Assembly (NCBI RefSeq): GCF_002221505.1
Contig: NZ_CP011036.1
Coordinates: forward strand, 186,001 to 250,000
Direction: 5' to 3'
Source: Pseudoalteromonas nigrifaciens
GTDB taxonomy: Bacteria; Pseudomonadota; Gammaproteobacteria; Enterobacterales; Alteromonadaceae
Length of the DNA stretch: 64,000 bases
The notes below the pieces were generated by a model, which saw nothing but the letters and a program-made list of their open reading frames with translations, was not told where the DNA came from and did no database searches. Each line of letters starts with the position of its first letter. The stretch's first letter is position 1. Positions 1 to 64,000 of the stretch are shown here, one piece after another. A program made the translations under genes and the position numbers.

Positions 1-1044
1 TATGGCAATAGCGTCAGATTCAAGGGAAAGTGTTTGTAGTGGTTGTTCACTTAAATAACGCTCCATGCGCAGTATTTTAGCAATTGGCTCACCGGCTTTT
101 ATATGCCCGCCTAGGGGGGCAATATACTCAACCATTCCGCCCATGGGCGCGTAGTAAGCAAAGTAATCGTTTAAATGACACGCGTAGCGAGTAATGTTAG
201 CTGGAGTGTGGGGCGCATTTACAAATACGGCTTTATAATTTAAGTAACTTAAAATACTGTTTGCATCGTTTAGTGCTTCGCTCAAGTCTATTTTTTCTTG
301 GCTGCCTAGCTCTACAGTAAAAGCTTCTACAGGTATGCTGAGCTCGCGGCCTTGCTTGCTCAGTGCTTCGCTTAAATGCCACCACGGACAAAAGTTTGCT
401 TCATCCATCGCACCATCAAAGTCACTTGGAATAAGCAGTACGTGCTCAATATTAAAGTAGCGAGCGCTATTAGTCGCATAGGTTGGGCAGTACAAGTGCT
501 TGCTTGAAATAGGACCTGTGTGTAAATCCAGTACTATATCAGCTTGGTGAGCGAGCTTTTGTAAGTTAAGCGCAATGCGTTTACCAGTATTGAGTAAATA
601 AGCAGGGCCATTAAGTTTACTGTCAACTTCGTCAATAAGTGCCTGTTTGAACGCGCTTTTTAATATGGCATCGTCGTATTGCATATGGTTTTGTGCAAAC
701 TGAGTGACTAAATCAGTATTATAATGATACATCCTATTCCAATTAGTGCCGGTGATAGGGTCGAACCGACCTAGGGTAAATTCCCCCGACTTTTGATTGC
801 AACCAATAGGGTTGGCATAGGGCACTAAAGTAATATCACCTTTAAGATTAAGGTGCTTTAATTGTTCAAGTAGTTGAAAAATTACCGCGTTACCTTGTAC
901 TTCAGCTCCGTGCATGTTGGCCTGAATATACACACTTGGCCCCGTGCCATCGCCTTTTAAACGATACACAGGAATAGTGAGTGGTAAGCCATTGGCAACT
1001 TCACCAACGACGATGTTTTCTTGACTAATTGGTGAGGCGATCAT
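1..1044 (-). CDS. M14-family succinylglutamate desuccinylase/aspartoacylase-like metalloenzyme (3' end outside window)
   Basis: I read this frame directly from the complement: it is open for 348 codons from an ATG at 1042-1044 to the window edge. The N-terminal part has the zinc motif NMHGAE (HxxE), then DLHTG (third zinc ligand) and VELG, the usual place of the catalytic Glu in the AstE/AspA branch of carboxypeptidase M14. The C-terminal part (GGMVEYIAPLGG) looks like the family's biotinyl-like barrel. Members remove acyl groups from acylated amino acids. It is the last visible gene of a lysine-riboswitch operon that includes dapD, a succinyltransferase, so a role in desuccinylating a DAP-pathway intermediate is attractive but is inference. 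It is not a close AstE: it lacks the compact E. coli-type N terminus. The Shine-Dalgarno is weak. Confidence 0.8.
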   Translation of the reverse strand, partial: MIASPISQENIVVGEVANGLPLTIPVYRLKGDGTGPSVYIQANMHGAEVQGNAVIFQLLEQLKHLNLKGDITLVPYANPIGCNQKSGEFTLGRFDPITGTNWNRMYHYNTDLVTQFAQNHMQYDDAILKSAFKQALIDEVDSKLNGPAYLLNTGKRIALNLQKLAHQADIVLDLHTGPISSKHLYCPTYATNSARYFNIEHVLLIPSDFDGAMDEANFCPWWHLSEALSKQGRELSIPVEAFTVELGSQEKIDLSEALNDANSILSYLNYKAVFVNAPHTPANITRYACHLNDYFAYYAPMGGMVEYIAPLGGHIKAGEPIAKILRMERYLSEQPLQTLSLESDAIAI

Positions 1045-1066
1045 GAGTATCTCAACATTTTAATTT

Positions 1067-1119
1067 TATCTCAGGTACATTATCTCAGGTACATTATCTT
1101 AGGTACATTATCTCAAGTA
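1067..1119. repeat. Short tandem repeat, 14-bp unit, about 3.8 copies
   Basis: The unit TATCTCAGGTACAT is repeated head to tail at 1067-1080, 1081-1094, 1095-1108 (one change) and, degenerate, at 1109-1119. The last unit overlaps the stop codon and final codons of the LysA-like gene, so the array looks like slippage-type duplication of that gene's 3' tip. It fills the spacer before the M14 gene. Confidence 0.85.
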
Positions 1120-2313
1120 ATAACTGGCATCTTCGGCTGCACGCAAACAGCTAAGTTTGTTTTGTTCTAAAACATATTCGCCAGCAAGTTCGTGGCATAA
1201 AAAGTACGGCATACTTTCACTAAAGCCATAGGCACCACATTGACTAAACACCAACCAGTCGTGCTCATTGAGATCACTTGGTAATGCGTGCTCGCCCAAG
1301 CTATCGAGTGCGGTACAAAGTGGCCCGTATAAGCTCATAGCTTGGGTTGGTGTGTGTGAATCTCGTAGTAATGCTGCTGGAAAGTCTTGACTGGTGACGG
1401 CTGGGCGCAATAAGTGGTTTATACCGCCACTTAAAATAACTTGTTGTTGGCCATAGTTTTGTTTGCGCTCTACTACTGGGGCTGCGTAATGTCCGCATTC
1501 ACCCACGGCATAGCGGCCAAGCTCCATCCATAACTCTTCAACGCCCGCCTGTTTTTTAATTTTAGCGAGGGCAGTTATTAAGTCACCCCAATTAAGCGTT
1601 ATGTCGTTTTGCGTATACGGAATACCTAAGCCGCCACCTAAATCTAAAATTTTAAGGTTTATATTTAAATCGCGGGCAAGTTGGCTAAGTGGAGCAATCA
1701 TTTGTGACCACAACTCACTGAGTTTTTGCGTGCTGAGCATATTTCCCCATTGAAAAATATGCAGGCCATCAAAGCTAAGTGCGTCATAGTCGGTAATATT
1801 AAGTGCCTGCCACTCTGTACAACCGAGTCCAAATGGCGTGAGGCTATCGCCACCTAGTGGATTTTTTTCGCCCTCGGGCCAACGTAACTGTACGCGCAGT
1901 AATACCTGTAGTTGACAGTTTTGTAGCTTGGCTTGCTCATTGAGCCAGCGAACTTGATTAAGACTTTCGGCAACAAAAGTACGTACGCCGCGCTCAATAA
2001 AGTGTTTAATTTGTTTTGGGCTTTTAGCTGGCCCGGTGTTGAGCACGCGATCGCTACTAACGCCTTGAGCAAGTACTTGCTCAAGCTCGCCTTTACTGGC
2101 TACGTCAAAATTAAACCCGGCGTTATCTAAGCATTGAATAATTTTAGACAGCGGATTCGCTTTAACCGCATACCAAAGTTTTACCTCGGTTTGTGCGACC
2201 AATTGTGCCAAGTGACTATTTAGCGTATCTAGGTCGTAAACAAAAAATGGGCTATCGAGTTGGCTTGATAATTCATTAATTGCCGTTTTAACGCCCGTGC
2301 TCAAAAAGCTCAT
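1108..2313 (-). CDS. lysA: Diaminopimelate decarboxylase-family PLP enzyme (fold type III)
   Basis: This 401-residue protein belongs to the alanine-racemase-fold decarboxylases. The PLP lysine lies in WYAVKANP (residues 47-54), the phosphate-binding glycine loop is LDLGGGLGIPY, and the second-subunit Cys motif is GPLCTALDSLG. The last motif and WMELGRYAVGE look more like the divergent branch that includes siderophore and exosortase-associated decarboxylases than like housekeeping LysA. The lysine riboswitch and the dapA and dapD neighbours nevertheless argue for meso-DAP to lysine, the final lysine step. Its start overlaps the dapD stop by one base (TAATG), which suggests translational coupling. 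The substrate is inferred from context. Confidence 0.8.
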   Translation of the reverse strand: MSFLSTGVKTAINELSSQLDSPFFVYDLDTLNSHLAQLVAQTEVKLWYAVKANPLSKIIQCLDNAGFNFDVASKGELEQVLAQGVSSDRVLNTGPAKSPKQIKHFIERGVRTFVAESLNQVRWLNEQAKLQNCQLQVLLRVQLRWPEGEKNPLGGDSLTPFGLGCTEWQALNITDYDALSFDGLHIFQWGNMLSTQKLSELWSQMIAPLSQLARDLNINLKILDLGGGLGIPYTQNDITLNWGDLITALAKIKKQAGVEELWMELGRYAVGECGHYAAPVVERKQNYGQQQVILSGGINHLLRPAVTSQDFPAALLRDSHTPTQAMSLYGPLCTALDSLGEHALPSDLNEHDWLVFSQCGAYGFSESMPYFLCHELAGEYVLEQNKLSCLRAAEDASYYLR

Positions 2314-3053
2314 TAACGTAAAACCTCTTCAAGTAGTAATGATGCATCACTTTGCTCATCGCGGTACTTAACAATTAACGCGCACGACATGCTTAAACCT
2401 TGTGCACGCGCCCATTCGTTTGAAGCAGGGCGAGAGCCTGGTATTACAATAGCGTACTCAGGAATTGGCTCGCCTTTGTCTAGTTGGCGCTCGTTTACAC
2501 AGTCGTAAACCGGAATTGTGGCCGATAAACGCACACCAGGGGCAAGTACTGCGCCTTTTTTAATTACTACGCCTTCAACAATTACGCAGCCTGCGCCAAT
2601 AAATGCATTATCTTCAACTACCACTGGGCTGGCACCAATTGGCTCTAACACACCGCCAAGTTGCACGGCTGCGCTAAGGTGTACATTTTTACCCACTTGC
2701 GCGCACGAGCCAACTAAAGCGTGACTATCTACCATAGTGCCTTCGTCAATGTATGCGCCAATATTTACATACGCTGGTGGCATAATAATAGTGCCTTTAG
2801 CTACATAAGCACCACGGCGAACGCTTGAGCCACCCGGGACCATACGTACGCCATCGGTGGCACTAAACTCTTGCGGAGCTAAGTTATGTTTATCAACAAA
2901 GCCACCGACAAATTCGGTGTTTGTACCATTTTTAAAGGCTTCTAAAATACCCTGTTTTACTGCAACGTTAGCCTGCCATTGGCCGCTTTCGTTTTGTGAT
3001 GCTGCGCGTACTGCGCCCGACTCTAAATTATTTAATAGTTCTAACCAGCTCAT
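2313..3053 (-). CDS. dapD: Tetrahydrodipicolinate N-succinyltransferase (DapD family)
   Basis: 246 residues with a left-handed parallel beta-helix made of hexapeptide repeats over about residues 75-200 (for example VNIGAYIDEGTMVDSHALVG and VVVEDNAFIGAGCVI). The family motif GTMVDSHALVGSCAQVG and the C-terminal strand PEYAIVIPGSRP are present. The enzyme succinylates tetrahydrodipicolinate using succinyl-CoA in the succinylase branch of DAP/lysine synthesis. It is about 28 residues shorter than E. coli DapD (274), mostly in the N-terminal helical region. It lies 15 bp after dapA and overlaps the next gene by one base, so it is inside the lysine-riboswitch operon. A DapD-like enzyme working on a related substrate, as in tabtoxin synthesis, cannot be excluded. 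Confidence 0.88.
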   Translation of the reverse strand: MSWLELLNNLESGAVRAASQNESGQWQANVAVKQGILEAFKNGTNTEFVGGFVDKHNLAPQEFSATDGVRMVPGGSSVRRGAYVAKGTIIMPPAYVNIGAYIDEGTMVDSHALVGSCAQVGKNVHLSAAVQLGGVLEPIGASPVVVEDNAFIGAGCVIVEGVVIKKGAVLAPGVRLSATIPVYDCVNERQLDKGEPIPEYAIVIPGSRPASNEWARAQGLSMSCALIVKYRDEQSDASLLLEEVLR

Positions 3054-3068
3054 TATAAAAACCTATGT

Positions 3069-3953
3069 TTAATGCCAAGATAAAATGGTGTTGTTTGCTT
3101 GTTCAATGCACGTTGTTTGCGTTAATTCGAGGTGAGTTAACGGTGGGCGTAAATACGAACTCGTTAATCGCCCTTGTAAATGCATGAGTACTTTAACGGG
3201 AATGGGGTTTGCTACAGTGAACAAGCTACTGATTGCGCTTGACCACTGAGTAAATAAATTGGGGTATTGGCCACTTAGGCTACGCTGTACAAATTCGTGA
3301 GTTTGTAGCGGCCAAGCATTAGCTGCTACCGATACCAGTCCTTTAGCACCGGCTTGGGCAAAGTAGGGCATAAGCGCATCATCGCCGCTAAAAATAGCTA
3401 AGTTAGGAGCCGCTTGACGGTAAGCTTCAAATTGCGCAATGTTGCCACTGGCTTCTTTTAGTGCCCATAGGTTTTTATGTTGCTGTAGGTTTTGAATGGT
3501 TGCCACTGGAATATCGACAGCGCTTCGCCCTGGTACGTTATAAAGCATACAAGGGTGTTTACTTATATTTAAAAGGCTTTCAAACCAATGGGTTTGCCCA
3601 AGTACACCGGGCTTTGCATAAAGCGGCGAGCCAAGTAAAAAGCTATGAATAGGCAAGTGGTTACAGTATTCAACCCAGGCTAATTGCTGTTTGAGGTTCA
3701 TACCACCTACAGCCACCATTAAGGGTACATTAGGCGATAATTGGCACACGTGCTCAACAATGGCTTGTTGCTCTTTAAGTGTTAAGGCTAAGCCTTCGCC
3801 TGTGCTGCCTAGTAATAAAATAGCATTATTGGCAGCGGCTTGCTCAGCAACCAAAGTGGTTAAGGTGCCATAGTCGATTGTACCATTTTGATTAAACGGA
3901 GTAACGAGCGCCGTCCAGACTGAGTAGTCATCTAAATTAAAGTTTTTGATCAT
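3069..3953 (-). CDS. dapA: 4-hydroxy-tetrahydrodipicolinate synthase (DapA family)
   Basis: 294-residue class I aldolase barrel. The motifs are LGSTGEG (pyruvate carboxylate site), SPLYAKP (the conserved PYY is PLY here), YNVPGRS (catalytic Tyr plus Arg), LKEASGN (Schiff-base Lys) and SGDDALMPYF. It condenses pyruvate with aspartate semialdehyde, the first committed step to DAP and lysine. It is the first gene after the lysine riboswitch, about 150 nt downstream of the aptamer, with an AGAGATG-type Shine-Dalgarno overlap at its ATG. It is rather divergent from E. coli DapA, so it may be a second, lysine-controlled copy. Substrate assignment rests on motifs plus operon. Confidence 0.88.
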   Translation of the reverse strand: MIKNFNLDDYSVWTALVTPFNQNGTIDYGTLTTLVAEQAAANNAILLLGSTGEGLALTLKEQQAIVEHVCQLSPNVPLMVAVGGMNLKQQLAWVEYCNHLPIHSFLLGSPLYAKPGVLGQTHWFESLLNISKHPCMLYNVPGRSAVDIPVATIQNLQQHKNLWALKEASGNIAQFEAYRQAAPNLAIFSGDDALMPYFAQAGAKGLVSVAANAWPLQTHEFVQRSLSGQYPNLFTQWSSAISSLFTVANPIPVKVLMHLQGRLTSSYLRPPLTHLELTQTTCIEQANNTILSWH

Positions 3954-4109
3954 CTCTCGCGAACTTATAGAATGTTCGGTGAGTTAAGAAGCTATATAGG
4001 AAAGAGCCGCATTAACATCGTTCGAACAAATACCCACGTGTAGGATATGTTATAATTCGAAGAGCGAATGGGCTTAAATAATAGGGCGCACGGCCTTATT
4101 ATACTAAGA

Positions 4110-4302
4110 CCAGAAGCTCTCCACCAAACTAATAAGCTACGTTTAAATAGCTATTGGTGACAGTCGCTAGGATTCAACCTAGTCGCCCGAAACAACAATG
4201 ACACAAATATTGTTGTTTCTCGGCGTTGATTCCCCTTACGTATGCTCAATGGAGTTTGTGCTCCTAACATACGCTACCTGAATAACGCACCTCTTCCAGC
4301 CC
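4110..4302 (-). ncRNA. Lysine riboswitch (L-box) leader of the dapA operon
   Basis: Read on the minus strand, the leader has the L-box hallmarks in order: GAGGTGCG near its 5' end (about 4285-4293), GGGGAATCAACGCCGAG, a long AACAACAATA hairpin arm, GGGCGACTAGG, GCGACTGTCACC, and TGGTGGAGAGCTTCTGG at the 3' end. CTGGAAG at the 5' side pairs with CTTCTGG at the 3' side to close P1. Known L-boxes bind L-lysine and switch off lysine synthesis or uptake genes. An AATAAGG...CCCTATT stem with a short T run follows at about 4081-4100 and may be the expression platform. The call was made by eye; a covariance search was not run. Confidence 0.87.
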
Positions 4303-4356
4303 TTTATATTTGTACTGCTAGCAATACAAATATAATTAAATAGGGTAAGTGCAATG

Positions 4357-4386
4357 ATTAAATCATTTTAGCCATCTGGGTGTCAA
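4357..4386 (-). promoter_or_regulatory. Sigma-70 promoter of the riboswitch-dapA operon
   Basis: On the minus strand TTGACA (4381-4386) is followed after 18 bp by TTTAAT (4357-4362). This places transcription start about 50 nt upstream of the riboswitch aptamer. Confidence 0.6.
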
Positions 4387-4451
4387 GCAGCTAAGTGCAG
4401 ATAGTGTCATCGATTTTGGTAACGGTTACGTATAAGGACAATTTCCCTTAA

Positions 4452-4485
4452 ACTAGGGGGTAATCGCGGCGCGAAATTTGTAACT
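4452..4485 (+). repeat. Degenerate copy of a dispersed repeat
   Basis: The segment ending GCGGCGCGAAATTTGTAAC closely matches the repeat at 38015-38047 (TCGTGGCGCGAGATTTGTAAC) and, inverted, the one at 27742-27783. It lies just upstream of tag. It is a small non-coding dispersed repeat of unknown origin. Confidence 0.55.
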
Positions 4486-4506
4486 GCAAAATAAGGTTTC
4501 AAGCAG

Positions 4507-5205
4507 ATGGAAAAATTTAATGATATTTATCAGCGAGCAGTAGAGCGAAAAGGCTCAACACAAATGCTACAGCAACTACTTGCTAAACCTGCATCTAAGC
4601 GACAATTAGTAGCTTTAAGTGATGATGATTGGCTGGAAGAGTTTACGCGCAAGGTTTTTCAAAGTGGCTTTTACTGGTCGGTTATTAACAGCAAGTGGGC
4701 AGGCTTTAGAGAGGTTTTTTGGCAGTTTAGCGTTGAAAAATTATTAATGATGCCACCCGATATGTTGGAGCAAAAAGCCAGCGACAAGCGTATTGTTCGC
4801 AATTATAAAAAAGTAAAAACGATCCCCGAAAATGCGTTCATGATCCATGAGGTTACCCAGCAACATGGTAGCTTTAGTCAGTTTATTGCAGACTGGCCAA
4901 GTGAAGATATTATTGGTTTGTGGGCGTACTTAAAAAAACACGGTGCACGCTTGGGTGGAAATACCGGCCCTTATACTTTGCGTGCATTGGGTAAAGATAC
5001 CTTTTTATTATCGCGGGATGTTGAGAGTTATTTGCGCGCGCACAAAATTATTGATGGTGGCTTACAAACTAAAAAGTCGTTAACTGCAGCGCAAGCGTTC
5101 TTTAATGAATTACAGCAACAAAGCGGTTTGAGCATGCAAGAGCTAAGCTTAATTATAGCCTACAGTGTAGGCGATAATCGTGTAGGTATAAGCCAACAAC
5201 AGTAG
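4507..5205 (+). CDS. tag: DNA-3-methyladenine glycosylase I (Tag) family protein
   Basis: 232 residues matching the Tag family of HhH-type base-excision glycosylases: LSDDDWLEEFTRKVFQSGFYWSVI and a KWAGFREVFWQF segment near residues 35-75, then IVRNYKKVKTIPENA. It would remove 3-methyladenine from alkylated DNA. It is longer than E. coli Tag (187) because of a C-terminal helical extension, and the classical zinc-binding Cys/His set is not evident, so it is a divergent member. AAGG lies 10 nt upstream of the ATG. It ends 9 bp before selO and is probably co-transcribed with it. Confidence 0.75.
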   Translation: MEKFNDIYQRAVERKGSTQMLQQLLAKPASKRQLVALSDDDWLEEFTRKVFQSGFYWSVINSKWAGFREVFWQFSVEKLLMMPPDMLEQKASDKRIVRNYKKVKTIPENAFMIHEVTQQHGSFSQFIADWPSEDIIGLWAYLKKHGARLGGNTGPYTLRALGKDTFLLSRDVESYLRAHKIIDGGLQTKKSLTAAQAFFNELQQQSGLSMQELSLIIAYSVGDNRVGISQQQ

Positions 5206-5214
5206 AGGGTAGTT

Positions 5215-6624
5215 ATGAATTTAATGCCAAGGTACAGACAAGTAGCCGACAATTTTGCAATTGAAGATCGCCCATCTAAGGTGGCCGCCCCACAGCTATT
5301 ACTTTGGAATGACAGCTTAGCTAAAGCGTTTAATATTAATGTCGTTCCTGAGTTACGGGCCAGTACTTTTAGCGGCAACGAACAGCAAGTAATTGCAGCG
5401 GTTGCACTGGGATACTCAGGGCATCAATTTGGACATTTTTCACCACGTTTAGGCGACGGGCGTGCTCATTTGCTAGGTGCAGTAGAGGATGCGCAAAACC
5501 AGTTGTGGGACATTCAATTAAAAGGCTCTGGTGCCACTCCTTACTCTCGTGGTGGCGATGGCCGCTGTGCACTTGGCCCAGCAATTCGTGAATATATAAT
5601 GAGCGAAGCAATGCAAGCGTTAGGTATAAAAACTACGCGCTGCTTAGCTGTGGTTGGTAGTGGCGAAACAGTGTACCGAAACCCACCTCAACCTGGCGCT
5701 ATTGTAACGCGCTTAGCCAGTAGCCATATTCGTGTTGGCTCGTTTCAGTATTTAGCAACGCAAGGCGACGTTGCAGGGCTTAAAAACCTTGCCGACTTAG
5801 CTATTGAGCGTCATTACCCAAAAATTCAAGCAACAGGACCTGAGCGCTATTTAGCATTTTTAGCTGCAGTGATTAAAAACCAAGTTGAGCTGGTGGTTAG
5901 TTGGATGCGAGTAGGCTTTATACATGGGGTAATGAATACCGATAATACGCTGGTTAGCGGCGAAACTATCGACTATGGCCCATGTGCCATGATGAACAGC
6001 TTCGATTTTGATACCGTGTTTAGCTCTATTGATAAGCAAGGGCGTTATGCATTTGGTAATCAACCTAATATTGCTAACTGGAACTGCGCCCGCTTTGCTG
6101 AGAGTTTAATACCGCTTGTAAATGATGACGACGAACAAGCTGTGGCGTTAATGACCCCAATAATAGATGGTTTTGCTGAGCAATTTAATGCTGAATTTAG
6201 TGCAATGTGGGCAACAAAACTAGGCTTAGCAGGTACAGATACAGCCGATAAAGAGTTAATTGCAGAGCTATTACAGTTATTAAAAGAGCATCAACTCGAC
6301 TACACCATTACGTTTGATGCACTAACCGAGTCTTTAACAGGTGGAGTGAGCATACCAGTGGTATTAGTTCAGTGGGCCGGTAAGTGGCAAAAACGCACCG
6401 ATGATCGCAGCTATACCGTAATGCGGGCAGCTAATCCGCGAGTTATTCCTCGTAACCATGTGATCGAAAAAATACTTAGTGAGTATAATGAGGCTGGCTC
6501 AAGTGAATTACTGCATGAGTTTATGCAGGTTATGCACACACCTTATGAAAATACTGACAAATTGGCAAAATTTCAGGATGCACCTAGCAGTGATAAAGAG
6601 TATTATACTTTTTGTGGTACTTAA
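5215..6624 (+). CDS. selO: SelO/YdiU protein adenylyltransferase (pseudokinase-fold AMPylator)
   Basis: 469 residues, the usual SelO length. Family motifs are YSGHQFGHFSPRLGDGRAHLLG (about residues 63-84), QLKGSGATPYSRGGDGR, GVMNTDNT (metal- and catalysis-related NTDN) and IDYGP. SelO uses an inverted ATP to AMPylate proteins involved in redox and oxidative stress. Eukaryotic and some bacterial SelO proteins end with selenocysteine or cysteine three residues from the C terminus; here the tail is FCGT, which keeps the Cys. An AGAGGG Shine-Dalgarno 7 nt upstream supports ATG 5215 over the internal ATG at 5224. Confidence 0.93.
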   Translation: MNLMPRYRQVADNFAIEDRPSKVAAPQLLLWNDSLAKAFNINVVPELRASTFSGNEQQVIAAVALGYSGHQFGHFSPRLGDGRAHLLGAVEDAQNQLWDIQLKGSGATPYSRGGDGRCALGPAIREYIMSEAMQALGIKTTRCLAVVGSGETVYRNPPQPGAIVTRLASSHIRVGSFQYLATQGDVAGLKNLADLAIERHYPKIQATGPERYLAFLAAVIKNQVELVVSWMRVGFIHGVMNTDNTLVSGETIDYGPCAMMNSFDFDTVFSSIDKQGRYAFGNQPNIANWNCARFAESLIPLVNDDDEQAVALMTPIIDGFAEQFNAEFSAMWATKLGLAGTDTADKELIAELLQLLKEHQLDYTITFDALTESLTGGVSIPVVLVQWAGKWQKRTDDRSYTVMRAANPRVIPRNHVIEKILSEYNEAGSSELLHEFMQVMHTPYENTDKLAKFQDAPSSDKEYYTFCGT

Positions 6625-7009
6625 TTATTAGGTTGAAATTTAAGTTACTGATTATTAAAGGTCATTTAGCGGTCGTAGCGCTGCTTTATTATTGAGCACA
6701 ATAAATTGAGCTGATATTATTGATATGCATTTAAAGCTAAGTGGCTGGAGCTCAATATAAACTCAGCTAGTGAAGTCGGTATGGTTATTTAATAAATTTA
6801 GATACCAGCGATAGTATTTATTATCTAGGGGTTGGGTAAAGTAATTAATATGTCCTAAACTTACTGATACTTGTATATAGAGTGTTGAAAACGAATTTAT
6901 TTATCTTTTGTTAAGTATTGATTAATAAAGGATCAGGTAATATTAATAAAACTGGTTGAGCTAGAACGAATTAGCTATATTTTTTAATTGTTAAAATGGG
7001 AAGAAAACA
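6625..7009. other. AT-rich intergenic region and ompA leader
   Basis: 385 bp without a credible ORF. It must carry the promoter of the OmpA-family gene (an AGAA purine-rich Shine-Dalgarno precedes ATG 7010) and probably a long 5' UTR, as is common for porin mRNAs. I see no clear terminator for selO and no repeat. Confidence 0.5.
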
Positions 7010-8074
7010 ATGAAATTAAAATCACTTACAATCGCAATCGCGTTAGCTGCAACTAGCGCATCAGCATTTGCAGCAGAAAAAACTGAAGGTTTTTACATTG
7101 GTGTGTTCGGTGACTATTACGATGCATCTTGGAAAAACTTGAACATGTACCAAAACTTGGAAGTTAATGAATCTGCAAGTTGGGGTGCTGAAGTTGGTTA
7201 CCGTTTCAGTGATTACTGGAGTGCACGTCTTGAGTATGCAGATATGGACTTTAATGCATTTCTTAAAAATCCGATTCCTAATGGTAATCGTAACGACGTA
7301 GAAGGCGAGCGTTTTGGTGTTGATGCACTTTACCACTTTGGTGGCGGTCCTTTCTATGGTTTATTTGGTATTAAAGAAGTAAAAGTAGCAACAGATAATA
7401 CTTTCTTAAACGCAGGTGTTGGTTACCAGCACTTCATTACAGACGGCTTATTTGTTAACGCAGAAACATCTGTTTATCAAGGTCTTGACCGTGGTTATAC
7501 CGATGTGAACGCTAAACTAGGTATTAACTACTTATTTGGTCAAAGTTCAGTAGCAGAAGAGCCAGTTCAACCAGCTCCAGAGCCAGTAATTGTTGAAGTT
7601 GCACCAGTAGATAGCGACAACGATAACATTCCAGATGCAGATGATCAGTGTCCTAACACACCAATGACAGATGCAGTTGATGGCACAGGTTGTACTTTAT
7701 ACGAAGATAAAGAAGTAACTGTAAGCTTATTAGTGACTTTCCCTAATAATACCTCTGCAGTATCTACACAGTACTTAAACGATATCGATAAAGTAGCTGA
7801 GTTCTTAAAAGAGTACCCAGATACAACTGTTCTTTTAGAAGGTCATACTTCTTCTGTAGGTAAAGCATCTTACAACAAGTGGTTATCTAAAAAACGTGCT
7901 GACGCAGTAGCTAAAAAATTAGTAGCTGATGGCGTAGCAGAAGACCGTATTACTACAGTTGGTCTAGGTGAAGAGCGTCTTAAAAATGAAGCGAACACTA
8001 AAGCAGCACACGAAGAAAACCGTCGTGTAGAAGCGCATATCAAAACGATTAAAAACGTTAAAGTTTTACGTTAA
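7010..8074 (+). CDS. OmpA-family outer membrane protein (barrel plus peptidoglycan-binding domain)
   Basis: 354 residues. Residues 1-21 are a signal peptide (hydrophobic core, cleavage ASAFA|AE). Residues about 22-180 form an OmpA-like eight-stranded barrel ending in NYLFG. A Pro/Glu-rich linker (VQPAPEP) leads to a thrombospondin type 3-like acidic calcium repeat (DSDNDNIPDADDQCP). The OmpA/MotB C-terminal domain spans about 230-350, with LEGHTSSVG...NKWLSKKRADAV for peptidoglycan binding. It tethers the outer membrane to the cell wall. It is monocistronic, with its own long leader and a strong terminator. Codon use is that of a highly expressed gene. Confidence 0.93.
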   Translation: MKLKSLTIAIALAATSASAFAAEKTEGFYIGVFGDYYDASWKNLNMYQNLEVNESASWGAEVGYRFSDYWSARLEYADMDFNAFLKNPIPNGNRNDVEGERFGVDALYHFGGGPFYGLFGIKEVKVATDNTFLNAGVGYQHFITDGLFVNAETSVYQGLDRGYTDVNAKLGINYLFGQSSVAEEPVQPAPEPVIVEVAPVDSDNDNIPDADDQCPNTPMTDAVDGTGCTLYEDKEVTVSLLVTFPNNTSAVSTQYLNDIDKVAEFLKEYPDTTVLLEGHTSSVGKASYNKWLSKKRADAVAKKLVADGVAEDRITTVGLGEERLKNEANTKAAHEENRRVEAHIKTIKNVKVLR

Positions 8075-8092
8075 TAAAATCGATTGAATTAC

Positions 8093-8121
8093 AAAAACCC
8101 AGCTTTACGCTGGGTTTTTTT
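8093..8121 (+). terminator. Rho-independent terminator after the OmpA-family gene
   Basis: CCCAGC (8098-8103), loop TTTAC, GCTGGG (8109-8114), then seven T. It has flanking A and T tracts and lies 20 bp after the stop codon. Confidence 0.93.
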
Positions 8122-8370
8122 ATGTCTGTTAAAAACTCAAATTAAAAATAAATACTAATGATTCTTACTTAATAAACATTCATAGAAATTGATTTTACTT
8201 TATCTACTATTCATAATACTTATAGTCGGTATAATCAGTTGCTGAACTGGATAGATTTTCATCTACCTACAAAAGCTTTATAATTAAGCGTTAGAATACT
8301 ATAAGTATTGGGTAACATTGCGCTTATGAAGCGCTACCGAATACTTTCACGTCACCAAGAGGGCAATATT

Positions 8371-8571
8371 GTGCTACAAGAATATCGTAAACACGTAGAA
8401 GAACGTGCCGCGTTAGGTATCGTACCAGCGCCATTAGATGCTCAGCAAACGGCTGATCTTATTGAATTAATCAAAACTCCACCGGCTGGGGAAGAAGAGT
8501 TTATTCTCGACTTATTTGCTAATCGTGTACCGGCAGGGGCCAGCGCCATTAGATGCTCAGCAAACGGCTGA
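8371..8571 (+). pseudogene. acnB: 5' end of acnB, cut off by an out-of-frame duplication
   Basis: The natural AcnB start is GTG 8371, with AGAGGG 8-9 nt upstream. It encodes the typical N terminus VLQEYRKHVEERAALG...[18 protein letters not shown]. The frame then runs into a second copy of the same 115 bp in the wrong register and stops at 8571 ([10 protein letters not shown] is out-of-frame translation). Deleting one copy restores a normal AcnB. See the duplication and the main acnB entry. Confidence 0.85.
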
Positions 8572-8654
8572 TCTTATTGAATTAATCAAAACTCCACCGG
8601 CTGGTGAAGAAGAGTTTATTCTCGACTTATTTGCTAATCGTGTACCGGCAGGTG
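8425..8654 (+). repeat. 115-bp direct tandem duplication inside acnB
   Basis: 8425-8539 and 8540-8654 agree at 113 of 115 positions. The two differences are G in the first copy against T in the second (8490/8605 and 8538/8653). The unit is 3n+1, so it shifts the reading frame. The G-for-T differences in the first copy suggest a low-quality contig end that was not merged. A genuine duplication is possible but would disable the normal acnB start. Confidence 0.95.
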
Positions 8655-11083
8655 TTGATGATGCAGCTTATATCAAAGCAGGATTTTTAGCGGCAGTTGC
8701 TAAAGGTGAAACTAATTCTCCACTACTTTCTAAAGAAAAAGCGGCAGAATTATTAGGTACTATGCTAGGCGGTTACAATATCGCACCTATGATAGACCTA
8801 CTTGATGACGACACACTTGCACCTATCGTAGTAAAAGGCCTTTCAAACACATTATTAATGTTTGATGCATTTTACGATGTAGAAGAAAAAGCAAAAGCGG
8901 GTAACACATTCGCTAAGCAAATTATTGAGTCTTGGGCAAATGCAGAATGGTTTACTAATAAACCAGCTGTTGCTGAAAAGATTTCAGTTACTGTATTTAA
9001 AGTAACTGGCGAAACAAATACGGATGACTTATCACCTGCACCAGATGCATGGTCTCGTCCAGATATTCCACTACATGCTTTAGCTATGCTAAAAATTGAA
9101 CGTGATGGTATCACTCCTGACAAACCAGGCGAAGTAGGCCCAATCACCCAACTAGAAGAATTAAAAACTAAAGGCTTACCACTAGCTTACGTTGGTGATG
9201 TTGTTGGTACGGGTTCTTCACGTAAATCTGCAACTAACTCAGTGCTTTGGTTTATGGGCGATGATATCCCGTTTGTACCAAATAAGCGTGTTGGCGGTGT
9301 ATGTCTAGGTAATAAAATTGCACCAATCTTCTTTAACACTATGGAAGATTCTGGCGCTTTACCAATTGAGCTAAATGTTGATGAACTTAACATGGGCGAG
9401 CAAATTGACATCTACCCATACGAAGGTGTTGTTAAGCAGCATGGTACTGATAAAGTAATCTCTAAGTTTGAACTTAAATCTGAAGTGATTTTAGATGAAG
9501 TTCGTGCTGGTGGTCGTATTCCACTAATCATTGGTCGTGGTTTAACAGACAAAGCACGTACATCACTTGGTTTAGGTGCTACTGATATATTTAAAGTACC
9601 AACAGCAACTGAAGTATCAGATAAAGGCTTTACACTAGCGCAAAAAATGGTTGGTAAAGCATGTAACGTTGCAGGTATTCGCCCAGGTCAATACTGTGAG
9701 CCTAAAATGACAACTGTTGGCTCGCAAGATACAACAGGTCCTATGACACGTGATGAGCTTAAAGATTTAGCTTGTTTAGGTTTCTCTGCAGACTTAACAA
9801 TGCAGTCTTTCTGTCATACATCGGCATACCCAAAACCTATTGATGTAAACACGCATCACACGCTTCCTGATTTCATCATGAACCGTGGCGGCGTTTCACT
9901 TCGCCCAGGTGACGGTATTATTCACTCATGGTTAAACCGTATGTTATTACCAGATACCGTAGGTACTGGTGGTGATTCGCATACACGTTTCCCATTAGGT
10001 ATTTCATTCCCAGCTGGTTCGGGTGCAGTAGCATTCGCAGCAGCAACAGGTGTTATGCCTCTTGATATGCCTGAGTCAATTTTGGTTCGTTTTAAAGGCG
10101 AAATGCAACCAGGTATCACATTACGTGACCTTGTACATGCAATCCCTTACTACGGTATCAAGCAAGGCTTATTAACAGTTGAGAAAAAAGGTAAAATCAA
10201 CGAGTTCTCTGGTCGCGTACTAGAAATTGAAGGCGTTGAGCACCTAACTGTTGAGCAAGCGTTTGAATTATCAGATGCATCTGCTGAGCGTTCAGCTGCA
10301 GGTTGTACGGTTAAGCTTTCAAAAGAGTCTATTTCTGAATACCTAGAATCAAACATTGTTATGCTTAAGTGGATGATCTCTGAAGGTTATGGCGATGTAC
10401 GTACGATTGAACGTCGTATTAATGCAATGCAAGACTGGTTAGCTAATCCTGAGCTTATGGAAGCAGATAAAGATGCTGAATACGCTCACGTAGTTGAAAT
10501 CGACTTAGCTGAGATTAAAGAGCCAGTTCTTTGTGCTCCAAATGATCCAGATGACGCGCGTTTACTTTCTGATGTTGCTGGCGAGAAAATTGATGAAGTA
10601 TTCATCGGTTCTTGTATGACTAACATTGGTCACTTCCGCGCGGCTGGTAAGTTACTAGATGGCTTTAAAGGTCAACTACCTACTCAGCTTTGGGTTGCTC
10701 CACCTACTAAGATGGACAAAGACCAACTAATTGAAGAAGGCTACTATGGCATCTTTGGTCGTGTTGGCGCACGTATAGAAACTCCAGGTTGTTCATTATG
10801 TATGGGTAACCAAGCACGTGTTGCAGATAAAGCAACGGTAGTGTCTACCTCTACACGTAACTTCCCTAACCGTTTAGGTAATGGTGCAAATGTATTTTTA
10901 GCATCATCTGAACTTGCTGCAGTTGCGGCAATTATCGGTCGATTGCCAACTGCTGCTGAGTATCAAGAATATGCAGCGAAGATCAATGCAACAGCGTCAG
11001 ATACATATCGCTACTTGAACTTCCATCGCATGCCTGCTTACACTAAAAAAGCAGACAACGTGATCATTCAACAAGCAGTATAA
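8516..11083 (+). CDS. acnB: Aconitate hydratase B (main reading frame)
   Basis: Bifunctional aconitase/2-methylisocitrate dehydratase of the TCA and methylcitrate cycles. The frame, as it stands, opens at TTG 8516 within the duplicated segment and continues to 11083. From [11 protein letters not shown] onward it follows E. coli AcnB almost end to end: HEAT-like domain, swivel domain with [18 protein letters not shown], and the catalytic core with [14 protein letters not shown] and GGDSHTRFP. The 4Fe-4S ligands are the Cys of IGSCMTN and both Cys of PGCSLCMGN. The natural start is GTG 8371. The 115-bp duplication separates it from this frame, so either the sequence is misassembled here or translation starts inside the duplication. 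It is monocistronic with a terminator at 11101. Confidence 0.93.
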
Positions 11084-11100
11084 TTTTTACAGCTTATTTA

Positions 11101-11124
11101 AAAACCCGCTTTTGCGGGTTTTTT
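11101..11124 (+). terminator. Rho-independent terminator after acnB
   Basis: AAAACCCGC, loop TTTT, GCGGGTTTTTT, 17 bp after the stop codon. Confidence 0.93.
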
Positions 11125-11282
11125 ATTGGCAAAAATAAATTTTAGATAGTTAATGTTGTTTTTTTGCATTTATTGTATTAATTTTGGTGGTTAATTGTTT
11201 TGAAGTTAAATAATAAAGCAATAAATCCTCTTTGCATGCATTAAAATCCCTGCAATATTATAATTACTATAGCAGGATTTTT

Positions 11283-11915
11283 ATGACCGCTTTAAACCCC
11301 CAGAATTTACTGCAGCTGCGTTTTATTAACCAAACAAATATTGATTTGGTTAAGCCTTCTTTTGATAACCTGCCGACTAATCCTTATGCAGATGGCGCCT
11401 TTCGTAAACGCCGTTACTCTGTAGTTAAACTACAAAATGGTGAGCTAAAGCTACAAGCAACAAAAGCATTTGTACAAGATGATGCAATTAATACCTTTCA
11501 GGGTAATGTTGAGCGTAGTTACGAAAATTTAGAGCAAAGCCTACTTGAGTCAGCGGGCATGAAAAGTATTGTGAATGAGTTTCGTCAAATTACCGGGATT
11601 GATGAAGAACGTGATATCGAAATTCACCAATTTCGTATGTTAGCCATTGATAGTGATACGCCTGCAGCGCCAGAAGGCGTGCACCAAGATGGTTTTGATC
11701 ATGTGTGTGTATGTGGTGTATCGCATGAAAACTTAGAGGGCGGTGAATTGCTTGTATACGAAAACAAGCAAGCCGATCCCTGTTTTAAAATGGCCATAAA
11801 AGACGGTATGTTTGCAGTAATTAACGACCGTCAAGTGTGGCATAACGCTACTCCAATGAATAAACTTGATGCCAGTAAGCCAGGTTACCTGGATTGCTTT
11901 GTATTAACGTCTTAA
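11283..11915 (+). CDS. 2OG-Fe dioxygenase family protein (IDO-like, amino-acid hydroxylase type)
   Basis: The frame could start at 11232, but ATG 11283 has AGGA 6 nt upstream and gives about 210 residues. The jelly-roll iron site is visible: GVHQDGFDHV supplies HxD, and NDRQVWHNATPM carries the distal His. The pattern FRKRRYSVV...HQFR and GGELLVYENK fits the Pfam 2OG-Fe_Oxy_2 family, which includes bacterial free-amino-acid hydroxylases such as isoleucine 4-hydroxylase. The substrate is unknown. It lies only a few bases before a class V aminotransferase-fold gene, so the two probably act in sequence on the same amino acid. Confidence 0.82.
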   Translation: MTALNPQNLLQLRFINQTNIDLVKPSFDNLPTNPYADGAFRKRRYSVVKLQNGELKLQATKAFVQDDAINTFQGNVERSYENLEQSLLESAGMKSIVNEFRQITGIDEERDIEIHQFRMLAIDSDTPAAPEGVHQDGFDHVCVCGVSHENLEGGELLVYENKQADPCFKMAIKDGMFAVINDRQVWHNATPMNKLDASKPGYLDCFVLTS

Positions 11916-11924
11916 GGAATGAGC

Positions 11925-13160
11925 ATGAATATAACGCAATTACGTGAGCAATTTCCGGCATTAATGCAAAGCGTTAATGGTAAATCTCCCGTGTTTTTAG
12001 ACGGCCCCGGTGGCTCGCAAGTACCGCAATCGGTACTTAACGCTATGACTGCTTATTTGGGTTATTACAACTCAAATTTAGGTGGAGCATTTTTCTCAAG
12101 CGATAAAACCGTTGAGCTAATGGCAAATGCTCGCCAAGCTGCTGCCGATTTACTCAATGCGCCCAGCTCACAACAAATTGTATTTGGTCCGAATATGACC
12201 AGCTTAACGTTTAGCTTTAGCCGCGCAATTTCACGCGACTGGCAAGCGGGTGATGAAATTATTGTCACTAACGCGGATCACTTTTCTAACGTTTCGTCGT
12301 GGCAGCAAGCCGCAGAAGATAAAGGTGTTAAAGTTAATACTGCGCTTATTAACGAAACCGACTGCACACTCAATATGGCCCAGTTCGAGAGTTTACTAAA
12401 CAGTAATACTAAGCTGGTAGCGGTAACTTATGCTTCAAATACCACAGGTTCAATTAACAATATTAAACGTATTGTAGAGCTTGCCCACAACGTAGGCGCA
12501 CTTGTTTATGTTGATGCCGTACATTATGCACCGCACGAACTTGTAGATGTACAAGCGCTTGATTGCGACTTTTTAGCCTGCTCTGCGTACAAGTTTTTTG
12601 GCCCGCATTTAGGTATGGTTTATGGCAAAAAAGAGCACCTTGAAGGATTTACCCCGTACAAAGTTGAGCCAGCTAAAGACGTAGCGCCTGGTCGCTGGGA
12701 AACCGGCACGCAAAGCTTTGAAGCCATGGCTGGTTTTATAGCGGCGGTTGATTACATTGCAGCAATTAGCGAGCTTGACGACAGCCATTCACGCCGCGAA
12801 AAGTTAAGTGTTGCCTTTGCTAAAACCAAGCAACACGAAATGGCGCTGAGTGAATACTTTTTAACGCGCTTAGTTAATTACCCGCGTATTAAATTGTTTG
12901 GTATAGATGATTTAGATCGTTTAAATGAGCGTACGCCTACTTTTGCGTTAACTTTTGAAGGTTTAGAGCCGCGCGCTGTATCTGAATGTTTAGGTAAGCA
13001 ACATATTTGTGTATGGGATGGCAACTTTTACGCGCAAGGTTTGTGTGAGCAATTAGGCGTACTTGATAAAGGTGGCGTAGTGCGCATTGGTTGCATGCAC
13101 TACAACACCACCGCAGAGCTTGATCAGTTATTTAATTTGTTTGATGAGCTACTAGGTTAA
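11925..13160 (+). CDS. Cysteine desulfurase-like class V aminotransferase-fold protein
   Basis: About 411 residues, fold type I PLP. FLDGPGGSQVP at the N terminus, DAVHYAPHELVDVQ (PLP-ring Asp), SAYKFFGPHLG (Schiff-base Lys) and RWETGTQSFE are typical of the subfamily related to isopenicillin-N epimerase and SufS-like proteins. No clear active-site Cys loop of true desulfurases is seen, so sulfur transfer is unlikely. AAGGA at 11914-11918 is too close to ATG 11919 but well placed for ATG 11925, which I chose. It is coupled to the preceding 2OG-Fe oxygenase. A beta-elimination, epimerisation or retro-aldol role on a hydroxylated amino acid is inference. Confidence 0.85.
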   Translation: MNITQLREQFPALMQSVNGKSPVFLDGPGGSQVPQSVLNAMTAYLGYYNSNLGGAFFSSDKTVELMANARQAAADLLNAPSSQQIVFGPNMTSLTFSFSRAISRDWQAGDEIIVTNADHFSNVSSWQQAAEDKGVKVNTALINETDCTLNMAQFESLLNSNTKLVAVTYASNTTGSINNIKRIVELAHNVGALVYVDAVHYAPHELVDVQALDCDFLACSAYKFFGPHLGMVYGKKEHLEGFTPYKVEPAKDVAPGRWETGTQSFEAMAGFIAAVDYIAAISELDDSHSRREKLSVAFAKTKQHEMALSEYFLTRLVNYPRIKLFGIDDLDRLNERTPTFALTFEGLEPRAVSECLGKQHICVWDGNFYAQGLCEQLGVLDKGGVVRIGCMHYNTTAELDQLFNLFDELLG

Positions 13161-13168
13161 TATACATA

Positions 13169-13197
13169 AAAAAGGTGCGCTAGCTCTTTGGCGCACC
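13169..13197 (-). terminator. Terminator of the minus-strand 2OG oxygenase gene
   Basis: On the minus strand GGTGCGC, a 10-nt loop, GCGCACC, then TTTTTT. The stem overlaps the last codons and the stop of the gene, and it also separates the two convergent genes. Confidence 0.8.
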
Positions 13198-13884
13198 GTA
13201 TATTTGCTCTGCGCGGTTAAACAGTACCCACGAGGTTAAAATATACTTATCGTTAGATACTGGCTTATTGCCACGGTGAGTGTGAGTAAAGTAGCCGGGC
13301 GCTATTACCATAGTGCCTTTTTTAGGCGCAATTTTACGCTTTTGATAATAAAACTCCGTTTCCCCACCTTGTTCAACATCGTTCAAATAAAACATAAACA
13401 GCAATACTCTATGTAGCGCCTCGTTATGATTTAACTGCGGATAAACTTCGCTGTGCCAATACGGGTAACCGCCTTTATTAACTTGGTATTTTTGCGCCTG
13501 AATATTTCCTAGCCTAAAAATTTGCTGCACTAATAAGGGCAGTTGTGGTTTACCCACTTCATCAAAGTTTGCGTGTGTTAAGTCAACAGGTTCGCCACTT
13601 TTAGGGTGATACACTTTTAGGCCAAAGGCACCAATCATAATAAAAATATGTTCTTCAATGTATTTAAAAACATACTGTGCAGTGGTTTGTTGAATGTGTT
13701 TTAATTGCTCAACGTATTCCGGATGATTGTTTAAGTGCAAGTCGTGGCTATCTTTTTTATTTAAATCGATACCGCCAGATGTCATCCCTTGTTTTATATG
13801 CGGGCTTTGAGAAAAGGTAGTGATAAAGTTATCACAAAAGTCATTGCTGAGCGCGTTATCGTATACGCGAATAAAGTCCGTCAT
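13180..13884 (-). CDS. Prolyl 4-hydroxylase-like 2OG-Fe(II) oxygenase
   Basis: 234 residues. The jelly-roll core lies in the C-terminal half: YWHSEVYP, LLFMFYLNDVEQGGETEFYY and FTHTHRGNKP. The spacing fits the Fe/2OG Oxy_3 (P4H) fold, with the distal His in HTHRG. The proximal motif reads H-S-E, so the iron carboxylate would be Glu rather than the usual Asp; such HxE triads occur in a minority of the superfamily. The target is unknown. It is divergent from the thioesterase gene at 13918, with 33 bp between the start codons, and has its own terminator. Confidence 0.82.
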   Translation of the reverse strand: MTDFIRVYDNALSNDFCDNFITTFSQSPHIKQGMTSGGIDLNKKDSHDLHLNNHPEYVEQLKHIQQTTAQYVFKYIEEHIFIMIGAFGLKVYHPKSGEPVDLTHANFDEVGKPQLPLLVQQIFRLGNIQAQKYQVNKGGYPYWHSEVYPQLNHNEALHRVLLFMFYLNDVEQGGETEFYYQKRKIAPKKGTMVIAPGYFTHTHRGNKPVSNDKYILTSWVLFNRAEQIYGAPKS

Positions 13885-13917
13885 AGTTTACCTTTATATA
13901 ATTATTATTGGATTATT

Positions 13918-14316
13918 ATGTTTATTGAAAAAGTGATGCCGCGCTTTAGTGAAACAGATGCGCTAGGACATATTAACAATACCGTACTCCCTGTATGGTT
14001 TGAAGCTTCGCGTGCGCCTATTTTTAGGTTTTTTACCCCAGATTTAAACCCACATGACTGGAAGCTAATTATTGCCAAAGTCGAAGTGTCGTTTGTTGGT
14101 GAGTTATTTTATGGCCATGAAGTAACCATTAAAACCTCAGTAGAGCATGTAGGTACCAGCTCATTTGTATTACGCCAAGAAGCTCACCAGCAAGGTAACT
14201 GCTGTGCAGTTGGTAAAACGGTATTGGTACGTTACGATTTTGCAGCAAAAGCAAAGCAATCGCTTTCAGTATCTGAAAAATCGTCACTTAATGAGCATTT
14301 AGCCCCGGCTAGCTAG
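13918..14316 (+). CDS. Acyl-CoA thioesterase, 4-hydroxybenzoyl-CoA thioesterase (hotdog) family
   Basis: I chose ATG 13918 (132 residues) over the longer upstream frame, because it gives the classical hotdog N terminus MPRFSETDALGHINN, with the catalytic Asp in the TDALGHINN motif. VPVWFE-like LPVWFEASRAP and VEVSFVGELFYGHEV follow, as in YbgC/FadM-type enzymes. It would hydrolyse acyl-CoA thioesters in the cytoplasm. It is convergent with glpD, 12 bp apart. The substrate cannot be told from sequence. Confidence 0.85.
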   Translation: MFIEKVMPRFSETDALGHINNTVLPVWFEASRAPIFRFFTPDLNPHDWKLIIAKVEVSFVGELFYGHEVTIKTSVEHVGTSSFVLRQEAHQQGNCCAVGKTVLVRYDFAAKAKQSLSVSEKSSLNEHLAPAS

Positions 14317-14328
14317 TTTGGTAAATGT

Positions 14329-15834
14329 TTACAGCGGTATTGAGCCATTATAATTTTGAATATACTGGCTCAGCGCTGTTATTTGCTCAGTATTAAAACG
14401 CAAACCTAACTTACTACGACGCCACAATATATCCTCGGCGCAGCGAGCCCACTCGCTATTAACTAAATAATTTACTTCAGTGGCGTATAAACCATGGCCA
14501 AAATGCTGGCCTAAATCAGCTACGCTTTGGGCATCTGTAAGTAGGGTATAAGTGCCAGTACCGTAACTGCGTATAAAGCGATTTAAAATAAACTCAGGCA
14601 ACCATGCATACTTTACCTGTAGTTGTTGCTTTAATACTACCTTTGATGAAAAGTCGCCACCGGGTAATGGAGTATTTTTTGTCCATGTTTGGCCCATATG
14701 CGGATAAAAGCTGGCGAGTTCGTTTACTGCGTTTTCAGCGAGCTTGCGATAAGTGGTAATTTTCCCACCAAATACACTTAGCAGTGGTGCCTGGTTATTA
14801 TTGCTCGATAATATCAGTTTGTAGTCGCGAGTAACGGCTTGTGCGTCGCATGAGTTATCATCTAGTAAGGGGCGTACACCACTAAAGGTATGCACTATGT
14901 CGTTATGAGTAAGTTGTTTTTTAAAGTAATTATTAGTAATGCCAATTAAGTAATCGACTTCTTTATCGCTAATTTTTACATCTGCTATATTGTCGCTGTA
15001 TTCTTCATCTGTAGTGCCAATCAGTGAATAGTCATCTTCAAATGGGGTAACAAAAATAATACGCTGATCTTTATTTTGTAAAATATAGGCCTGCGGCTCA
15101 GTGTGAATACGCGGCACAATAATATGGCTGCCTTTAACTAAGCGAATATTATGTGGCGACGGCCCAGTAATTACCTCATCAAAAAGTGATGCAACCCAAG
15201 GGCCCGCTGCATTAACAACTCCTTTAGCAACTATAGAACATTGCTTTTTGCTACCTTGTTGCTCTAAGGTCACACTCCAATTATTGTTATTGCGAACTGC
15301 TTTAATACAGCGCGTGCGGCTTAAAATGGTTGCACCTTTTTGCTGTGCTGCTAACGCATTTAAAATAACTAACCTCGAATCATCAACCCAGCCATCAGCG
15401 TATTCAAAACCGCGGGTAATAGTATTATTCAATATACTATCGCGGGTAAATTTAATTGATTTTGATGCGGGTAAAGTAATGCGTTTGGCAAGATGGTCGT
15501 ATATAAACAACCCAATTCTAATCATCCAGTAAGGGCGTAAATGCGCTTGATGTGGCAGCCTAAAAGATAGCGGCCACATAATATGTGGGGCATTTTTTAA
15601 TAACACTTCACGCTCTTTAAGTGCCTCTTTTACTAGCCTAAATTGGTAATGCTCTAAATAGCGTAGTCCACCATGAATAAGTTTACTGCTACTTGATGAT
15701 GTAGCAGAGGCTAAATCATTTTGCTCACACAGTAATACTTTTAAGCCTCTACCGGCGGCGTCAGCCGCAATACCAGTGCCATTAACGCCACCGCCAATAA
15801 CCAGTAAATCATATTCATTATCGAGTAATTTCAC
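14329..15834 (-). CDS. glpD: Aerobic glycerol-3-phosphate dehydrogenase
   Basis: 501 residues, the same as E. coli GlpD. The frame extends to 15885, but GTG at 15832-15834 has AAGAGG 6 nt upstream and starts with the FAD-binding YDLLVIGGGVNGTGIAADAAGRG. Further motifs are SSSSKLIHGGLRYLEHY and the C-terminal DAO domain. The membrane-associated flavoenzyme oxidises glycerol-3-phosphate to DHAP and feeds the quinone pool. It follows glpK by 58 bp as an operon. The glycerol facilitator and the regulator GlpR are not in the window. Confidence 0.95.
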   Translation of the reverse strand: MKLLDNEYDLLVIGGGVNGTGIAADAAGRGLKVLLCEQNDLASATSSSSSKLIHGGLRYLEHYQFRLVKEALKEREVLLKNAPHIMWPLSFRLPHQAHLRPYWMIRIGLFIYDHLAKRITLPASKSIKFTRDSILNNTITRGFEYADGWVDDSRLVILNALAAQQKGATILSRTRCIKAVRNNNNWSVTLEQQGSKKQCSIVAKGVVNAAGPWVASLFDEVITGPSPHNIRLVKGSHIIVPRIHTEPQAYILQNKDQRIIFVTPFEDDYSLIGTTDEEYSDNIADVKISDKEVDYLIGITNNYFKKQLTHNDIVHTFSGVRPLLDDNSCDAQAVTRDYKLILSSNNNQAPLLSVFGGKITTYRKLAENAVNELASFYPHMGQTWTKNTPLPGGDFSSKVVLKQQLQVKYAWLPEFILNRFIRSYGTGTYTLLTDAQSVADLGQHFGHGLYATEVNYLVNSEWARCAEDILWRRSKLGLRFNTEQITALSQYIQNYNGSIPL

Positions 15835-15892
15835 TGAATACCTCTTTATTAATTTAAGCGATGGCATATCAATAGCCAATAACACTATCGCA

Positions 15893-17398
15893 TTAGCAGT
15901 CGTCTTTTGTTGCGTTATTTGAAAGTGTGACTTGTGCTATACAGTGCTGCCATTTTGCGTATAAATCGTTACGTTCATCTATGCTCATGGTTGGTTCAAA
16001 ACGACGGTCGCATTGCCACATAGTAGCTAATTGCTCCGTTGACTTATAAATCCCAGTTTGCAGCCCTGCTAAATAGGCAACACCCAGAGAGGTTGTTTCT
16101 GTTAGCGCTGGGCGTTCCACACTTGCGCCTAAAATATTAGCTAAAAACTGCATGGCCCAATTATTTTTTGCCATGCCACCGTCCACGCGCAAAATACTTG
16201 GACGCAGGCCATCACCTTCCATGGCTTTTTGTAAATCTTTGGTTTGATAGCCAACAGACTGCAGCGCCGCTGCTACTATAGTGCTAATGCCCGAATCACG
16301 GGTTAAACCTAAAATAGCACCACGGGCATTGGCATCCCAGTATGGGGCGCCTAAACCGGTAAACGAAGGCACTAAAAATACGCCGTGATCCAGTGGCACG
16401 TCTTTGACCATAGCCTCGCTGTCGCCGGCATGTTCAAGTAGCTTTAAGCCCTCAACAATCCATTGCATAGTGGCACCCGCCATAAAAATACTGCCCTCTA
16501 TAGCGTAGGTCACTCTACCATTGAGCCTGTAAGCCACAGTAGTTAATAAGCGGTTATTAGAGGTAAGGGCTTTATCGCCCGTATTAAGCATTAAAAAGCA
16601 GCCCGTTCCGTAGGTACTTTTAGCCATGCCTTCTTTAAAGCAAGCTTGGCCAATTAATGCGGCTTGCTGATCCCCCGCCATAGCGCAAACTTTAATCGGT
16701 GCACCAAAAATTTCACTGCTGGTACTGCCAAACTCGGCTGCGCTGTCCATCACTTCTGGAAGCATAGAGTGTGGAATATTAAACTGCGTTAGTAACTCTT
16801 CATCCCAACATTGCTGATGTATATTAAATAATAGTGTACGTGAGGCGTTGGTGGCATCGGTACGGTGTACTTTGCCAGCGGTTAAATGCCACAGTAAATA
16901 ACTGTCAACCGTACCAAATGCTAGCTCGCCGGCTAGCGCTTGTTGCTGTGCATCGGCAACATTATCTAAAATCCAGCGAATTTTAGTGGCTGAAAAGTAC
17001 GGATCTAATAATAGCCCGGTTTTATCGCTAATTTTTTTACTGAGTTTATCGCTACGTATTTGCTCGCAATACTCGCTGGTACGGCGATCTTGCCACACAA
17101 TGGCATTATAAATTGGTTGGCCAGTCTTTTTATTCCATACTAAAGTGGTTTCGCGCTGATTAGTGATACCAATGGCAATGACCTGCTCGGCTGTAACCTG
17201 GTTATTAGCCAGTACTGTTTTACAGGTACTTAGTACGGTTTGTAAAATATCGTTAGGGTCGTGCTCAACCCAGCCATTATTGGGAAAGTGCTGCGGGAAT
17301 GTTTGCTGAACAGTATCAACTACCTTGGCATCTTTGGTAAATAAAATAGCCCGAGAGCTGGTAGTTCCTTGATCAATCGAGAGTATGTATTTAGACAT
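15893..17398 (-). CDS. glpK: Glycerol kinase
   Basis: 501 residues of the FGGY kinase family. The ATP/phosphate loop is [14 protein letters not shown] at the N terminus, and glycerol-binding residues are in [15 protein letters not shown]. The C-terminal domain has [12 protein letters not shown] and RVDGGMAKN. It phosphorylates glycerol to glycerol-3-phosphate. It is the first gene of glpKD. The upstream 200 bp holds the promoter but no operator I can name. Confidence 0.96.
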
Positions 17399-17546
17399 AA
17401 GCTTAACGTTATTTATCTTAGATACAGATAGCTTGTCTGCAAGTTAAATTAATAGCAATGCTTTTTAAATATTAGGAAGGGCTGTTATAGCTATAACGCT
17501 GTAATTTATACCAAGGGTGGTGGCAGTGTATATTAAGAAGCAAGGG

Positions 17547-17576
17547 TAATAAGAGCCCATAAGTCAGAGGGCTCTT
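17547..17576 (-). terminator. Possible terminator of the YdcH-family gene
   Basis: AAGAGCCC and GGGCTCTT form an 8-bp stem with a 10-nt loop. On the minus strand a short TTATT follows. The T run is weak, so termination may be partial. Confidence 0.55.
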
Positions 17577-17600
17577 AAATACAATGGGTATAAATTGCGC

Positions 17601-17843
17601 TTAGCTGGCTTTTAACAGTTGTTGATGTAGCCAATCTTTTAACACCACACGGTCATGTTTTAATTGCAGCATTTCCTCGTCATCGATAGGCGCGTCTTGC
17701 AGCTCTAAGGTACGAATTTCTTTATCAAGCGCGTTGTATTTTTTGGCTTTATCTGCAAACTCTGGATCATTGCTATTGAGTTTTTTAATGGTATTTAGGT
17801 GCTCAGGAAAGTCTTGAGTTAATGAATGATCTTCGCCTAACAT
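17601..17843 (-). CDS. YdcH family protein (DUF465)
   Basis: 80 residues: a helical hairpin-like protein with HPLxx-type DUF465 features (NDPEFADKAKKYNALDKEIRTLE and DDEEMLQLKHDRVVLKDWL). These small soluble coiled-coil proteins are common in proteobacteria and their function is unknown. AAGGAGT lies 5 nt before the ATG. It stands alone between glpK and pabA. Confidence 0.82.
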   Translation of the reverse strand: MLGEDHSLTQDFPEHLNTIKKLNSNDPEFADKAKKYNALDKEIRTLELQDAPIDDEEMLQLKHDRVVLKDWLHQQLLKAS

Positions 17844-18114
17844 AGGTACTCCTTAACGGTGCGTGTAATAAATGTGTTTTAAAAATAACACGCTTAGGGT
17901 TTAGTTAAATTCAGATTGTATGGGTATTTATGTACGCCATAATATTAGAGCTGGGGGTTGCTTGAGTATAAATCAACACATAGCCGTTATTAATTATTAT
18001 TACGGAAATACTTATATATCACTATACAAAGCACTGACACTCAAAGATGCTTAAGTTAGAATACAAAATGCAACAACTCCTCGCAAACAATAACTATTTT
18101 GAGTGCTTTATTAC

Positions 18115-18696
18115 ATGCTTTTAATGATCGACAATTACGACTCGTTTACCTATAACTTGGTACAGTACTTTCAGCGTTTAGATCAAGAGGTACTGGTTAA
18201 GCGCAACGACCAAATAACGCTTAGCCAAATTAAGCAGTTAAATCCTCAACATATTGTTATATCACCCGGTCCTAAAAGCCCAAGCGAAGCGGGTATTTCA
18301 TTAAGTATTGTTGAGCAATTAAAAGGGCAGTATCCTATTTTAGGAATTTGCTTAGGGCATCAAACTATTGCCCAAGCCTTAGGAGCAAAGGTGGTGCGTG
18401 CTAAAAAAGTAATGCACGGTAAAACATCGCCAATTTACCATAGCGATCAAGGAGTATTTAAAGGTTTAGCTAAGCCCTTAACGGTCTGTCGGTATCATTC
18501 TTTAATTGTTGAGGCACAGTCGCTGCCTAAAGAGTTGCAAGTAACAGCCTGGACACAAACCCAGCAAGGTGAGTTTGACGAAATTATGGGATTATTACAT
18601 ACAGACTTAGCACTTGAAGGTGTACAATTTCATCCGGAAGCTATTTTAACTGAGCAAGGTTTAGCGTTACTTGATAACTTTTTAACTCGCTTCTAA
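18115..18696 (+). CDS. pabA: Aminodeoxychorismate/anthranilate synthase component II (glutamine amidotransferase)
   Basis: 193 residues from ATG 18115 (the frame also opens at GTG 18103). [19 protein letters not shown] is the standard N terminus of class I amidotransferases. The catalytic Cys is in [12 protein letters not shown] and the His-Glu pair in VQFHPEAI. It releases ammonia from glutamine for a chorismate-using partner (PabB or TrpE), which is not in the window. With no trp genes nearby, folate synthesis is the more likely role. Confidence 0.88.
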
Positions 18697-18741
18697 GCTT
18701 ATAGTATTAAGTAAATATCATTACATTAAAGACAGAGAGCC

Positions 18742-19902
18742 ATGACCGAAATAGTGCAGCAACCGCGTATTGTTAAAATGCTTAATCAACGAGCACATGA
18801 TTTGCTGCTTGGTCATAACTTTGCTCATCAACAAATTGGCTTTATTCATACGCTAGAAATGGACTATGGCGAACCACTAAAGCAACGCACATTACTTGAA
18901 GTAGAGGTTGCCGCTCAGCAAAAGCGCAAGCTAAAAAGCACCGCGCATCATAAATATCGTGCAGCAGCGAGCGAGCAACTGCATAAAGCAATAGAAAAAA
19001 TGATGTCTGAGCAGCTTAGCGATATAGACAGTGTTATTCAAAACACCATAGGTGTAGAGGACAGCGTATGTGCCATGTTAGATATTTTAGCCACAAAAAG
19101 CGCATCGGTTGGGCGCTTAGAGCCCTTAGTTAACGACCTAAGCTGGCTTGGCAGAGAGTTAGTTACTTTAGTTAACTTGCCTTATTATCGTAATCAGCGC
19201 AGCAAAAATACCGCAGTGAAAGTAGATAGCCCCGCTTTAGCGCTGCGTTATATTGGCCTAGATAACTTACAGCTAGTAGTACCAACTTTTGCAGTGCGCC
19301 ATTGGATGCCTTATAGCACAGAGCCTTTTTCGTTACTAAAAAGGCGCTTAAAAGAAAGCGCCATGGCGAATGCTATTGCTGCACAAAAAATTGCTGAAGT
19401 TAACGAGGTTAACCCAAGCCATGCTTTTACTTTAGGGATGTTATTAAACGTGGGGCAAATAGCCTTAGTGCGTTTATATTTAAAAGTGTTTGAGCAAATT
19501 TGGCAGCGAAAAGTACAATTTGCTCGCACTACAGCGAATAAAGGCTTGCATACTGCATTGCTAGAGCTAAAACCAGACCCTTTATTTTTAACCACCTTAC
19601 TGAGCGAACAGTCGTTGGCTATTAGCGCTAAAATAATTGAAAAAATGGCCTTTAAGTATTTGCCGTTTAATAGCGTAATGCAGCAACTCGTTAATGGTGT
19701 AGAAAAAGGCGATACAGCGCTGCCTTTAACGCAGGTAATGCTAAAAGCACGATGTTACTCTCAGTACTTAACGCTAAAGCAGCATCAGCTAGTTGAACCG
19801 GATGAAACGCTTAGTTGGTTTTCGTACTTTAAGTTCACCAAAAAAGAGCTAAAAGCACTCCAAGCAAGCAATTTTAATAATCTTGCTATTCAAATTGATT
19901 AA
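18742..19902 (+). CDS. HDOD domain-containing protein
   Basis: 386 residues. The central part (about 110-310) shows HDOD features: SPALALRYIGLDNLQLVVPTFAVRHWM and SHAFTLGMLLNVGQIALVRLY, where an HD phosphohydrolase would have its metal ligands. HDOD proteins lack the full HD metal site and act as signalling or regulatory scaffolds. The flanking regions are charged and helical with no recognisable output domain. It lies 45 bp after pabA, same strand. No specific function can be assigned. Confidence 0.75.
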   Translation: MTEIVQQPRIVKMLNQRAHDLLLGHNFAHQQIGFIHTLEMDYGEPLKQRTLLEVEVAAQQKRKLKSTAHHKYRAAASEQLHKAIEKMMSEQLSDIDSVIQNTIGVEDSVCAMLDILATKSASVGRLEPLVNDLSWLGRELVTLVNLPYYRNQRSKNTAVKVDSPALALRYIGLDNLQLVVPTFAVRHWMPYSTEPFSLLKRRLKESAMANAIAAQKIAEVNEVNPSHAFTLGMLLNVGQIALVRLYLKVFEQIWQRKVQFARTTANKGLHTALLELKPDPLFLTTLLSEQSLAISAKIIEKMAFKYLPFNSVMQQLVNGVEKGDTALPLTQVMLKARCYSQYLTLKQHQLVEPDETLSWFSYFKFTKKELKALQASNFNNLAIQID

Positions 19903-21476
<1,574 letters not shown>

Positions 21477-21563
21477 CATAGCCAAACAATATCTATTAAG
21501 GGCAGACCTAGTTTGCCCTCTAATTTTAATTTACCGTTATAATATAAGGGAGTAAGCGGGTTT

Positions 21564-24066
<2,503 letters not shown>

Positions 24067-24086
24067 AATTACTACTAAATAATTAT

Positions 24087-24111
24087 AAAAGCAGCTTCGG
24101 CTGCTTTTTTT
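24087..24111 (+). terminator. Rho-independent terminator of the ast operon
   Basis: AAAAGCAGC, TTCG tetraloop, GCTGC, then seven T, 20 bp after the astD stop. Confidence 0.95.
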
Positions 24112-24194
24112 GTATTAGCTATGTCGCTAAGCTAGTAATTATTAGTGCTTTCTGCTTAAATTACTGAATTAATTATTTTTAAGGTATACGTGTA

Positions 24195-24533
24195 ATGGTT
24201 TTAAATAGGCAAGGGTACGACGACTTAATTATGTACCTAACTCAAAACTTAGCTTTATTTGAAAAGCCGGGTGAAATAAAACCAGGTGCACCTACGGTTA
24301 TGGAATTAATCGAAGACGTGATTGCACAAAACGTAATGCTCATATGTCAGCAGCACACAGAGCTCACTACAGAGCAGCGTAGCCAAATTGTGCGTGAAGT
24401 TGATGGCATAGTTTACGATTTACAAGAAGTCCTCAGTAGCATCACCTCGCGGCCTGTTACGGTAGAGCAACACATGTTTATTGATGAGTTTGGTGGTTTG
24501 GTTAAAAACCTATTTGATAACGCCGTTTCTTAG
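24195..24533 (+). CDS. Small conserved alteromonad protein (DUF3802-like)
   Basis: 112 residues, acidic and all-helical in appearance: YDDLIMYLTQNLALFEKPGE and VEQHMFIDEFGGLVKNLFD. I recognise it as resembling the DUF3802 family of gammaproteobacterial proteins, which has no known function. It has its own short upstream region after the ast terminator; the nearest purine-rich Shine-Dalgarno (AAGG) lies about 12 nt from the ATG. No signal peptide or membrane segment. Confidence 0.65.
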   Translation: MVLNRQGYDDLIMYLTQNLALFEKPGEIKPGAPTVMELIEDVIAQNVMLICQQHTELTTEQRSQIVREVDGIVYDLQEVLSSITSRPVTVEQHMFIDEFGGLVKNLFDNAVS

Positions 24534-24702
24534 CCCGCAACCCTTCTATATTTTCCGGTAGCACGCTTTAAATGCGCTGACGGTTTTACCACCCTTGCAT
24601 AAATTTAAGTGCCTTGATCAAGCTAATTTATATTATTGCTGGGCGCTCACTTATTAAAGCTGATTGGTATACAATCAAGAAAATAATTTTTGAGGTATAA
24701 CA

Positions 24703-25116
24703 ATGCAAGCAAATGTAAAATGGGTTGAAGGTAATACCTTTATTGGTCGCTCTAATTCAAATCATAATGTTGTATTTGACGGTGGTAGCGACAGTGCTGC
24801 ACCAAGCCCTATGGAAATGGTATTAATGTCAATCGGTTGTTGTTCATCGGTTGATGTAGTGAGCATTTTAAAAAAAGCCAAACAAGATTTTAGCAACGTA
24901 GAAGTACAGTTAACGGCAGAGCGCGCCGAAACTGCCCCACGAGTATTTACCAAAGTTAATTTACACTTTGTAGCAACGGGCAATAATGTGTCTGAAAAGC
25001 ACCTTGCACGCGCTGTTTCACTCTCTGCTGAAAAGTATTGCTCGGTCGCATTAATGCTTGATAAAACAGTAAAAATTACGCATAGCCACGAAGTTATGCA
25101 AGATCAAGTAAAATAA
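24703..25116 (+). CDS. OsmC family protein (YhfA-like)
   Basis: 137 residues. OsmC/Ohr fold: SPMEMVLMSIGCCSSVDVVSILKKA holds the first Cys motif and LSAEKYCSVALML the second, the pair of redox Cys used by thiol peroxidases of this family. The second Cys context (KYCSV) fits the YhfA/YjbB-type branch rather than Ohr. Monocistronic, AGGT-type Shine-Dalgarno. A role in peroxide or thiol homeostasis is inferred from the family. Confidence 0.85.
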   Translation: MQANVKWVEGNTFIGRSNSNHNVVFDGGSDSAAPSPMEMVLMSIGCCSSVDVVSILKKAKQDFSNVEVQLTAERAETAPRVFTKVNLHFVATGNNVSEKHLARAVSLSAEKYCSVALMLDKTVKITHSHEVMQDQVK

Positions 25117-25203
25117 CGCTTTTTCCATGAGTAAAATTCGTATAAAATCCGCGAACTTTTATTCTGCTAGAGCAGATTTCACTAATTTATAGGTTGGTTT
25201 ATT

Positions 25204-26016
25204 ATGAACAAACCCTTCGATAAACTTAAACTTCATGGTTTTAATAATTTAACTAAAAGTTTAAGCTTTAGTATTTACGACATTTGCTATGCAAAGACCG
25301 AGCAACAACGTAAAGAATATATTGAATATATCGATGAGCAGTACAGTGCAGATAGACTAACCGACATTTTAGGTGAAGTTGTTGATATTATAGGTGCTAA
25401 CATTTTAAATGTAGCGCGCCAAGACTACGAACCGCAAGGTGCAAGCGTAACTATTTTGGTTTCAGAAGAGCCGGTAGAAGAGCAGCAAAATTACGATGCT
25501 GACGAAGCTCCAGGCCCATTACCAGATTCAGTGGTTGCCCATTTAGATAAAAGCCATATTTGTGTGCACACGTACCCAGAAGCTCACCCTGATGACGGTA
25601 TTTGTACTTTTCGCGCCGATATTGAAGTGTCAACGTGTGGCATAATATCGCCACTTAAAGCGTTAAACTTCCTTATTCATAGTCTAGAGTCAGACGTAGT
25701 AACAATTGACTACCGCGTACGTGGTTTTACCCGCGACATAAACGGCGTTAAGCACTACATCGATCATGCAATTAGCTCAATTCAAAACTTCATGACAGAA
25801 GATACCAAAGAAGCGTACCAAATGATGGACGTAAACGTGTATCAAGAAAACCTGTTTCACACTAAAATGATGTTAAAAGAGACTGATTTAAATACCTATT
25901 TATTCGGCCTTTCTACGGATGATTTGTCAGATGAAGAAGAGGAAGAAATTCGCTCTAAACTGACCCGTGAAATGCAAGAAATATTCTATGGCCGTAACTT
26001 GCCAGAGCTAGATTAA
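25204..26016 (+). CDS. speD: S-adenosylmethionine decarboxylase proenzyme
   Basis: 270 residues, E. coli-type (class 1A) SpeD. The self-cleavage site is [13 protein letters not shown], with Lys116/Ser117; Ser becomes the pyruvoyl group. The conserved [13 protein letters not shown] follows. It makes decarboxylated SAM for aminopropyl transfer in spermidine synthesis. speE is not adjacent. It is monocistronic, with AGG upstream of the ATG, and ends at a strong bidirectional terminator. Confidence 0.95.
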
Positions 26017-26035
26017 ATAGCAAAATATAGTCAAT

Positions 26036-26059
26036 AAAAATGGCGCTCAATGAGCGCCA
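26036..26059. terminator. Bidirectional terminator between speD and the convergent transporter gene
   Basis: AAAATGGCGCTCA and TGAGCGCCATTTTTTT form a near-perfect stem with A runs on one side and T runs on the other, so it can work for both convergent genes. Confidence 0.92.
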
Positions 26060-26099
26060 TTTTTTTGTGTTAAAAAGCTTATAGCCAGTATATTTAGTA

Positions 26100-27359
26100 T
26101 TATTTAAGCATGCTGTAAAGCAAAGCCATTACCGCCATTGAGCCAACCGCTAATATAAATAAGGTGCTTAAACGATTACGATGCTTGTGTAATGCCGGTA
26201 CTTTATAAACAGCAATCATGGGCATAATAAATAAAATCATCGCAATAATAGGGCCAGATAACTGATCCATCATATCGAGTATGCTCGGGTTTTTAACCGC
26301 GCAAAACCAAATAGCAAAAAACATTAGTACAGCACCTACCTTATCGGCAACTTTAGCGCTTATGTTCGACTGCTTAGTTACTAAGCCAGTAAAGCTTTCA
26401 CGTGCACCCAAAAAGTGCCCTAAAAATGACGACATAATCGCAATAAACGCCACCAATGGGCCAAGCGTAGCAATAAACGAATTGTCAGTAATATTGGCAA
26501 GGTACGATAAAACCGACACATTTGCCGCTTTCGCCGCCGCCATTTGCTCGCCAGTTAAGGACAACACACACGAAAACACAAACAGCAATACAAAGGTAAT
26601 TAACAGTAAACTGGTGCGCTTTAATATCGCCTCAGACTTAGCAACCGCTTTATTACCATAATGACCGCGTTGTACGTTTACAAAGCTCGAAATAGCCGCT
26701 GCGTGGCTAAACGAAAATACAATAATAGGAATCGACAACCACAGTGTTTTACCAAAGCTGCCCACTTCTGGCAGCGCCATATTCGGCATTTGCCAACTAG
26801 GGATTAAATACAAGGATAAAAAAAACAATATGCCCACAAGCGGGTAAACTAAAATAGTAAAAGCACGAAGCATCAGCTTTTCGCCGCCCATCATTAAGCT
26901 AATCATACCGGCAACCAATACACCAGAAAGCAACACTCGCGAAGGCGGCTCCATGCCAAGCTGGTTCACCATAAAGCTGTCTACGGTATTGGTTAAACCG
27001 ACACCATAAATAAGTAAAATCGGAAAAATAGATAAAAAGTACAGCAAAGAGATTAACCGACCAGCAGTAACGCCAAAATGCTCTTCAACCACATCGGTAA
27101 AGTCGGCGTCTTTATTTTTTGACGACAGTACAAAGCGCGCTAAACCGCGGTGCGCTAAAAAAGTCATTGGAAAGGCTAAGCAGGCCATAATAATTAACGG
27201 CCAAAAACCACCAATACCAATATTAATAGGTAAAAATAAAATACCCGCGCCAACGGCGGTACCAAATAGGCTTAACGTCCACTGTGTGTCGTGTAAAGTC
27301 CAAGAAGACTGTCTTGCTGTAGATGCATTTGAAAGCATTGCATCTTGAGATGGTGGCAT
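26100..27359 (-). CDS. sdaC: Serine/threonine transporter of the HAAAP family (SdaC-like)
   Basis: 419 residues, about 11 membrane helices. The N-terminal DTQWTLSLFGTAVGAGILFLPINIG is the family signature of the hydroxy/aromatic amino acid permeases. A later SHAAAISSFVNVQRGHYG and SFLGHFLGARE also fit the SdaC/DlsT branch. It imports serine (or threonine) with protons or sodium. No serine dehydratase gene is adjacent. Substrate choice within the family is inferred. Confidence 0.85.
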   Translation of the reverse strand: MPPSQDAMLSNASTARQSSWTLHDTQWTLSLFGTAVGAGILFLPINIGIGGFWPLIIMACLAFPMTFLAHRGLARFVLSSKNKDADFTDVVEEHFGVTAGRLISLLYFLSIFPILLIYGVGLTNTVDSFMVNQLGMEPPSRVLLSGVLVAGMISLMMGGEKLMLRAFTILVYPLVGILFFLSLYLIPSWQMPNMALPEVGSFGKTLWLSIPIIVFSFSHAAAISSFVNVQRGHYGNKAVAKSEAILKRTSLLLITFVLLFVFSCVLSLTGEQMAAAKAANVSVLSYLANITDNSFIATLGPLVAFIAIMSSFLGHFLGARESFTGLVTKQSNISAKVADKVGAVLMFFAIWFCAVKNPSILDMMDQLSGPIIAMILFIMPMIAVYKVPALHKHRNRLSTLFILAVGSMAVMALLYSMLK

Positions 27360-27459
27360 AAGTTAATCCAGTTATTAGAACAATAATTGCGGCAAAGCAT
27401 ATAGTTTTTGAAGTTATTTTTCATGTGATAAAACATTTTAGCGAGCAGCTTTTTGTAGC

Positions 27460-27485
27460 AGATTAATTACTCGTGTAATTAATCT
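27460..27485. promoter_or_regulatory. Palindrome upstream of the SdaC-like gene
   Basis: AGATTAATTAC, TCGT, GTAATTAATCT: a perfect 11-bp inverted repeat about 100 bp upstream of the transporter start. There is no T run, so an operator is more likely than a terminator. The cognate regulator is unknown. Confidence 0.5.
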
Positions 27486-27645
27486 GAAACAGTGATTTAA
27501 AAGTGAGCAATGTATAAAGTAATAATTATACAATGTGTTGTTTATTTGAACGAAGTAACTACTGTCAGGTTTTTTGTATGAAACAAAGTCCTTTATACGC
27601 TGCAGATATTACATAATTTATCGCGATAAGAGCTATAGCTTATTA

Positions 27646-27784
27646 GAGCGTGTTGATCTTTGGTCGTTGAATTTGCAGCAGCATGTTTGCATGTAAGCCA
27701 GCAGGGTAACGCAGGAGCTGTTACCGAGCCGGCTATGTTATAAATCTCGCGACGGGATTAAATTTCCCTTAGATAGAACAAACT
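27646..27784. repeat. Composite dispersed repeat, left copy
   Basis: GCGTGTTGATCTTTG (27648-27662) recurs exactly at 37979-37993. The other arm, 27742-27783, is the inverted match of 38004-38044 (TTGTTCTATCTAAGGG...GCGAGATTT) with several changes. The rest of the 27360-27808 gap holds only the palindrome at 27460 and no ORF. The element resembles a MITE or REP-like unit but I see no clean terminal repeats. Confidence 0.6.
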
Positions 27785-27808
27785 TTAATCCTGAGAGGTC
27801 AACAAACC

Positions 27809-30800
27809 TCAACTAATAGAAAAAGATGATTTTTCATTTGAACTGCAAAGGTTACTTTTATTTACTTCTTTAGGCACTCGTTTTGAAGCCAGTTTTACGT
27901 AAAAAGCGGGCAATACAAAAAGAGTAAAAAGGGTTCCTATAAGCATTCCTGCTACTAATATAATGCCAATACTATTTCGGGCTTCAGCCCCAGCTCCAGA
28001 TACCATTAATAATGGGAAGTGCCCAAGAACAGTGGCAGCAGTGGTCATTAAAATAGGCCTTAATCTGGTTGATGCAGATTCAATTACGGCTTCTATGCGG
28101 CTTTTACCTTGCTCTTGTAGGTGATTTGCAAATTCGACAATTAAGATACCGTTTTTTGCAATCAGACCAATGAGTGTGATTAAACCGATTTGAGAATAAA
28201 TATTGATAGTCGTTAATTCAAAATACGATAGCATCAACGCGCCAGCCATTGCCAAAGGTACACTCCCAATTAACACAACTAGAGGGTCTCGAAAGCTATT
28301 AAATTGGATACTAAGCAGTAAGTAAACAATGACCAGTGAAATTAGCATAACGCCTAATAAACTATTACCTTGTTGTCTTATTTGTCTAGACTCTCCGGCA
28401 TAATCAACAGTGTATGAAGGGGGGAGTAATTCTTTTGCGGCATTTTCTAATGCTGAAAGTGCCTCTTCTTTTGTGGAATTAGGTAATACGGCTCCAAATA
28501 TGCGAAAGGCATTTTGCTGTCCAAAGCTATTTAATTGTCTAGGAACTGTTGCCCATTTAACTTCAGCTATTGCAGATAATGGCACGCTGGTTCCATTAAT
28601 TGATTTAATGTTTAAGCTTAGTAGTTTTCCTGGATCTGACTTTACATTTCGGTCAATAACAGGGATTACCTGATAAGCTTTTCCTTGAGCATCAAATCGA
28701 TTAACGTAGTTATTTGATAAAAGAACACTCAGTTGCTGATTGACATAAGCGAGATCCATTCCTAAATCGGCAATTTTATCGCGCTTTAATTGTAATTGTA
28801 TTTGGGGTAAATCGATTTTTAAATCAGTGTCTGCGTATAAAAAGTGCCCACTAGCAAATGCTTTACCTATAAGTTGCCCCGTATAGCTTTGCATTATTTC
28901 AAAACTATCGCTGGACTTAACGACCATTTCTACATCGAATTGGCCCGCAGTAGGAAGTGGCGCTGGAAGAATAGGCAACGGGTTGACTCCAGGGGTTTTA
29001 GCCAAGCGTCCATAAACCTCAGGAAGAATTGATTTAGTTGTGTAATCTCGTTCGCTAGCACTTATAAATTCAATACCGCCAAAAGCACTATTGGTAAAAA
29101 TGTTCTGCCACATTTGAGTTGTGCCGGGTATTTCTAATAAGCTATCAACCATGCCACGAATGTTATCTTCATTATAAGTTAGCGATGACTCAGGGGGGGA
29201 TTGTACAAGTACAAATATGCTGCTTTGATCCTCAACTGGCGCAAGCTCTTTTTGTGCACCTTGGTAAAATGGTATTATCATAAGGCTTAACGCAATTGCA
29301 GCGACAATCACTTGATTTCGCCACGACAATAAAAGAGTAAGTAACAACGCATATTTATTTCTTAGCTGATCAAATACCCAGCTTACTTTTTTTGTTAATT
29401 TAGTTTCTTGCCCTTCAGCAGGGATAACATACGCGCTCATTATTGGTGAAAGTGTGAGGGCAACAATGCCTGATATAAGCACTGATATTGCTAAGGTAAA
29501 AGCAAATTCTTTAAATAATACGCCGGTAAGTCCAGACAGAAAGCCAATCGGTAAATACACCATTGTTAGTGTGAGAGTCATTGATACAATTGGTACAAAC
29601 AGCTCTTTGGAGCTTGTGAGCGCAGCGTCAATTTTAGATTTTCCTGCACGAATATGACGTGAAACATTTTCTACAACAACAATCGCATCATCAACCACCA
29701 AGCCAACAGAGAGAACAATAGCGAGCACGGTTAGTAAGTTTAACGAAAAACCGACGACATACATTGCGGCAATAGCACCTAATATTGAAATAGGAATAGT
29801 CACTAAAGGTACCGCTGAGCTTCTAAATGATCCCATCATAAAAAGAACAACAACGCCTACTAGAATAACCGTTTCAATAAGTGTTTTAAAAATCTCATTT
29901 AATGCATCGCGCATATATAAAGTACCATCATAGGCATAACCAATGCTGATACCATCCGGTAAAGTCTTATTAATTTTATCGGTTAATGCGTAAAGTGCAT
30001 CACCAACTTCAATTTCATTTGCACCTGGTTGCGGCCAAACTGAAATATAAACAGTATCATGCTGATTTAAGCGAGCACTTACCGTTGGCTGCTCAGAGCC
30101 AAGTTCAATATCGGCTACATCTCTCAGATATATAACATCATTATCTATACGTTTTACAATTAACTGCTTAAATTCATCGATACTTTTCAATTGTGTATTA
30201 GCGACCAGATCAATTTTTTGTTTATTAGTTTCTATATAACCTAGCGTAGCTATTGTATTATTTGCGGCCAACGCGGAGTAAATATCGTCAGCGCTAAGAT
30301 CAAATGCTTCTAACTTTGCAGAATTTAAATGCACGCGCATCGCAGGCGTTCTACTGCCTTCAATTGCGACTCTTTGAATACCCTCAATATCTGTAATTAT
30401 AGGAGTCACTTGCCTTGATAAAAAGTCGGTTAGTTGTGTAAGTGATTCGCCCTCATGCTCTATATTTAAATAAAATAGCGCATGAGGTCGATCGGTGCGC
30501 TTAACGCTAACAATGGGATCCTCAGTATCATTAGGGAGCATATATTTAACTTGGCTAAGACGAGCAGTAAGCTGTGATAAAGCCCGAGTACTATCTTCGT
30601 TTAAATTTAAGTAAGCTGTTACAGTGCTATTCCCTGCAATTGTGACTGACTCAACATAATCAACACCTGGAACCGTAGCGGAAATACGTTCAATTGGTTC
30701 TGTAATAAAACCTTTAACTGTTTCAGCTGATGCGCCTACGTAGTTAGTTGAAATAACTAAAGATGAACTTTCAATTTTTGGAAACTGTAGCACAGTCACC

Positions 30801-30901
30801 TTAAGCACTGACCAAATCCCAGCAATACAAATAATGGCGGATAAAACGATTGCAAGTGTTGGTTGTGTTATGAATCGATCCATAAAATGATTGTTTTTCA
30901 T
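27809..30901 (-). CDS. RND-family multidrug efflux permease
   Basis: 1030 residues, the HAE1/AcrB length. TM1 starts at about residue 12 (PTLAIVLSAIICIAGIWSV). Two large periplasmic loops and 12 membrane helices are apparent. The proton-relay Asp pair is kept in TM4 (VLSVGLVVDDAIVVVENVSRH). It overlaps its adaptor gene by ATGA, so the two are translationally coupled. Promoter and operator at 32076 match those of the neighbouring indigoidine-type operons, which suggests the pump exports or protects against the locus product. No TolC-type outer membrane gene is present, so a housekeeping TolC must serve. Confidence 0.93.
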   Translation of the reverse strand: MKNNHFMDRFITQPTLAIVLSAIICIAGIWSVLKVTVLQFPKIESSSLVISTNYVGASAETVKGFITEPIERISATVPGVDYVESVTIAGNSTVTAYLNLNEDSTRALSQLTARLSQVKYMLPNDTEDPIVSVKRTDRPHALFYLNIEHEGESLTQLTDFLSRQVTPIITDIEGIQRVAIEGSRTPAMRVHLNSAKLEAFDLSADDIYSALAANNTIATLGYIETNKQKIDLVANTQLKSIDEFKQLIVKRIDNDVIYLRDVADIELGSEQPTVSARLNQHDTVYISVWPQPGANEIEVGDALYALTDKINKTLPDGISIGYAYDGTLYMRDALNEIFKTLIETVILVGVVVLFMMGSFRSSAVPLVTIPISILGAIAAMYVVGFSLNLLTVLAIVLSVGLVVDDAIVVVENVSRHIRAGKSKIDAALTSSKELFVPIVSMTLTLTMVYLPIGFLSGLTGVLFKEFAFTLAISVLISGIVALTLSPIMSAYVIPAEGQETKLTKKVSWVFDQLRNKYALLLTLLLSWRNQVIVAAIALSLMIIPFYQGAQKELAPVEDQSSIFVLVQSPPESSLTYNEDNIRGMVDSLLEIPGTTQMWQNIFTNSAFGGIEFISASERDYTTKSILPEVYGRLAKTPGVNPLPILPAPLPTAGQFDVEMVVKSSDSFEIMQSYTGQLIGKAFASGHFLYADTDLKIDLPQIQLQLKRDKIADLGMDLAYVNQQLSVLLSNNYVNRFDAQGKAYQVIPVIDRNVKSDPGKLLSLNIKSINGTSVPLSAIAEVKWATVPRQLNSFGQQNAFRIFGAVLPNSTKEEALSALENAAKELLPPSYTVDYAGESRQIRQQGNSLLGVMLISLVIVYLLLSIQFNSFRDPLVVLIGSVPLAMAGALMLSYFELTTINIYSQIGLITLIGLIAKNGILIVEFANHLQEQGKSRIEAVIESASTRLRPILMTTAATVLGHFPLLMVSGAGAEARNSIGIILVAGMLIGTLFTLFVLPAFYVKLASKRVPKEVNKSNLCSSNEKSSFSIS

Positions 30902-32013
30902 AATGATACCTTAGGAGATAACGTATCTTCCATAGCTACAGTACGCTCTGAATTAAGCAAGTACGCTCTTAAACCGTCACGCAATTTAAATGCTCCATGA
31001 CTTGCGATTAATGCGCCTGAGGTTAAGCCATTGGTGATCATAACGAGATCCCCAATACGTTCGCCTAATTCAACTTGTGTACGCTTAGCGTATGTTTTTC
31101 CTTCCTCGTCTTTATTTAATAAATATACATAGTTCCCTAATTTGCCTTTAATAACTGCTAAATATGGGATCGCAACAACCTCTTTTTTGTTGCCAATAGG
31201 TACCTTAATTTTAACGAGTTGATTTGAATTTAGTTTAGTATTTCCTAATGTAATTTTTGCACGGTATTTCAGCTGTCTTGAGTGTTTTGACATTTCTGGT
31301 GCAACAGAGGCAACTTGTGCAATTATTTCTGTCTGTGTGTCATCAAGTAGCGTTAATACTACCGGGGTATTAATTGCTAGCTCTGTATAGGTTTGCGGGA
31401 GTGAAAAATCGACCCACATATATTTTTCAATACCAATGAGCTGAGTTAGATTTGTATTAGCAGGTAAAAACTGACCGACTTGCAAGTCATGTATACCAAC
31501 GCGGGCTGTAAATGGTGCTGTAATCACTTTTTTAGCAATTTTAGCTGAGAGTAGGTTTATTTCTGCTTGGTATTGAGCAAGTAAAGCCGTTGATTCATCT
31601 AATTGCTGAGCGCTCAATTTATTTGAATTATAAAGGCTTTTATATCTCTTTACGGTTGTGTTTTGTAGTTCAAAGCGTGATTTAGCTATTTGCAGTTGTG
31701 CTTTTTCCTCCTCGTGTTCTATTTCGATTAACGTATCACCTGCATAAGTAATACCGCCAGATTGCAAATAGAGTTTTGTAACTTTACCTGCTGATTCATT
31801 AATTAACGATAATGTTTTAGGGGCTTTTACGATACCGCTAATATCTATATGTGACTGATGAGCAACTTTTTCTACATACATAGCTTCGACATTAGCCGAT
31901 TGTTCATTGCCTATATTGCTGCGCGCATCAATGATGTTACTTTTAACTGCAAAGCTGCCCGCTATTAAAATTGCTAGTATGCCTGTCGTTGTAATCCATG
32001 GAATGAAATTCAT
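30898..32013 (-). CDS. RND efflux periplasmic adaptor (membrane fusion protein)
   Basis: 371 residues. The N-terminal membrane anchor is residues about 8-22. A split lipoyl domain (LYLQSGGITYAGDTLIEIEHEEEKAQLQ and KVITAPFTARVGIHDLQVGQFL) flanks a short alpha-hairpin (residues about 110-150), and beta-barrel plus membrane-proximal domains follow. It links the inner membrane permease to an outer membrane channel. AAGGAG precedes the ATG. It is first gene of the pump operon, behind the shared 16-bp operator. Confidence 0.92.
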   Translation of the reverse strand: MNFIPWITTTGILAILIAGSFAVKSNIIDARSNIGNEQSANVEAMYVEKVAHQSHIDISGIVKAPKTLSLINESAGKVTKLYLQSGGITYAGDTLIEIEHEEEKAQLQIAKSRFELQNTTVKRYKSLYNSNKLSAQQLDESTALLAQYQAEINLLSAKIAKKVITAPFTARVGIHDLQVGQFLPANTNLTQLIGIEKYMWVDFSLPQTYTELAINTPVVLTLLDDTQTEIIAQVASVAPEMSKHSRQLKYRAKITLGNTKLNSNQLVKIKVPIGNKKEVVAIPYLAVIKGKLGNYVYLLNKDEEGKTYAKRTQVELGERIGDLVMITNGLTSGALIASHGAFKLRDGLRAYLLNSERTVAMEDTLSPKVSL

Positions 32014-32075
32014 AATTAGCTCCTTGTGCGCATCTAGTAGGTAATATGCTTGGGTGAAGTTTGTTTATGTAAAGT

Positions 32076-32114
32076 ATCTTTATATGAAGATATATAATTA
32101 AAAAAATTTGTCAA
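32076..32114 (-). promoter_or_regulatory. Pump-operon promoter with PecS-type operator
   Basis: On the minus strand TTGACA (32109-32114), 16-bp spacer, TATCTT (32087-32092). The near-perfect palindrome ATCTTTATATGAAGAT (32076-32091) covers the -10 region. The same operator type occurs at 37339 and at 41753/41795. A 12-bp inverted repeat (32051-32062 and 32116-32127) also encloses the whole promoter. Confidence 0.72.
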
Positions 32115-32133
32115 TAAACTTCACCCATTATTT

Positions 32134-33078
32134 TTACGCTACTTCTCTTTTATTACTAGATTGCTTTGCATGGGCAACAGCTAAATGCCCTGCAACACGC
32201 GCTGTATTGATCAAAACGGCACTGTTAGCTTTAGCTGAACGCCCTTTAGTTACTTCATCAATTGCTTTCATAATGTACTTAGTGACTTTATTTCCACTGA
32301 TCCCTTGCGCTTGAGCCGAGCTAATTGCCGCGTTGATAGCATCATTAACATCATCACTATCAATGGCATCTTCGAGCTTAGTGGGTGTTGTAATTAATAC
32401 ACTGCGCTTATTATCAAGCAGCCATTGGGTTTCAATTATGTCGGCTAAAATAGATGCATCATCTATCCGTTGTGGTGCTTTATAGCCACTTGAGCGACAG
32501 TAAAATGCAGGGAAATCATCAAATTGATAAGATATAATAGGGACATTGTGGGTCTCTAAGTATTCAAGTGTTAAACCTAGATCGAGTATGTTTTTTGCAC
32601 CAGCACATACAACGGCAACCCGTGAACGTGTAAATTGCATAAGATCTGAAGAAATATCCATCGTATTGTTTGCTCCTCTATGAACGCCACCAATGCCGGC
32701 AGATGCAAAAAAGCATATTCCTGCTAAATCAGCTGCAATAATAGATGAAGCAACGGTGGTTGCACCCAATTGCTTAGTCGCTAATACAACGGGTAAGTCA
32801 CGCGTGCTGACTTTAGGTATATTTGCGGTTGTTGCAAATAACTCAATCTCACTTTCATCCATGCCAATTAGTAATTTACCATTAGCGACTCCAATGGTTG
32901 CAGGGATTGCACCCGATTCACGAACTGCTGCTTCTACTTGTAACGCGGTGTGTTTATTTTCAGGGTAATCTAAGCCATGCGTTATAACATTAGACTCAAG
33001 CGCCACGACCGCAAGCCCTAACTCAAGAGCCCGTTTAATTTCAGGCTTAATAACAAGATTTATCTTTGTATTGTTCAT
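32134..33078 (-). CDS. psuG: Pseudouridine-5'-phosphate glycosidase (PsuG/IndA family)
   Basis: 314 residues, the length of E. coli PsuG. The residues that correspond to its active site are present: Glu28 in [12 protein letters not shown], Asp145 in DISSDL, and Lys162 in [19 protein letters not shown] (same 17-residue spacing as Asp149-Lys166 in E. coli). The family makes or breaks the C1'-C5 bond between ribose 5-phosphate and a uracil-like base. IndA proteins of this family accompany indigoidine synthetases, and MinB of the minimycin pathway is a related C-glycosynthase. No PsuK kinase and no IndB phosphatase are adjacent. It is the third gene of the NRPS operon, AGAGGA Shine-Dalgarno. Confidence 0.9.
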
Positions 33079-33090
33079 TTTATTTTTCCT

Positions 33091-33315
33091 CTAATAACTT
33101 GGTTTTTTAATTAATTTATATTTTTGCTGAATAATATGTTTGTTATAAACACGTTGTCGCCAATTTTTCGGTTGCTCTGCATGCAGTGCGATTGAAATAA
33201 AGTCGTTATTGCATTTAAACTCTTTACTTATCAGTGCCGAAATTTTTTTCACGAGCCTATTCTTGGTAGAACTGGATACGTGAGAATCAAAATAATGTAT
33301 GTTGATATGCGGCAT
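33091..33315 (-). CDS. pptA: PptA-like tautomerase (4-oxalocrotonate tautomerase superfamily)
   Basis: 74 residues. MPHINIHYF keeps the catalytic Pro2, and DFISIALHAEQPKNW plus the C-terminal LIKKPSY match E. coli PptA. Such enzymes use the N-terminal Pro to move protons in keto-enol tautomerisation. It lies 9 bp after the NRPS gene and 12 bp before psuG, with AAGGA at the right distance. A tautomerase in an indigoidine operon is unusual; it could act on the keto/enol 3-amino-glutarimide-type intermediates, which is inference. Confidence 0.82.
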   Translation of the reverse strand: MPHINIHYFDSHVSSSTKNRLVKKISALISKEFKCNNDFISIALHAEQPKNWRQRVYNKHIIQQKYKLIKKPSY

Positions 33316-33324
33316 GTTGCGTCC

Positions 33325-36300
33325 TTACGCTATTAATAATGAACGATGGCTCTCGTAAGAACCTTGAGATTGCACAATGCAATTAAACAGCTCATCAACA
33401 CCTTGATGTTTTAATAATGCGTAATGATCTGCTTGTAAGTGTTGTGTTATCGCTTCTTTTTCGTTGTACTCAGGAATGTTTTCAATAAATGAATAATCAT
33501 CTCCTTGTGCTTTAAATATCACTTTTGGTGCTTTTACTTGGCGTTCAAGCAACTCTGTGAATGTATATTTAAACTCATAAGTGCGCATGACTACTTCTAT
33601 GATTTTACTGACAACATCTCGATTCAAAGTGCGATGATTCATACATACAAAGTCAATAAACTGTTGTTTATTAGTCACTGCCGATAAACATTGTTCTAAT
33701 ACCGGGCCTTGTATTTTTTGAAAGAACACTGAAAATAAAATGGTGACAAATGCAGGAGAAGTAAAACAAGGTGTCTGCTCTTTTTGTGAATACTGAGGTA
33801 GATTAGGTGAGCCAGGTGCAATGAGATAAAGTGCTTCCACGGCCTCGCCGCTGGCTTCAAGTTGATGCGCCACTTCAAATGCAACACGAGCCCCAAAAGA
33901 GTATCCCCATAACGTATAAGGACCCGTCGATTGCTCATTTTTGATTAGCTTGATATCAGCTTCTGCCATTTCTTGTATTGTATCGTAAGGAATTTCATCA
34001 GAATTAAGGCCATGCGCTTGCACCGCAATAAACGTCGCTTCATCGGCCACTTTTTCAGCTAAAGGTTTTAAGCTCATTGGATAGCCACCTAAACCAGGCC
34101 AGCAGAAAATTCGCGATTTTTGTGTAGAGTTATTTAAATTAATCAGCCGACTATGTGAGCTGTTATCGTTTTGCTTAATATAAAGAGCAAGTGCTTCAAT
34201 AGTGGGGGCTTGAAAGATAGCTTGCATTGGGATACTAATGCTCAACTCTTTATTTAAAGTATTCATAAATGTAACGGCTGTTAAAGAGTTTCCACCACTT
34301 TCAAAAAAATTATCTTGGACTGATACTTTGTCCCATTTCATAACATGAAGCCAAATATCAGCTATTTTCTCTTCTAATTTATTTCGAGGCTCAATGTAGG
34401 CTGCCTTATTTTCAATATTATTAAGTTTCTCTGAATTTTTTAGAGCTAGATAATCGACTTTCCCATTTGCCGTTTGTGGAAACTCAGCAAAAGTTATAAT
34501 TTTATTAGGTACCATGTAACTAGGTAGCGAATTTTGTAAATCATGATTCAACATTTCAAGGGGTCCACGCATATGTATAGCGTCTTCTTTCATACCTTCA
34601 CTGCGTTTTTGCTCATCTGAAATTTTTCCACTAATACAAAAATAAAATGGTTTCATTGTACAGTTCGCATCAGATAAAATTTCTTCAATACGATTGGCTG
34701 AAGGTAAATTATTACCAGATTTTGAGCTATAACCAGAAGACATTAAACCTATGTTTAAGTCGTTCATTTGTAACTGCTGTAACTTACGACCTAAATCAAT
34801 ATAGTGTCGCCAAGCCGTTGTAGAATGATTAAGTAAAGAAATACCAAAAGAAGCTCTATCATAGACTTGCTGATTAATGGCAATCACTTTTTTCTTTTCA
34901 ATTAGCTGATCAGAAAGGGGTGTCAGCTGATTATCTTGAACTGTGTATTGTCCTGAATTTAAACCATCTACATTTTGAATTTGCACTAAGGTCTCAACAT
35001 TTGAAAGCGGGTCAGTTTCGCTATGTTGGCTAATATCAAAACTCCCTAAGTAGGCGTCATCTTCGTGAACAGCTAAGTAATCTTGGTATTCATTGTCAAA
35101 ACTAGCAGCGCCAATTGAAAGGCCAAACTGAGGTAAAATATGATCAAATAAGCCAAGCATATGGCCTGTTTCCATTTCTAAAACTTCTAATATATTATTT
35201 TGATATACAGGTTCTATAGCTGATTGTTTACCTAAAAAATGGCAAGTTAATTTAACCGTGCTTGCAGGCGCTAATGAGCGTACAAGATGCAGGGTATGTA
35301 GTTCAGGGTGATAATAATAAATACCCGATTTTAAATTAAATAAATTATGTATTTCTAAAAATAACTGCGTAGCATACAGGGCGCCTGGAGATGCATAGCC
35401 ATACTTGGGCAGTAAGCGTTGCTTGCTTTTAAACTGGCCAAAATATCTCATGATTTGACCAAATTCATCATATTCTAATGCGCTGACAGGGCGTGTAGGG
35501 ATCTCTGATTTTTGTTTTTTGAGTAAGTTAAGTATTTCTTGCTCACACACATTTCCACCATCAAAGTAACGATAAGTTTTACGAGCAAAAACAGTTTCAG
35601 TTTGCTCTTTTGATGCGTTTTTATTTGGTAAATTAAATACGGGTAAGTTTAACAGCGCTTGTGGTTGTCTAAATCCAGCATTAGAGAGTTGTGCTTTAAC
35701 TTGTAATTTACTTTTTTTAGATTGATGGTGTTCACTCTGCTTGCCTTGATCCATTAAAGCGGCTTCACGATGATTTAATTCAATGCATGCAATAAGATTT
35801 TGAAAACCGGTACGCTGGTCATTTTTTACAATCATTGCGGCATTTTTTATCCAATCATGCTTTTCAATGGCAAGTCTAATTTCATCAAGCTCTACACGGT
35901 AACCACGTAATTTAATTTGATTATCGGCGCGACCTAAAAAGTGTGTGTTACCTTCTTTATCACGTTTTACAATATCACCACTGCGATAGAGCGTATTATG
36001 CATAGGCTCGCTATTGTGAGGATTAGATATAAATCTTTCGAGCGTTGTATCGTTACGGTTTAAATAACCTCTAGCAACCTGCACACCACTAATATAAAGC
36101 TCACCAGATTCACCCTCATCAACTAAGTTTAACTGTTCATCAAGTATATAGTAGTGAGTATTGGCTACAGGCTTACCAATGGTAATTGCATCAAACGCTT
36201 GCTCTAAAGTATGAGGCGTTACTTTATGGCTGGATGAATTTATTGTGCATTCTGTTGGCCCATATAAATTGATTAGATCTTTTTCAGGCAGTGTTTCAAA

Positions 36301-37203
36301 AAATTGTAAGGCGAGCTGCTTAGTAAGCGTTTCACCCCCACTGAACACGTGAGACAATGAGTTGCACAATTGAATACAAGGCGAATCAAGCAAAGCTTGT
36401 AAAAGGGTAGGAACACATTGCAAAACGGTCACTTGTTTTTCAATGATTAAATCAATAAGTGCAAGCGGATCGCGATACATTCCAGCTTCACTCGTAACAA
36501 CACAAATACCGATTGCATTAGCTAAAATCTCCCATTGGGCTGCATCAAAGCTAAAAGGCGTTTTTTGTACAATACGAGTTGATTGGCTAAAGCTATGCTC
36601 TTCTTTTAACCACAGAAGCTGATTAACAATACTGCTATGCTCAATGATGACGCCTTTTGGATCACCTGTGCTTCCAGAGGTGTAAATCATATAAGCAAGG
36701 CTATCTTGTGATAGTGGCGCATAATATGACGTATTATCATCAACATCATCTATCGAAATCACAGTAATGTCGCTGCTAACCAATGCAGTAATTTGCTCTT
36801 TTAAATGTGCTTGAGTTAAAACTAAACGCGCTTTAGAGTCTTTTAGCATATAACTAATACGTTTTTCAGGGTATTCAGGAGACAGTGGAAGGTATCCGCA
36901 TCCTGCATAAATAGCTCCCCACACACCAAAAATTAAGTCAGGCGATGGATCGACAAACAAACCAACATATTCACCTTGCTTAGCACCATGCTGATGGAGT
37001 AAAGAGGCAATGTTAGCTGATTTTTTATCCAGCATTTTATAGCTCCAATCTCCTTGGTTACTAATTACTGCAGTTTCATCAGGTGTTTCAATAATTTGCT
37101 TTTGAATTAAATCAAACAATGTTCGAGTATCACTTTCTCCCAAAAAAGATATCTGATCTTGTTCAAGATTTTCGGTTCGATTTAGTTGATTATGTAGTTT
37201 CAT
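33325..37203 (-). CDS. indC: Indigoidine synthetase-type single-module NRPS (A-Ox-T-TE)
   Basis: 1292 residues, close to BpsA/IndC. Adenylation core: YTSGSTGDPKG (174-184), NLYGPTE (312-318), YRSGD (406-410), GRADNQIKLRGYRVE (424-438). A nitroreductase/SagB-like flavin oxidase domain (about 520-860) is inserted between A8 and A10 (NGKVD, 913-917), which is the hallmark of indigoidine synthetases. Carrier domain Ser973 is in FFESGGNSL; thioesterase Ser1102 in GYSFG with His1260. Pocket residues Asp220, Ala221, Trp224 and Gln262 fit glutamine activation. BpsA-like enzymes cyclise and oxidise two Gln into the blue pigment indigoidine; MinA uses the same chemistry for minimycin. All catalytic motifs are intact. 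First gene of an operon with pptA and psuG. Confidence 0.94.
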   Translation of the reverse strand: MKLHNQLNRTENLEQDQISFLGESDTRTLFDLIQKQIIETPDETAVISNQGDWSYKMLDKKSANIASLLHQHGAKQGEYVGLFVDPSPDLIFGVWGAIYAGCGYLPLSPEYPEKRISYMLKDSKARLVLTQAHLKEQITALVSSDITVISIDDVDDNTSYYAPLSQDSLAYMIYTSGSTGDPKGVIIEHSSIVNQLLWLKEEHSFSQSTRIVQKTPFSFDAAQWEILANAIGICVVTSEAGMYRDPLALIDLIIEKQVTVLQCVPTLLQALLDSPCIQLCNSLSHVFSGGETLTKQLALQFFETLPEKDLINLYGPTECTINSSSHKVTPHTLEQAFDAITIGKPVANTHYYILDEQLNLVDEGESGELYISGVQVARGYLNRNDTTLERFISNPHNSEPMHNTLYRSGDIVKRDKEGNTHFLGRADNQIKLRGYRVELDEIRLAIEKHDWIKNAAMIVKNDQRTGFQNLIACIELNHREAALMDQGKQSEHHQSKKSKLQVKAQLSNAGFRQPQALLNLPVFNLPNKNASKEQTETVFARKTYRYFDGGNVCEQEILNLLKKQKSEIPTRPVSALEYDEFGQIMRYFGQFKSKQRLLPKYGYASPGALYATQLFLEIHNLFNLKSGIYYYHPELHTLHLVRSLAPASTVKLTCHFLGKQSAIEPVYQNNILEVLEMETGHMLGLFDHILPQFGLSIGAASFDNEYQDYLAVHEDDAYLGSFDISQHSETDPLSNVETLVQIQNVDGLNSGQYTVQDNQLTPLSDQLIEKKKVIAINQQVYDRASFGISLLNHSTTAWRHYIDLGRKLQQLQMNDLNIGLMSSGYSSKSGNNLPSANRIEEILSDANCTMKPFYFCISGKISDEQKRSEGMKEDAIHMRGPLEMLNHDLQNSLPSYMVPNKIITFAEFPQTANGKVDYLALKNSEKLNNIENKAAYIEPRNKLEEKIADIWLHVMKWDKVSVQDNFFESGGNSLTAVTFMNTLNKELSISIPMQAIFQAPTIEALALYIKQNDNSSHSRLINLNNSTQKSRIFCWPGLGGYPMSLKPLAEKVADEATFIAVQAHGLNSDEIPYDTIQEMAEADIKLIKNEQSTGPYTLWGYSFGARVAFEVAHQLEASGEAVEALYLIAPGSPNLPQYSQKEQTPCFTSPAFVTILFSVFFQKIQGPVLEQCLSAVTNKQQFIDFVCMNHRTLNRDVVSKIIEVVMRTYEFKYTFTELLERQVKAPKVIFKAQGDDYSFIENIPEYNEKEAITQHLQADHYALLKHQGVDELFNCIVQSQGSYESHRSLLIA

Positions 37204-37308
37204 TTCTATGCCTATTCCTTTATTTAAAATTTTATAGATGACTAATTTTTGAATTGTCTTGTTAAAAATGAGTACTACACATAACTCTCATGTAACAAAG
37301 TTAGGTAA

Positions 37309-37354
37309 AAGATAATGCATACAATCTCAATGTCAAGCATCTTTACGTAAAGAT
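37309..37354. promoter_or_regulatory. indC promoter and pecS-indC shared operator
   Basis: On the minus strand TTGACA (37331-37336), 16 bp, TATCTT (37309-37314). The perfect 16-bp palindrome ATCTTTACGTAAAGAT (37339-37354) lies 2 bp upstream of the -35 box and midway between the divergent indC and pecS genes. It is well placed to control both and to allow PecS autoregulation. Confidence 0.78.
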
Positions 37355-37430
37355 ACTTGTTGTGATGAGTCTTGCTGTAGAGGTTGTTGTGAGTTATATT
37401 GGTTTATCAATTTAAATTAGAGTAGTAGAT

Positions 37431-37937
37431 ATGATGAAAAATGATTTTGTTGACGTCGTTATAGCCCAGTGGAATAAAGAAAGACCTGATTTAGACCCTT
37501 CACCTATGGGAGTTATGGGCCGACTCGTTCGTACCGATGTAATGTTTAGCAAAGAATTACAAACTGTATTTGGCCGTTTTGGCCTCAATGGTGGCGAATT
37601 TGATGTATTAGCGACAATTAGGCGTTCAGGAAAACCGTTTACATTAAGTCCAAGTCAACTATTGCAGACATTAATGCTAACCTCAGGCTCAATGACAAAC
37701 CGTATCGATAAACTAGAAGCTAAAGACTTGGTTGCACGCAGCTTCGATCCTAACGACCGTCGAGGCGTTATGGTGTCTTTAACAGAGAAAGGTTTTCAAT
37801 TGATTGATCAGGTTGTTGAGGAGCATATTGCAAAAGGGCAGTCTTTATTGTCACCTTTAGATAAGTCGGAGCAGCAGCAACTCGCAGTATTACTTAAAAA
37901 ATTACTTTTAGGCCTTTCTAGCTCTACTTATAAATAA
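37431..37937 (+). CDS. pecS: PecS-type MarR-family transcriptional regulator
   Basis: 168 residues, a winged-helix MarR protein. The N-terminal extension AQWNKERPDLDPSPM and the recognition region SPSQLLQTLMLTSGSMTNRIDKLEA, then DPNDRRGVMVSLTEKG, match Dickeya PecS closely. PecS represses indigoidine genes and is relieved by urate-like ligands. Here it is divergent from the indigoidine synthetase operon, and a 16-bp palindrome shared by three promoters sits between them. I infer it is the regulator of the whole locus. A palindromic AAGGCC hairpin follows the stop codon. Confidence 0.9.
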   Translation: MMKNDFVDVVIAQWNKERPDLDPSPMGVMGRLVRTDVMFSKELQTVFGRFGLNGGEFDVLATIRRSGKPFTLSPSQLLQTLMLTSGSMTNRIDKLEAKDLVARSFDPNDRRGVMVSLTEKGFQLIDQVVEEHIAKGQSLLSPLDKSEQQQLAVLLKKLLLGLSSSTYK

Positions 37938-37963
37938 GGCCTGCTGGCCTTTCAGCAGCACAA

Positions 37964-38044
37964 TTTGTTCTATCTAGGGCGTGTTGATCTTTGTGGATTG
38001 AAATTTGTTCTATCTAAGGGCGATTTAATCGTGGCGCGAGATTT
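37964..38044 (+). repeat. Composite dispersed repeat, right copy
   Basis: TTTGTTCTATCTA(A)GGG occurs at 37964-37980 and again at 38004-38020. Between them is GCGTGTTGATCTTTG, shared with 27648-27662. The part to 38044 is inverted relative to 27742-27783 and resembles 4452-4485. It lies between pecS and the end of the convergent OYE operon. The remaining 38045-38219 is non-coding. Confidence 0.65.
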
Positions 38045-38219
38045 GTAACCTAGTGGGCTAAGTAAAAATCGAGCAACATAGAGTCAATCGCCCCTAGGAA
38101 GAGCGCTAAGGGCTGCGCATGTTTGGCATTTACACTGTGTTATAGCCTATTTATGGGGAACAACCACACTACATAGGCTCTGCCTTGCCTAACTACCAAA
38201 CATACAGCTGCAAAATTAA

Positions 38220-39353
38220 TCACGAAAGCTCAACACGCTCTAATATAGATTCACTTTGTTTCTCAGATAGCGATGCACTTTTATCTACCATTGTAGGATA
38301 ATCGGTATAACCGGTTTCGTCGCCACCATAAAACGAATCGGGATCTACATTATTAAAAGAAGCATTTAACTTAGTACGTTCTACCAAATCAGGGTTTGCT
38401 AAAAAGAGTGCCCCTAATGCCACACCATCGCATAGATTTTCATTTAACACATCTGATGCAATAGCAGGGGTTACAGGGCCATCCTGCCAAGATTTGTGAG
38501 GGTTCAATATAAGCTTACCTAACCATTGGTTACGGATCTGCTGAGTGTGCTCACGGTTAGCCGCTTCCATAATATGCAAATACGCCAGATCAGTTGGCAA
38601 CTGACTAATAAGAGTTTGGTAGAGTACTTCACTGTCTTGTTCAATAATGTCATTGTAAGTATTGTCGGGAGAAATACGAATACCGACTCTTTTAGCACCA
38701 ATAGCTTGTGTAACAGCCGCCACTACTTTTAGCGTAAATCTTAAACGGTTTTTGACGCTACCACCAAATAGGTCGGCTCTATTATTTGTATTGCTTGCCA
38801 TAAATTGGTGAAGTAAAAAACCATTTCCCGCGTGTATTTCTACCCCATCAAAACCTGCCTGAATCGCTAATTCAGCTGATTTTGCGAAGTCTTCAATGGT
38901 TGCTGTAATTTCATCTAACGTCATTTCTTTTGGTGTAGGGTAGCTCTTTGGCCCTGTTGGTGTAAAAGCGTCTCCGGTAGCTTTAATTGCTGAAGGCGCT
39001 ATTGATTGATGAGCACTGGGGTATAATTCAGGATGCCCAATACGACCAGAATGCATCAATTGAGCTACAATTTTGCCTCCCCTTTTATGTACTGCTTCAG
39101 TAATGGGCTGCCAGCTTTTCACATGTTGTAAATTATGTAGTCCTGGAGAATTCATAAAACCTTGACCAACTTGGTTAGGTTGAATACCTTCAGAAATAAT
39201 TAACCCAGCTGTTGCTCTTTGAGCATAATAGGTTGCCATAAGAGGCGTTGCTAATCCTTCAGCTGTTGCCCTGTTTCTACTCATTGGTGCCATTACAAAG
39301 CGATTACTTGCGTTGATTTTCCCAAAACGAGCTTCTGTAAATAAGTTGTCCAT
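38220..39353 (-). CDS. Old yellow enzyme family ene-reductase (NemA-like)
   Basis: 377 residues, FMN-binding TIM barrel. N-terminal NRFVMAPMSRNRA, FDGVEIHAGNGFLLHQFM (substrate-binding His with Asn), RLRFTLKVV and GVALGALFLANPDL (phosphate site) are family hallmarks. It reduces activated C=C bonds with NAD(P)H. It is the last gene of the TrpF-like/upp/EamA operon, 11 bp after the permease, so its substrate may be an intermediate or shunt product of the locus, for example a quinone-like or unsaturated imide. That is inference; a general electrophile-detoxification role is also possible. Confidence 0.9.
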   Translation of the reverse strand: MDNLFTEARFGKINASNRFVMAPMSRNRATAEGLATPLMATYYAQRATAGLIISEGIQPNQVGQGFMNSPGLHNLQHVKSWQPITEAVHKRGGKIVAQLMHSGRIGHPELYPSAHQSIAPSAIKATGDAFTPTGPKSYPTPKEMTLDEITATIEDFAKSAELAIQAGFDGVEIHAGNGFLLHQFMASNTNNRADLFGGSVKNRLRFTLKVVAAVTQAIGAKRVGIRISPDNTYNDIIEQDSEVLYQTLISQLPTDLAYLHIMEAANREHTQQIRNQWLGKLILNPHKSWQDGPVTPAIASDVLNENLCDGVALGALFLANPDLVERTKLNASFNNVDPDSFYGGDETGYTDYPTMVDKSASLSEKQSESILERVELS

Positions 39354-39364
39354 GTTTACTTCCT

Positions 39365-40279
39365 TTAACTATTTTTTTTGTCTAATGATGGTTCCAGATT
39401 AAAATTGGAACTTGATTTTTTAAACAGCTGTACTTGAGATATAACAATGGCTAATACAATAATGACAGCGCCTAATGTTTGACTCATCGTTAGCCTTTGC
39501 GAAAGAATAAAATAACCCAATAATGTTGCTGAGATTGGGCTTGCAAACGATATAAAAGACACCGTAACAACAGGCAGTTTTTCAATAGCTTTAAACCAAA
39601 CTATATAAGCGAACAAAGCGCCAATGATACTTAAGTAGGAATAACCAATTATATTGTCCACTGTTAGGTTACTAGGTAAGCCTTCTTGTACTAATCCAAT
39701 CGGGAGTAAAAATAATCCACCTACAACGAGTTGCCAGCCTGTAAAAGTATATAAATTAACGTCAGCAGGCTTGCCCCATTTTTTTGTTAATACTATTCCC
39801 GTGGCCATTGAAGCGGCACCAATTAAACCTGCAATAACACCTTGAACAGGTAAATTCATATTTGGTTCTAATACCAACATCGCAACTCCAACAGCTGCAA
39901 TTGCACAAGCAATAAATTGCCTTAAATTAAGGGTATCTTTAAAGAGTAGCGCACCAAGTATCATGACTATGATAGGCTGGCACGACATAACAAGTGCAGC
40001 TACACCACCGGGTAATAGATAGGCTGCTACAAATAAACAGTAAAAAAAGCCACCAATATTAAGTATGCCAAGTACGATAGAACGCACCCACCAGATGCCT
40101 TTAGGTAGCTTTCGACCAATCAGTACTAATAAAATACCAGCAGGTAAAGCACGAAGTGTTGACGCCATTAAAGGCATATCTGGCGGTAACAGCTCGGTCG
40201 TTACTATGTATGTACTGCCCCAAATTGTTGGGGCAATCATAGCAACTAACATCCAAAGTATTAGTTGTTTATTTGTCAT
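39365..40279 (-). CDS. EamA/DMT-family permease (PecM-like)
   Basis: 304 residues with ten predicted helices in two EamA repeats: PTIWGSTYIVTTELLPPDMPLMASTLRALPAG begins the first, and IGALFAYIVWFKAIEKLPVVTVSFISFASPISA lies in the second. This architecture and partnership with PecS and indigoidine genes fit PecM, the inner membrane protein encoded next to PecS in Dickeya and thought to export the pigment or a related compound. It overlaps the UPRT gene by ATGA. A transporter is also one of the self-protection parts of the minimycin cluster. Confidence 0.88.
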   Translation of the reverse strand: MTNKQLILWMLVAMIAPTIWGSTYIVTTELLPPDMPLMASTLRALPAGILLVLIGRKLPKGIWWVRSIVLGILNIGGFFYCLFVAAYLLPGGVAALVMSCQPIIVMILGALLFKDTLNLRQFIACAIAAVGVAMLVLEPNMNLPVQGVIAGLIGAASMATGIVLTKKWGKPADVNLYTFTGWQLVVGGLFLLPIGLVQEGLPSNLTVDNIIGYSYLSIIGALFAYIVWFKAIEKLPVVTVSFISFASPISATLLGYFILSQRLTMSQTLGAVIIVLAIVISQVQLFKKSSSNFNLEPSLDKKNS

Positions 40280-40980
40280 ACGGCCCCCACATCGGTCGTA
40301 CCGAAGTAGCGATCTCCGAAGTCGCCAATTCCAGGTATCATAAATGCGTTTGCATTTAGATACTCTTCAATTGAAGACGTGACTATTTGAATTTTCTTAA
40401 ATTGCTGAGTAACTTTTTGAATCCCCTCAGGGGAGCACAAAAGGTTAACAAAAATGATATTTTCTTCTAAAACACCAGCATCTATAAGTATCTGAATAGC
40501 ACAAATTGCAGAGCCGCCTGTCGCCAACATAGGTTCGAATATCAGCACGCGGCATTTAGCGATATGATCCGGAAGTTTTGAATAATAAAGAGTTGGCAAT
40601 TTTGTGACGACATCGCGTTGTATTAAAATTTTTCCGATGGGGATTTTTAAGTCAATATGACGCAGCTCATTTTCCATACTTTCACCAGCACGAACCACAG
40701 AAACGGCACATATTGGATCTGCAAACTGCTTGCCTTTGTATGTTTCTCCTACGGGAGTAGTTACATCGAGATCTTTAAATGGTACTAATTCTAAGCTTTT
40801 TTCAATCAGCAGACGAAACACTTGATCAGCATAAAAAATGAATTGGCTTTTACTAGCTACCTTGTCACGCATTTTTGCATGCAGGTATTTTAGTCTATTT
40901 GTTTGCGGTAACTCGATCACACTACTTGAGAGTATTTGTGAGTCTTTTTTATATATTTGAATAACTTGATTTGCATTCAT
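40276..40980 (-). CDS. upp: Uracil phosphoribosyltransferase, eukaryotic-like (FUR1/UCK-UPRT) subtype
   Basis: The frame extends to 41046, but ATG 40978-40980 has GGGAG 8 nt upstream and gives 234 residues. The PRPP loop is FEPMLATGGSAICAI and the uracil site IPGIGDFGDRYFGT. The N-terminal half (LPQTNRLKYLHAKMRDK, FYADQVFRLLIEKSL, VETP-like VTTPVGETYKG, and GKILIQRD) is of the FUR1-like subtype rather than the 208-residue E. coli Upp. It converts uracil and PRPP to UMP. Placement in a PecS operon suggests a specialised role, as MinD is in minimycin self-resistance, rather than general salvage. Confidence 0.9.
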   Translation of the reverse strand: MNANQVIQIYKKDSQILSSSVIELPQTNRLKYLHAKMRDKVASKSQFIFYADQVFRLLIEKSLELVPFKDLDVTTPVGETYKGKQFADPICAVSVVRAGESMENELRHIDLKIPIGKILIQRDVVTKLPTLYYSKLPDHIAKCRVLIFEPMLATGGSAICAIQILIDAGVLEENIIFVNLLCSPEGIQKVTQQFKKIQIVTSSIEEYLNANAFMIPGIGDFGDRYFGTTDVGAV

Positions 40981-41000
40981 AACGCTCTCCCTATTTGAGT

Positions 41001-41029
41001 CTGCCAGATTAGGGGTGTTAATCTGGCAG
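41001..41029 (-). other. Intercistronic hairpin between the TrpF-like gene and upp
   Basis: CTGCCAGATTA, 7-nt loop, TAATCTGGCAG: a perfect 11-bp stem with no T run, ending about 10 nt before the upp Shine-Dalgarno. It probably stabilises or processes the mRNA, or sets relative expression, rather than ending transcription. Confidence 0.7.
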
Positions 41030-41038
41030 TGAATTATA

Positions 41039-41716
41039 TTAAGCATTGATCTCCGAAAATGCTTTTTCAGCTTCGCGAATGAATTTCTTCACTTTAGCGG
41101 CATCTTTTCTGCCGTCGCTACCTTCTAATCCCGTATGTGAATCAACTGCGGCTGGTTTAACCTTATAGATTGCATCAGCTACATTTTCAGGCGTTAAACC
41201 GCCAGCCATCATTAGAGGTTTTGGAGAACGTCTAACAAGTTCAGCGCTTACGTCCCAGTTATGCGTTAAACCAGTAGCGCCTTTAGCACCCGTTTTGGGG
41301 TTAAACGTATCAGTGATAAACATGTCAACAAAGTCAGCCATGGTATCAACAATTTCTAACAGCTCTTCAGCATTGTCTTCTTTCACAACAAGGCTTTTTA
41401 ATAAGAAAAGATCAGGGCGCAGCTCTCTAAGCTTTTTCATTTCTGCCACACTAATATCACCGTGTAGTTGAACTGCTTTTACACCTAGTTCACTGCAATA
41501 ACCGCTCACTTCTTCAGCATCTACCATATAGCTAATCAACACACCGGCTTGAGGCTCACTTAAGCCTTTAATAATGCTCATTGCATCTGTTTCAGAAATA
41601 TCATCTTTTCCAGAAGGTAAGCGCAAAGGAAAGCCAAGCCACTTAATGCCAGACTCCAGCATTAGATTTGCTTCTTCTCGGTCGATAATGCCAGCTACTT
41701 GAATAATGTTTTTCAT
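41039..41716 (-). CDS. TrpF-like (phosphoribosylanthranilate isomerase-fold) protein lacking the catalytic Cys
   Basis: 225 residues from ATG 41714-41716, which has GGAG 7 nt upstream. It has the TrpF barrel pattern: VKAVQLHGD, FITDTFNPKTGAKGATGLTHNWD (with the general-acid Asp) and the phosphate-binding MAGGLTPENVADAI and AAVDSHTGLEGSDGRKD. The start reads IIQVAGI where genuine TrpF reads KICGI: the general-base Cys is replaced by Ala. No trp genes are near. So it probably is not an anthranilate-pathway isomerase; it may bind or isomerise another ribose-phosphate adduct. First gene of a PecS-operator operon with upp, EamA and OYE. Confidence 0.85.
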   Translation of the reverse strand: MKNIIQVAGIIDREEANLMLESGIKWLGFPLRLPSGKDDISETDAMSIIKGLSEPQAGVLISYMVDAEEVSGYCSELGVKAVQLHGDISVAEMKKLRELRPDLFLLKSLVVKEDNAEELLEIVDTMADFVDMFITDTFNPKTGAKGATGLTHNWDVSAELVRRSPKPLMMAGGLTPENVADAIYKVKPAAVDSHTGLEGSDGRKDAAKVKKFIREAEKAFSEINA

Positions 41717-41752
41717 AATGTTCTCCAATTTAAAGTTAAAGGGTTGTAAAGA

Positions 41753-41810
41753 ATCTCGACGTAAAGATATGTAAGAATTAACTTTGTGTCAAGTATCTTC
41801 ATGTAAAGAT
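41753..41810 (-). promoter_or_regulatory. Promoter of the TrpF-like/upp operon with two PecS-type operators
   Basis: On the minus strand TTGACA (41787-41792), 17 bp, TATCTT (41764-41769). Operator ATCTTCATGTAAAGAT (41795-41810) ends 2 bp upstream of the -35 box, exactly as at indC. A second, ATCTCGACGTAAAGAT (41753-41768), covers the -10 region. This is the densest site pair of the locus. Confidence 0.76.
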
Positions 41811-42181
41811 ATTTAATTAATATACGTTTAACTGTTTCATAGAGTTGTTGAAGACTGATTTTTTATATCGTTATTATTTAAAAAGCTAACATAAGCAAAG
41901 CTTTAGGGAAGTTTTGGAAGTGGTGCAGGGCGATTGGAAGCTTACTAAAAAATAGTTTTCGGCCTTAAAAACTTAACGTATTGAGCGTAAGTCTTAAATA
42001 AAAACAATATTTAGGCATTTAAAAAATTATATGGCGTGAGTATGGTTATCAAAACGTTAAGTTAACGAGATCGTAAACACGGACAAGAACAGTTGGTTTT
42101 TTCCGTGCCCCACAAAATTTTAGTCAACTATTTTTAGCTGGTACAATGGCATTTGTATAACTATGTGCAGCAAGGGAGTAT
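41811..42181. other. Non-coding region right of the PecS-controlled locus
   Basis: About 370 bp with no credible ORF. A CACGGA...TTCCGTG hairpin with a long T-rich loop lies at about 42078-42107. AAGGGAG just before 42182 is the Shine-Dalgarno of the next gene. I see no mobile element here. Confidence 0.4.
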
Positions 42182-42475
42182 ATGGAAAAGCAAGAAATAA
42201 TAAGATTCATTAAGGATATACAATATAAGTTTCCAGATGTGATCCCCCTAATGGATAAACATGAAAGTTGGGCGCTTGCTTTTCGCATGGAAGAGTTTGC
42301 AAACTTAACAACTTTTGCATTCAACGAAAATAAGGTCACCAACGCTCTAAAGCACTTGTCATATATGAGTCTAAAATTAGACTCTGCAAGTCCTGCTGAA
42401 CTTGAGTACATAGACACTTATTACGTTGAGCACTTATTTTGCAAGGCCACTCCCATAGGAGTTGAAATAGGTTGA
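42182..42475 (+). CDS. Small hypothetical protein
   Basis: 97 residues from an ATG with AAGGGAG 5 nt upstream, which argues that it is a real gene although an antisense frame also exists. Helical and soluble; the sequence MEKQEIIRFIKDIQYKFPDVIPLMDKHE then NALKHLSYMSLKLDS suggests a tetratricopeptide-like or DUF7674-like helical bundle, but I do not recognise it with confidence. It stands alone in a region of gene decay and could be an immunity or accessory protein; no function is assigned. Confidence 0.55.
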   Translation: MEKQEIIRFIKDIQYKFPDVIPLMDKHESWALAFRMEEFANLTTFAFNENKVTNALKHLSYMSLKLDSASPAELEYIDTYYVEHLFCKATPIGVEIG

Positions 42476-42714
42476 CCACTCGTTCCAGGCAAACTTAAAA
42501 AACTGTATTTAGATTTTCACGGGCAAGCGCCTAAAATACGTTGAGAATAGAAGCAAGTCGTTCTTATTTATTTTCTATTTAAAAAATCAAAATCTGTTCC
42601 GAAAAGTTGTTAAGTAGGAGCTATTGTCCTGAACTTCATGAGAGGTTTTTATTAAACTCCGTTATACTTCTTGCGATTGAATATGCCAAACGAAGTAAAT
42701 AGGCGCTAACTGCA

Positions 42715-43535
42715 ATGAGCACAGAAATTCTTTTCCATACTACTTTTGCACACGGAACCAGTAAAACATGGGTTGTATTTATCCATGGAGCCGGTGGTAG
42801 TTCGGCAATCTGGTTTCGTCAGCTTAAAGCCTATAAAAAAGAATATAATGTGTTGTTGCTTGATCTTCGTGGTCACGGTAAATCGAATAACTTAGTGCAA
42901 AACTTTGTGGATAATAATTATTCGTTTAATAAAGTCTCTAAAGACATTATCGATATGTTAGATCATAACAATATCCCCAGCGCACACTTTGTTGGCATTT
43001 CATTGGGTACTATTCTGATTCGCAATATTGCTGAAATTGCGCCGCAATATGTTTCTAGCATGGTGCTAGGCGGTGCAGTGACTCGTTTTAATACTCGCAG
43101 TAATACATTGGTTTATTTAGGTAATACTTTTAAACACTTCTTGCCTTATATGTGCTGTATCGCTTATTTGCTTTTATTATGATGCCAAAAAAGCGCCATA
43201 AAGAGTCCCGACTTTTGTTTGTTCGTGAAGCAAAACGCTTGTGCCAAAAAGAGTTTATAAAATGGTTTAAATTAGCCATGGACGTAAACCATTTAATGCA
43301 ATATTTCAAAGAAAAAGACATCGATATTCCCATTCTTTACATAATGGGTAAAGAGGATCATATGTTCCTTGGCCCTGTTAAAAAAATGGTGAAGCGCCAT
43401 AAAAACAGCGTACTGCAAACTATTCACCATTGCGGCCATGTTTGTAATGTGGAACGCCCTGACTTATTTAATCAGCACTCGCTTGCTTTTATCGCCCAGC
43501 ATACCCCGCTGGAGTTCAACAATATTCAGATTTAA
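42715..43535 (+). pseudogene. Alpha/beta hydrolase, broken by a 1-nt deletion
   Basis: The first frame (42715-43182) encodes VVFIHGAGGSSAIWF, LDLRGHGKS and the nucleophile elbow FVGISLGT. At about 43154 the frame changes: the downstream frame, ending at 43535, carries FAFIMMPKKRHKESRLLF, IPILYIMGKEDHMF (catalytic Asp) and HHCGHVCNVERPDLF (catalytic His). Adding one G to TGTG|CTG near 43154 would restore PYMWLYRLFAF and a hydrolase of about 273 residues. All triad residues survive, so the lesion is recent or a sequencing error. The substrate is unknown. Confidence 0.8.
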
Positions 43536-43536
43536 A

Positions 43537-43719
43537 GATGCTGATGACTATTTTGATACATGCTGGCTAGCTGAAATGTTGCATCTAAACATTGTACCTT
43601 AGAGCTATATTCATCTTCGAGAATTCAGAGCTGTTCGTGACTTAATGCGTAAACGAATGGACATTATTCAACAGTCCACTAGCAAAGATGTTATATGCGT
43701 CAGTTTGGATATAAGGTAA
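43537..43719 (+). mobile_element. IS110-family transposase remnant
   Basis: One frame reads DTCWLAEMLHLNIVP, a stop codon, then SYIHLREFRAVRDLMRKRMDIIQQSTS. This follows the DEDD-type IS110 transposase segment (DAFWLAELL...RELRDLxRKR). Only about 60 codons remain, with an internal stop and no ends, so it is inactive debris abutting the broken hydrolase. Confidence 0.6.
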
Positions 43720-44154
43720 GCGTTTAGCTAACGGCATCTAGCCTTGCTTAATATTTTATTGCAGAAGCGGATCTAGGTTATTGGGCAAGCTCAGTTAGTT
43801 GCTGTAAGTATCAATGTAGTCGTGCATTACAAGGCCATTCTGACGCGAACAAAATTCCCAGGTAATGCCTTTAGTTAGTTTTTCGCGGTATAAAAAGTTG
43901 TTTTTGATAAAGTATTTTGCTGACAATACTCAGTTATAGTTAAATCACTCATTGTTGCTCCTCTATAATATTACGCCAAGGCTCAAGGCTACGTGTTTTT
44001 CTCATCGTTACTTCATTGATTGTAATTCAGAGATAGCTTAATAGTTTTGACGAATTATTAGTAGAAGCACTTTGTTAGATGCTTACTTTTGTGATCTAAA
44101 AATCACTGTTATGATCTATCCTATAACCATAATTGAGCTGCTCATAGGTAATCA
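43720..44154. other. Degenerate region between IS remnants
   Basis: No intact gene. A 25-codon minus-strand frame (43875-43952), with a strong GAGGAG Shine-Dalgarno, encodes MSDLTITEYCQQNTLSKTTFY, like the helix-turn-helix start of an IS66 TnpA protein, then stops. The remainder shows nothing I can support. Confidence 0.45.
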
Positions 44155-44413
44155 TCGATAATCCAGATAATAGCTATTGCCACTGCTTAGCAGTCAGTCT
44201 AACGACGTCATCTGTTTTTTTGGATCACTTAAACTTGTCTTTTCGAGGCATTTATACCATGAGGCGAAGCCAGTTTTATCCGAACGCAACATCTTACCAC
44301 TCATGGCTGATACAGATATTTTGCTCAATAATTGCTGCGAGACTATTGATAGACTTACGAAAATATTCAGGCTGGCGATGTGATAACACGTAATTAATAT
44401 TCCAAGAGTTCAT
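44155..44413 (-). mobile_element. IS66-family TnpB (Orf2) remnant
   Basis: From an ATG at 44411-44413 the minus strand reads HRQPEYFRKSINSLAAIIEQ, then after a stop and frameshifts DKTGFASWYKCLEK and DDVVRLTAKQW...LLSGL. These are three successive parts of IS66 TnpB. Upstream, to about 44500, TGKAPVTTDPIRLTH may be the end of TnpA. The large TnpC is gone. Non-functional. Confidence 0.72.
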
Positions 44414-44592
44414 GCTCAGCTCTCGATTAAATGAGTAAGCCTGATAGGGTCTGTCGTTACAGGGGCTTTACCTGTCTGATTGAAAGAATGATGGCAGCAA
44501 TAGCTGGTTAGGATGTCCTAGCTATTGGTGGAGTGAAATTTTAATGTACTCAGATAGCTATGGCTGTGTAATTAATTCGGCTTGAGATGCCT

Positions 44593-44619
44593 GAGAACAT
44601 ATTGTTCTCGAATTTTTTT
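44593..44619 (+). terminator. Terminator-like hairpin, plus strand
   Basis: GAGAACA, TAT, TGTTCTC followed by GAATTTTTTT. It has the right shape on the plus strand, but no intact plus-strand gene lies upstream; it may be a leftover of the IS-damaged region. Confidence 0.55.
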
Positions 44620-45391
44620 AACCAGAACTGGCTATCAAGGTTAAAAAATGGTCGCTAAGTTTACTTGTGATGCAGGTAAAGCGGCGACCTTTGTGAAGTC
44701 CTGGGGCGAGATTGACAGTCAATTCTAGTAGTATTTTTCCAGATTCAAGTTTAAAATCAATCACTTGGGCGCATTCATAGCCAAAGTATTTTCCAACGTA
44801 TTTGTGGATAGCTTTGAATAAGGTTTCTTTGGCTGAGAATACCCAGGTTAGAAATTCAGTTTCATCTAGCTTGATTGATTTGCTCAAGTGCAGCTCATCA
44901 GGTAACAACACTTCTGATTGGATCTGCTTAGCGACATTCTGGCTTATAAGTTCTTCGACATCAATGCCAAGAAAAGGGTAGTCTTCTCTTTTGCTGACTA
45001 CTGCTACGGCGAGAGCCTTGCTGTGAGAAATTGAACCGTTGATTCCCGCCGGCCAGCAGGGTTCACCATGTCTTCCGATACCCGGTGGCTCCCAGGCTAA
45101 GCCCGCAGCTTGGAAAGCCTGTTGAACTGAACAGCGGCCAGCTAAATACTCAGCCTTTCGTTTTGTGACTGACTGGTTCAGTTTCTCTGGGAATTTGATA
45201 TGCAGTTCAGAAAATAAGCTCTGACTGAACTGTGCTTGGTCGAATTCGCAGTAACTGATAGCTAAGTTTTGCCACCTGTTAAGGGAGATCATACCCGACT
45301 CTCTAATAAAAGAGGATGAGGGAAGTCTTCCTAATGGCATTTCACCATCCTTAGGCAAAAACAAAGTTGGCTTAGAGATAGATGATTTCAT
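44618..45391 (-). CDS. 4'-phosphopantetheinyl transferase (Sfp/EntD type)
   Basis: 257 residues. I chose ATG 45389-45391, which has AAGGAG 7 nt upstream, over the ATG 18 nt further out. Motifs are KRKAEYLAGRCSVQQAF, GINGSISHSKALAVAVV, FLGIDVEE (Mg ligands) and FSAKETLFKAIHKYVGKYFGY. These define the EntD/Sfp-type enzymes that attach the phosphopantetheine arm to NRPS and PKS carrier domains. It is the only PPTase in view and lies 7.4 kb from indC, so it could activate that synthetase. It follows a ruined type II thioesterase on the same strand, so it is also the survivor of an older NRPS-linked operon. All catalytic residues are present. Confidence 0.9.
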   Translation of the reverse strand: MKSSISKPTLFLPKDGEMPLGRLPSSSFIRESGMISLNRWQNLAISYCEFDQAQFSQSLFSELHIKFPEKLNQSVTKRKAEYLAGRCSVQQAFQAAGLAWEPPGIGRHGEPCWPAGINGSISHSKALAVAVVSKREDYPFLGIDVEELISQNVAKQIQSEVLLPDELHLSKSIKLDETEFLTWVFSAKETLFKAIHKYVGKYFGYECAQVIDFKLESGKILLELTVNLAPGLHKGRRFTCITSKLSDHFLTLIASSG

Positions 45392-45462
45392 CAAGAAGCT
45401 CCTTAGCAATAGCGGTTATGCATTTCAATACTTATTCTCCATCTTGTTCTATGAAAAAGTGA

Positions 45463-46108
45463 TTACAAGAAAAAATGATATTTATCGGTAGTATGCAGAG
45501 AAAGTCGTCGCCAGCCAGTGATAGCTGATTCTGATGCATAAGGATTCTGTAGACCGCGAAACACCAAAACTGTACAGTTTACAGACTTTTCATCTGCTTT
45601 ATAGGTGTCGGCAATCCTTAAGTCTGCTCGAAGTATATGCACTACCAGCTGCATGAGTTCATTGTTATTCAGGACTTCCTCTGGCACACGATTGAGCTCT
45701 CGTAGCTTTTGGGTAAATAGTATATAGATTCGCGTTCGGCTACAGTGTACGGATCTCGATAGCCTGATGCTAAAAAGTAACCGGTCTGCCTGACGTTTAG
45801 TTGTTGAATTCGTGATATCAGCTCATAACTTACGCGGCACCCATGGTTATAGTCAAAAAATACTAGGGGCAATCCAGTATTTGGATAATGTCTGGTAAAA
45901 GTGCATCTGCCAAATAGTGCATTTCAGCTATACGCGTTGCTCTACCAGATGATTGTACACCTATGATTTTCTCACACTCGGGAAAGTGCTCCCGCCAATT
46001 AGTATATATGGAAGTGTCTCCTTCTACAAAATGCAAACAGAACAGACGTAATTTAAGATTGAAGCGGAGCTGTGGGAATATAAACCAATTACTACTTTCC
46101 ATTGACAT
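45463..46108 (-). pseudogene. Type II (NRPS-editing) thioesterase pseudogene
   Basis: Three consecutive minus-strand frames together spell one protein of about 215 residues: LRLFCLHFVEGDTSIYTNW (frame 1, to 45863), LPLVFFDYNHGCRVSYELI and TGYFLASGYRDP (frame 2), then VPEEVLNNNELMQLVVHILRADLRIAD and TVLVFRGLQNPYA...YHFFL (frame 3). This is the GrsT/RifR-type thioesterase pattern. Two frameshifts are needed, and the nucleophile elbow GHSxG is replaced by DYNHG, so the active Ser is lost. It lies directly upstream of the PPTase gene. Confidence 0.8.
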
Positions 46109-46331
46109 TTTCCTTTAATACCATCCCTGCACCATGTTACTAAACTTCATTTGAAATCTTGCTTCTAAACTTTAAATTTACTGTCCGATCAGAACGATTT
46201 CTTGGAATGTGGCTAATAATGATACTACAGGTAGTTAAGAGAAAGACAACTAAACCCTCATGACCCTGTTTTTGAAAATATTAACAGCATAATTACTGCA
46301 TTCATTTACAGTAATATCTTGAAGGTTAGCT

Positions 46332-46817
46332 ATGAAGAGAAAATACCTAGATATTAATGAGCAAACCATCAATGAATTAGAGGGGGCTTGGGGGTATCTT
46401 AATAAACATTTTTATAGTGAGTTAAATTTAGAAAATAATCGTTCTATAGAGTCAGAAAACCCACTTGGGAAACTTACATATTTTATGGAATTTGGGATTT
46501 ACCCAGCACCTTAATTACAACTGTAAATATCAGAGGTTTATTAGCTGTATATGTTACAAGCTGGTAAAGCTGATCTTGAAGAATTATTTTGTGGGAAACC
46601 AATTAAAGGCATTGGAAATTTTTCTGGACGAGAAGCAAAAAAGCAAGACGTTAAATTTTTAGATATGACTTTATCGATGGAAACTATTGGTAATAAAAAG
46701 AAAAAACGTTCGCAATATTAAATAGTCGAAGAATTTTTGAGAGCTAAAGGTTCGGACGAAGATCCCGAACACTTATTAAGAAAGTTACGAAGATACAGAA
46801 ATAAGCCTGCAAACTAA
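46332..46817 (+). pseudogene. Broken gene of an uncharacterised family
   Basis: An N-terminal piece (46332-46514, MKRKYLDINEQTINELEGAWGYLNK... GKLTYFMEFGIYPAP) continues in another frame as LITTVNIRGLLAVYV and then, from 46551, as GKADLEELFCGKPIKGIGNFSGREAKKQD. It ends GSDEDPEHLLRKLRRYRNKPAN at 46817. Together this looks like one gene of about 160 residues with at least two frameshifts and a stop. I recognise the pattern of a small uncharacterised proteobacterial family but can assign no function. Confidence 0.6.
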
Positions 46818-46889
46818 AGACGTACAATAAGCATTCTTATAAGACAATGGTTTCTCAATGTATAGCTGTCGTTTCTTAATAATATGAAG

Positions 46890-46928
46890 AGAAAAAGCTA
46901 TCACTTATCTTACTGACAACTGATAGCT
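46890..46928 (-). terminator. Terminator of the cys operon
   Basis: On the minus strand AGCTATCA (46921-46928), 17-nt loop, TGATAGCT (46896-46903), then TTTTTC, about 20 bp after the cysQ stop. Confidence 0.75.
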
Positions 46929-46946
46929 AACCACTCAAAACTGCTC

Positions 46947-47717
46947 TTACCCCTCTAAAGCCGAAACAATAAAATACGGATTCAAATATTCATCTTTGGT
47001 GTTGTATAACAGCGGGCTGCCGTCGAGTTTAGTGACTTTTGCGCCGGCGATTTCGGCAATGGCGTGGCCGGCACCGGTGTCCCATTCGCAGGTTGGGCCT
47101 AGGCGTGGGTAAATATCGGCGCTGCCTTCGGCGACTAAACACAGTTTTAGTGAGCTGCCTTTTGAGACCATTTCAACCTCATCAAAGCGTTTTACAAACT
47201 CGGCTAAATCAGGAGAAGGATGCGAGCGGCTGCCGACTACGCGAATTAAGCCTTTATTTGCTTTAGTCGTTACTTTAAGCTCAATGCGTTCATCACCACG
47301 GTCTTTAAATGCGCCGATGGCCTCAGCTGCGAGATAAGACACGCCTAGCGCAGGCGCATCTACTACCGCTAAGATAGGTTTGCCGTTTTCAATCAAGGCG
47401 ATGTTAACGGTAAACTCACCGTTCTTTTTAATAAATTCTTTCGTGCCGTCGATTGGGTCAACCAACCAATAGCGGGTCCACGTTTGGCGGATATCCCAGC
47501 TGATATCGGCGTTTTCTTCACTTAATATAGGAATGTCGGGAGTGAGCTGCTGTAGCCCTGCGACAATAATTTTATGAGCTGCTAAGTCGGCGTCGGTTAC
47601 AGGGCTTTCATCGGCTTTGTATTCAACGTTAAAGTCCTTTTGATAAATTCCCATTATGGCGCTACCCGCTTGGCGGGCAAGGATCAGGGTTTCTTCTAGC
47701 AGTTCGGTTTGGTTCAT
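46947..47717 (-). CDS. cysQ: 3'(2'),5'-bisphosphate nucleotidase
   Basis: 256 residues of the inositol monophosphatase superfamily. Metal sites are ESPVTDADLAAH, LSEENA, WLVDPIDGTKEFIKKNGEFTVNIALIE and CEWDTGAGHAI. CysQ removes the 3' phosphate from PAP formed when PAPS is reduced. It is the last gene of the sulfate operon, 10 bp after cysC, which fits this role. Confidence 0.95.
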   Translation of the reverse strand: MNQTELLEETLILARQAGSAIMGIYQKDFNVEYKADESPVTDADLAAHKIIVAGLQQLTPDIPILSEENADISWDIRQTWTRYWLVDPIDGTKEFIKKNGEFTVNIALIENGKPILAVVDAPALGVSYLAAEAIGAFKDRGDERIELKVTTKANKGLIRVVGSRSHPSPDLAEFVKRFDEVEMVSKGSSLKLCLVAEGSADIYPRLGPTCEWDTGAGHAIAEIAGAKVTKLDGSPLLYNTKDEYLNPYFIVSALEG

Positions 47718-47727
47718 TGGGGTTAAC

Positions 47728-48321
47728 CTATATTATGTGCTGTTGTTTTAGATACGTTATCAGCTGAACAACCGATTGGTCTAGGGTGTTTTTGCTGGTA
47801 TCTAAAATTATTTCCGGTGAATTTGGTATTTGGTAGTCTGAATCAATACCTGTGAAGTGTTTTATTTCACCTGCGCGGGCTTTTTTGTATAAGCCTTTTG
47901 GATCGCGGCTTTCGCATACGTCCAGTGGTGTGTCTAAAAACACTTCGATAAATTCACCGTCATCGACTAAGTTTCTTACCATATCGCGTTCAGCGCGAAA
48001 TGGGGAAATAAATGCGGTGAGTACCAATAATCCAGCATCGACTATTAGTTTGGCGGTTTCACCAACGCGGCGGATATTTTCAACTCGGTCTGCGTCGCTA
48101 AAGCCTAGGTCTTTACATAAACCGTGGCGTACGTTGTCGCCATCGAGCAGGTAAGTATGAATACCTTGTTGATTAAGTGCGGCTTCTAGCGCGTTTGCTA
48201 CAGTGCTTTTACCTGAGCCCGAAAATCCGGTAAACCATATAATAGCGCTCTGATGCTTTTTTTGCTCACTACGTTGTGCTTTAGTGGTTGCGTAGTTATG
48301 CCAAACAATATTTTCATCCAT
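47728..48321 (-). CDS. cysC: Adenylylsulfate (APS) kinase
   Basis: 197 residues. P-loop [42 protein letters not shown] (APS binding), [13 protein letters not shown] and [30 protein letters not shown] are all standard. It phosphorylates APS to PAPS. Coupled with cysDN upstream and cysQ downstream. Confidence 0.97.
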
Positions 48322-48355
48322 AGTGAGTTATCTCTTTATGCTGTGCGTGCCGGTA

Positions 48356-50080
48356 TTAAAACGGAAATACTAGCGGGATCAAGGTTAATACTGTTATTGA
48401 ATAAATAATAGAAAGGGGCAAGCCCATCACTACATAATCTTTTAAACGATAGTTACCCGCGCTGTAAACCATAAGGTTAGTTTGATAACCAAACGGCGAT
48501 ATAAAACTTGCTGATGCGCCAAACGCAACCGCCATAATAAATGGCAGTGGGTCTACGTTAAAGCCAACGGCAAGTGAATAGGCAACCGGAAACGACAATG
48601 CTGCAGCGGCGTTATTGGTTATCAGCTCGGTAAATAATACTGTCATTAAAAATATTGCGATAAAGGCGCTGTATGGGCCAAAGTCGCCAAGTACTACAAA
48701 CATAGCCGCCGATATTTGCCCAGCAAGTCCGGTGCCTATCATTAGTTTTGCTAAGCCTATGGCGCTGCCTACTACGGCGAGTAACTCAATAGGAAAGCGA
48801 CGTTTTACTTCGCTAAGCTTAATAGTACCGCAAAGCATAAAGCCAATCAGTAATACTAATAAGCCTTTAACTAGCGGCACTAAGCCAATAATACTTAAGC
48901 CCAGTACAGCGGCAAAGCTTAGCAGCACAATGTTTGACTGTTTAGGCGCTAGGTGAGTTTGTAAATCAAACCCCGATATATACACAAATTCGCGCTTTAA
49001 ATTAGGCAAGCTGTAAAAGTTTTTACCCGGGGCGAGTATTAGTGAGTCGCCTGCTTGTAAACGCACTTGCCCTAAACCACCTTGCAGGCGATCGTGGCCG
49101 CGGCGAATAGCAATAACGGCCGCATGAAACTGCTCTCTAAAGCGGGCTTCTTTTACGGTTTTACCAATAAATTTTGAAGACTGACTTACAACAACTTCTA
49201 CTAAGTGTTCTATGTCTTTTTGATGATTGTCGTGCACTACTTTTAAACCATCGAAACGCGTAAGTAGGGGGACTGATTTTATATCGCCCACAAAAAGTAA
49301 TATGTCGTTTTGTTTAATTATTTGCTGTGGCGTGACCGCACAAATACGTTGGTTATCGCGAATTATTTCGCCTAAAAATAAGTCTTTAAGTTCACGCAGG
49401 CCATTTTCTTCTACGGTGCGGCCAATTAACTTTGAACCGGCTTGTACTTTACCTTCAAGATAAAAAGGCACGACTTCTTGGTCGCTTTTACCGTTGTCGG
49501 GTAAGTATTTTAACATGACTAAAATAGTGATTAAGCCCACGCTTAATGCGCCCAAACCTACTAAGGTAAAGTCAAAAAAGCCCAGTGGCGCCATGCCCGC
49601 ATCTACGGCAAAACCATTTACGATTAAGTTGGTAGATGTGCCAATAAGGGTAATAGTGCCGCCTAAAATAGCGGTGTACGATAGCGGTAATAATAACTTT
49701 GATGGCGAGTGGTTGGGGTTGTCTTTTATCGCGGTAATTAAGGAGGCAACCACGGCAGTGTTATTGGTAAACGACGATAAAAACGCGGTCGAAAGCCCCA
49801 ATTTAGTCACTGATTTAACTAAACTACCGCTCGATAGTGATTGCGCTAATTTTTGAATAAGGGTGGTTTTTTCAATCGCAATTGACACTAATATTAATAA
49901 CACCAAAGTAATTAGCGACGGGTTAGTATAATTAACTAACATGCTTTCTAAATCTATTAGCCCTGCTAAGTAGCTGCTGCCAATGGCTCCCACAAATAGC
50001 CATGCAGGATTAAGCCGAGTGCCAAAAAGGCACCCGACTAAAGTAAGCATAATGCCTGTTAAAATGAGCTGATCTACCAT
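48356..50080 (-). CDS. SLC13/DASS-type sulfate permease with TrkA-C (RCK_C) domains
   Basis: 574 residues. N-terminal helices (residues 1-180, with NTAVVASLI and TLIGTSTNLIVNGFA) and C-terminal helices (about 380-574, with TNNAAAALSFPVAYSLA and FGYQTNLMVYSAGNYR) flank two TrkA-C-like cytoplasmic domains (about 200-360). This is the SAC1/SLT-type architecture. It lies inside the cys operon between cysN and cysC, so it is probably the sulfate importer in place of the ABC system CysUWA. Specificity rests on context. Confidence 0.88.
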   Translation of the reverse strand: MVDQLILTGIMLTLVGCLFGTRLNPAWLFVGAIGSSYLAGLIDLESMLVNYTNPSLITLVLLILVSIAIEKTTLIQKLAQSLSSGSLVKSVTKLGLSTAFLSSFTNNTAVVASLITAIKDNPNHSPSKLLLPLSYTAILGGTITLIGTSTNLIVNGFAVDAGMAPLGFFDFTLVGLGALSVGLITILVMLKYLPDNGKSDQEVVPFYLEGKVQAGSKLIGRTVEENGLRELKDLFLGEIIRDNQRICAVTPQQIIKQNDILLFVGDIKSVPLLTRFDGLKVVHDNHQKDIEHLVEVVVSQSSKFIGKTVKEARFREQFHAAVIAIRRGHDRLQGGLGQVRLQAGDSLILAPGKNFYSLPNLKREFVYISGFDLQTHLAPKQSNIVLLSFAAVLGLSIIGLVPLVKGLLVLLIGFMLCGTIKLSEVKRRFPIELLAVVGSAIGLAKLMIGTGLAGQISAAMFVVLGDFGPYSAFIAIFLMTVLFTELITNNAAAALSFPVAYSLAVGFNVDPLPFIMAVAFGASASFISPFGYQTNLMVYSAGNYRLKDYVVMGLPLSIIYSITVLTLIPLVFPF

Positions 50081-50111
50081 GCTTTATATCCTATAACAGG
50101 CTAAAAAAGTA

Positions 50112-51536
50112 TTATAACTTTGATATATCAAGCGCTTGCCAATGCGGAAAGTGCTTGCGTACTAAAGTGTTAAACTCAACTTCAAAAGCACTAAAGTTAC
50201 TTTGCTGCGCTTGGCTTTGCAGTACTTGCTCTATCATACCGGCTGCAATAGTTAAGTTAGATAAGCGATCGATAAGTATAAACGAGCCGGTTTCGTGATT
50301 ACTGTGATACTCATCAGCCAAAATAGTTTCGCTAAGTTCTAGCGTTACAATAGCGATTTCGTTTAACTGTAGAGTGTCGCTGCTACCATGCTCTAAGGTA
50401 TTTACATCGATAGTGTGATCAATCTTAGTAACTTGAGCAGAGGTGTTTTTGCTACCAAGTTTAAAGTTATAGCTTTTACCTAGTTGCAGCGGCGTTTCGT
50501 GCATCCATACTAATTTAGCTTGTAGCTGGTTGGTAACTATTGCCGTAGAGCTTGCTGGTACAATGACATCGCCTCGGCTAATATCAATTTCGCTATTTAG
50601 CGTAACGGTAATTGCTTGGCCAGCTTGTGCACTGTCTAGGTTGCCATCAAAGGTAACAATTTCTTTAATGCTAGAAGTTTTGCCCGATGGTAGTACTTTT
50701 ATTGCATCGCCCACTTGTAACTTGCCTGAGGCTAGCGTGCCCTGAAAACCACGAAAGTTTAAGTTAGGGCGCGCCACATATTGCACCGGTAAACGTGCTT
50801 CAAAGTCAGTGTCGATTTGCGCTGCTGGCGAGTCCTCTAATAACTCTAGCAATGGTTTATCGGTGTAGTAAGGCGTATGTACAGAACGAGTAACTACGTT
50901 ATCGCCTTTAAGCGCCGACATAGGTACAAATTTAATGTTACTTACATTAAGTTGCTCGGCAAATTTTAAGTAATCAGCTTTAATTTTTTCATAAACAGTT
51001 TCGTCAAAATCAACGATATCCATTTTATTAATAGCCACAACAAATTGCTTAATACCAAGCGAGTCACAAATAAAGCTGTGACGTTTAGTTTGTACTTGCA
51101 CGCCGTAACGTGCATCCACCAAAATAATGGCCACATCGCTGGTTGATGCACCCGTTACCATGTTGCGCGTATACTGCTCGTGCCCTGGGGTATCGGCAAT
51201 AATAAACTTGCGCTTAGCGGTCGAGAAGTAACGGTACGCTACGTCAATGGTAATACCTTGCTCACGCTCAGCTTGTAGGCCATCAACAAGTAATGCTAAA
51301 TCAAGGTCATCACCTGCGTTACCTACTTTTTCGTTATCTTTATGTAGCGCTGCTAACTGATCTTCATAAATTTGGTGGCTGTCGTGCAGTAGGCGGCCAA
51401 TGAGTGTTGATTTACCGTCATCTACGCTGCCACAGGTAAGCATGCGTAATAAGCTTTTGTCTTGCTGACGTGCTAGGTAAGCGTCTATACCGATTGCTTT
51501 TACTTCGTTAAATGTGTCGTTATTTTGATTAGCCAT
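50112..51536 (-). CDS. cysN: Sulfate adenylyltransferase subunit 1 (GTPase)
   Basis: 474 residues, EF-Tu-like. GTPase motifs: CGSVDDGKSTLIGRLLHDS, DTPGHEQYTRNMVTG and NKMD. CysN hydrolyses GTP to drive CysD's formation of APS from sulfate and ATP. The fused APS kinase domain of some bacteria is absent, consistent with a separate cysC. It overlaps the cysD stop by one base. Confidence 0.96.
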   Translation of the reverse strand: MANQNNDTFNEVKAIGIDAYLARQQDKSLLRMLTCGSVDDGKSTLIGRLLHDSHQIYEDQLAALHKDNEKVGNAGDDLDLALLVDGLQAEREQGITIDVAYRYFSTAKRKFIIADTPGHEQYTRNMVTGASTSDVAIILVDARYGVQVQTKRHSFICDSLGIKQFVVAINKMDIVDFDETVYEKIKADYLKFAEQLNVSNIKFVPMSALKGDNVVTRSVHTPYYTDKPLLELLEDSPAAQIDTDFEARLPVQYVARPNLNFRGFQGTLASGKLQVGDAIKVLPSGKTSSIKEIVTFDGNLDSAQAGQAITVTLNSEIDISRGDVIVPASSTAIVTNQLQAKLVWMHETPLQLGKSYNFKLGSKNTSAQVTKIDHTIDVNTLEHGSSDTLQLNEIAIVTLELSETILADEYHSNHETGSFILIDRLSNLTIAAGMIEQVLQSQAQQSNFSAFEVEFNTLVRKHFPHWQALDISKL

Positions 51537-52435
51537 TAGAAATACCCTTCACGTTTTTTCTTTTCCATTGAGCCTGCCGAGTCATGGTCAATAACCCGAC
51601 CTTCACGTTCAGATGACGTAGATAGCAGCATTTCTTCAATAATTTCGGTTAATGAGCTGGCCGTTGATTCCACTGCACCGGTAAGTGGATAGCAGCCTAA
51701 AGTACGAAAACGTACCGACTTCATCATTGGCACTTCACCCTCCAAAAGTGGCATACGCTCATCGTCAACCATAATTAAGGTGCCGTCGCGATCAACCACA
51801 GGGCGCTCTTTGGCTAGATACAAAGGCACCATGTCGATGTTTTCTTGATAAATATATTGCCAAATATCCAACTCGGTCCAGTTAGACAGTGGGAATACAC
51901 GAATACTTTCACCTGGATTTACTTGGCTGTTGTACGTATTCCAAAGCTCTGGGCGTTGGTTTTTAGGATCCCAGCGGTGGTGCTTATCGCGAAATGAATA
52001 AACACGTTCTTTAGCGCGTGACTTTTCTTCGTCGCGGCGTGCGCCACCAAAGGCGGCATCAAAGCCATATTTGTCGAGTGCTTGCTTTAAACCTTGAGTT
52101 TTCATTATATCGGTATGTTTACCAGAGCCATGCTCGAATGGGCTTATACCAATTTCCATGCCTTCTGGGTTTTTATGCACTAGTAGCTCAAAGCCGTATT
52201 CTTTGGCAATACGGTCACGAAATTCAATCATTTCGCTAAACTTCCAATTAGTGTCTACGTGTAATAACGGAAACGGAATTTTTGCAGGGTAAAATGCTTT
52301 ACGCGCTAAGTGCAAAAGTACCGACGAATCTTTACCAATTGAGTAAAGCATTACTGGGTTCTCAAACTCAGCGGCGACTTCGCGCATGATTTTGATACTT
52401 TCAGCTTCAAGCTGCTGAAGGTGAGTTAAAGCCAT
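51536..52435 (-). CDS. cysD: Sulfate adenylyltransferase subunit 2
   Basis: 299 residues. PP-loop ATP pyrophosphatase: [21 protein letters not shown], then [22 protein letters not shown] and the basic C-terminal tail [10 protein letters not shown]. It adenylylates sulfate together with CysN. It is second in the operon, 55 bp after cysG. Confidence 0.97.
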
Positions 52436-52490
52436 TGTTAGTCGTCCTACTAAAATAATTAAAAGTTAAAATCTAATAAATGTATAAAGC

Positions 52491-53912
52491 TTATGCCACA
52501 TCGGTAAGGGGTTGCGCAAAACTGCTAGTTTGCGCTTTGGCACCAAACCAATGTAACTCTTGGTGCAAGGATGCTACTTCGCCAATAATAAGCAGCGCAG
52601 GAGAAACCACACTGTTACGCGTAATTAAATCGGCAAGCTCGCCCAGCTTTCCAGTAATTACGCGTTGATTTTTACGGGTGCCGTTTTCAATAATGGCAAC
52701 GGGTGTATTGGCGTTGCGGCCATGCTTTAAAAGCTCAGCTTGTATATGTGGCGACTTTATCACGCCCATATAAATAGCTAAGGTTTGATTTGGTTTAGCC
52801 AGCGATTGCCAATCGAGTTCTTGGCCGTCTTTTTTACAATGCCCGGTTACAAACTGAATCGCTTGTGCGTGGTCACGATGGGTAAGCGGAATACCCGCAT
52901 AGGCACTGCATCCTGCAGCGGCAGTTATACCAGGTACAATTTGATAATTTACCTTGTTAGCCGCAAGTACTTGTACTTCTTCGCCACCACGACCATAAAT
53001 AAACGGATCGCCACCTTTAATACGGCATACTTTTTTACCTTGCTTGGCTAAATCGACCAGCATTTGGTTAGTGTCCTGCTGCGCTACGCTGTGATCGCCT
53101 AAACGCTTGCCTACACAAATAAGGTCGGCATCGCGGCGCACTAACTCCATGATCTCGTCAGACACTAAATAGTCATAAACCACTACATCGGCTTGTTGCA
53201 TAAGTTGCAGTGCCTTAAGTGTCAGCAATTCAGGATCGCCAGGGCCTGCACCTACTACATAAACCTCGCCTTCGGGCTCGGCTTTAGCATTTAGCATGTG
53301 TTCTAACTGTTGCTCTGCGGCTTGGGTGTCGCCGGTTTGTACTTTACTAACAACAGATGAGTCGAATACGCCTTCCCAAAACTGGCGACGATCGGCAAAG
53401 TGCTTAAAGCGTTGTTTTACTTTGCTTCTAAAGCCACCCACAAGCGTTGCCAGCGGGCCAATATGTTGCGGTATTAGGGTTTCTAATTTTTCGCGTAGGC
53501 GACGTGCTAATACCGGGGCAGTGCCTGCGCTTGATATAGCAATTGTGATTGGGTTGCGATCGACAATCGATGGAAATATAAAGGTGCACTTAGGCTGATC
53601 GTCAACTACATTAACAAAAATGTTATGAGCATTAGCCAGTTCAAACACTTGGCTATTTACATGCTCTAAATCAGTAGCAGCAATTACCAGCATCATATTT
53701 TTTAAATGTTGCTCGCTAAAGTACTCATGTATAAGCGTTACTTTATTTTCGCTAGCAAGTTCAATGAGCTGTTGGCAAAATTTGGGAGCGACTAAAGTAA
53801 TACTGGCACGCGCTTTTAAAAGCGCGCTGCATTTGCGCAAGGCAACATCTCCACCGCCAACAACCAATACAGGTTTGTTGTCGAGTTTGGTAAAGATAGG
53901 TAAATACTGCAC
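52491..53912 (-). CDS. cysG: Siroheme synthase (dehydrogenase/ferrochelatase/uroporphyrinogen methyltransferase)
   Basis: The frame reaches 53972, but GTG 53910-53912 has AGGGG 9 nt upstream and gives 473 residues starting YLPIFTKLDNKPVLVVGGGDVALRK. N-terminal precorrin-2 dehydrogenase/ferrochelatase domain (1-150), linker, then SUMT domain with VYVVGAGPGDPELLTLKAL and RIKGGDPFIYGRGGEE. It supplies siroheme for sulfite reductase, which fits its place as first gene of the sulfate operon. About 16 residues longer than E. coli CysG. Confidence 0.94.
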   Translation of the reverse strand: MQYLPIFTKLDNKPVLVVGGGDVALRKCSALLKARASITLVAPKFCQQLIELASENKVTLIHEYFSEQHLKNMMLVIAATDLEHVNSQVFELANAHNIFVNVVDDQPKCTFIFPSIVDRNPITIAISSAGTAPVLARRLREKLETLIPQHIGPLATLVGGFRSKVKQRFKHFADRRQFWEGVFDSSVVSKVQTGDTQAAEQQLEHMLNAKAEPEGEVYVVGAGPGDPELLTLKALQLMQQADVVVYDYLVSDEIMELVRRDADLICVGKRLGDHSVAQQDTNQMLVDLAKQGKKVCRIKGGDPFIYGRGGEEVQVLAANKVNYQIVPGITAAAGCSAYAGIPLTHRDHAQAIQFVTGHCKKDGQELDWQSLAKPNQTLAIYMGVIKSPHIQAELLKHGRNANTPVAIIENGTRKNQRVITGKLGELADLITRNSVVSPALLIIGEVASLHQELHWFGAKAQTSSFAQPLTDVA

Positions 53913-53992
53913 GTTAATCACACCCCTAAAATAAATGGCTCGTTTAGCCTGATAGCCACAATATAGCGCCACATACTAAGTAAAAAATAATT

Positions 53993-54035
53993 AAAACCCA
54001 CTCGTTATAACTAAAAGTTATAACGAGTGGGTTTT
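53993..54035. other. Perfect 20-bp hairpin between divergent cysG and deoC
   Basis: AAAACCCACTCGTTATAACT, loop AAA, then the exact complement to 54035, with A and T runs on both sides. It is shaped like a bidirectional terminator but neither flanking gene reads into it: both point away. It may end a small RNA or an upstream antisense transcript. Confidence 0.85.
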
Positions 54036-54179
54036 TAAGGCCGAAATCTTAATTAGTAAGGCTTTGCGGTCGGTTGCATGTAAAACTAAGGGCTTAGAGT
54101 GTTTGGTTATGAGCTATAGCAAGTTTAGGTTACTATAATTACAGGTATTAAATCACGGTATAAATATGATGAGGTTACT

Positions 54180-54926
54180 ATGATTAAACAACAAAAAGAG
54201 GCTGCTTTGGCTGTCGCCTTAATGGATTTAACCAGCTTAAATAGCAACGATGATAGTGCCGCTATTAATACGTTAGTGAACAGCATTAACCCTAAATTAG
54301 GCACGCCCGCTGCAGTATGTGTTTACAGTGATTTTGTAGCAGAAGCAAAAATAGCCTTAGCTACCAGAGAGCTAAGCCATATAAAAGTAGCCACAGTAAC
54401 TAACTTTCCAACGGGTGACGCACCTTTAAATACCGTAATAAACGAAACACTAATTGCCATAGAGCGCGGTGCAGATGAAATTGATTTAGTTATTCCATAT
54501 AAAGCGCTAATAGCGGGTGATAAAAGCCGTGTGCTTGAGTATGTTACCGAGAGCAAAAAAGTCTGTGGGTCGCGCGCTCTACTTAAAGTGATTATAGAAA
54601 GCGGCGAGTTACAAACACCTGATTTAATCGCATCAGCCACATTATTAGCTATTAAAGGCGGTGCCGACTTTGTAAAAACCAGTACCGGTAAGGTCGCCGT
54701 TAATGCCACGCTTGATGCGACAAAAACTATACTCAATACCATTAAAGAATCGGGCAAGCTAGTTGGCTTTAAAGCGGCGGGAGGAGTTAAAACAGTTGCA
54801 GATGCGAGCGATTACTTAACCCTTGCAAGCACTATTATGGGTAATGACTACTTACAAGCAAATACCTTTAGATTTGGCGCATCAAGTTTATTAACTAATG
54901 TGTACGCGGTATTAAATGAAGCGTGA
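54180..54926 (+). CDS. deoC: Deoxyribose-phosphate aldolase
   Basis: 248 residues. Class I aldolase barrel with the Schiff-base Lys in GADFVKTSTGK and the proton-relay Lys in GFKAAGGVK. VATVTNFPTGD and EIDLVIPYKAL are the typical early strands. It splits 2-deoxyribose 5-phosphate into glyceraldehyde 3-phosphate and acetaldehyde. The other deo genes are not here. The next gene overlaps its end by 11 bp. Confidence 0.95.
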   Translation: MIKQQKEAALAVALMDLTSLNSNDDSAAINTLVNSINPKLGTPAAVCVYSDFVAEAKIALATRELSHIKVATVTNFPTGDAPLNTVINETLIAIERGADEIDLVIPYKALIAGDKSRVLEYVTESKKVCGSRALLKVIIESGELQTPDLIASATLLAIKGGADFVKTSTGKVAVNATLDATKTILNTIKESGKLVGFKAAGGVKTVADASDYLTLASTIMGNDYLQANTFRFGASSLLTNVYAVLNEA

Positions 54927-55416
54927 TAGCGAACAAGAAAAACAACAGTTAGAGCACGAGGCAGCGAGGTTGTTTTTACGTTGTTATGAGCAGCAATATG
55001 GCATTCATATGCGCCATATTTGGCATAATGAGCCCAATAAGCCCGACGTTAGCTGCTACAAAGGCGATCAGCAACTTGATATTGAAGTTGCGCATTTATA
55101 TGCCAGTGAAACCGAAGCAATGGCAGTACTTGGCCGGCCACTGTCAATTCCAATGCAACGGGCATTGGCCGATATGGCGCAAGCCCCAAGTGAGCAAAGG
55201 TTACGCCTAGCGTTAGAGAGATTACTGGAGCAAAAAGCCACTAAATCTTATCATTCAGCGCGAACTTGGTTATTAATTCGCAATGCCAGCACTATTTGGC
55301 ATAAAGCCGACTTTGATGCTCAGCTTAAAATGATTAGTGTGCCGCAAACGCATGCATTTGAGCAAATTTGGTTGCTATGCGATTTCTATCGTGGCGAGTT
55401 GGTACGTTTATTTTGA
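54916..55416 (+). CDS. Hypothetical protein overlapping deoC
   Basis: 166 residues, not recognised. The first third reads PDVSCYKGDQQLDIEVAHLYAS, where a PD...(D/E)xE-like spacing is reminiscent of the PD-(D/E)XK nuclease core, but the last catalytic residue would be Ala in place of Lys. The rest is helical and charged, with two Trp-rich stretches (ARTWLLIRNASTIW). It starts inside the last codons of deoC, so it is translationally coupled to it. No signal peptide or membrane helix. Confidence 0.7.
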   Translation: MKRDSEQEKQQLEHEAARLFLRCYEQQYGIHMRHIWHNEPNKPDVSCYKGDQQLDIEVAHLYASETEAMAVLGRPLSIPMQRALADMAQAPSEQRLRLALERLLEQKATKSYHSARTWLLIRNASTIWHKADFDAQLKMISVPQTHAFEQIWLLCDFYRGELVRLF

Positions 55417-55591
55417 TTTTTTTACGGTAACTCATTGCAGGAATGACTTTTTATTGCATAAATAAATATTAATTTAGCGGGTTAAGTGGTTAAATAATGC
55501 GGTGTGTAAATTAACGGTGAAGATTTTATCAGATGACAATCTTTACTCTTGTGTTAATGAACTGCGTAAGTATAATAGGCATCCACTTTGC

Positions 55592-55668
55592 AGGGGCGTA
55601 GTTCCAATTGGTAGAACAGCGGTCTCCAAAACCGACGGTTGGGAGTTCGAATCTCTCCGCCCCTGCCA
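55592..55668 (+). tRNA. tRNA-Trp (anticodon CCA)
   Basis: Cloverleaf matching E. coli tRNA-Trp almost throughout: acceptor AGGGGCG with CGCCCCT, anticodon CCA at 55626-55628, T loop GTTCGAATC, and an encoded 3' GCCA. It stands alone before secE. Confidence 0.97.
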
Positions 55669-55800
55669 ATATTACTCGCGATGCGGGTAAGTCTGGGGTT
55701 AAAAATCGGTTTAAATAAGTCTGTTTTTAAGTTTAGATTTTAATGGATTAACCCTACCATAGCGTAGGGTTGTTGTGTCTGTAGTTAAGGTAATAATATT

Positions 55801-56178
55801 ATGAGCACGAATGTAGAAACGCCATCAAGTGCGATGGAGTCAGTAAAGTGGTTAGTAGCAATAGTGCTACTTGCAGGCGCAGTTGTTGGTAATCACATGT
55901 TTGCAGATCAGTCTGTATTACTACGTGCGATTGGCGTTGTAGTTGCAATAGCAGCTGGTTTAGCAATTGCCTCGCAAACAGCTAAAGGACGTACTTTCCT
56001 TACTTTTGCTAAAGAAGCAAGAATTGAAGTGCGCAAAGTAATTTGGCCAACGCGTCAAGAAACTATCCACACGACATTAATTGTAATGGTTGCAACAGCG
56101 ATAATGGCACTTATCCTTTGGGGATTAGATGGTATTTTATTCCGCGCTGTAGGCTTTTTAACTGGATTGGAGATCTGA
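55801..56178 (+). CDS. secE: Preprotein translocase subunit SecE
   Basis: 125 residues with three membrane segments (about 17-35, 42-60 and 95-115). The conserved cytoplasmic stretch [20 protein letters not shown] precedes the last one. It is the essential clamp subunit of SecYEG. It begins the secE-nusG operon, with AAGGTAATAAT upstream as a weak Shine-Dalgarno. Confidence 0.95.
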
Positions 56179-56182
56179 TCCC

Positions 56183-56740
56183 ATGTCGGATGAGAACAAC
56201 GAAATAAAGCTACGTTGGTACGTAGTACAGGCTTTCTCAGGTTATGAGAAGCGTGTTGCACAAACTATTTTAGAACACATTAAAATCAAAGGCCTTGAAG
56301 AGAGCTTTGGTGAGGTATTAGTACCAACAGAAGAAGTGATTGAGATGCGCGCTGGTCAAAAGCGTAAATCTGAGCGTAAGTTCTTCCCAGGTTACGTACT
56401 AATTCAAATGGATATGAACGATAAAAGCTGGCATTTAGTTAATAGCACAGAACGTGTTATGGGCTTTATTGGTGGTACGTCTGATCGTCCTGCACCAATT
56501 AGTGCCAAAGAAGCTGAGCGTATTCTTAATCGTTTACAAGAAAATGCTGAAGCACCTAAACCTGCTACCTTATTTGAACCAGGTGAAGTTGTTCGTGTTA
56601 CTGACGGTCCATTTGCTGACTTTAGCGGTGTTGTTGAAGAAGTTGACTACGAAAAGAGCCGCGTTAAAGTGTCGGTACTTATTTTTGGTCGTTCTACACC
56701 GGTTGAACTTGAATTTGGTCAAGTTGAACAAGATAAGTAA
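56183..56740 (+). CDS. nusG: Transcription termination/antitermination factor NusG
   Basis: 185 residues: NGN domain with [16 protein letters not shown] and [13 protein letters not shown] domain with [16 protein letters not shown]. It couples RNA polymerase to Rho or to ribosomal S10. It starts 4 bp after secE and ends before a strong terminator, so secE-nusG is a unit separate from rplKA. Confidence 0.97.
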
Positions 56741-56791
56741 TTGATTAAAAAAGTGATGCTAAATTTTTTATAAAATTTGGCACGAAGCTTG

Positions 56792-56830
56792 AAAAAGGCC
56801 GCTGATTAACTTATAATCAGCGGCCTTTTT
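56792..56830 (+). terminator. Terminator after nusG
   Basis: AAAAAGGCCGCTGATTA, 5-nt loop, TAATCAGCGGCCTTTTT: a perfect 17-bp stem including the A/T flanks. Confidence 0.95.
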
Positions 56831-56889
56831 GTATTTGGGTAAATTAATTTTACGCTACAAAAAGTACGAAACAATTTTTTATATTGGGG

Positions 56890-56951
56890 AGCCGTTAGAG
56901 TACGCGTCCTCGCGCGCACAAGGCTGAGACCCACTTAATGAGGTATTTATA
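56890..56951 (+). promoter_or_regulatory. rplK leader (probable L1 autoregulatory site)
   Basis: The leader between the nusG terminator and rplK contains GGGGAGCCGTTAGAG and GGCTGAGACCCACTTAATGAGG, which can fold into stems near the rplK start. In known bacteria L1 represses the rplKA mRNA here. I infer this from position and partial similarity. Confidence 0.45.
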
Positions 56952-57380
56952 ATGGCTAAAAAAGTTGAAGCTCTAATCAAGCTACAAGTTAATGCTGGTA
57001 TGGCTAATCCTAGTCCACCAGTAGGTCCTGCACTAGGTCAACACGGTGTAAACATCATGGAATTCTGTAAAGCGTTTAACGCACGTACAGAGTCTATCGA
57101 AAAAGGCGCTCCAGTTCCTGTAGTGATCTCTGTTTACGGTGACCGTTCTTTTACGTTCGACATGAAAACTCCACCTGCAGCATACTTGCTACTTAAAGCA
57201 GCTGGCGTTAAATCAGGCTCAGGCCGTCCTAACACTGAAAAAGTAGGCACAGTAACTCGTGCTCAACTTGAAGAGATTGTTGAGACTAAACGAGCTGACC
57301 TTACAGCTTCTGATTTAGAAGCTGCGGTTCGCACTATCGCAGGATCTGCTCGTGCGATGGGCTTGAGCGTAGAGGACTAA
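56952..57380 (+). CDS. rplK: Ribosomal protein L11
   Basis: 142 residues, E. coli length. [35 protein letters not shown] is the L11 N-terminal domain; the C-terminal domain with [12 protein letters not shown] binds 23S rRNA at the GTPase centre. It is followed after 4 bp by rplA. Confidence 0.98.
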
Positions 57381-57384
57381 GAAT

Positions 57385-58089
57385 ATGGCTAAATTAACTA
57401 AACGTATGCGTACTATCCGCGAAAAAGTGGAAGTAACTAAAGATTACGAAATCAACGAAGCGATCGCGCTTTTAAAAGAGTTAGCGACAGCTAAGTTTGT
57501 AGAAAGTGTTGACGTTGCTGTTAACCTTGGTATCGATGCTCGTAAATCTGATCAAAACGTTCGTGGTGCAACTGTACTACCTAACGGTACTGGTCGTGAC
57601 GTTCGCGTTGCAGTATTCACACAAGGCGCTAACGCAGAAGCTGCGAAAGAAGCCGGTGCTGAATTAGTAGGTATGGAAGATCTTGCTGAGCTAGTTAAAA
57701 AAGGCGAGATGAACTTTGACGTTGTTGTTGCATCACCAGACGCTATGCGTGTTGTTGGTCAACTAGGTCAAATCTTAGGCCCACGTGGTCTAATGCCAAA
57801 CCCTAAGACTGGTACAGTAACACCTAACGTTGCTGAAGCAGTTAAAAATGCAAAAGCGGGTCAAGTACGTTACCGTAATGACAAAAATGGCATCATCCAT
57901 ACTACTATTGGTAAGGTTGATTTCACTGCTGAGCAATTACAACAAAACCTTGAGTCACTAATTGTTGCGCTTAAGAAGGCTAAACCTTCTCAAGCTAAAG
58001 GTGTTTACGTGAAGAAAGTAAGCATCTCTACAACAATGGGCGCAGGCGTTGCTGTTGACCAAAACACGTTAAGCACAACTGTAGCTTAA
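57385..58089 (+). CDS. rplA: Ribosomal protein L1
   Basis: 234 residues. [31 protein letters not shown] and [16 protein letters not shown] are L1 signatures. It forms the mobile L1 stalk and in many bacteria represses its own operon. Confidence 0.98.
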
Positions 58090-58214
58090 TCGGTGTTTAC
58101 ATGGCGTGAAATTTGTACTATAATTTCGCGCCATTTTGTTGATTAATTCGTTTTTCAGCAAAGTAAAGAATTCGGGTTGAAGTCCATAATTTCGTTGCAC
58201 CTTAGGGTAAAGCG

Positions 58215-58411
58215 ATAAATTGGACTTCCGTCCAAGACCGTAGGTGGCTTCGGCCTTAATACTCACCTACGTAGACGGTGTAGACCCCAGATAGATTTTT
58301 CCTAATCCTTCTGGCTCTCGCCGTAAAAAGCATCTCTATCTTGTTTGATAGGGAAGAGTAGAACAGGGGACACCGAGTGTCGGTAACCCCATTAAACCAG
58401 GAGTAACACCC
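58215..58411 (+). promoter_or_regulatory. rplJL leader (ribosomal protein L10 leader)
   Basis: The 322-bp gap between rplA and rplJ holds stacked hairpins: GTAGGTGGCTTCGG...CACCTAC (58240-58270) and GGGGACACCGAGTGTCGGTAACCCC (58365-58390). L10-(L12)4 is known to bind such a leader and repress rplJL. The promoter of the rplJL-rpoBC unit should also lie in 58090-58215. Confidence 0.62.
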
Positions 58412-58906
58412 ATGGCTTTAAATCTTCAAGGCAAACAAGCAATAGTTGCTGAAGTCAACGAAGCAGCCAATGGTGCTCTATCTGCAGTTGTTGCAGATTC
58501 TCGTGGTGTAACAGTTGGCGCAATCACTGCCCTTCGTAAAGAAGCTCGTGCAAATGGTGTTTGGATGAAAGTTGTCCGTAACACTTTAGCAAAACGTGCT
58601 CTTGAAGGAACACAGTTTGAGTGCCTTTCTGATTCATTTGTTGGTCCAAGCTTAATCGCTTTCTCATCAGAGCACCCAGGTGCTGCTGCGCGTATCTTTT
58701 CTGCTTTTGCAAAAAAGAACGAGAAATTTGAGCTTAAAACGGCCGCTTTTGAAGGAAATGTTGTTGATGCAGCAATGCTTGCTACATTACCTACATACGA
58801 CGAAGCTGTTGCACGCTTAATGAGCGCTATGAAAGAAGCGTCTGCTGGTAAATTGTGTAAAACAATTGAAGCAGTACGTGTACAGAAAGAAGAGCAAGCT
58901 GCTTAA
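58412..58906 (+). CDS. rplJ: Ribosomal protein L10
   Basis: 164 residues, E. coli 165. [44 protein letters not shown] is the rRNA-binding N terminus; the C-terminal helix, ending [11 protein letters not shown], binds L7/L12 dimers. AGGAG precedes the ATG. Confidence 0.98.
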
Positions 58907-58980
58907 TTTTAAGCTGTTTAATCCCTTTCGGTGTAAAATTTATTTGGACTTAAAGTCCGTTAATTATTAGGAAATTTGAA

Positions 58981-59343
58981 ATGTCTGTATCTAAAGACCA
59001 AATCCTTGACGCAATTGCTGAAATGTCAGTAATGGACGTTGTTGCTCTTATCGAAGCAATGGAAGAAAAATTCGGCGTAACTGCTGCTGCTGGTATGGTA
59101 GCTGGTCCAGCTGCTGAAGCAGTTGAAGAAAAGACTGAATTTGATGTAATCCTTACTGGCGCTGGCGCTAACAAGGTTTCTGCAATCAAAGCAGTTCGTA
59201 GCGCAACTGGCCTAGGCCTTAAAGAAGCGAAAGCTCTTGTTGAAGCTGCACCAACACCTGTTAAAGAAGGTATCTCTAAGGAAGAAGCTGAAGCTCTTGC
59301 TAAAGACCTTACTGAAGCTGGTGCTGAAGTTGAGGTTAAGTAA
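58981..59343 (+). CDS. rplL: Ribosomal protein L7/L12
   Basis: 120 residues. N-terminal dimerisation helices, Ala-rich hinge ([16 protein letters not shown]), and C-terminal factor-binding domain [34 protein letters not shown] precedes the ATG. Confidence 0.98.
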
Positions 59344-59381
59344 TTTAGCTTTTGCTAAGTTCGCTGCCTGAGAAATCAGGC

Positions 59382-59415
59382 AAGGGCTGGTGATTATTTA
59401 ATCACCGGCCTTTTT
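59382..59415 (+). terminator. Attenuator/terminator between rplL and rpoB
   Basis: AAGGGCTGGTGATTA and TAATCACCGGCCTTTTT form a stem with one bulge and five T. As in E. coli, it probably reduces transcription into rpoBC rather than ending it. Confidence 0.8.
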
Positions 59416-59613
59416 GCGCTATAGAGTGATGCACTCTTTTAGTTCAAATAAAATCTGGTTTTTTCTTTACTTTCAACGCTTTATAGTTTGCTAGTGTTAA
59501 AGTGGGACTAAATTAGAACAACAATCAAATGTTGTAAATCTTGGCATAGATGCCAGTTAAGTCTGTTCTTACAAGAACAGGTCGGGTCAAAGATCAGCAA
59601 GCTGAGGAACCCC

Positions 59614-62600
59614 ATGGCTTACTCTTATTCTGAAAAGAAACGTATCCGTAAGGATTTTGGTAAACGTCCACAAGTTTTGGATATACCTTTCTTACTATCT
59701 ACACAGTTAGAATCGTTTAAAAAATTCTTAGTGCCTGACGCTGATGGCGATCATGGTTTGGAAGCAGCCTTCCGTTCTGTGTTCCCAATTAAAAGCTACT
59801 CAGGAAATTCTGAGCTGCAATACGTAAGTTATCGTATTGGCGAGCCAGTTTTCGATGTAAAAGAATGTCAAATTCGCGGTGTGACTTATTCTGCTCCACT
59901 TCGCGTGAAATTGCGTCTTGTAGTTATGGACAAAGAAGCTCCAGGCACAGTTAAAGACATTAAAGAGCAAGAAGTTTACATGGGCGAAATTCCGCTCATG
60001 ACCGATACCGGTACCTTTGTAATCAATGGTACAGAGCGTGTTATCGTTTCTCAGCTACACCGTAGCCCTGGTGTATTCTTTGATAACGACCGCGGTAAAA
60101 CTCACTCATCGGGTAAAGTGTTATATAACGCACGTGTTATCCCATATCGTGGTTCATGGTTAGACTTTGAATTTGATGCAAAAGATAACTTATATGTACG
60201 TATTGACCGTCGTCGTAAATTACCGGCGTCTATTATCTTACGTGCACTTGAGTACTCGAGTGAAGACATTCTTGGTATTTTCTTCGACAACACTACGTTT
60301 GAAGTAACTGACGGTAAAGTTCTTATGGAACTGGTACCTTCACGTTTACGTGGTGAAACCGCCGCTTTTGATATTAAGAGCGAAGACGGTGAAGTGTTTG
60401 TTGAAAGTGGTCGTCGTGTTACGGCTCGCCATATCAAGAACATCGAGAAAAAAGGCATTAAGCAATTAGAAGTACCACATGAGTACATCATTGGTCGTGT
60501 ATTAGCGAAAAACTATGTTGATGAGTCAACAGGTGAAGTTGTAGCTAATGCAAATGACGAGCTAACGCTTGAATTAATGGCTGAATTGGTTAAAGCCGGT
60601 CACACTAAAATTGATACGTTATATATCAATGAAGTGGACAGCGGTGCTTACATGTCAAATACCTTGAACATTGACTCTTCAAGCAGCCGTTTAGAAGCAT
60701 TAGTAGAAATTTATCGCATGATGCGCCCAGGCGAGCCACCGACGAAAGACGCGGCTGAAGCCTTATTCCAGAACTTGTTCTTCTCAGAAGAGCGCTATGA
60801 CTTATCAACGGTAGGTCGTATGAAGTTCAATAGCCGTGTTGGTTACGATACCGATACAGGCCCAGGCACATTAAGCAAAGAAGACATCGTGTCGGTTATG
60901 AAGGTATTGATTGCTATTCGTAACGGTGTTGGCGATGTAGATGATATTGACCACTTAGGCAACCGTCGTATCCGTAGTGTTGGCGAAATGGCTGAGAACC
61001 AATTCCGTGTAGGTTTAGTACGTGTAGAACGTGCTGTACGTGAGCGTTTAAGCTTAGGTGACCTAGATGCGATAATGCCACAAGATCTTATTAACGCTAA
61101 GCCTATTTCGGCAGCGGTTAAAGAGTTCTTCGGCTCGTCTCAGTTATCACAGTTTATGGACCAAAATAACCCGCTATCAGAAGTAACGCATAAGCGTCGT
61201 ATTTCTGCATTAGGGCCGGGCGGTCTAACTCGTGAGCGCGCAGGCTTTGAAGTGCGTGACGTTCACGTAACTCACTATGGTCGCGTATGTCCAATCGAGA
61301 CTCCTGAGGGTCCAAACATCGGTCTAATTAACTCATTATCTACGTACGCACGTACTAATGATTATGGTTTCTTAGAAACACCTTACCGCAAAGTGGTAGA
61401 CGGTGTTGTAACTGATGAAGTTGATTACTTATCAGCCATTGAAGAAGGTCAGTTTGTTATCGCACAGGCGAACTCAAACTTAACCGAAACCAATGAGTTT
61501 GTAGATGAACTTATTCCATGTCGTCACAAAGGTGAATCTACCTTTATGGGACGTATGGACCAGCAATATATGGATGTATCACCACAACAGGTGATCTCTG
61601 TAGCGGCAGCACTTATCCCGTTCCTAGAACACGATGATGCTAACCGTGCATTGATGGGTTCAAACATGCAACGTCAAGCAGTACCAACATTGAAAGCGGA
61701 TAAGCCGTTAGTAGGTACTGGTATTGAGTTAACACTAGCGAAAGACTCTGGTGTTACTATCGTTGCAAAACGTGGTGGTGAAGTAATGTATTGTGACGCA
61801 AGTCGCATCGTTGTTAATGTACATGAAGAAGAACGCGTTCCAGGCGAAGCGGGCATCGACATTTACAACTTAACCAAATACACACGTTCTAACCAAAATA
61901 CATGTATTAACCAAAAACCAACTTGTATGGTTGGCGAACCGGTTACTCGTGGCGATGTGTTAGCAGATGGTCCTTCGACTGACTTGGGCGACTTAGCTCT
62001 TGGTCAAAACTTGCGCGTGGCATTTATGCCATGGAATGGTTATAACTTCGAGGATTCAATCTTACTATCAGAGCGCGTAGTTGAAGAAGATCGTCTAACG
62101 ACTATCCACATTCAAGAACTACAGTGTATTGCCCGTGATACTAAATTAGGTTCTGAAGAGATCACTGCAGATATCCCGAATGTGGGCGAATCTGCACTAG
62201 GCAAGCTTGATGAATCAGGCGTTGTTTATATTGGTGCTGAAGTTAAAAGCGGCGATATTCTAGTAGGTAAAGTGACTCCGAAAGGCGAAACGCAATTAAC
62301 TCCTGAAGAGAAGCTACTACGAGCTATCTTCGGCGAAAAAGCGTCTGATGTTAAAGACAGCTCTTTACGTGTACCAAATTCTGTAACTGGTACTGTAATT
62401 GATGTGCAAGTTTTCACCCGTGATGGTGTTGAAAAAGATAAGCGTGCGTTAGAAGTTGAAGAAATGCAGCTTCGCGATGCGAAGAAAGACTTCAACGAAG
62501 AGTTCCGTATTCTAGAAGCTGGTGTATTAGACCGTGCGCGTAAGTTACTTATCGCAGCTGGCTTTGATGAAGACAAATTAGCGTTATTAAATGCTGAGAA

Positions 62601-63639
62601 GCTACTTACGCAAAGCCTTGCTGAAGAAGACAAGCAAGCTGAGCTTGAGCAATTAGCAGCCCAGTATGACGAGCTTAAAGCTGAATACGATAAGAAGTTT
62701 GAAAACAAACGTCGTAAAATCACTCAAGGCGATGACCTAGCACCTGGCGTACTTAAGATTGTTAAAGTATACCTAGCTGTTAAACGTTGTATCCAACCGG
62801 GTGATAAAATGGCGGGTCGTCATGGTAACAAAGGTGTTATCTCGACTATCGTACCAGTAGAAGATATGCCATACGATGATAAAGGTCGTACGGTAGATAT
62901 CGTACTTAACCCACTGGGTGTACCATCACGTATGAACATCGGTCAGATCCTTGAAACACATATGGGTCTAGCTGCACGTGGTATTGGTGAACGCATTGAA
63001 GAAATGATGAAAGAGCAACGTGAGCTGCATGAGTTACGCGCCTTCATCAAGCAAGCCTACGAAATTGGCGAATCTCGTCAAGTAGTAGACATTGATAGCT
63101 TTACAGATGACGAAATTCGTCGTTTGGCTGAAAACTTAAAAGGTGGTTTACCAATAGCTACTCCAGCATTTGATGGCGCGAAAGAAAACGAAATCAAAGA
63201 CATGCTAGAGCTTGCGGGCTACCCAAGAAGTGGTCAGGTTACACTTTATGATGGCCGTACTGGCGATCAGTTCGAACGTCAAGTAACCGTAGGTTACATG
63301 TACATGCTGAAACTGAATCACTTAGTTGATGACAAAATGCATGCGCGTTCTACTGGTTCTTATAGCCTTGTTACTCAGCAGCCGCTGGGTGGTAAAGCAC
63401 AGTTCGGTGGCCAGCGTTTTGGTGAGATGGAAGTATGGGCACTTGAAGCTTACGGTGCTGCTTACACTCTACAAGAAATGCTAACAGTGAAATCGGATGA
63501 CGTGAACGGTCGTACTAAGATGTATAAAAACATCGTTGATGGTAACCATAAAATGGAACCAGGTATGCCAGAATCGTTTAACGTATTGTTAAAAGAAATC
63601 CGCTCACTGGGTATCAACATCGAGTTGGAAGAAAATTAA
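59614..63639 (+). CDS. rpoB: RNA polymerase beta subunit
   Basis: 1341 residues, one fewer than E. coli. The rifampicin region [31 protein letters not shown] is wild type in appearance. [13 protein letters not shown] (active-site Lys) and the C-terminal [18 protein letters not shown] are standard. GAGGAACCCC lies before the ATG. Confidence 0.99.
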
Positions 63640-63647
63640 GCCAATTA

Positions 63648-63673
63648 GATGCTGCAGTTAACGCTGCAGCATC
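63648..63673 (+). other. Hairpin in the rpoB-rpoC spacer
   Basis: GATGCTGCAG, TTAACG, CTGCAGCATC: a perfect 10-bp stem without a T run, 8 bp after the rpoB stop. It probably serves mRNA processing or stability between the two genes. Confidence 0.8.
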
Positions 63674-63689
63674 TGTTACGGCCGAATAG

Positions 63690-64000
<311 letters not shown>

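Follow-up and report, generated by a model that had tools for sequence, protein, structure and literature searches.

The window, a stretch of 64,000 nucleotides from the Pseudoalteromonas nigrifaciens genome, contains a cluster of ten genes at positions 27809-41728, all of which are intact open frames and which form three transcription units with one common palindromic operator (Table 1). Profile searches find every part that the initial annotation had assigned to this locus as an open frame. The operator had been overlooked in that annotation, as had a 4'-phosphopantetheinyl transferase gene beyond the cluster; this gene is without the operator and its product could activate the NRPS, though its membership in the cluster is a guess. 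Profile searches of the cluster genes reveal no phosphatase and, among the ten, no HAD protein; a PRPP synthetase is absent from the window, and igi-type modification genes are absent among the annotated genes of the locus. A defence system was considered and rejected, as PADLOC has no match in the 10 proteins submitted (tautomerase left out).

Table 1. Genes and operator sites of the P. nigrifaciens locus (window positions).
Feature	Position	Strand	Evidence or remark
RND efflux permease	27809..30901	-	PF00873 E 3e-234; operator ahead of RND pair
RND periplasmic adaptor	30898..32013	-	TIGR01730 above cut-off
Operator palindrome ahead of RND pair	32076..32091		1 mismatch (window scan); longer pattern exact (genome scan)
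IndA, PsuG/YeiN-like C-glycosynthase, 314 aa	32134..33078	-	PF04227 E 8e-109; PDB 4gij E 3e-78
PptA-like tautomerase, 74 aa	33091..33315	-	PptA and PF01361 matches, each below cut-off
IndC-type single-module NRPS (A with inserted oxidase, T, TE), 1292 aa	33325..37203	-	
Operator palindrome between PecS and NRPS	37339..37354		0 mismatches; palindrome 13+13 bases
PecS-like MarR regulator	37431..37937	+	PF12802; PDB 8ylf E 5e-42
Old yellow enzyme (OYE) / N-ethylmaleimide reductase-like	38220..39353	-	PF00724, NF007899
EamA permease (PecM-like in the initial annotation)	39365..40279	-	PF00892
FUR1-type uracil phosphoribosyltransferase (UPRT)	40276..41046	-	PF14681; uracil-site motif kept
TrpF-like barrel protein without catalytic Cys	41039..41728, likely start 41716	-	PF00697
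Second operator-like palindrome ahead of TrpF-like gene	41753..41768		1 mismatch
Operator palindrome ahead of TrpF-like gene	41795..41810		0 mismatches on + strand
Sfp/EntD-type 4'-phosphopantetheinyl transferase	44618..45409	-	PF17837 and PF01648

The NRPS has the IndC/BpsA architecture, in which an A domain with an inserted oxidase, a carrier and a thioesterase make up one module (AMP-binding at residues 34-381, PP-binding at 945-1009, thioesterase from 1031). The match of the insert to SagB/BmdC-type oxidases is weak (NCBIfam E 6.5e-12, below cut-off; PDB E 7e-4). The A-domain letters are DAWQFGLIN, which we take to be the glutamine code, in 46 of 49 loci bearing the TrpF-like gene and in 29 of 34 other loci. 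IndA is of the PsuG/YeiN type by PF04227 and by its catalytic residues, and is predicted to form a C-C bond to ribose 5-phosphate. Its catalytic Lys is retained in comparison with PDB 4gij, and five motif residues are identical in 58/58 sequences (the best 120 of 7742 matches to IndA were used for names only). The catalytic roles assigned to these residues are those ascribed to the enzyme family; for the Lys, 4gim, which has another residue than 4gij at that position, is a second indication. For the tautomerase, the best NCBIfam match is PptA, at 64.9 bits against a cut-off of 83, and PF01361 falls just below its cut-off of 22 with 21 bits. The UPRT keeps the PRPP loop and uracil motif of PF14681, is nearest to PDB chains 1upf and 1bd3 (presumably Toxoplasma UPRT) and is a second copy in the genome, the other being at G000:C2:481699.

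In TrpF (phosphoribosylanthranilate isomerase), a Cys is the catalytic residue and an Asp the general acid. The TrpF-like protein of the cluster retains the TrpF fold, His83, Asp178 and the GG phosphate motif, and the general-acid Asp is present in 31/31 aligned members. It differs from TrpF in that Ala replaces the catalytic Cys7 and two His are new (His152 for Phe and His194 for Ser) in all 31 aligned members, while Arg36 has become an acidic residue in 27 of the 31 rows. Since the acid and the phosphate site are kept, the enolising Cys is gone and two His have been gained, the reaction would be other than that of TrpF.

The PecS-like regulator is a MarR family protein encoded divergently from its presumed target, with a palindromic operator at the target promoters; as regards orthology with Dickeya PecS, its best PDB matches carry the general names "MarR family regulator" and "regulatory protein". 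Within the window, the operator pattern is matched 8 times, at 4 places, where 0.76 matches would be expected, and none of 100 shuffles scored as high. A genome scan that allowed up to one mismatch to a longer operator pattern gave 5 matches, all of them inside the cluster, and both halves of the split P. luteoviolacea cluster retain the operator. Of the initial description, the clustering of IndC and IndA genes with a PecS-like regulator, which is divergently encoded, is upheld; the operator is common to three units, all of which the regulator probably controls through it. Neighbours that are not co-regulated had been named as an observation that would speak against the grouping; at the level of sequence, the neighbours lie in three units sharing one operator.

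Lack of conservation had been named likewise, and the gene set instead recurs as a unit across two phyla. Among 54 loci of Proteobacteria and Actinomycetota found by way of the TrpF-like gene, the next gene is that for the UPRT in every one, and in the 45 with at least 9 kb downstream, an IndC NRPS is present in 43 and IndA in 44. Of the genomes that carry the TrpF-like gene, the 8 from the family and the 8 from Streptomyces all have IndC as well. Two Kitasatospora loci (L038 and L039) that had been candidates for clusters lacking IndC were rejected as such, as both genomes carry IndC on another contig. We read the locus as a single biosynthetic unit belonging to a widespread cluster type with a core of TrpF-like protein, UPRT, IndC and IndA; because the same set recurs in two phyla and three units share the operator, the grouping is not due to chance. 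Mostly, the core is accompanied by the tautomerase, EamA, OYE and a PecS-like regulator, with OYE absent from 14, EamA from 9 and PecS from 16 of the 45 long loci, and in many actinomycetes by a PRPP synthetase (17 of the 45, all actinomycete). A single origin of the cluster class is not supported by the IndC tree, which forces at least 8 changes; the tree was built by a quick method, with several long rows flagged and with the L039 row being a 22% match to another NRPS. For solo relatives of the TrpF-like protein (L064, L066-L069), neighbouring genes offer no functional hint, and a check of four of the five genomes gave no IndC at E 1e-100, a weak result as these are draft MAGs.

We tentatively propose, at a little under even chances, that the unit makes an indigoidine-related blue azaquinone carrying C-linked ribose, with the remaining proteins acting around this product. 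IndC would convert L-glutamine to 3-aminoglutarimide and its dehydro form, from which the tautomerase would generate a nucleophilic aminodihydroxypyridine. IndA would couple this compound through carbon to ribose 5-phosphate, and oxidation would yield the blue pigment. The second UPRT, using PRPP, might keep UMP high against the nucleotide analogue, the role suggested for MinD, or might phosphoribosylate an intermediate. The TrpF-like protein may bind a phosphoribosyl aromatic compound and carry out a ring opening, anomerisation or hydrolysis, OYE may set the redox state of the ring, and EamA and the RND pump may function in export. A more specific joint reading is rather doubtful: that the pigment is a blue C-nucleoside, a C-ribosylated azaquinone resembling the indochromes, and that the TrpF-like protein represents an enzyme class of its own. 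This new class would be a phosphoribosyl barrel enzyme which, having lost the base of TrpF and acquired two His, opens, anomerises or transfers ribose, acting on a C- or N-linked pyridine nucleotide from IndA or the cluster UPRT.

The proposal draws on published genetics. Deletion of indA in P. fuliginea BSW20308 abolishes a dark blue pigment, which returns when the gene is supplied on a plasmid (PMC12628799). The strain compared here is another one, P. fuliginea KMM 216, whose cluster shares 97-99% identity with the one in the window. IndC-type synthetases alone make indigoidine (accessible text of PMC10989907 and PMC12766979) and the pigment needs the C-glycosynthase, which suggests a C-ribosylated relative. 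Within the accessible literature, no chemical analysis of the P. fuliginea pigment was found, and pigment terms are absent from the Csr paper PMC11882849. A fosmid with the IndC gene of E. ulvae U95 conferred antibacterial activity and was not blue; the 2012 authors noted that other genes required for indigoidine are absent from it (PMC3564156, in part), so its lack of colour may have other causes. The sole IndC match of U95 (E 1e-100) sits in a cluster of the TrpF-like/UPRT/IndC/IndA type. Against the proposal, HPLC/MS peaks of U95 have been assigned to indigoidine (PMC7989816, accessible text), OYE, EamA and PecS are each missing from part of the long loci, PRPP synthetase is missing from the window, and a C-nucleoside route would need a phosphatase, which the window's cluster lacks.

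The main alternative, which is possible if somewhat improbable, is that the product is ordinary indigoidine and that IndA, UPRT and the TrpF-like protein do no more than eliminate, recycle or tolerate by-products. The sufficiency of IndC and the U95 peaks agree with it, as does the reading of the P. fuliginea authors, who name their pigment indigoidine (PMC12628799, accessible part), and IndC without IndA is common, IndA being absent from 24 of 25 fetched Streptomyces IndC loci without the TrpF-like gene. The white indA mutant, however, demands the extra assumption that the PecS-like repressor responds to the IndA product as its inducer or that unused monomer is toxic or lost, and the co-occurrence of IndA, UPRT and TrpF-like protein is given no reason.

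Comparably possible, without being probable, is that UPRT, PRPP synthetase and the TrpF-like protein serve protection rather than synthesis, whichever compound the cluster finally makes, by raising UMP and clearing a toxic C-nucleotide that IndA forms. Self-protection by the UPRT would have a precedent by analogy with MinD (PMC8724604, accessible text), its uracil-site motif is unaltered, and in 12/12 tested genomes with the TrpF-like protein, it and the UPRT each exist in addition to another member of their family. On the other hand, the min-type locus L147 has the UPRT and lacks the TrpF-like protein, which would therefore serve a product-specific need, and the TrpF-like protein is the best conserved of the four core proteins (mean identity 68% versus 66, 59 and 54%), though finding loci by way of it favours this. 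Very improbable is a minimycin cluster, the oxazine branch of the initial annotation: min has the NRPS, C-glycosynthase, tautomerase and UPRT in common with the window's cluster, but the DUF4243 of MinC is absent from the genome and all 54 loci, which refutes the described pathway and would require another enzyme for the step of MinC. A HAD like that of L147 occurs in one of the 54, and none has an MFS exporter resembling the one in L147. A switch between pigment and nucleoside, as suggested in the initial annotation, would be hypothetical.

Genes for IndC are usually read as indigoidine genes, and the product here may not be ordinary indigoidine; published work already ties colour to the C-glycosynthase (PMC12628799, accessible part). 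A class of clusters that crosses phyla is set apart, in which IndC is joined by a C-glycosynthase, a second UPRT and an unstudied relative of TrpF. Should the blue C-nucleoside reading be true, a large set of clusters labelled indigoidine would be mislabelled. If the pigment carries ribose, a C-nucleoside family would exist in marine bacteria and actinomycetes, for which CRISPR genetics is ready in P. fuliginea. The TrpF-like family would be a natural example of an isomerase barrel remodelled for another reaction.

Dickeya-type indABC operons include the HAD phosphatase IndB, unlike the ten genes of the window. In the minimycin cluster (minA-D and minT; PMC8724604, accessible text), as here, the C-glycosynthase and UPRT adjoin an IndC-type NRPS and a tautomerase activity is present; the window's cluster differs in lacking MinC (HAD + DUF4243), in having EamA and RND in place of MinT and in the addition of the TrpF-like protein and OYE. 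The locus L147 is an IndC locus that has the min-like set. PF14027 (DUF4243) has a match in 5 of 23 searched genomes, P. nigrifaciens not among them, and in four of the five the match is partial or away from any cluster locus shown. The extra parts had been thought absent from described clusters, which is half right. A tautomerase is known in indigoidine clusters (PMC12766979, in part), as in the roseobacter igi cluster, where an IndC-type NRPS is accompanied by the 4-oxalocrotonate tautomerase igiF, and by igiB, igiC, igiE and a TetR regulator in place of IndA, UPRT, TrpF-like protein, OYE and PecS (PMC5014874, accessible text). A PRAI homologue with IndA, NRPS, phosphoribosyltransferase and PecS-like regulator was noted in 2010 for orf17-21 of the Corynebacterium aurimucosum plasmid pET44827 (PMC2830990); its TrpF-like protein is 56.7% identical. 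The accessible text of that paper reports black pigment without naming the product, mentions neither RND nor OYE and reads the two phosphoribosyl proteins as helpers of NRPS activation. Among the papers examined for earlier mention of a TrpF-like and UPRT pair with indigoidine, it alone names a PRAI homologue next to an NRPS of this kind; PMC10126203, in which indigoidine and UPRT both occur, lies outside that set. The indC cluster of Streptomyces lavendulae CCM 3239 (pSA3239, L040/L131) has a PRPP synthetase, another gene order and no RND genes, and shares the TrpF-like protein, UPRT, EamA, tautomerase, IndA, OYE and NRPS with the window; by its strain number, it is probably MIBiG BGC0000727, an entry named in the accessible text of PMC12766979.

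The initial annotation described a PecS-controlled locus of the indigoidine or C-nucleoside type with built-in self-protection, and the cluster that it observed was confirmed, with stronger evidence than had been claimed. The ten-gene block lies in a 4.27 Mb genome of three contigs (see table). On the minus strand its order is TrpF-like (a relative of phosphoribosylanthranilate isomerase with Ala for the catalytic Cys), UPRT (a FUR1-type uracil phosphoribosyltransferase), EamA, OYE, NRPS (IndC), tautomerase, IndA, RND adaptor and RND permease, with PecS on the plus strand between OYE and NRPS. Domain scans covered nine block genes and the adjoining transporter, and the tautomerase was scanned separately. 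The TrpF-like frame shares 8 bases with the UPRT frame, which in turn shares 4 with EamA. The two MITE-like elements form an inverted pair of 72 bp that are 82% alike.

Coordinates of the features discussed (fragments and loci in other genomes are given on their own sequences)
Feature	Sequence	Coordinates	Remark
Window	contig 1	186001-250000
Ten-gene block	window	27809-41728
Serine/threonine transporter, intact	window	26100-27359	opposite cluster end
Serine/threonine transporter, 5' fragment	L011	7703-8093	beyond TrpF-like end
Serine/threonine transporter, 5' fragment	L012	7705-8096	beyond TrpF-like end
MITE-like element	window	27733-27804	after RND permease
MITE-like element	window	37982-38053	between PecS and OYE
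DNA aligned with L011	window	31120-38023	98.6% identical
DNA aligned with L011	window	38072-43501	96.6% identical
Cluster DNA versus L011 and L012	window	31120-43501	96-99% identical
Alpha/beta hydrolase	window	42715-43535	two frames; undivided (280 aa) in L011 and L012
Cys-side genes versus L011 and L012	window	46966-51216	84-86% identical
Second IndC locus of a relative (L084)	G082:C1	4071000-4090900
PRPP synthetase gene inside cluster (L131)	S. lavendulae plasmid pSA3239	10330-11271

Searching genome contigs with a TrpF-like alignment gave 65 loci, of which 11 were left out before counting: five solo relatives (L064, L066-L069; 48-54% identity) and six whose relationship is more distant (L070-L075). 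In all 54 retained loci the TrpF-like gene is followed by a UPRT gene on the same strand. Among the 45 loci with at least 9 kb downstream, IndA is found in 44, the NRPS in 43, EamA in 36, the tautomerase in 35, OYE in 31, PecS in 29 and PRPP synthetase in 17, the last in actinomycetes only. The NRPS count is 43 rather than the scripted 44 because the match in L039 has 22% identity to another NRPS; L038 and L039 have IndC elsewhere in their genomes. Hosts include Pseudoalteromonas, Rheinheimera, Shewanella, Oxalobacteraceae, Chromohalobacter, Agrobacterium vitis and roseobacters, as well as Streptomyces, Kitasatospora, Micromonospora, Microbispora, Rhodococcus and Corynebacterium. The five solo relatives, from unrelated bacteria, also have Ala for Cys and no adjoining UPRT or IndC, and represent a wider family.

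Since this locus set was found through TrpF-like, a second search started from IndC. In 246 genomes of the family, IndC occurs in nine and TrpF-like in eight, all among those nine; the 246 Streptomyces genomes searched hold 34 IndC genes, spread over 31 of them, and eight have TrpF-like, 1.5-5.5 kb from an IndC gene in each case. Counting genomes as if unrelated, the probability of such overlap by chance is about 3e-14 (family) and 3e-8 (Streptomyces). Of the 34 Streptomyces loci 27 were inspected; two carry TrpF-like, and the other 25 include one with IndA and two with a UPRT match. One of the two with a UPRT match, L138, groups closely in the NRPS tree with L023, which bears TrpF-like. L138 retains EamA and a UPRT stump, with no TrpF-like, IndA, OYE or PRPP synthetase found at the locus; a recent loss of these genes is likely. 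The NRPS tree did not recover a single origin for TrpF-like-bearing loci. Pairwise distances among the four core proteins (TrpF-like, UPRT, IndC and IndA) correlate (r 0.71-0.92, 45 loci), with none of 1000 permutations as high.

The best three promoter-like sites of the minus strand (TTGACA, 16-17 bases, TATCTT) lie upstream of TrpF-like, NRPS and RND adaptor. A palindrome of the type AAGTATCTTTAYRTAAAGATACTT accompanies each of them, and the three units would form a single regulon. Promoter-like sites as such are not in excess over the whole region (37 versus 52 in shuffles). With up to two mismatches, the core palindrome matches eight times in the window, at four places all inside the cluster (0.76 expected). 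Across the whole genome, all five matches with at most one mismatch are at cluster units; two mismatches add one match elsewhere and three add many chance ones, and the reversed pattern, used as a control, gave 6 matches versus 24 in all. At up to two mismatches, matches within the cluster number 5/5 and 4/4 in two Rheinheimera genomes (G083 and G137), and in genome G022 they number 3/4. In P. luteoviolacea the cluster is split between two contigs: TrpF-UPRT-EamA-OYE occupies the end of the first, and the second carries PecS-NRPS-tautomerase-IndA-RND. All six matches (up to two mismatches) are at the two halves. No palindrome of this type was seen in the Oxalobacteraceae locus L019.

The cluster was compared with those of P. 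fuliginea KMM 216 (L011), which is not the pigment-genetics strain BSW20308, and Pseudoalteromonas sp. MMG007 (L012). The flanking identity suggests that the window belongs to a species other than P. fuliginea, and the higher identity of the cluster than of its neighbours points to recent transfer between species. No second copy of the serine/threonine transporter was found in the window.

The IndA of the window, encoded by a 945-bp frame, is 100% identical to that of KMM 216. Passages of PMC12628799 describe BSW20308 as a maker of dark blue pigment that lost its colour when the 945-bp indA was removed and regained it with a plasmid copy. Since IndC-type synthetases alone make indigoidine, according to parts of PMC10989907 and PMC12766979, this requirement is unexpected for plain indigoidine. 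A single IndC match occurs in E. ulvae U95, within a cluster of this type. In the relevant part of PMC3564156, E. coli carrying the gene on a fosmid showed antibacterial activity but no blue colour, and the authors pointed out that the fosmid lacked other indigoidine genes, whereas a section of PMC7989816 assigns peaks from the bacterium to indigoidine; these results pull in opposite directions. Fosmid 19F10 is antibacterial, not antinematode and not blue in the 2012 table (PMC3564156), and is called antibacterial and antinematodal, with indigoidine credited, in a passage of the 2019 genome paper (PMC7989816).

IndA, UPRT and NRPS look functional from their residues: five IndA motif residues are identical in 58/58 sequences, variation in the UPRT motif PGIGDFGDRYFGT is confined to two positions, and NRPS A-domain letters agree in 46/49 TrpF-like-bearing and 29/34 other loci. 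From one published deletion and gene content, we infer that the coloured product arises through C-glycosylation. UPRT may serve either protection or synthesis, and TrpF-like is proposed to catalyse a reaction other than TrpF's.

The minimycin-type (oxazine C-nucleoside) reading, one of those offered in the initial annotation, was not supported, and a distinct IndC-IndA-UPRT-TrpF-like cluster is the best reading. L084 carries EamA, a tautomerase and a HAD protein resembling that of a minimycin-type locus, with no IndA, UPRT or TrpF-like in its 20 kb. The minimycin-type set itself, in the order MFS, NRPS, IndA, HAD, DUF4243 and UPRT, occurs in L147, the only inspected Streptomyces locus that combines IndA with absence of TrpF-like.
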